From: a virus
Direction: 5' to 3' (one strand)
Length of the DNA: 25,602 nt
IMG/VR virus record: IMGVR_UViG_3300032288_003846
Location: 1 to 25,602 of that record
Shown here: positions 1 through 25,602 of the stretch, one piece after another
Layout of the letters: each line of letters starts with the position of its first letter
Numbering within the stretch: position 1 is the stretch's first letter
Made by a program: the position numbers and the translations under genes
The notes under the pieces: generated by a model
Database searches by the model: none
What the model was told of the DNA's origin: nothing
What the model saw: only the letters and a program-made list of their open reading frames with translations

Positions 1-915
1 AATGATTTAGGACAAACTTCATGGTTGGATGATACCTTTACTGTAAATTCAACGGTAATAAATCTTTCACAATTTGCTGGAAAATCACCAGAAGAAAGAA
101 TTAAAATAATGGATCAGGCATTATTAGGATCTATACCAAATGGAACATCTGGAACATCCGGTACATCTGGAACATCTGGAACAAATACCGCTGATGTGAT
201 CCCAAATACAATTTCTCCAGAGTTTCCAAATGGAATAACATTTAATGAATTAGGTTTGGACAAAACAAAAATGAAATTCATAAATGGAAGATGGGATTAT
301 ACCGGAAATATAGAATTTACATTAGATAAACCCATGAAAAAATTTAATCAACCAGATGGTTCTGTGTTGAGAGAAATTCCAATACCATTTGGAAATGTAA
401 ACGGTATATTCACTTGTTCAAATTTAGGGTTAAAATCATTAACAAATGCTCCACAAGAAGTTGATTCGTTTGATTGTAGTAAAAATAAAAATATAACATC
501 TCTTGTTGGTGGACCTAAAAAGGCGGTATTTTTTGATGCAAGTAAATGTAGTTTGGTAAATCTTGAAGGTTCTCCAACTTATGTTGATGCATCATTCAAT
601 GTATCAAGAAATAATTTACAAAGTTTGAATGGAATACCAAAACAATATGGATCTGGATGTCAATTTGAATTACAAGGAAATGTTGGTCTAAAATCATTGT
701 CTGGAATTGAATCAACAGAAGATAAACCTATTGCATACTTAAATGTTAGGGAATGTAATTTAACAAATGAAACTATTTTTGAAGGAGTTACTTCACTAAT
801 AATAAACAGATCAAAAGGTCAATTTAGCGGTGGTTCACAAACAAATGGTAAGCAATTAGATGAAAATTTAATAAAGGAAACAACTGGTGCGTTTTCTATT
901 TATGTTAAGTATTAA
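1..915 (+). CDS. C-terminal part of a phage tail/virion protein with GTS tract and leucine-rich repeats (5' truncated)
   Basis: The reading frame is open from base 1 to the TAA at 913-915, so the gene starts upstream of the window. A TTG at 25 is in frame but need not be the start. In window numbering, residues 48-61 are a GTS tripeptide tract, and a leucine-rich-repeat module runs from about residue 131 to 257. It has about five units of roughly 21 residues of the form F-x-C/A/V-S-x(3)-L-x(2)-L-x-G-x-P, for example FTCSNLGLKSL and FDCSKNKNITSLVGGP. Units of this type are common in uncharacterised phage proteins and usually suggest a binding surface. The module and the C-terminal tail resemble the end of the next gene. 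No enzyme motif is visible in this part. A role on the tail tip or a fibre is inferred from position, next to lysins and baseplate genes. Confidence 0.8.
   Translation, partial: NDLGQTSWLDDTFTVNSTVINLSQFAGKSPEERIKIMDQALLGSIPNGTSGTSGTSGTSGTNTADVIPNTISPEFPNGITFNELGLDKTKMKFINGRWDYTGNIEFTLDKPMKKFNQPDGSVLREIPIPFGNVNGIFTCSNLGLKSLTNAPQEVDSFDCSKNKNITSLVGGPKKAVFFDASKCSLVNLEGSPTYVDASFNVSRNNLQSLNGIPKQYGSGCQFELQGNVGLKSLSGIESTEDKPIAYLNVRECNLTNETIFEGVTSLIINRSKGQFSGGSQTNGKQLDENLIKETTGAFSIYVKY
142..183 (+). repeat. 9-bp in-frame repeat encoding a GTS tripeptide tract
   Basis: Four GGA/GGT-ACA-TCT/TCC units plus a partial fifth encode Gly-Thr-Ser repeats. The tract separates the N-terminal part of the protein from the leucine-rich-repeat part, so it probably acts as a flexible linker or a short collagen-like Gly-X-Y stretch. 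The codons vary only at third positions. Confidence 0.85.
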
Positions 916-949
916 GGTTTTTCAAAATTATTTTATTTGGATTTAATAT

Positions 950-3049
950 ATGCCCGTTGCATCTACATATACAATAACTAAAAATGATTTTGTTTTTATC
1001 AGATGTGCCGATGAAATTGAAAAAAACATAGGTACATTCCCAAAAACTTACACATTTATAGAATGTACAGGTGACAAAAATACATTAGAAAACGCAGTAA
1101 AATATAGAAAAGAGGCAAGAATTTACGGTCTTGTCCGAGAATTTTGTCCTGGATTAAATTGGACAATAACACCTGAAACCGAATACTATATTAAAAACGG
1201 CGTTTATATTGGTGATGATACTTGTCCAGTTCCAAATAAAGAAGTTCAACCGGTAGAAATAAAAAAAGAAGATACCGTTGCACAAATGTTTTCAAAAATA
1301 AATGATGGTAAAAATATATCCGAAGAATTAAAAAAGACGGAAGAAGTAAAAAAAGAAACATCGGGATTTTTAAGCAGTGTGAGTAGTACAATTTTATCCG
1401 GTATATCTAGTTTTAATGATTTGAAAACCTTATCATTGAATAAATTAGAAACTGCAGCAACTTCCATTGGTATAAGTAAGCGTAGTCTAAACAAAATGAT
1501 AAGTATTACGGATAAAATTGATGCCAAGGGTTTGATTGGTGGTGATATAAATGCTGCAAAACAAATGTTATTGGGTGAGTTAGAAAATACTAACCTTTAT
1601 GATGTTGCTAAAACTCCCGAAGTATTGGGTTTATTATCCGAACAACTGGGTATATCAGAAGCAAATCTTGAAAAAATGTTAAATACTGCTGAAAATGTAA
1701 AATCATTATCAGATATTACATCAATAGAGCAATTTAAGAATATGGATTTTGCGTTCAAAGAAAAATTTGCATTAGATAATTTTATTCCAACTGATATGTT
1801 AGACGATATAATGCCAATATCCTTACAGTTATATTCAAAAGATGAAAATGTTAGAAAGTTAGCAGAAGAAAATGCAAAACAATTACTTGGTCAAAAAATT
1901 ATGGAGATGGTTTCTCCAACCGTAGCTGAATTAACACCTGGACAAGATTTGGGTTTACCAAATTTTTTACAAAATTTTTCAAATATGGATTACAAAATAC
2001 AAAAAGTTGCTGCAGTTGCTTTAGGATTTGGAAGCGAAGAATCTGCTGTTCTTGAATGTAGAAATGTTATGGATCAATTAAAACAATATAGAGAGTTGGA
2101 TGAATTATCAAATTCATTAAAAAATTCATTATATGATCATGCAAATAAATTGTATACCGATAGGGATCTAAATCCAAAAATTATTGATGATTATTTGGAA
2201 GAACATGGTTTGAAAGAAGAAGAACTGATAAAGGCATTGAATGTTTCCGATAAGTTATATGAAACTACAATAAAAACATCATATTCATCCGATACAGGAG
2301 ATTGGGCAGGCGATTCATCTGATGGTAAGGTTCCAACTGAACCGGATGCATCCAGTCTTGAAACAAATTCAACAGGTCAAATTCCTGCCGCTATTGTAAT
2401 ACCAACTATAAACGAAAGATTGATAATAAAAACAGAAACACCGGCAGGTACAAGATTTGATTACAATGGTAGTTTGGAATTTAAGCGTGAAGATTTGGTA
2501 AATGGAAAGATACCAGTTAAATTTACAAAAGTAAATGGAAATTTTGTATGTAAAAATATAGGATTGAAAACATTAGAAAATTGTCCTGAAATTATCGGTG
2601 GTGAATTTGATTGTTCAAATAATGAATTGACAAATTTAGTTGGTGGACCAAATGAAGTTGGATGGAATTATAGATGTTCAAATAATAAACTTGAAAGTAT
2701 AAAAGGTGTTGCGTTCACAATAGGTGCATCTCGTAACGATTCATTGTTTAATTGTTCCAACAATCCATTAAAATCATTAGAAACAGGTAGACAACAAGAG
2801 GTTACTATATTTGGTAGAGGTATGTTATGTACTGATACAACCTTAAAAAGTTTTGCAGGAACTGCTTTGGATATTAAAGGAACAATGGATGTTCGTTCAA
2901 ACGATTTACGTCATATTGATTTATTTGCTAACGCCATAGTAAAAGTTGGTGAGGAAATCAGATTAGATGGACAGAAGAACACAGAAAAATTCAATCTTGA
3001 AGAAGTAAAACAAAGAACTGGAGCAAAAACAGTTTCATTAAATAAGTAA
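950..3049 (+). CDS. Putative tail-associated protein, helical with C-terminal leucine-rich repeats
   Basis: This 699-residue protein is not recognised as a named family. Residues 1-95 look like a small alpha/beta domain with several cysteines (FIRCADEIEK, FIECTGD, FCPGLNW). Residues 110-450 are charged and mostly helical, with no membrane segment. A Ser/Thr/Pro-rich linker lies near 455-490. From about residue 518 to the end there is a leucine-rich-repeat module of about six units (FDCSNNELTNLVGGP, YRCSNNKLESIKG, FNCSNNPLKSL). It is homologous in layout to the module at the end of the preceding gene, including the lead-in (x-Y-x-G-x-x-EF ... VNG-x-F-x-C) and the closing segment ending in a TGA-x motif. 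The start is ATG at 950, 34 bases after the previous stop, with only a weak ribosome-binding site. A virion role is inferred from the operon. Confidence 0.8.
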   Translation: MPVASTYTITKNDFVFIRCADEIEKNIGTFPKTYTFIECTGDKNTLENAVKYRKEARIYGLVREFCPGLNWTITPETEYYIKNGVYIGDDTCPVPNKEVQPVEIKKEDTVAQMFSKINDGKNISEELKKTEEVKKETSGFLSSVSSTILSGISSFNDLKTLSLNKLETAATSIGISKRSLNKMISITDKIDAKGLIGGDINAAKQMLLGELENTNLYDVAKTPEVLGLLSEQLGISEANLEKMLNTAENVKSLSDITSIEQFKNMDFAFKEKFALDNFIPTDMLDDIMPISLQLYSKDENVRKLAEENAKQLLGQKIMEMVSPTVAELTPGQDLGLPNFLQNFSNMDYKIQKVAAVALGFGSEESAVLECRNVMDQLKQYRELDELSNSLKNSLYDHANKLYTDRDLNPKIIDDYLEEHGLKEEELIKALNVSDKLYETTIKTSYSSDTGDWAGDSSDGKVPTEPDASSLETNSTGQIPAAIVIPTINERLIIKTETPAGTRFDYNGSLEFKREDLVNGKIPVKFTKVNGNFVCKNIGLKTLENCPEIIGGEFDCSNNELTNLVGGPNEVGWNYRCSNNKLESIKGVAFTIGASRNDSLFNCSNNPLKSLETGRQQEVTIFGRGMLCTDTTLKSFAGTALDIKGTMDVRSNDLRHIDLFANAIVKVGEEIRLDGQKNTEKFNLEEVKQRTGAKTVSLNK

Positions 3050-3063
3050 TTTGAGAACAGGAA

Positions 3064-4053
3064 ATGGCAGAAGTAACTGATTTAACAACAGAAACGGATA
3101 GAGTTGAAGAAAATCTAGATGGTGCAGAGGTTATTGGACCATACAGGAGACAACTTCTTGAATATAGACCAGCAACCCAAGAGGAAGAAGAATTTATTAC
3201 AATAGATACTAGACAAAACGATTGGTCTGATATTGCACTTGGATTGTATGAACAAATTTCTAGCGAACTTCCTTCTGATGTATTATACGAAGGTGGTGGT
3301 ATTGCTGGTGCGTGTATTGATCCTGCAACTGAAAGGGAAGGAAGACTTGTTAGCACTGATCCTGGAACAGGAGAACAATCTATTGTTTCATCTGGAACAA
3401 CTGTAAAAAATGTAACAACACCAACAACTGGCGGAGGTGGTGGTACAATACCAAATGTACAAGCAACCACACCAACGCCAGGAAATCTTACAGAACTACA
3501 AAAAGAAATAGTAAATCAAGCAGTTGATTTTCTTTTATTAAAACCACCTGGACAAAAATGGGAAAATGATAACCGTGCAATAGATAGTGCATTAACAAGT
3601 TTGAGACAAAAATTTCCAAATAAATCGGGAATGGCACCGGATATGTGGTGTGCACTATTTACAACGGTTTGTGTTAATGAGGCGTGTAAAGTTGTTGGTG
3701 CAAAAAATACCTGTCCAATTACTCTTGGTGCATCTGCATCTGTTACTGGAAATAATCCACCTGTAAGTACAATTCCTGAACCAGGTGATATAATGTGGAA
3801 GTGTTGCGGTGGAAGAAGTGGCCATGTTGGTATAGTAGTTTCCGTATCATCAAATGGCGGAATTTTAACAATAGAAGGTAATATGGGTGATGCAGTTGCC
3901 ATGCGTAGATATAAAAATAATGAAGGCATGAAATTCAAACACGCTGGTAGAATGCCACACGCCGGTAAAGCAAGACCAGTTAATGGATATGGAAGACTAG
4001 AAGGACTTGCAGCATCTGGTTATCTTAAAGGTGGAAAATGGAAAACAACATAA
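3064..4053 (+). CDS. CHAP/NlpC-P60-type peptidoglycan hydrolase, probably virion-associated
   Basis: This 329-residue protein has a C-terminal papain-like amidase/peptidase domain at about residues 140-300. The likely nucleophile is Cys196 in DMWCALFTTVCV. It is followed by PEPGDIMW (238-245), the active-site His254 in GHVGIVVSV, and the polar residue in the TIEGN stretch (around Asn273). This Cys-PGDI-GHVGIV-EGN order is typical of CHAP and related NlpC/P60 domains, which cut the peptide or the amide bond of peptidoglycan. The N-terminal 100 residues are acidic (EEEEFITIDTRQNDWSD) and may be a docking part. A Thr/Gly/Pro-rich linker (111-140) joins the two. There is no signal peptide. The gene lies 14 bases after the upstream gene and just before a second lysin, so local wall digestion during DNA injection is more likely than host lysis. 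Confidence 0.85.
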   Translation: MAEVTDLTTETDRVEENLDGAEVIGPYRRQLLEYRPATQEEEEFITIDTRQNDWSDIALGLYEQISSELPSDVLYEGGGIAGACIDPATEREGRLVSTDPGTGEQSIVSSGTTVKNVTTPTTGGGGGTIPNVQATTPTPGNLTELQKEIVNQAVDFLLLKPPGQKWENDNRAIDSALTSLRQKFPNKSGMAPDMWCALFTTVCVNEACKVVGAKNTCPITLGASASVTGNNPPVSTIPEPGDIMWKCCGGRSGHVGIVVSVSSNGGILTIEGNMGDAVAMRRYKNNEGMKFKHAGRMPHAGKARPVNGYGRLEGLAASGYLKGGKWKTT

Positions 4054-4066
4054 TTTGGAGAATTAA

Positions 4067-7000
4067 ATGGCAGTAAGTATTTCGCCTTTGTTGAACGATT
4101 CAGCTTTTAATGGAACCAGTAAAAATAAAACGGATAAAAAATTATTTTTACAGGCATTACCTGCTATACTTGGTGCATATAAAATGACAAATACTTTTAG
4201 ATTGGTTCATTTTTTAGGTCAAACCGCGCATGAAACTGGTAATTATTTTTATGAAGAAGAAATTGCAAGTGGAGAAAAATATAATGGTAGATCTGATTTA
4301 GGTAATAAACAACCGGGAGATGGACCAAAATTTAAGGGCAGAGGATTTGTTCAATTAACAGGAAGACATAATTACACTTTATTTCAAAAAAAGACTGGTG
4401 TTGATTTTACTTCTACATTAGAAGCTGCTAGAAAAGTTCTTCAACCACAATATCTGTGGAGTTCTGCCGGTTGGTATTTTTTAGAACAAAGACCTAAATT
4501 TTTTGGTGTTGCTGATCAAGGTATAAATAATAATACTATTCTACCTATATCAAAATTTGTAAACGGTGGAACAAATGGACTTGCGGATCGTCAGAAAAAA
4601 ACATTTCATTTTGGTAGTCTGTTTGGCCAAACAAACCAAACAGTTTCGGTTCCAGTATCATCTACAAATCCAATAGCAACTCCTGTTGTAAGCACAACAA
4701 CTGGAACAACAGATGTTACAAATAATGGAGCAACTCAACCTGCTGCTGCATCTGCAGTTTGTACTGATATGGACAAATTAGATGGTAAATTAAAATCAAA
4801 TGAAGGTCCTGATGGTGCCGGTAATGTTGCTTTTGATCCAGTTCCACCACCAAAAAGAGATACACCAATTCGCAGTGATGGTGGATTAAATCATAGATTT
4901 TACCAAAGACCATCAAAAGAGGGATTACCAGCAACTCTTGAAGAAATGGTCAATAAGAAAAATAAGTGGTATAAAAGATATTGGGCATTTAGACCAAATG
5001 AGGGTCTCGGATTCGGCTCTGAAAAATTTGAATCAACTATAACTCAAAATTCAAAAAATTTAATAACATCTTTGATACCATATTGGCCTCCTGTTGATCT
5101 TCCTGTATCGTCATCTGTTAGTGGATCAAAACAATCTGGAGATTTAGATCCAAAACCAACTGTAAATGGTAGTTGGAAAAATTTAATAAATGGTCAAGGT
5201 GATATTAAATCAGTTTGGGATATTCCAATACTATTGAATACATATGATGTTGGTGTATTCAATCAAAATATAGGTTATACATTTGAAGCCGGAAATGAAC
5301 TGCACATGACTATTTTGCCAGAAAAAACGGTAATAAATCGTGGTAAAAGTTTGGGTATTGGTAGCGGAACAAATACTATTACAACTGAAAAGGCAAATAA
5401 AGACTCCAGTTGGCAACATTGGCCAAAATGGGATGGTATATGGGTAAAACATTGTCTTAATAGTTCAGGATATACAACATTTGCTGGTATAGATATTAGT
5501 GTTGATCAATATCATCAAACCATTCTTGCTGGTGGTAAAGGAGGAGGTAAATTAGTAAACATTCCAGGATATACTGAAACTGCTGTATCTGAAACATCAG
5601 GAACATCAGGAACATCAGGAACTTCCGGCACAAGTGGAACATCTGGAACTTCCGGTGAATCGGTAAATACCAAAGCAAGAAATAAAAAAGTTGCAAAAGA
5701 AAAAGTAAAAAAAGAAAAAGACTGGTCATGGAAAGAAATGCTTGCAAATAGTAAACAAGACGGTATATTCAAACCAAGTAAATTGTGGTTCCAACCAACG
5801 TATCTAAATGCAGATGAAAAATTACAAGATGGTGATATTGCCATTTTTATTGTAGATTATCATTTTACAAAAGATGGAAAATTTACGCCAAAAGGTGAAA
5901 AATTACTTAAAAAAATAATAGAATTAAATTGGAAATTGGGGATAGTTTCTACTATTCCACATCATACGTCGCAAAGTATAAAATGTAGAGCTGAAGTTTT
6001 AGCGTATTTAGATGAAACTGGAGAAATGATTACAATAGGTGGTGATACAAAACCATACAAAGGCGATTCCACTGCTGAGATTGGATCACATATTGCAGTA
6101 AAAATAACAAGTATACATGAAATTGCTGGTTTACAATCTGATTCTTGGATAAATGGAGCTGTTGTAATTTCAAAAGTAAAATCTTCACCATCGGACGATC
6201 AAAGAGAAGGTGGTTTGAATACAAAGTTTTACATTTCTGAAATTATGGACAAATACATAAAGGAAATAGATAATCAACCTGAAAAACTTACCGGAAGATT
6301 ATTCAATTTTATACGAGAAAAAATAAAATATAAACCACAGGCGGCACCGGTTCAAACAGGTGTGGGTGGAACAACTGGTACAGTTGTAAGTGCTGGTGGT
6401 GGTGCCGGTGGATTGGGTGCTTCATCCCCACCACCAAACATAGTAGTTCCTGCTGGACAAAGAGTTTTTGGGGATGGATCAAAACAGAATGTTTATGGTC
6501 AATCAATGGGTTGGATATTAGTATTATGGTCTCATGTTATTAAAAGATATGTAATAACACAAGGTGCAAAAAAAGGAAATGTTATTTGGAAAGATTTTGC
6601 TATAGGAAATTTAGGTCAAAGTAGATCTTTAGCAGATACTAAGGCAGGAGGTCCAGGACGTTCTACTTCAAGTTTACACGCTGCATTACTTGGAAATGAT
6701 ATAACATTTCATCATCCAGAATATACCGATGTTGTTGATGGTCGTAGACCAAGTGGTCCTGTTCCAGGTTTAACACCATTTCCAACGTACAATACTGTAA
6801 AAGGACAGATACCAAATTATTGTGCAAAAGGAAATACTGTTCCAGTTTATGGTGCAAATGTACCACCATGCACAGGTGCTGCTATGTTTTTTAGTGATTA
6901 TGGACAAGAATTATACAACTTAAAATTGAATATAGCCAGGAATCCAAAAAAATTCATAGACCAATATGGATTTCCCGCAACTACAGCAGACCGTAAACAC

Positions 7001-7288
7001 GGTGCTCCTGTTTTGCCATCATTTGGGTTGCACAATATAGATTGGGGACAGGATGTTTTTGGTAAAGGAAAATATCCAGACAAATGGCCGTTGGATGTCA
7101 AACAAGGACCGGCAAAAGGTGGTGCACACGAATGGGGTTGGCGAGAATGGGCACATCTCCAGGCACCTGATAAAATTCAAGTTCAACTATGGAGTGCATA
7201 CACAACAGATTTGTGGGCATCTGCAAAATTAAAACCGGCAGATATGCTTAATGGTGATAAACGTGCATTATTTTATTCGAGAAAATAG
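4067..7288 (+). CDS. Multidomain lysin: N-terminal GH19 glycosidase, GTS linker, C-terminal M15-like peptidase candidate
   Basis: This is a 1073-residue protein with a good Shine-Dalgarno site (GGAG) before the ATG. Residues 25-185 match chitinase-19/phage lysozyme-type glycosidases: FLGQTAHETGNYFYEEE carries the probable catalytic Glu56, followed by FKGRGFVQLTGRHNY (89-103) and a late FVNGG. GH19 enzymes in phages usually cleave glycan strands of the wall. A Thr/Pro-rich linker (190-230) follows, then an unrecognised region (270-505), a GTS tract (509-530), a charged KKEK stretch and a second unrecognised region (560-750). In the last 90 residues, H989...D996 in GLHNIDWGQDVF and E1027-W-A-H1030 fit the zinc-ligand pattern HxxxxxxD...ExxH of M15 D,D-peptidases, with suitable spacing. 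That assignment is tentative. The length is far above that of a lysis endolysin, and the position before gp25 suggests a tail-tip enzyme. Confidence 0.8.
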   Translation: MAVSISPLLNDSAFNGTSKNKTDKKLFLQALPAILGAYKMTNTFRLVHFLGQTAHETGNYFYEEEIASGEKYNGRSDLGNKQPGDGPKFKGRGFVQLTGRHNYTLFQKKTGVDFTSTLEAARKVLQPQYLWSSAGWYFLEQRPKFFGVADQGINNNTILPISKFVNGGTNGLADRQKKTFHFGSLFGQTNQTVSVPVSSTNPIATPVVSTTTGTTDVTNNGATQPAAASAVCTDMDKLDGKLKSNEGPDGAGNVAFDPVPPPKRDTPIRSDGGLNHRFYQRPSKEGLPATLEEMVNKKNKWYKRYWAFRPNEGLGFGSEKFESTITQNSKNLITSLIPYWPPVDLPVSSSVSGSKQSGDLDPKPTVNGSWKNLINGQGDIKSVWDIPILLNTYDVGVFNQNIGYTFEAGNELHMTILPEKTVINRGKSLGIGSGTNTITTEKANKDSSWQHWPKWDGIWVKHCLNSSGYTTFAGIDISVDQYHQTILAGGKGGGKLVNIPGYTETAVSETSGTSGTSGTSGTSGTSGTSGESVNTKARNKKVAKEKVKKEKDWSWKEMLANSKQDGIFKPSKLWFQPTYLNADEKLQDGDIAIFIVDYHFTKDGKFTPKGEKLLKKIIELNWKLGIVSTIPHHTSQSIKCRAEVLAYLDETGEMITIGGDTKPYKGDSTAEIGSHIAVKITSIHEIAGLQSDSWINGAVVISKVKSSPSDDQREGGLNTKFYISEIMDKYIKEIDNQPEKLTGRLFNFIREKIKYKPQAAPVQTGVGGTTGTVVSAGGGAGGLGASSPPPNIVVPAGQRVFGDGSKQNVYGQSMGWILVLWSHVIKRYVITQGAKKGNVIWKDFAIGNLGQSRSLADTKAGGPGRSTSSLHAALLGNDITFHHPEYTDVVDGRRPSGPVPGLTPFPTYNTVKGQIPNYCAKGNTVPVYGANVPPCTGAAMFFSDYGQELYNLKLNIARNPKKFIDQYGFPATTADRKHGAPVLPSFGLHNIDWGQDVFGKGKYPDKWPLDVKQGPAKGGAHEWGWREWAHLQAPDKIQVQLWSAYTTDLWASAKLKPADMLNGDKRALFYSRK
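5591..5656 (+). repeat. 9-bp in-frame repeat encoding ETS-(GTS)6-G
   Basis: One ETS and six GTS units lie between two large domains of the lysin. The first GTS codon triplets are identical 9-bp copies (GGA ACA TCA), and the later ones vary (ACT TCC, ACA AGT). It is the same kind of tract as at 142-183 in a separate gene. Confidence 0.85.
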
Positions 7289-7351
7289 ATCATGATATAT
7301 TTTTGTAATAGATATTTATTGTAAAGTTAAACAAATAAAAAGGTTTATAGC
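7289..7351 (+). other. 63-bp intergenic gap, A+T-rich
   Basis: This is one of only two gaps over 60 bases. It is almost all A and T, with no GC-rich hairpin or T-run terminator. AAAAGG near 7338-7342 can serve as the ribosome-binding site of the next gene, about 9 bases upstream. No convincing promoter is seen on the + strand. Confidence 0.4.
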
Positions 7352-7789
7352 ATGGATAGTGAAAATTTTTTCAAAAAAATTCGTAGCATAATAAGAGAAG
7401 AAATTGATTATGCTTTAGAAAAAAAAATACCTAAAAATTCTGTTTCCAAATCATCTCAAACAAAAGAAATAGAACACGGAATGAAATTGTATAAAGAACA
7501 ATATAATGGTAAAAAACCTGCGGTAAAAAAACCTACTGCAAGTAATTCTAAATTTAATTCAATACAAGATATTTTGAATGAAACAAAAAGAACATTAAAC
7601 GAAAGCATGGAAATGGAAAGAGAATTTACTTTTACATCAGATATGGCTGAAAATTTTGGTTATTCAAATCAAAGTGCTGCTATTCCACAGGGGTATTCTT
7701 CCAATGATATACCAGAAAATGTAATGGATGCATTGACAAAAGATTATTCGGCTCTTATGAAAGCAATAGATGAAAAGAAAGGGAGATAA
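7352..7789 (+). CDS. Small hypothetical protein upstream of gp25
   Basis: This 145-residue protein is not recognised. The N-terminus (FFKKIRSIIREEIDYALEKK) is a charged amphipathic helix. A Lys-rich, Pro-containing middle (about 45-75) follows, then a second helix (IQDILNETKRTLNESMEMER) and an acidic, helical C-terminus. There is no membrane segment or signal peptide. The gene lies between the large lysin and the gp25 gene, and its TAA is only three bases (a further TAA) before the gp25 start, so the two genes are probably co-translated. It could be a baseplate assembly factor or minor wedge protein, by position only. Confidence 0.75.
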   Translation: MDSENFFKKIRSIIREEIDYALEKKIPKNSVSKSSQTKEIEHGMKLYKEQYNGKKPAVKKPTASNSKFNSIQDILNETKRTLNESMEMEREFTFTSDMAENFGYSNQSAAIPQGYSSNDIPENVMDALTKDYSALMKAIDEKKGR

Positions 7790-7795
7790 TAATTG
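7781..7795 (+). promoter_or_regulatory. Ribosome-binding site that fixes a TTG start
   Basis: GGGAG at 7781-7785 is followed by a 7-base spacer and TTG at 7793-7795. An in-frame TAA occupies 7790-7792, so the gp25 frame cannot begin earlier, and the next in-frame ATG is more than 60 codons inside the conserved domain. The TTG is therefore the likely start. Confidence 0.75.
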
Positions 7796-8296
7796 GCACT
7801 TTATAGAAGAAAACGAGTAGTTGTAAACACCCCTAATGTTGATATTCAATTAACAAAACCAATAGGGATAACCATTCCATTCAATAAACCGAGTGGAATT
7901 TTTAATCAAAGTTTTACAAACCATGAACAAGTTTTTTCTAACTTAAAAAATTTATTACTGACGAATAAGGGTGAACGGTATATGCTTCCAGAATTTGGAA
8001 CAGATATACGAGCAGTTCTTTTTGAAAATATAACAAGTGAAGACGCATTTACAAATTCAATAAATGGGGAAATTGAATCGGCAATATCCGAATGGATGCC
8101 TTATTTGGTAATTACGGAACTCGAAACAACAATTCCATCATACGATCAAAGAATTGATGAACAAGAACATTCCGTGAGAATCAAATTAGTTGTTCAAATT
8201 GGTTCAACAAACATTTATTTACCAATTCAAATACTTATATCTGATACCGGAGAATTAGAAATAAGAGAGGCAGTCTACAATGGCAGATTTAGTTAA
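7793..8296 (+). CDS. 25: Baseplate wedge subunit, gp25/W-type (lysozyme-like fold family)
   Basis: This 167-residue protein is of the T4 gp25 / P2 gpW family, a conserved inner-wedge component that joins the sheath-proximal part of the baseplate to the gp6-gp7 core. The signature is the helix-loop segment NLLLTNKGERYMLPEFGTD followed by IRAVLFENIT (about residues 50-80). The C-terminus has the usual alternating beta pattern (VRIKLVVQIG). The N-terminal 35 residues are an extension relative to T4 gp25 (about 132 residues). The start is TTG, placed by a GGGAG site and an in-frame stop just upstream. The 3' end overlaps the gp6-type gene by 17 bases. Family members are structural despite the lysozyme-like label. 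Confidence 0.93.
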   Translation: MALYRRKRVVVNTPNVDIQLTKPIGITIPFNKPSGIFNQSFTNHEQVFSNLKNLLLTNKGERYMLPEFGTDIRAVLFENITSEDAFTNSINGEIESAISEWMPYLVITELETTIPSYDQRIDEQEHSVRIKLVVQIGSTNIYLPIQILISDTGELEIREAVYNGRFS

Positions 8297-10169
8297 AAAA
8301 GATATTCGTTACTTATCAAGAGATTTTACTTCTCTTAAACAAAATCTTATTGATTTTGCTAAAAATTATTTTCCGAATACATATCAAGATTTTAATGAAA
8401 CATCACCTGGAATGATGTTTTTAGAAATGGCAGCTTATGTAGGGGATGTTTTATCGTATTACACCGATGTTACATTGCAAGAATCAATGATATTACATTC
8501 TAGCGAAAGAACCAATATATTAAACATTGCACAGTCACTTGGTTATATGCCAAAAAATAGAATAGCTGCAACTGTAAGTTTGGATGTATTTCAAATAGTT
8601 CCTGCTATCGCGAGTGGTAGTTCTATTATTCCTGATTATTCTTATGCATTTGCAATAGAACCTGGAATGGTTGTAGGATCGGGAACAGGAACTACTGTTG
8701 AATTTAGAACAATAGATTACATTGATTTCAAATTTAGTAGTAGTTTTGATCCAACAGAAGTTACACCATTTGAAGTTGATGCAAACGGAGAAGTATTATT
8801 TTGGTTGTTAAAAAAATCTGTAAAAGCTGTTTCCGGAACAATACAGGCAATAAATTATGAATTTACGGATCCAAAACCATACGATAAAGTAACATTACAG
8901 GATCCAAATTTAATAGAAATACTATATGGTATAGATTCAGACAATAACGTTTGGTATAATGTTCCATATTTGGCAGTTGATACAATTTTTGATCCGGTTG
9001 TAAACATATCAAGAAATGATAGAACACTATCAAAACACAGAAATGAAACACCATATTTATTAAAGTTAAAAAAAGTTTCTAGACGATTTACCGTTAGAAC
9101 TGTTGATCTTGGAACATATGATATACAATTTGGTGCAGGTGTTTCCGATTTAGATGATGAACTTTTAATTCCAAATCCAGATTTGGTGGGTAATTCATTG
9201 ATTGGAACTGAAACCGCAACATCTGCAGATATTGATCCATCAAATTTTCTTTATACAAAAACTTATGGATTAGCGCCAAATAACACAACACTTACAGTAT
9301 ACTATACAACAGGAAATGGTATAAATGATAATGTTGCAAGTGATACATTAACAAATGTAATAACAAGAGAAATTTTATTAGATGAGACTGGATTGGATCC
9401 AGTTTTATATCAACAGGCGGTTGCGAGTTTAGCAGTAACAAATCCCAATCCTGCTGTTGGTGCAAAGGATTTAGAAGATATAAATGAAATCAGACAAAAT
9501 GCTCTTGCATCTTTTGCTTCACAAAATCGTGCAGTAACAAAAGAAGATTATATTATTCGTGCTTATAGTTTACCAGCAAGATATGGTTCTATTGCAAAGG
9601 CATATATTTCAAAAGACACACAGTTGATTTCAAATGCAATTTACAATAGTGATAGAGTTCAAAATGACTTGGCATTAAATTTTTATGTTCTTGGTTACGA
9701 TTCAAACCAAAAACTTACAATGATAAATGATGCAACAAAAGAAAATTTGAAAACATATCTAAATCACCACAGAATACTTACAGACGCAGTTAATATAAGA
9801 GATGCATACATAATAAACATAGGTATTGAATTTGACGTTATCATATTACCTGATCAAAATAGCAATCAAGTAATTCTTCGATGTATAAATGCTCTTAAAA
9901 AATACTTTGATATAAAAAAATGGCAAATAAACCAACCTATTGTAATAAGTAATATATTTACCGAATTGGATAAAGTAGAAGGGGTTCAAACTGTTGTTGA
10001 TGTAAAAATTAAAAACTTGTATGACACAACTCTTGGTTATTCACAACACGCATATAATATACAAGAAGCAACAAAAGATGGAATAATTTTTCCCTCACTT
10101 GATCCTTCTATATTTGAAATAAAATATCCAGATAATGATATTATTGGTAAAGTGAGGGCATTTGGATGA
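8280..10169 (+). CDS. 6: Baseplate wedge subunit, gp6/J-type
   Basis: At 629 residues this is close to the length of T4 gp6 (about 660). The N-terminus (RDFTSLKQNLIDFAKNYFP, about 14-32, then SPGMMFLEMAAYVGDVLSYY) and the core segment at about 391-423 (AKDLEDINEIRQNALASFAS then RAVTKEDY) are hallmarks of the gp6/P2 J family. In that family the proteins dimerise around the hub and pair with gp7/I to form the wedge core. The C-terminal domain (VEGVQTVVDVKI) also fits. The ATG at 8280 has a strong GAGAGG site at 8265-8270 inside gp25. The stop overlaps the next start as ATGA, so the genes are probably translationally coupled. Confidence 0.93.
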   Translation: MADLVKKDIRYLSRDFTSLKQNLIDFAKNYFPNTYQDFNETSPGMMFLEMAAYVGDVLSYYTDVTLQESMILHSSERTNILNIAQSLGYMPKNRIAATVSLDVFQIVPAIASGSSIIPDYSYAFAIEPGMVVGSGTGTTVEFRTIDYIDFKFSSSFDPTEVTPFEVDANGEVLFWLLKKSVKAVSGTIQAINYEFTDPKPYDKVTLQDPNLIEILYGIDSDNNVWYNVPYLAVDTIFDPVVNISRNDRTLSKHRNETPYLLKLKKVSRRFTVRTVDLGTYDIQFGAGVSDLDDELLIPNPDLVGNSLIGTETATSADIDPSNFLYTKTYGLAPNNTTLTVYYTTGNGINDNVASDTLTNVITREILLDETGLDPVLYQQAVASLAVTNPNPAVGAKDLEDINEIRQNALASFASQNRAVTKEDYIIRAYSLPARYGSIAKAYISKDTQLISNAIYNSDRVQNDLALNFYVLGYDSNQKLTMINDATKENLKTYLNHHRILTDAVNIRDAYIINIGIEFDVIILPDQNSNQVILRCINALKKYFDIKKWQINQPIVISNIFTELDKVEGVQTVVDVKIKNLYDTTLGYSQHAYNIQEATKDGIIFPSLDPSIFEIKYPDNDIIGKVRAFG

Positions 10170-11338
10170 TATATGTAATATACCCAGAAAAAGATGCAAC
10201 AATATACGAAAGAACGGAATCAAAAAATACCGGTCTTGATTCTATATTAGAAGTTTCACATATACTAATTGGCACTGCATCAAGGTATAATAGTAGAGTT
10301 CTGATGAAATTTGATACAAGTCAAATCGAAGAACAAGTGAGTGCAGGAAAAATTCCTGAAAATGCAAGGTACTATCTCATATTAAAAACTGCTGAAGTTA
10401 GAGAAATTCCACAAGAATATACTTTATATGCATATCCTGTATCATCTTCTTGGACAAATGGAACTGGAAGATTTGTAAACAATCCAATAGTAAACGATGG
10501 TGTATCATGGCGATATAGAACATCAGCAAATGTTGGAACAGAATGGGATATACCCCCAACAACTGCTAGTTTAGAATGGGATGATGTATCGGAAACATGG
10601 ATTCAAGATGACGGAATATGGGGAAATAATGTACCAACTGCAACAGTTACATCATCTTATTTTTCAAAAGAAGGTGGTGGAACTTGGTGGGATTACGATA
10701 ATGTTGAATGTACACAATCATTCTCTTTTGAAACACAAGATGTTTATATGGATGTTACATCTATTTTTAGTAAATGGATTACTGGTTCGGGAAGATTTAA
10801 TAACGATGGACTAATTTTGAAGTTTAGTAATGAATTGGAATCTTCGTTTGAAACTATCAACAGTTTGAAGTTTTTTGCAACTGATAGTAATACAATATAT
10901 GTTCCAAGAATCCATGTTATTTGGGATGATCAGTCATTTGTAACAGGAAGTTTAACAGAAGTTGGTGAAAATAGTCTAAACTTAAATGTTAAAATGAAAA
11001 AGTTTTATTCCCAAGATGAAAAGGCAAAAATTAGAATATATGCAAATGAAAGATTTCCACAAAGAAGTTATACAACACAATCTTATCATATGATAAATTA
11101 TCACTTACCGTCTTCATCTTATTACGAAATTAGAGATGCCCACACAGATGAGGCAATCTTGCCATTTAACTCAACTGGTTCAAAAATAAGTTGTGACGAA
11201 AGTGGAAATTATTTCAATCTATGGATGAATGCATTTCAACCTGAAAGATTTTATAGAGTTGTAATAAAAGTTGAAAGAGATGGTGGTGATGTTGTAGAAA
11301 TGTTTGATAATAATTACTACTTTAAGGTTACGAGATAA
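10166..11338 (+). CDS. Putative virion protein with DNRLRE-like N-terminal beta domain
   Basis: This 390-residue protein starts with a pattern like the DNRLRE fold: PEKDATIYE, then NTGLDS and LIGTASRYNSRVLMKFD (residues 7-50). The rest is beta-rich with many aromatic and Ser/Thr residues (SSSWTNGTGRF, EGGGTWWDYD), typical of extracellular or fibre-associated modules. The C-terminal 120 residues (FYSQDEKAKIRIYANE onward) look like a separate Ig-like or jelly-roll domain. There is no enzyme signature. The start overlaps the gp6-type stop as ATGA, and GAGGG at 10154-10158 gives a strong ribosome-binding site with a 7-base spacer. Its place between J and the I-like gene suggests a baseplate-attached decoration, but the DNRLRE match is by eye only. 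Confidence 0.85.
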   Translation: MIYVIYPEKDATIYERTESKNTGLDSILEVSHILIGTASRYNSRVLMKFDTSQIEEQVSAGKIPENARYYLILKTAEVREIPQEYTLYAYPVSSSWTNGTGRFVNNPIVNDGVSWRYRTSANVGTEWDIPPTTASLEWDDVSETWIQDDGIWGNNVPTATVTSSYFSKEGGGTWWDYDNVECTQSFSFETQDVYMDVTSIFSKWITGSGRFNNDGLILKFSNELESSFETINSLKFFATDSNTIYVPRIHVIWDDQSFVTGSLTEVGENSLNLNVKMKKFYSQDEKAKIRIYANERFPQRSYTTQSYHMINYHLPSSSYYEIRDAHTDEAILPFNSTGSKISCDESGNYFNLWMNAFQPERFYRVVIKVERDGGDVVEMFDNNYYFKVTR

Positions 11339-11340
11339 TC

Positions 11341-12276
11341 ATGGCAATGTTAAAAAGAGATCCTGAAAATGGAAGAATAATAAGTTATACACCAATTAGT
11401 GATAAAAAAAATGAAGGGGTACTTGATGTTGCATTACTCGATGGTAGATATATTAGAAGTGATTTTGTAAATTTTGTAAATGTAAAATTTTCTTCTTTGC
11501 CAGATGCAATAAATGCAGAAAGAGTTGTATCTCAAAAAATATCTGCAATTAAAGATCAATCGCTTCTTCCTGGAGAATTTGAGAGAATCACTGGTCAACC
11601 ACAACCACCAAATTTATTACCGGAACAAATTCAGGCACTCGCAGCAAAAGAATACCTTAAAAGTATAGGAAATTTGATAGATACTGATAGTGATAGTACA
11701 TTTGCTTTACAATCAAAAATTGATGAATTGCAGGCACAATTAGAACAAAAGGATTCTATAATAAGTGATCAATTACAAAGTATCAACAATTTTGATGATG
11801 TATTGGCATCTATTGCTTACGAAAGAAATGTTGCAATAAATAGAAATGACAGATTGAGAGAGGCAAATATATCATTACAACAACAAGCAGACGAAATACT
11901 GTTTAGAACAGAACTTGAAGTTGCAAAACAAAGAGAACAATCAATTCAATCTGCACAAGATTTGAAGAACTCTTTATTAAATGTTGCCGATAAAACTGCA
12001 GAGATAACAAATTTGCAATCACAGTTTAATGATGTATCTCAAAATTTAAGTGGTGTACAAAATGATATTGGTGGAATACAAAGTGATATAGTAAGACAAG
12101 AAAGTTTACTACAAGACGTAGATACCAAATCAAGTGATGCGGCAAATCAAGCAACGGATGCAAATAATAAATCAGATGCATCATTGTTTAGAATGGAAGA
12201 GGCAAATGACAAAATAAGTGATATTTCAGAAGACGATAATGCAAAATCGGCATTTGAAAAAGTATTCCCAATATAA
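11341..12276 (+). CDS. Coiled-coil baseplate-associated protein
   Basis: This is a 311-residue protein with no recognised enzyme or named family. Residues 1-70 are a small basic/beta part (MAMLKRDPENGRIISYTP). From about residue 120 to 290 there is a long heptad-rich region of Leu/Ile, Gln, Asp and Glu (KIDELQAQLEQKDSIISDQL, ITNLQSQFNDVSQNLSGVQN), predicted to form an extended coiled coil, probably a trimeric or dimeric rod. The last residues (NAKSAFEKVFPI) may be a capping or docking tip. The ATG at 11341 is two bases after the previous TAA, and a second in-frame ATG lies two codons on. It is probably a spacer, spike or fibre rod on the wedge, placed between the J-like and I-like genes. Confidence 0.82.
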   Translation: MAMLKRDPENGRIISYTPISDKKNEGVLDVALLDGRYIRSDFVNFVNVKFSSLPDAINAERVVSQKISAIKDQSLLPGEFERITGQPQPPNLLPEQIQALAAKEYLKSIGNLIDTDSDSTFALQSKIDELQAQLEQKDSIISDQLQSINNFDDVLASIAYERNVAINRNDRLREANISLQQQADEILFRTELEVAKQREQSIQSAQDLKNSLLNVADKTAEITNLQSQFNDVSQNLSGVQNDIGGIQSDIVRQESLLQDVDTKSSDAANQATDANNKSDASLFRMEEANDKISDISEDDNAKSAFEKVFPI

Positions 12277-12288
12277 TAACAAGTTACA

Positions 12289-15200
12289 ATGAATAATTTT
12301 AGATATTCAAATATAGAAGAAATACTTGCTACCAAAAGTTTTATACGTGGTAACAGATTTAGGGAACAGAATTTAAGAAGAAAATTGGTTGTTCCTATTC
12401 TTAACGCAACTACTGCTGTTGAAGATCCTACCAGTATTGAACTTCATGTTTTTTTAGAAAATGGAACTTATATTGAGGGTGGTTCATTATATGATATTCC
12501 TTTTGTAATAGAAACACGAGAAGAAACTTTTTTAGTAGATGGGGAAAGACGAGTTTATGACCGAAAGTATGCAATAGTAGATGTTCATAAACATTTACAT
12601 GAAAACTTAAAATTACCAACTGGAAAATATAAAATTGTATACAATTTTATGAACAGTTTGGTTGGTGGTCCTTCAAATGCACCAAATAGAGTATTCATAT
12701 CAGATATATCTCCCGATAGAAAAGAATTAAGACTTGCGATAAAACAACTTGAAAATGAATCTGCAAAACAAGAATTAACAAAATTTGTTTTGGATTACTT
12801 AAAAGATTCTTATTATATGCCACCAATAGTTTTGAACTTTGGTGAAAACATGATAGTTGATGTTATCAATGTTGCTACTGACGGTGATGCTAATTTCTTT
12901 TATGTAAAGTTATATGATCCATTGCCGAGAGAAATAGATTTATACTATGAATGTTGGGTTGGAAGACAAACATTAAAACCTTGGATAGATACTGTTGATG
13001 TATTGACACAAGAAGAAGAAAAAGGTATTCCATTTATTAAAGGACCCAATTTTGAAGTAAATTATGATTACTGGTTATCAACGGAAACTGATTACAAATC
13101 ATGGAATGATTTATTATCAACCAATGTTCAAACATCCCAAGAGATATTGAACAGATATGTTCTTAATAGTGGATCGTCAGTAAATCTGAACATTGATTTT
13201 AGAGAGTTTGAAAATTTTGTATTTTATTCATCTGCTGAAGAAAGAGTTGAAAACTTTTTTTACAAAATAGGTTTGGTAGAAAATTACAATACACAACTTT
13301 CTTTATTGAACACTTATACTGGATCAGTAGAGGCAAATGTAACTAAATTAAAAGGTTTGAAAGACAAACTAATATCCGGATTTGATAATTTTGAGAAATG
13401 GTTATACTATGAAACGACTTCAAGTAATTATTATTCATCACAAACTTCATCATCAATTACTCCATATCCAAAATATGAATTGGATATAACTGCAAGTAAT
13501 TACGATATATCAACAAAAGAAGGGAAGTATAATCTATATTCTATATTATCAAATGAAGTTCAAACTTGGTATGAAAACTTAATAGTTTCCGCATCAAACT
13601 ATGATTTGAAAAATTACAATGCATTGAATAAAGCAATTCCAGAATATATCAGAGATGATGGGCAAAGTGAACAATTTACAACATTTGTAAATATGGTTGG
13701 TCATCACTTTGATGTAATGTATTTGTATACCGATCATATATTGCGAAAAAATCAAAGAAAAGAAAATCCAAAAGACGGGTTATCACAAGATTTAATTTAC
13801 GATGCAACAAGAAATTTAGGTTGGACATTAACACATGGAACACAAGCAAAAGATCTTTGGGAATATGCTCTAGGTGTAAGCGGTAGTGGTGAAGCAATTT
13901 GGACTGGCAAAACTATTACAAATAAATATCTTACAAAAACTGATGAAGAAAGGACAAAGGAAGTTTGGAGAAGAATACTAAATACGTTACCTTACGTTTA
14001 CAAAACAAAAGGAACATCAAGAGCAATAAAGGCACTTTTGTCTGCCTATGGTATTCCACAAACACTTTTAACAATTAGAGAATTTGGTGGTCCTGACAAT
14101 GCCGATTTTGGAGATAAACCAAAATTTGAGTGGGAAAAACAAACATACTATCTAAATTTTTCGGGTAGTTATCCTTTACCAACCCATAATCATTATGCAA
14201 GTGTTCCTTGGGAAAAAGTAAATAATGAAAACAGTCAATGGCAATATCCAGATACAGTTACATTTAGATGGAAAATGGAACCAGATAGATTGTATGAATA
14301 TATTTTGGATCCAATACAAACTATATTACAGAAACAGAGTGGAAGCAGAGTAGATTGGTTTGTAACTGCAAATAAAAATGGAACTGATATTGAAAAAGGT
14401 ACTCTTACATTTTATTTGAGCGATGGATCAACATACAAAAGTGCATCGATTACCGATGAATACTTGTATGACGATATTCCGTTAAACATAATGATTCGTA
14501 GATATAGTTCAAACGATACATTATCTAGTAATCAAACATATGATTTTATATTAAAAACTGCAAAGTATGGTAAGATTGCAGTAGAAAGATCAGCAAGTAT
14601 ATCAATAGATGGATCAACCGAATCTTTATTCAATAGAGCATGGTCATCAAATGGGACTTTATTTATAGGTTCTGGATCAAATTTTGAAACTAATAAAATA
14701 CTATCTGGTTCTATATTTGAATTAAGATATTGGACCAATCAACTAAAAGAAGAATCATTTAATAACCATGTTTTGTCTGCACGTGCTTACAACGGAAATA
14801 CTCAAACATCATCATTTTACGACTTACACGGTCAATGGAAATTTTGGCAAAAATTTGATATTGCTGCAACTACAAGTTTAGCAAGTTCACATCCAGACCA
14901 ATCAAAAAATACATTTTATAGTTCATCAAAAGTTGTAAACTTTATTGGTTTTAATTCTGGTGCGTTTGAAAGTATTGTTGAAAACTATAACATGGAAGTA
15001 ATAAGTGTAGGTAATAATACACCTTTTTCGGAAAAAGTTAGAATAGAATCTGCATCTTTACAATCATCATTAAGAATGGACGAATCTTCTGCGGTATCAC
15101 AATTTGATAAATTTTCAATAGATTCTAATAAATTGATGGTTGCATTTTCTCCTCAACATATAATAAATGAAGATATTTATGAGGCACTTGGATATACAAA

Positions 15201-16326
15201 TTTGGATGATTATATTGGTGATTACTACTCAGCAAATTTGTCAGAATATCCTGATCTAAAAAATCTTTCAAATGAGTATTGGAAAAAATATCCGAATAAA
15301 AATGATTTCACGGCATATGTTCGTTTAATTTCTATATTCGATTTTAGTGTATTTGATCAAATTCGTCAGACTTTACCATTGCGGGTAAATGAAATACTTG
15401 GATTAGTAATTGAACCAAATGTTTTAGAAAGATCTAAAGTAAAATTAAACAGAGATTTATCTGCTGAAAATTTTCAATCAATAGATACAAATGATGTATC
15501 AAAAACACCAACACCTTCTGTTTTATTGAATAAAAATAAAACAACTTTAATGATTGGATTTGATGAAAATTTTGGAAGTAATTTTGGTGAAATTTCTACG
15601 GACTACGAAGTGGAAACATCTTTTGTAACAGAGATTGATGAAGCAGAAGGTGAAGGTAATATCGGAATAAATGTTAAGTCTAAATTTCATAATAAATCAA
15701 AAATAAAAACAAAACTTGATGCACCAGTAAAAAAAGTTTCAGGTAGACATAAAAAACCTTTTGAAACATTTTTACAATCCGGTATTAAAAACATAATTCC
15801 TATGATGAAAACGTTGGAAACAACAATAAGTTCAACAAAGGCAAAATTTTCAACAGGACAAATTTGGTTTACACCAACTCCACTTTCAAATGAAAATGTA
15901 CCTGTTTCTGAACAAATTTCACCTGTTGGTATTTCTATTTTACCTAAAGCATCAAATTATATTTTAATTCAAAATAAAACACCAATCGGATATAACACGA
16001 TTGAAAAGAAAACTGCTCACTTTGTGCAAATAGAAAATCAAAGAGAAGATGGTTTTTACAAAACATTTAGTCCAATTTATTCAACGTATGAAAGTTATGC
16101 AAAAGATGAACCAACTTCATATTTATTTATATCATCGAGTCATATGAACTCTGAAAATTTACCAACAGGAACAAAGAATCACAGATTTTTAGGAACAAAA
16201 CTTGCTGGTAAAAATGGTGAAGGAATAAATCAACCTGCAATTCCTGCAGTAACTCCAGATGGTGGTCCAGTTGTTATTGTATTAACATCTAAACTAGAAG
16301 ATGATGTTGTTTACAAAGTGGAATAA
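12289..16326 (+). CDS. Large baseplate/tail protein with P2 tail-protein-I-like motif and LamG-like domain (possible gp7 equivalent)
   Basis: This is a 1345-residue protein. The N-terminal 160 residues form a beta-rich domain of a type seen in large phage structural proteins. At about 557-592 is EVWRRILNTLPYVYKTKGTS, then AIKALLSAYGIP, which resembles the R-R-x-x-x...KGT-x-x-AI-x-x-L-x-x-x-G motif of the P2 tail protein I family (the gp7 counterpart in the wedge). Residues about 657-817 look like a LamG/concanavalin-type beta sandwich (GTLTFYLSDGS, GTLFIGSGSN, GSIFELRYW). At 953-1053 is another shared phage segment (ALGYTNLDDYIGDYY through LGLVIEPNVLERSKV). The C-terminal 200 residues are basic then beta-rich and unrecognised. 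It follows gp25 and gp6 with two genes between. A gp7 role with extra surface domains is inferred. The Shine-Dalgarno site is weak. Confidence 0.85.
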   Translation: MNNFRYSNIEEILATKSFIRGNRFREQNLRRKLVVPILNATTAVEDPTSIELHVFLENGTYIEGGSLYDIPFVIETREETFLVDGERRVYDRKYAIVDVHKHLHENLKLPTGKYKIVYNFMNSLVGGPSNAPNRVFISDISPDRKELRLAIKQLENESAKQELTKFVLDYLKDSYYMPPIVLNFGENMIVDVINVATDGDANFFYVKLYDPLPREIDLYYECWVGRQTLKPWIDTVDVLTQEEEKGIPFIKGPNFEVNYDYWLSTETDYKSWNDLLSTNVQTSQEILNRYVLNSGSSVNLNIDFREFENFVFYSSAEERVENFFYKIGLVENYNTQLSLLNTYTGSVEANVTKLKGLKDKLISGFDNFEKWLYYETTSSNYYSSQTSSSITPYPKYELDITASNYDISTKEGKYNLYSILSNEVQTWYENLIVSASNYDLKNYNALNKAIPEYIRDDGQSEQFTTFVNMVGHHFDVMYLYTDHILRKNQRKENPKDGLSQDLIYDATRNLGWTLTHGTQAKDLWEYALGVSGSGEAIWTGKTITNKYLTKTDEERTKEVWRRILNTLPYVYKTKGTSRAIKALLSAYGIPQTLLTIREFGGPDNADFGDKPKFEWEKQTYYLNFSGSYPLPTHNHYASVPWEKVNNENSQWQYPDTVTFRWKMEPDRLYEYILDPIQTILQKQSGSRVDWFVTANKNGTDIEKGTLTFYLSDGSTYKSASITDEYLYDDIPLNIMIRRYSSNDTLSSNQTYDFILKTAKYGKIAVERSASISIDGSTESLFNRAWSSNGTLFIGSGSNFETNKILSGSIFELRYWTNQLKEESFNNHVLSARAYNGNTQTSSFYDLHGQWKFWQKFDIAATTSLASSHPDQSKNTFYSSSKVVNFIGFNSGAFESIVENYNMEVISVGNNTPFSEKVRIESASLQSSLRMDESSAVSQFDKFSIDSNKLMVAFSPQHIINEDIYEALGYTNLDDYIGDYYSANLSEYPDLKNLSNEYWKKYPNKNDFTAYVRLISIFDFSVFDQIRQTLPLRVNEILGLVIEPNVLERSKVKLNRDLSAENFQSIDTNDVSKTPTPSVLLNKNKTTLMIGFDENFGSNFGEISTDYEVETSFVTEIDEAEGEGNIGINVKSKFHNKSKIKTKLDAPVKKVSGRHKKPFETFLQSGIKNIIPMMKTLETTISSTKAKFSTGQIWFTPTPLSNENVPVSEQISPVGISILPKASNYILIQNKTPIGYNTIEKKTAHFVQIENQREDGFYKTFSPIYSTYESYAKDEPTSYLFISSSHMNSENLPTGTKNHRFLGTKLAGKNGEGINQPAIPAVTPDGGPVVIVLTSKLEDDVVYKVE

Positions 16327-16452
16327 TTAAAAATATCATATATTTTAGTATAAATTGTTTGTAAACATATATTTATATTTGAAACTATACCCAGCAAATG
16401 GGATCTTGTATATTGAAAAAAGTTTTAACTATTAAAAAGAAGGAGTAACAAA
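16327..16452 (+). promoter_or_regulatory. Longest intergenic gap; candidate late promoter and 5' leader
   Basis: This 126-base, very A+T-rich gap separates the wedge block from the next virion block. TATAAATT at 16349-16356 differs by one base from the T4-type late promoter TATAAATA, about 97 bases before the next ATG. A small hairpin (CCCA-GCAAA-TGGG near 16392-16404) lies in the leader. Similar TATAAAT strings also occur by chance inside genes here, so the promoter is weakly supported. No terminator is clear. Confidence 0.3.
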
Positions 16453-16455
16453 ATG
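16438..16455 (+). promoter_or_regulatory. Strong ribosome-binding site of the 16453 gene
   Basis: AGAAGGAG at 16438-16445 sits 7 bases before the ATG. It is the closest match to the anti-Shine-Dalgarno sequence in the window and suggests a highly translated gene and a host that uses Shine-Dalgarno initiation. Confidence 0.8.
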
Positions 16456-17163
16456 GGTTATTTAAGTAATAACGGAACCATAACAGTTGATGCAGTTCTT
16501 ACAAAAAAAGGTAGGGAATTGCTTGCAAAGGGACAGGGTAATTTTAACATTACACAATTTGCACTTTCCGATGATGAAATTGATTACGATTTGTGGAACC
16601 CCCAACACGGCCTTGGTTCTGATTATTTTGGAGTTGTTATTGAAAATATGCCAATAACAGAAGCCGTTCCTGACGAAACACAATCTATGAAATATAAATT
16701 GATAACACTCCCAGCAGGAACACGGGCAATTCCTTACATTGCTGAAATAAATAATTTAACCAGTGTTGATATTTATGGTGCTAATATATCTGCAACATCC
16801 ACAACATTACCAAATAAAACTGTTGCTATATCCACTTACCAGTTTAATGGAACAACAGGAAATGTTTCATTAACAGATGAACAAACATATACAATTACGT
16901 TATTGGATCAATCATATGTTACATTAACAGGATTAAATACAGCAAGACCTGGAAGCGAGTCTGGTAATTCTATAACTTATTCACAGGTTACCGATCGTGT
17001 TGATGAAAAAACTGGACAAAGATCAATGAGTTTTGTAGTTCAAGGAATTCAAATATCAAAATCTTCAACAATAACAACGCCTATTGTTAAAACTACAAAG
17101 TTGATAATAACAAATGAAAAGTTTGGTTCAAGATTGGTATTACCGGTAACATTTACATATTAA
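16453..17163 (+). CDS. Virion structural protein of the kind found in marine T4-like phages
   Basis: This is a 236-residue protein. The N-terminal block (GTITVDAVLTKKGRELLAKG then FNITQFALSDDEIDYDLW, residues 8-50) is a conserved opening of a small structural protein family I recall from T4-like cyanophages and related marine myoviruses. In those proteins the block also reads as 'DAVLT...GR..LA.G.G.F.I..FAL.DDEIDY'. The C-terminal two thirds are beta-rich (Thr, Val, Ile), with no signal peptide or enzyme motif. The function is not established. Abundance in the virion is suggested by the strong ribosome-binding site and the position at the head of a block after the longest gap. Confidence 0.85.
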   Translation: MGYLSNNGTITVDAVLTKKGRELLAKGQGNFNITQFALSDDEIDYDLWNPQHGLGSDYFGVVIENMPITEAVPDETQSMKYKLITLPAGTRAIPYIAEINNLTSVDIYGANISATSTTLPNKTVAISTYQFNGTTGNVSLTDEQTYTITLLDQSYVTLTGLNTARPGSESGNSITYSQVTDRVDEKTGQRSMSFVVQGIQISKSSTITTPIVKTTKLIITNEKFGSRLVLPVTFTY

Positions 17164-17170
17164 ATTTTTC

Positions 17171-17190
17171 TTAAAACAACATTGTTTTGA
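17171..17190. repeat. Short A+T inverted repeat between two virion genes
   Basis: AAAACAA and TTGTTTT face each other across a 2-base centre, extendable by a U-A and a G-U pair. It lies just after the TAA of the 16453 gene, but no T-run follows and the stem is A+T only, so it is a weak hairpin and not a convincing terminator. Confidence 0.35.
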
Positions 17191-17209
17191 TATAACATAG
17201 GAAATAAAA

Positions 17210-18379
17210 ATGAGTAATATCTATAAAAAGGTAGACTATACTTTGTCTTCAACTGGTGTTGGTGCTCAAACCATTACTACACCAATAATTAGATCAATGT
17301 GGGATGCTACCACAAGTAATTTATTAACGTTTCATACGAGTTCAACTCAAACAACTTCATCACAACAATACTATTATGAAATATGGAGTTCTGCCACTTT
17401 GACCTGTGATGATGAACGTATGTTTTCAATTACATATGGTCATGTGAGTGGTTCTGGATCACAATATAATAATAGTAATGTAGAAAGTACATCTGGAGAT
17501 ACTCCGTCAAAATCAATATACAATCAATTTAAGCAATTATGTCTTGATGGCGATGAAGGTGGTTTGAAGTTATCTGGCTCTGCAACACCTATTACACATT
17601 TTTATGCTATTACAATAAATCGTGATAAATTTGGCGATAAATTGGATCCAGGTAATTTTCAACTTAATTTAGCAGAATTGAGTGGTAGTGGAAAGGCAAA
17701 CAATGTTCACACCGGTAGTAATGTTGAGATTTCTGGATCAACTCCAAAGATAATTTCATTGATAGATGATTCGGGTGATATAAACAACACAACTGTGGAT
17801 GAAAGTGGAACTTCAACTTCTATTCCAAGATATATTGTTAGTGGTAGTTTATCAGATGGGATCCACAATACATCATCTCCTCATTGTTTTGGTATAGTCT
17901 ATCCAAGTTTGGGGATATTATTACTCGATGCTGATAAATTAAATCTCTCTGCATCATTCAACACGGTTACTGGAAGTAATATATTAGGTGACAATTCATA
18001 TAAATTATTTGTTGCAATGAGTGGTTCTGCTGCAATATATTCATATGGTTTCAATGCTCGTTCTATTGATGTTAAAAATGAATCTCATTATTATGTTAGA
18101 GTTCCAGTAACACAACACGGTTATGGATCAAATAATCCAACATTTGTTTTACCACCCGATACTGTGGATGATCAATCACAATTACCAGCAACAGGATTGA
18201 TTAAATATCCATCATGGAGAGCAAAATCATCAACCGTACCTGGAAAACCAACTGTTTATGTTACAAGCATTGGTTTATACGATAATGAATTGAATTTACT
18301 TGCTGTTGCAAAATTAAATCAACCATTAAGACATGATATAAATGAAGAATTATCAATAACAGTAAAACTAGAGTATTAA
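17210..18379 (+). CDS. Virion protein, copy 1 of a four-member paralogous domain family
   Basis: This 389-residue protein is almost entirely one domain (about residues 40-389) that recurs in three other genes of the window. Landmarks in order are QTTSSQQYYYEIW, FSITYGHVSGSGS, ITINRDKFGDKLDPGNFQLN, KIISLIDDSGD, YIVSGSLSDGI, SFNTVTGS, ARSIDVKNESHYYVRVP and a closing YVTSIGLYDNELNLLAVAKL. The pattern is beta-rich, Ser/Gly-rich and without signal peptide, as in fibre or baseplate proteins of aquatic T4-like phages. AGGA lies 7 bases or so before the ATG. The gene is 46 bases after the 16453 gene and 2 bases before copy 2. The specific function is unknown. Confidence 0.85.
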   Translation: MSNIYKKVDYTLSSTGVGAQTITTPIIRSMWDATTSNLLTFHTSSTQTTSSQQYYYEIWSSATLTCDDERMFSITYGHVSGSGSQYNNSNVESTSGDTPSKSIYNQFKQLCLDGDEGGLKLSGSATPITHFYAITINRDKFGDKLDPGNFQLNLAELSGSGKANNVHTGSNVEISGSTPKIISLIDDSGDINNTTVDESGTSTSIPRYIVSGSLSDGIHNTSSPHCFGIVYPSLGILLLDADKLNLSASFNTVTGSNILGDNSYKLFVAMSGSAAIYSYGFNARSIDVKNESHYYVRVPVTQHGYGSNNPTFVLPPDTVDDQSQLPATGLIKYPSWRAKSSTVPGKPTVYVTSIGLYDNELNLLAVAKLNQPLRHDINEELSITVKLEY

Positions 18380-18381
18380 AT

Positions 18382-19467
18382 ATGAGTTCAGCAGCTTTCA
18401 AAAAATTTGCTAGTGATGCAGTTTCAACATCACAACGTGAAGTAGTTACGGCACCTTTATGGTCAGACGGGTTATCGGAACTGAATAAAATTTCTACAAG
18501 TTCAAACCAAACAGAAAATCAAAAAAGATATTATTATCAAATTTTTAATGATCCCAATTCTGTTGGCGGTGCTCAATCACAGTTTAGTATGGCTTATTGT
18601 GACTCAAAGGGAAGTGGATCATCAACTGGATCATTTGGATATGATCCGTTGGATTATCCAACTAAGGCAAACTATTCTCAATATAAACAACTTTTATTGA
18701 CTAACCAAAATTTGTTTACCTTTCAAAATGGTGAACAATCTGAATATGTTTACGCAATAAATGTTGATAGGGCAAGATATAAAGATAAGATTGATACAAA
18801 CACATGGCAATTAAATTTAGCAGAAATAAATGGAACTGGTAGTGCAAAACTTGGTGAAGTTGTAGTATCTTCTTCAAATAAAATAATTTCTTTGATTGAT
18901 GATTCTGGTGCATCTACCACCGAATTATCAAGTGTTGGTGATAGAGTATATTTTGTTAGAAGTGGTAGTCTTGATGACGGTATAAATACAAGTGATACAA
19001 CTCCTTGGGGATTATTTTATCCAGACCATGGTGTGATTATACTAAACGGAAAAGCTCTTGATGCATCTGCATCTTTTTCAACTGCAAGAACTCCTGCTGG
19101 TTCTGGAACAGAATTTGGTGGTGGTGCTGATAATAATTTTAGATTTTACACTGCAGTTAGTGGTGCTATGGATCTTGAACCTGATAGTGGATCATTTGTT
19201 GCAAAAACATCAGAAGTTATTGCAGCAACGTATTATTATGTTAGAATTTTCAACAACGAACTAAATTATACACAAAATCCTAGTTTTTATTCGGGTAGTC
19301 AAAGTGAATTGAGATGGCCAGGAATGTATAATGATCCAAGAGTTTATGTTACAACCGTTGGTTTATATGATGATTCATTTAACTTACTTGCAGTTGCAAA
19401 ATTGAATCAACCTATTGCAAAGACTTTTGATAAAGAAATTACTATTAAAATAAAACTTGATTACTAA
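18382..19467 (+). CDS. Virion protein, copy 2 of the four-member domain family
   Basis: This 361-residue protein is homologous over most of its length to the preceding gene. Matching landmarks are QKRYYYQIF, FSMAYCDSKGSGS, INVDRARYKDKIDTNTWQLN, KIISLIDDSGA, YFVRSGSLDDGI, SASFSTA, TYYYVRIF and YVTTVGLYDDSFNLLAVAKL. The N-terminal 25 residues differ. In the second landmark, GH of the other copies is replaced by CD. The ATG is two bases after the stop of copy 1, with only a weak ribosome-binding site, so expression probably depends on translation of copy 1. Tandem duplication followed by divergence is the simplest origin. Confidence 0.85.
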   Translation: MSSAAFKKFASDAVSTSQREVVTAPLWSDGLSELNKISTSSNQTENQKRYYYQIFNDPNSVGGAQSQFSMAYCDSKGSGSSTGSFGYDPLDYPTKANYSQYKQLLLTNQNLFTFQNGEQSEYVYAINVDRARYKDKIDTNTWQLNLAEINGTGSAKLGEVVVSSSNKIISLIDDSGASTTELSSVGDRVYFVRSGSLDDGINTSDTTPWGLFYPDHGVIILNGKALDASASFSTARTPAGSGTEFGGGADNNFRFYTAVSGAMDLEPDSGSFVAKTSEVIAATYYYVRIFNNELNYTQNPSFYSGSQSELRWPGMYNDPRVYVTTVGLYDDSFNLLAVAKLNQPIAKTFDKEITIKIKLDY

Positions 19468-19480
19468 GGCAAAATAACAT

Positions 19481-22400
19481 ATGGATATTAAGTATTTTTC
19501 ACCGTCACTTATCGCCTTATTGAGAGCCGCTGGTACTGCGATATGGAATAACGATATTGATATATTGGATCAAAGTATATCTGCTATAAAGTTAGAAATT
19601 GATTCAATGCCAAACACCATTGGAACAACCGTTACTAATTTTGCCGGTTTAACAGGAATGACTACACCAGGTCTTAATACTCTACCTGGTTCTGTTGGAT
19701 TACAAAACAATACTGCAAATCTTACAACTCAACCGAGTGAAAATTTAGCAAAAATTTTATTACAATCATTCAATCAATTATTTAATGTTTATTATCGTTA
19801 TTTAATAGACAATAATCCACTTGCATTGGATTCAAGTATTGCAAGATTTTCAAAATCTTTTGGAGATTGGGCAGAAGAATATAATACACTTTTAGGTGAC
19901 GAACCACTTGGTATAATAAATTCATTTGGAAATTTGGGTGCTTTAGTTCAAAGAGGAGTTGATGCAAATTCTTGGGAATATAAGGCAATGGCCGAATTGA
20001 GAAGAATACTTTTAACCGATAAAGTTCAAGGTAAAAATCCAAGAGATACTGATTTACTTTGGGATGGACCAAGAGCTCCTGGTGGCGGTAGTGGTGGAAT
20101 AAGTGTTACTAACGATCAAAGAAGTCCTGGAGGAGGACAACAATTTACTGCTCCCGATCCAAGAACATTATCAATTCCAGTTGATAATGCAAATAAATGT
20201 ATTTTTTATTTGGAATCAAGACAAGTTCAAAATCCAGGAACAAGAACTGTAATACATAATGGAAAAAGTTATACAATAAACAATCCTTGTGATTTGGAAG
20301 TTAGACTACATCGTTGTTGTTCTATAAATGTTCCGAGAGTAATAGATCCATGTGGAAATGATTTCTCAAATGGAACAGATGTTTACAAGGCAGAAGAAAC
20401 TCATATTGTAATCCCATTTACTAAAATTACAACATCAAAATTATCGTATGTTGTTGAAGATTGTGGTGACGGTAAATCTAAAAAATTAAATTATGAATAT
20501 CATTTCGATTTATCAGAACTAACAACAAATTACAATAATTTGTTAAAAAGATATGACATAATAGTTCCAGATGGTCAAAATCCAAAAGGTAATTGTCAAA
20601 TAACATCAGGAAACCCATTTAACTCTCAATTCAGACAGTTTTCATCTGTAAATTTATTAGATCATATTGTATCAAGAACTATTGATCCAACTGTTTATGC
20701 TTCTGTTGGACCAAATGCAACAAACAGAGGAAAAAAATTAGTAGGTGCATATGCTCCTGATTTATTTTATCTATGTAATTACGCAAGAAATCCACAAGTT
20801 ATACAACCAAGTGGTGATATTGGCGATGTACTTTCTTCTATTGCAGATAAAAGATTTTTAGACAATATAGATAGAACATTTACATATTCAGGTCCACTTT
20901 GGTTAAAATCTATAAAAGAAAATCCATCTGTATTGAGTTCTATTGAAGCTATTATTCGTGGCAATTCTAATGGAAATACAAATGGATCTATTAAAAATTG
21001 GTTCATACAAAATCAAGGTTATACAGACGGACAAAAACTATATTTAGATATACTTGAATTTGATTCACCAATGGTTGATCAAATGTCATATCCATATAGA
21101 GATCCGCTATCGCCAACGCCAATGGATAGGTTGCCTTATTTTGTTGCATCTATTACATCTGCGTGTGGTTCAGTTAGTGATTGTGATAAAATTGATATTC
21201 CAAAAGTTGATTGTAATAAACCTTACAATGATGCTACAAAAAATATACATTGGAAATTAAAAGAATCACCAACAACAACATACAGAGATATAAATGACAA
21301 TACAAATGATTATGACAGTTCATCCGAGCTTTACAAATCATTGAGTATAAATAATCAGTTTGATGGATCAGTAAAAGTTGCAACCGATAAAACATTTAAC
21401 GTTTTTTATGGGGAAAAATCTGTATTAAGGACAACACAAACTGGCGTAGATACACAGAATGTTCCTATACCAGGAAGACCATGTTATATTGGTACATCAA
21501 GACAATATGTTATTGATATAAAAAGACAACAAAAAGTTTATATTGATGTAATTTGTAATACAAATAATGTGCCGGTTGATTATGTTTCATCAACAAACTC
21601 AATATCAAAAAAATTAGAAGAATCTTTATCATCAACCGAAGATTTTTCATTGCCGGCAATAAAAGGTCCTTACGTTCAACACATGGTTTTAGGTGACGGT
21701 AGAGTTGGATCAAAAGATGTTCCTGCATATCCAAATGCCATATTAGATGTAACAAATGGAAAATGGTATATTTGGAAAGATGTTTATGTTCCATTTTATG
21801 ATGAAACCGGTGAAAGATTTTTTACAACTATTATTGCTGATGATAGTATAAGATTTGATAAAACTGGACAAAATTGTTTACCATCAAAAGAAGAATGTAA
21901 TAGATCTGAACCGATTCCTGATCCAACAAATCCTTGTGGATGTACTGATTTCATTATAGAAAAATGTGATGAAATATACGAAGGATTTACTTATATTGAT
22001 GGATTTGGAACTACAAAAATTATTGAAACACAAACTGTTCCAAAACAATTTTTGCCAAATCCAGAATATCCATTTTTAAGTATTACAGAAAGATTGGTTG
22101 CAGCTATTCCGTCTACAAGAGCAGAATGTAATCCATCTTCAATACGGTCTTTCTATCCACTAATTTTTGGATATGATTTATTAACTGCTGTAAAAAAGGA
22201 TTTAATTTTTGGTTTATTTAGTGGTTCACAGTCTCCATCTTGTTATTTAACAAGTTCGGTTCAAACCACATCATCAAAACAATACTATTATGACATAGTG
22301 GATTGTCCAAATAACTGTGATAATAAACCATATTATTCTATTGCATATGGTCATTCTGATGGTTCCGGCTCACTTTCAAATGGATATGATGCGAGTGATA

Positions 22401-23260
22401 CACCAAGTAAAGCGATATATTCGCAGTATAGACTAAAGGCATTAGAAATGCCTACTACAAAATTTACATTTACCGATATTCCTCAAACTGATATGGTTTC
22501 GTTGATAGCTGAATTTACGAATCCAAAAGACATTTATGTATTAAATTTTTATAGAGATAATTTAAGTCATAGATTAGATGCAGGAAATTTTGAAATAAGT
22601 CTTGCAGAGTTAAGTGGTAGCCAGTTTGCAAATAATGTTCATACTGGAAGTAATGTTCAAGTAAGTTCATCAAATAAAATACTAACATTGATTGATAATT
22701 CTGGTGATGCTGATGAAAGTGTTTTGTGTGGAAATGATCCATTTTCAAGTTTTGATATAGTTAGTGGTTCAATTTCAAATGGAATATACAAAGAAAATGA
22801 ATCATCACAAATACCAGTTTATGGAAAAGTATATCCAAATTTAGGCGTTATTGTATTGAATCCTGGAAGATTAAATGATTACTTATCATTCAATACTGTT
22901 ACCGGTAGTGATATTGCAGGTGATAATGCTTGGAAATTGTATACTGCTATTAGTGGTGCAGCTGCTTTAGGTCACAATATGAAAGCCCGTAGTGTAAAAA
23001 CAAAAACTACAAATCATTATTTTGTTAGAATCCCAACTGTTGATGCAAATTATACATCAAATCCAACGTATGTTCTACATACCAATGAAGAAAGTGGTAA
23101 ATTAAAATATGATTGTTTTGTAGATAATCCGGTTACTTACATAACAACTATCGGTTTATACAATGATAGAAAAGATTTACTTGCAGTTGCAAAATTGAAT
23201 AAACCTATAAAAAAGACTTTTGAAAATGATGTTTTGATTAAAATAAGGTTAAATTGGTAA
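19481..23260 (+). CDS. Large cysteine-rich virion protein with C-terminal copy 3 of the shared domain
   Basis: This is a 1259-residue protein. Residues 1-40 (MDIKYFSPSLIALLRAAGTA) and a helical part to about 190 may attach it to the baseplate. A Gly-rich linker (about 200-230) follows, then a long unrecognised region (240-910) holding most of about 24 cysteines, including LHRCCSINVP, CGSVSDC and NPCGCTDFIIEKC. From about residue 914 the shared domain begins (QTTSSKQYYYDIV, YSIAYGHSDGSGS, RLDAGNFEISLAEL, KILTLIDNSGD, DIVSGSISNGI, YITTIGLYNDRKDLLAVAKL). The fusion suggests that the domain is a common connector or tip module. The start has AAGG 11 bases upstream. The stop overlaps the next ATG as TAATG. 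Gp6 and other neighbours are nearly cysteine-free, so the cysteine content is unusual. Confidence 0.85.
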   Translation: MDIKYFSPSLIALLRAAGTAIWNNDIDILDQSISAIKLEIDSMPNTIGTTVTNFAGLTGMTTPGLNTLPGSVGLQNNTANLTTQPSENLAKILLQSFNQLFNVYYRYLIDNNPLALDSSIARFSKSFGDWAEEYNTLLGDEPLGIINSFGNLGALVQRGVDANSWEYKAMAELRRILLTDKVQGKNPRDTDLLWDGPRAPGGGSGGISVTNDQRSPGGGQQFTAPDPRTLSIPVDNANKCIFYLESRQVQNPGTRTVIHNGKSYTINNPCDLEVRLHRCCSINVPRVIDPCGNDFSNGTDVYKAEETHIVIPFTKITTSKLSYVVEDCGDGKSKKLNYEYHFDLSELTTNYNNLLKRYDIIVPDGQNPKGNCQITSGNPFNSQFRQFSSVNLLDHIVSRTIDPTVYASVGPNATNRGKKLVGAYAPDLFYLCNYARNPQVIQPSGDIGDVLSSIADKRFLDNIDRTFTYSGPLWLKSIKENPSVLSSIEAIIRGNSNGNTNGSIKNWFIQNQGYTDGQKLYLDILEFDSPMVDQMSYPYRDPLSPTPMDRLPYFVASITSACGSVSDCDKIDIPKVDCNKPYNDATKNIHWKLKESPTTTYRDINDNTNDYDSSSELYKSLSINNQFDGSVKVATDKTFNVFYGEKSVLRTTQTGVDTQNVPIPGRPCYIGTSRQYVIDIKRQQKVYIDVICNTNNVPVDYVSSTNSISKKLEESLSSTEDFSLPAIKGPYVQHMVLGDGRVGSKDVPAYPNAILDVTNGKWYIWKDVYVPFYDETGERFFTTIIADDSIRFDKTGQNCLPSKEECNRSEPIPDPTNPCGCTDFIIEKCDEIYEGFTYIDGFGTTKIIETQTVPKQFLPNPEYPFLSITERLVAAIPSTRAECNPSSIRSFYPLIFGYDLLTAVKKDLIFGLFSGSQSPSCYLTSSVQTTSSKQYYYDIVDCPNNCDNKPYYSIAYGHSDGSGSLSNGYDASDTPSKAIYSQYRLKALEMPTTKFTFTDIPQTDMVSLIAEFTNPKDIYVLNFYRDNLSHRLDAGNFEISLAELSGSQFANNVHTGSNVQVSSSNKILTLIDNSGDADESVLCGNDPFSSFDIVSGSISNGIYKENESSQIPVYGKVYPNLGVIVLNPGRLNDYLSFNTVTGSDIAGDNAWKLYTAISGAAALGHNMKARSVKTKTTNHYFVRIPTVDANYTSNPTYVLHTNEESGKLKYDCFVDNPVTYITTIGLYNDRKDLLAVAKLNKPIKKTFENDVLIKIRLNW

Positions 23261-23832
23261 TGTCATTACCTGAATCACAAATACTGGCAACTTTGAGCAC
23301 CGAAATAATTTATCCGGTTCCATCTGTATCGTTTTTTAATGAACCATCTAATTTTTTTGAAAATTTTGGTCCTGAATATGTAGAAGATTTCAAAAGGCAA
23401 TTAGAAGGTACTACAATTAAAGATGAATTTTTACCTATGCCTGAAATTGTAACAAAAACAAATACAATAATTGCAAACAAAAGTTCTGAAATTTTTAACG
23501 ATTGTATAAAAGATAATGGATTTTTTGTAAGTAATGAAAAAGATGCCAAAGATTTAATTGCAGCAATTCAAGAGGAAAAAAGAACGCTTGAATTGACTAA
23601 TAATCTACTTGTAGAAGAAGTACAACAATTTGGTAGAGATATTGCACCAATGTCTGGACAAACATTTGATGGGGTATTCCTAAAACAATTAAAGGGCGAA
23701 CAAGTAAACTACGATATATCAGAAGAAACAATACAAAAACTTGCAAATGATTTTGAAGTTGGTTTTGGTACTTTTGATGAATTAGAAAATTATTTTGTTG
23801 GTACAATAAAAGAATTTGGTACAAATGGATAA
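23260..23832 (+). CDS. Hypothetical protein between two shared-domain genes
   Basis: This 190-residue protein is not recognised. I place the start at ATG 23260, which overlaps the previous TAA by one base. An in-frame TTG two codons earlier is possible but less likely. Residues 1-60 are Pro/Phe-rich (YPVPSVSFFNEPSNFFENFG), and 85-135 are helical and charged (DLIAAIQEEKRTLELTNNLL). The C-terminus is acidic and mixed. There is no membrane span, signal peptide or cysteine cluster. Its placement between the Cys-rich fusion protein and copy 4 suggests a small virion or fibre-assembly protein, which is only inference. Confidence 0.78.
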   Translation: MSLPESQILATLSTEIIYPVPSVSFFNEPSNFFENFGPEYVEDFKRQLEGTTIKDEFLPMPEIVTKTNTIIANKSSEIFNDCIKDNGFFVSNEKDAKDLIAAIQEEKRTLELTNNLLVEEVQQFGRDIAPMSGQTFDGVFLKQLKGEQVNYDISEETIQKLANDFEVGFGTFDELENYFVGTIKEFGTNG

Positions 23833-23837
23833 ATGTT

Positions 23838-25118
23838 ATGTTATTAGATTCGTTTAGAATAAATAAAAATGTTCTTGATTTACTTGAGGCATATGTAACA
23901 TTTCAGATGGAAAACGATTTTCCACCTGTAAATAAGATAATAGTTGTAAATGAAACACAACCAAACTCCATTGTCCCCCAAATAAAATTTATCAATGATG
24001 GTTGGTCGGTCACATCGCCATCTTTCAATTTCAAAAAAATAAACTTACAACAAGAATATAAATCACCGTCACCTATGTATAAGTCAAAGGGTTATTTTGG
24101 TTGTACAAATGCAGAAAAATTAGAGAATTTTTATACTGGATCAATAACTTCAAATCACAATAGATACTATCAGACTGTTTATAGTAATCAAACCACATCA
24201 TCAGAATACCGTGAATTTGATATATCTTATGCACATATATCTGGATCTGGATCTTCTTATACAAATGTAATTGGAAACACAACAACAGAATACTTACCCG
24301 CAAAAACAATGTTTCGTAAATACATGATGGATTGTTTTGAATCAACTTCTGGAAAATTTCAATTTAAGAATAATATAAACGGTGATTATTTTTATGTTGT
24401 ACATTTTGACAGAGATTCAATTAAAGATAGATTGGATCCTGGAAATTTTCAAATTACATTATCACCAATAGTATCAAATCCAAATCAACTATACAATACT
24501 GGAAGCAATTTTTATTTTGATACTGGTTCGGATGTTATATTTACTCTAATAGACGATTCAAGTGATGGCAAAGAAAAAATATCTTATACAGAAGATATTA
24601 AAGACCACTATTATTTAGTTTCTGGATCTTTACAAGATGGTATACATGATACTGATGATGCTAATGCTTGGGGGGTTGTATTCCCGAAAAAAGGATTTCT
24701 TATTTTAGATGGGGTTGTTTTAGATCAATCATGCTCCTTTAACACAGTTACCGCTTCTATTCAAGGCGATAATATACAAAAATTATTTTATGCAATAAGT
24801 GGTTCCACATCACCAAATATAGTTAGATCAGACTACGGTGCATGGTATGCTCGTTCATCTGAATTAACATTAGTTGAAACATATTTTTGTAGAGTGAGGG
24901 CTGATGAAATGTCTTATTCCAGTAACCCAACATATGTTAGTGGTAGTAAAAATGAAGTTAGGTTTTTTTCATTTAGAGAAAATCCAAAAGTTGCAATCAC
25001 AACAATAGGTTTGTATAATGATAAAAGAGAACTAATTGCCATTGGTAAAACAAAAAAACCAATAATTAAAGGTAATAAAGATGAATATGTATTTCAAGTA
25101 AGAGTGAGAACAAACTAA
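23838..25118 (+). CDS. Virion protein, copy 4 of the shared domain with a different N-terminus
   Basis: This is a 426-residue protein. Residues 1-80 (FRINKNVLDLLEAYVTFQME and a beta stretch around IKFINDGWSV) have no match in the other copies. From about residue 85 the shared domain follows: QTTSSEYREFDISYAHISGS, VHFDRDSIKDRLDPGNFQIT, VIFTLIDDSSD, YLVSGSLQDGI, SCSFNTVTAS, ARSSELTLVETYFCRVR and AITTIGLYNDKRELIAIGKT. This is the most divergent copy: the closing LLAVAKLN-P reads LIAIGKTKKP. The ATG at 23838 follows the previous stop by five bases. An ATG at 23833 hits a stop after four codons and is not used. The stop overlaps the next ATG. Confidence 0.85.
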   Translation: MLLDSFRINKNVLDLLEAYVTFQMENDFPPVNKIIVVNETQPNSIVPQIKFINDGWSVTSPSFNFKKINLQQEYKSPSPMYKSKGYFGCTNAEKLENFYTGSITSNHNRYYQTVYSNQTTSSEYREFDISYAHISGSGSSYTNVIGNTTTEYLPAKTMFRKYMMDCFESTSGKFQFKNNINGDYFYVVHFDRDSIKDRLDPGNFQITLSPIVSNPNQLYNTGSNFYFDTGSDVIFTLIDDSSDGKEKISYTEDIKDHYYLVSGSLQDGIHDTDDANAWGVVFPKKGFLILDGVVLDQSCSFNTVTASIQGDNIQKLFYAISGSTSPNIVRSDYGAWYARSSELTLVETYFCRVRADEMSYSSNPTYVSGSKNEVRFFSFRENPKVAITTIGLYNDKRELIAIGKTKKPIIKGNKDEYVFQVRVRTN

Positions 25119-25602
25119 TGTCATTTCAATTTGGAAATAATTTAAGCGTTGCTTGGAAGAAATTAAAAGGCGGTGATTATACCGTTAGAACCTTTGAGGC
25201 AAATAAACTATGGCGTTTTGAAACTGTCACTAGTAGTATTTATCATCATGCAAAATATGGAATGAATTTGTATCGTGCACTTTATCCAGAAAATCACAAG
25301 TATTTTGGTAATGTTGCAAATTTAAGTTCATCTCTATATGAAAGAGTTTTTACTACTCAAAGTATTGATCCAAAACTTTTATGGTATTATTTGGATCATA
25401 ACTTTTATACCGAACATGAAAAAGAAAAAAATCCGTTAGATATAACCGATGACAATACTATAACATACCTTTGGCAATCAAGTTCAATTATGGCGTTACC
25501 TATGGGTATGTTTGGTGAGGGAATTAAGGAAGGATCCTTTACCGTAACAAATCACTATCAGTATTCGGCATCAGAAGTTGGGGGAATACCATCTCAATAT
25601 GG
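25118..25602 (+). CDS. Putative tail/virion protein, N-terminal 161 residues (cut by window end)
   Basis: ATG at 25118 shares its A with the TAA of the preceding gene, and the frame stays open through base 25602, so at least 161 codons are coding. The product begins MSFQFGNNLSVAWKKLKGGD and continues with aromatic-rich segments (SSSLYERVFTTQSIDPKLLW then YYLDHNFYTEHEKE) and a probable beta-domain opening (FGEGIKEGSFTVTNHYQYS). It has no signal peptide and no enzyme motif. The tight TAATG coupling and the composition fit another virion protein of the same block. The family is not recognised, and the C-terminal domains lie outside the window. Confidence 0.8.
   Translation, partial: MSFQFGNNLSVAWKKLKGGDYTVRTFEANKLWRFETVTSSIYHHAKYGMNLYRALYPENHKYFGNVANLSSSLYERVFTTQSIDPKLLWYYLDHNFYTEHEKEKNPLDITDDNTITYLWQSSSIMALPMGMFGEGIKEGSFTVTNHYQYSASEVGGIPSQY

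Follow-up and report, generated by a model that had tools for sequence, protein, structure and literature searches.

Why should a contractile-tailed bacteriophage carry, side by side, five genes with one unnamed common domain? The window analysed here, an IMG/VR virus record of 25,602 bases, holds four of these genes and the start of the fifth. The reading that we favour, with slightly better than even confidence, is that their products sit at the baseplate periphery and share one attachment ('fibre-root') domain, and that the two halves of a P2-type root module are divided between these copies and the gene 16453, named here after its first base. The relevant features are:

7793–8293, + strand: baseplate wedge protein of the T4 gp25 / P2 gpW type (PF04965, E 5.9e-10)
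8280–10166, + strand: baseplate wedge protein of the T4 gp6 / P2 gpJ type (phrog_219, baseplate wedge subunit, E 1.9e-21)
12289–16323, + strand: large baseplate protein, 1345 aa, possibly gp7 / P2 gpI-like (operon position; weak gpI alignment)
16453–17160, + strand: 236-aa gene directly 5' of the copies; N-terminus similar to the N-terminal half of the P2 gpH root module
17330–18376, + strand: copy 1, domain residues 41–389 of a 389-aa stand-alone protein (gene 17210–18379); all 325 profile positions matched
18493–19464, + strand: copy 2, domain residues ~37–361 of a 361-aa stand-alone protein (gene 18382–19467), by profile
19481–22243, + strand: N-terminal part of the copy 3 protein, 921 aa, 20 Cys; no Pfam or PHROG family above the curated cut-off in the window member
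22244–23257, + strand: copy 3, domain residues 922–1259, the C-terminus of a 1259-aa protein (gene 19481–23260), by profile
23254–23829, + strand: small 192-aa gene between copies 3 and 4; near relatives only, 11 members found
23838–24128, + strand: extra N-terminus of the copy 4 protein, 97 aa
24129–25109, + strand: copy 4, domain residues 98–424 of a 426-aa protein (gene 23838–25118), by profile
24993–25106, + strand: C-terminal module of copy 4, residues 386–423 (IGLYND...LIAIGK...KP); matches the C-terminal half of the P2 gpH root module
25118–25602, + strand: copy 5 gene, start only, 161 codons ending at the window edge; open reading frame read from the sequence

The common domain comprises approximately 325–350 residues. 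As a sequence-only reading of the window had claimed, it is shared by the genes at 17210, 18382, 19481 and 23838: all four open reading frames are present, and their domains align end to end with a mean column identity of 50%; 55 columns are invariant, the GSGS and GLY motifs among them. BLASTP comparison of all domain pairings gave E values of ~2e-40 to ~4e-71 over ~280–380 residues, which excludes chance likeness. Copies 1 and 2 are the stand-alone proteins that had been described, with almost no extra part. Copy 3 is indeed fused to a part of about 900 residues, although 'Cys-rich' is too strong a term for its moderate cysteine content, and the new N-terminus of copy 4 is present but measures 97 residues rather than about 80. 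The count of four copies was too low: a fifth, diverged copy had been missed, whose start overlaps the stop of copy 4. The window's fragment of copy 5 clusters with the other copies, and its complete relatives in the nearest phages are 571–588 aa long and terminate in the C-terminal part of the domain. One of these relatives (L003:17669–19381) contains a Laminin_G_3 (LamG) lectin domain (PF13385, E 1.6e-17). In Flavobacterium and 484-kb phages, both ends of the diverged copy match but the stretch between them does not; thus, the LamG part looks like an insertion or a replacement.

The genomic setting is that of a contractile-tail baseplate operon, with gp25-type and gp6-type wedge genes beside the copies; further upstream, before these wedge genes, the window encodes a CHAP protein and an endolysin/chitinase-like protein. 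P2 gpI aligned with the 12289 protein at a plausible place, with weak statistics (4.5%). Relatives of the domain occur in contractile-tailed phages, and most of the long records carry T4-type gp23: among 13 records of relatives (the window itself being a 25.6-kb fragment), gp23 was found in nine and a contractile sheath in eight. The wedge genes upstream, gp23 and the sheath in relatives, and the layout of Rhodothermus phage RM378 described below place the copies within the contractile tail operon, where they follow the wedge genes. Several other proteins of the window deserve mention. The product of 10166–11338 is a conserved baseplate-operon protein (median identity 68%) that resembles the carbohydrate-binding module CBM96 (PF24517, E 2.8e-5, just under the cut-off). 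The 1073-aa protein of 4067–7288 opens with an endolysin/GH19-like domain (phrog_181, 2.5e-29), followed by ~900 residues that received no assignment. By eye, the adjoining proteins of 25–915 and 950–3049 have in common a leucine-rich-repeat-like C-terminus, with repeats around LTNLVGGP...CSNN, and neither had a Pfam or PHROG match above the cut-off. Two different operon proteins, those of 25–915 and 4067–7288, contain linkers made of SGT-SGT tandem repeats.

Bioinformatics searches for the identity of the domain returned no well-described protein in Pfam, PHROG, NCBIfam or PDB. Scans of the copies against the first three gave nothing above threshold, the Pfam tail-fibre root family was found in none of 104 domain members in single-sequence scans, and no relative of the domain was found in PDB by sequence, where matches to caspase-3 (E 0.4–0.9) are attributable to chance. 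The AlphaFold2 model of the 23838 protein, built from 104 sequences, has a mean pLDDT of 86. Searched with Foldseek against PDB, it gave a best E value of 0.08 and, among the matches listed, a best probability of 0.51; serine proteases and neck proteins thereby proposed as fold relatives lack support, and no T4 baseplate chain was among the 50 matches listed. The BFVD search yielded 11 matches below E 0.001, all unnamed or of unknown function except two with lectin/laminin-G names. A gpH-domain match was obtained in neither of these structure searches nor in that with the 16453 fold. Literature searches found nothing on such paralogue sets, on Microcystis phage Mel-JY01, or on Far-T4 phages and the baseplate together, and no virion proteomics for these proteins was found. 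The earlier remark that no named structure is built this way holds within what was searched.

The C-terminal end of the domain, in contrast to its body, does resemble a known module. The N-terminal module of P2 gpH (DUF3751), which on positional grounds is regarded as joining P2-type fibres to the baseplate (PMC6363177), was represented by a profile of 13 diverse sequences. In hhalign comparisons, its N-terminal half alone gave 93.8% with 16453, over the match ILTxxGRelL...ITxFAVGD, and its C-terminal half alone gave 91.9% with copies 1–4 and 93.2% with copy 5, over REIGLYDxxGxLIAVAN..KP; the copy 4 type of C-terminal end is also present in copies 1–3. The N-terminus of 16453 is of the ILTKKGRELLAKG..ITQFALSDDE type. 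The whole module gave 89.2% with 16453 and 83.6% with the C-terminal module of the copies, its middle matched no family, and five other families tested reached at most 1.5% with the half-modules. When 19 families from the same loci were scanned with the whole module, the top ranks went to the copies (87.6%) and 16453 (83.3%), followed by two further copy 3 groups (30% and 10%) and by 15 other families at ~1% or less; reversed profiles reached at most 0.6%. As these alignments are short (31 columns for 16453, 38–42 for the copies), the sequence relation to the gpH module is support rather than proof.

In the window, the first half of the module occurs only in 16453 and the second half only in the copies. 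Independent support comes from loci L043 and L214, in which both are joined: phage proteins of 738–740 aa there have a 16453-like start and a copy-like end in one chain, ~640 residues apart; compared directly with gpH, this chain gave 8.5% for the start and 56.6% for the end, from two sequences. Beside the fused 738-aa protein of L043 are short proteins (7029–7397 and 10552–10830) with an LTxxGR...GDSDTNY start similar to the N-terminus of 16453. In 113 of 120 loci, a 16453-like gene lies 8–54 nt 5' of the first copy. Flavobacterium phages match the initial ~96 residues of 16453 with 66.7% identity and do not match the remainder. In the fold predicted for 16453 alone, these ~96 residues have low confidence, whereas the C-terminal half forms beta strands of high confidence; a start that is conserved yet of low confidence would be expected if a partner completes the fold. 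Matches listed for this fold contained no gpH domain and were headed by an unnamed entry, followed by a Dickeya phage tail protein with low TM-scores.

Environmental phages carry this domain family widely, with at least 586 confirmed stretches in IMG/VR; it occurs in hundreds of IMG/VR contigs, seven MAG contigs and few isolates. Among loci that have a 16453-like gene before the copies and extend more than 500 bases past the last one, a sample biased by the searches, 43 have two copies, 26 five, eight one, six three, two four and one seven. The usual relative has a canonical copy followed by a diverged one; the group of the window has five copies in a fixed order across many related phages, and five-copy loci keep all five in that order. 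In a tree of 58 domains, copies 1, 2, 3 and 4 each form one clade spanning 12 phages, Mel-JY01 of Microcystis among them. Support is 100/99 for copy 1 (with copy 1 of 11 other phages), 100/98 for copy 2, and 100/100 for copies 3 and 4; the copy 2 clade branches from among the single canonical copies that two-copy phages have. Since each is closest to the same-position copies of other phages, copies 1–4 are ancient paralogues of separate descent. A larger quick tree placed extra copies in L054, in L055/L069/L058 and in L097 outside the five-copy groups; therefore, expansion of the domain appears to have occurred more than once. At L097:9734–20037 and L098:3639–13942, seven consecutive copies with unusually long branches seem to have arisen by an independent expansion.

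The domain evolves at the pace of core baseplate proteins. Its median identity between phages is 53–60%, compared with 53% for the 12289 family, 52% for 16453 and 72% for gp6, while the N-terminal parts of copies 1, 3 and 4 reach 26–31%. For copy 3, the median is 26% for the N-terminal part versus 55% for the domain. Homologues of this part range from 516 to 1034 aa, and several of their cysteines are nearly invariant; family searches detected Ig/ASH (Cep192/HYDIN-type) modules in few relatives and nothing else, and this patchy presence suggests that the part is exchanged between phages. The N-terminal part of copy 4 is ~100 aa in near relatives and 189–676 aa in some others.

Because the end of the domain resembles half of a P2-type fibre root, these genes probably encode a family of plugs that attach parts to the tail. 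In the favoured reading, the conserved C-terminal beta module of the copies would be related to the second half of the gpH root module, and the first half would be supplied by 16453, directly upstream. The start of 16453 and the end of a copy may thus meet in one fold, which would be the attachment face, and each paralogue would plug, via its C-terminal end, into the baseplate or the 16453 protein. What differs would be the outward part: nothing extra on copies 1 and 2, a 97-residue arm on copy 4, the fast-evolving 921-residue part on copy 3 and the LamG lectin on copy 5, and we infer that copies 3 and 5 contact the host. Against this reading speak the shortness of the gpH matches, the failure of the searches above to find a Pfam tail-fibre root family or a structural match to a gpH domain, the C-terminal rather than N-terminal place of the attachment end, and the ~240-residue body of the domain, for which it offers no explanation. 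The earlier proposal of hetero-oligomeric parts with a common joining face is supported in part, insofar as the operon, the fixed ancient paralogues and the gpH half-match indicate a set of virion parts with one attachment domain; the hetero-oligomer, ring or branched fibre of that proposal is a candidate arrangement only. A common joining face is plausible, with support from the gpH half-match, and different copies may join in one assembly. Rather doubtful is a bolder version, in which the root module was split into two genes and its second half multiplied into four to seven paralogues that form a heteromeric baseplate belt, joined by the common half and each bearing a different host-facing part.

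Three other explanations were weighed against attachment through a divided fibre root. The copies might be peripheral wedge proteins like T4 gp8–gp11, mainly structural and without fibre-root kinship, the IGLYD motif being chance or a very general beta-hairpin. Their position after gp25/gp6-type genes, as T4 gp7–gp12 come after gp6, and a conservation like that of core baseplate parts would suit this explanation, but the Foldseek search of PDB gave nothing convincing, no sequence match was found, and the gpH half-matches are specific within the operon; we regard it as unlikely.

Alternatively, the copies could be separate receptor-binding proteins that never meet, that is, independent fibres or lectins on the same plug, with copy number reflecting host-range breadth. 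The LamG lectin in copy 5 relatives, the fast N-terminal parts of copies 1, 3 and 4, and a copy number that varies (1, 2, 3, 4, 5, 7), with more expansions outside the five-copy group, point in this direction. However, copies 1 and 2 have almost no extra part, and the fixed order of all five suits one assembly better, leaving this explanation with a low probability. Four adjacent copies within 8 kb might also suggest recent tandem duplication for gene dosage, with no separate roles. This is rejected by the trees, in which the same-position copies of other phages are the closest relatives and constraining the four window copies together lowered the log-likelihood by 836 (p-AU 1.6e-93); its likelihood is negligible. 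The divided root, in two neighbouring genes, remains our preferred reading. If it is true, it would explain how several different host-facing parts are mounted and would provide a sequence handle for finding the receptor-binding proteins of these phages. For all the spread of the family, the searches found neither a Pfam, PHROG or NCBIfam model nor a solved structure of it.

Among known systems, true homologues are found in RM378, the reference Far-T4 phage (PMC4360716), and in other Far-T4 phages. In RM378, the 16453-like gene p129 directly precedes a single canonical copy, p128, compared with five copies in the window; both are annotated only as hypothetical. In Mel-JY01 (190 kb), a 16453-like gene precedes all five copies, which keep the order of the window; its copy 4 has a longer N-terminal part (409 aa), and all its copies are likewise annotated as hypothetical. 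T4 gp8–gp12, several different proteins at the baseplate rim, also come after gp25/gp6-type genes but differ from the copies in that no structural or sequence match, and no fold shared with gp8–gp11, was found. A further close parallel is P2 gpH, whose root module (DUF3751, also in R-pyocins and P2-like fibres) occupies the same operon slot, after W- and J-type genes; in the P2 order W-J-I-H, the copies take the fibre slot, as H does. Yet, important differences are present. P2 keeps both halves together in the N-terminal module of its long fibre, whereas the window has them in separate neighbouring genes, and the attachment end is N-terminal in P2 but C-terminal in the copies, after a ~240-residue body and in five paralogues. 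Since the defining one-chain N-terminal root module is absent from them, the window genes are not members of the gpH family; their probable kind is tail fibre attachment at a contractile-tail baseplate. If the divided-root reading is true, Far-T4-like baseplates would be linked to P2-type fibre attachment.
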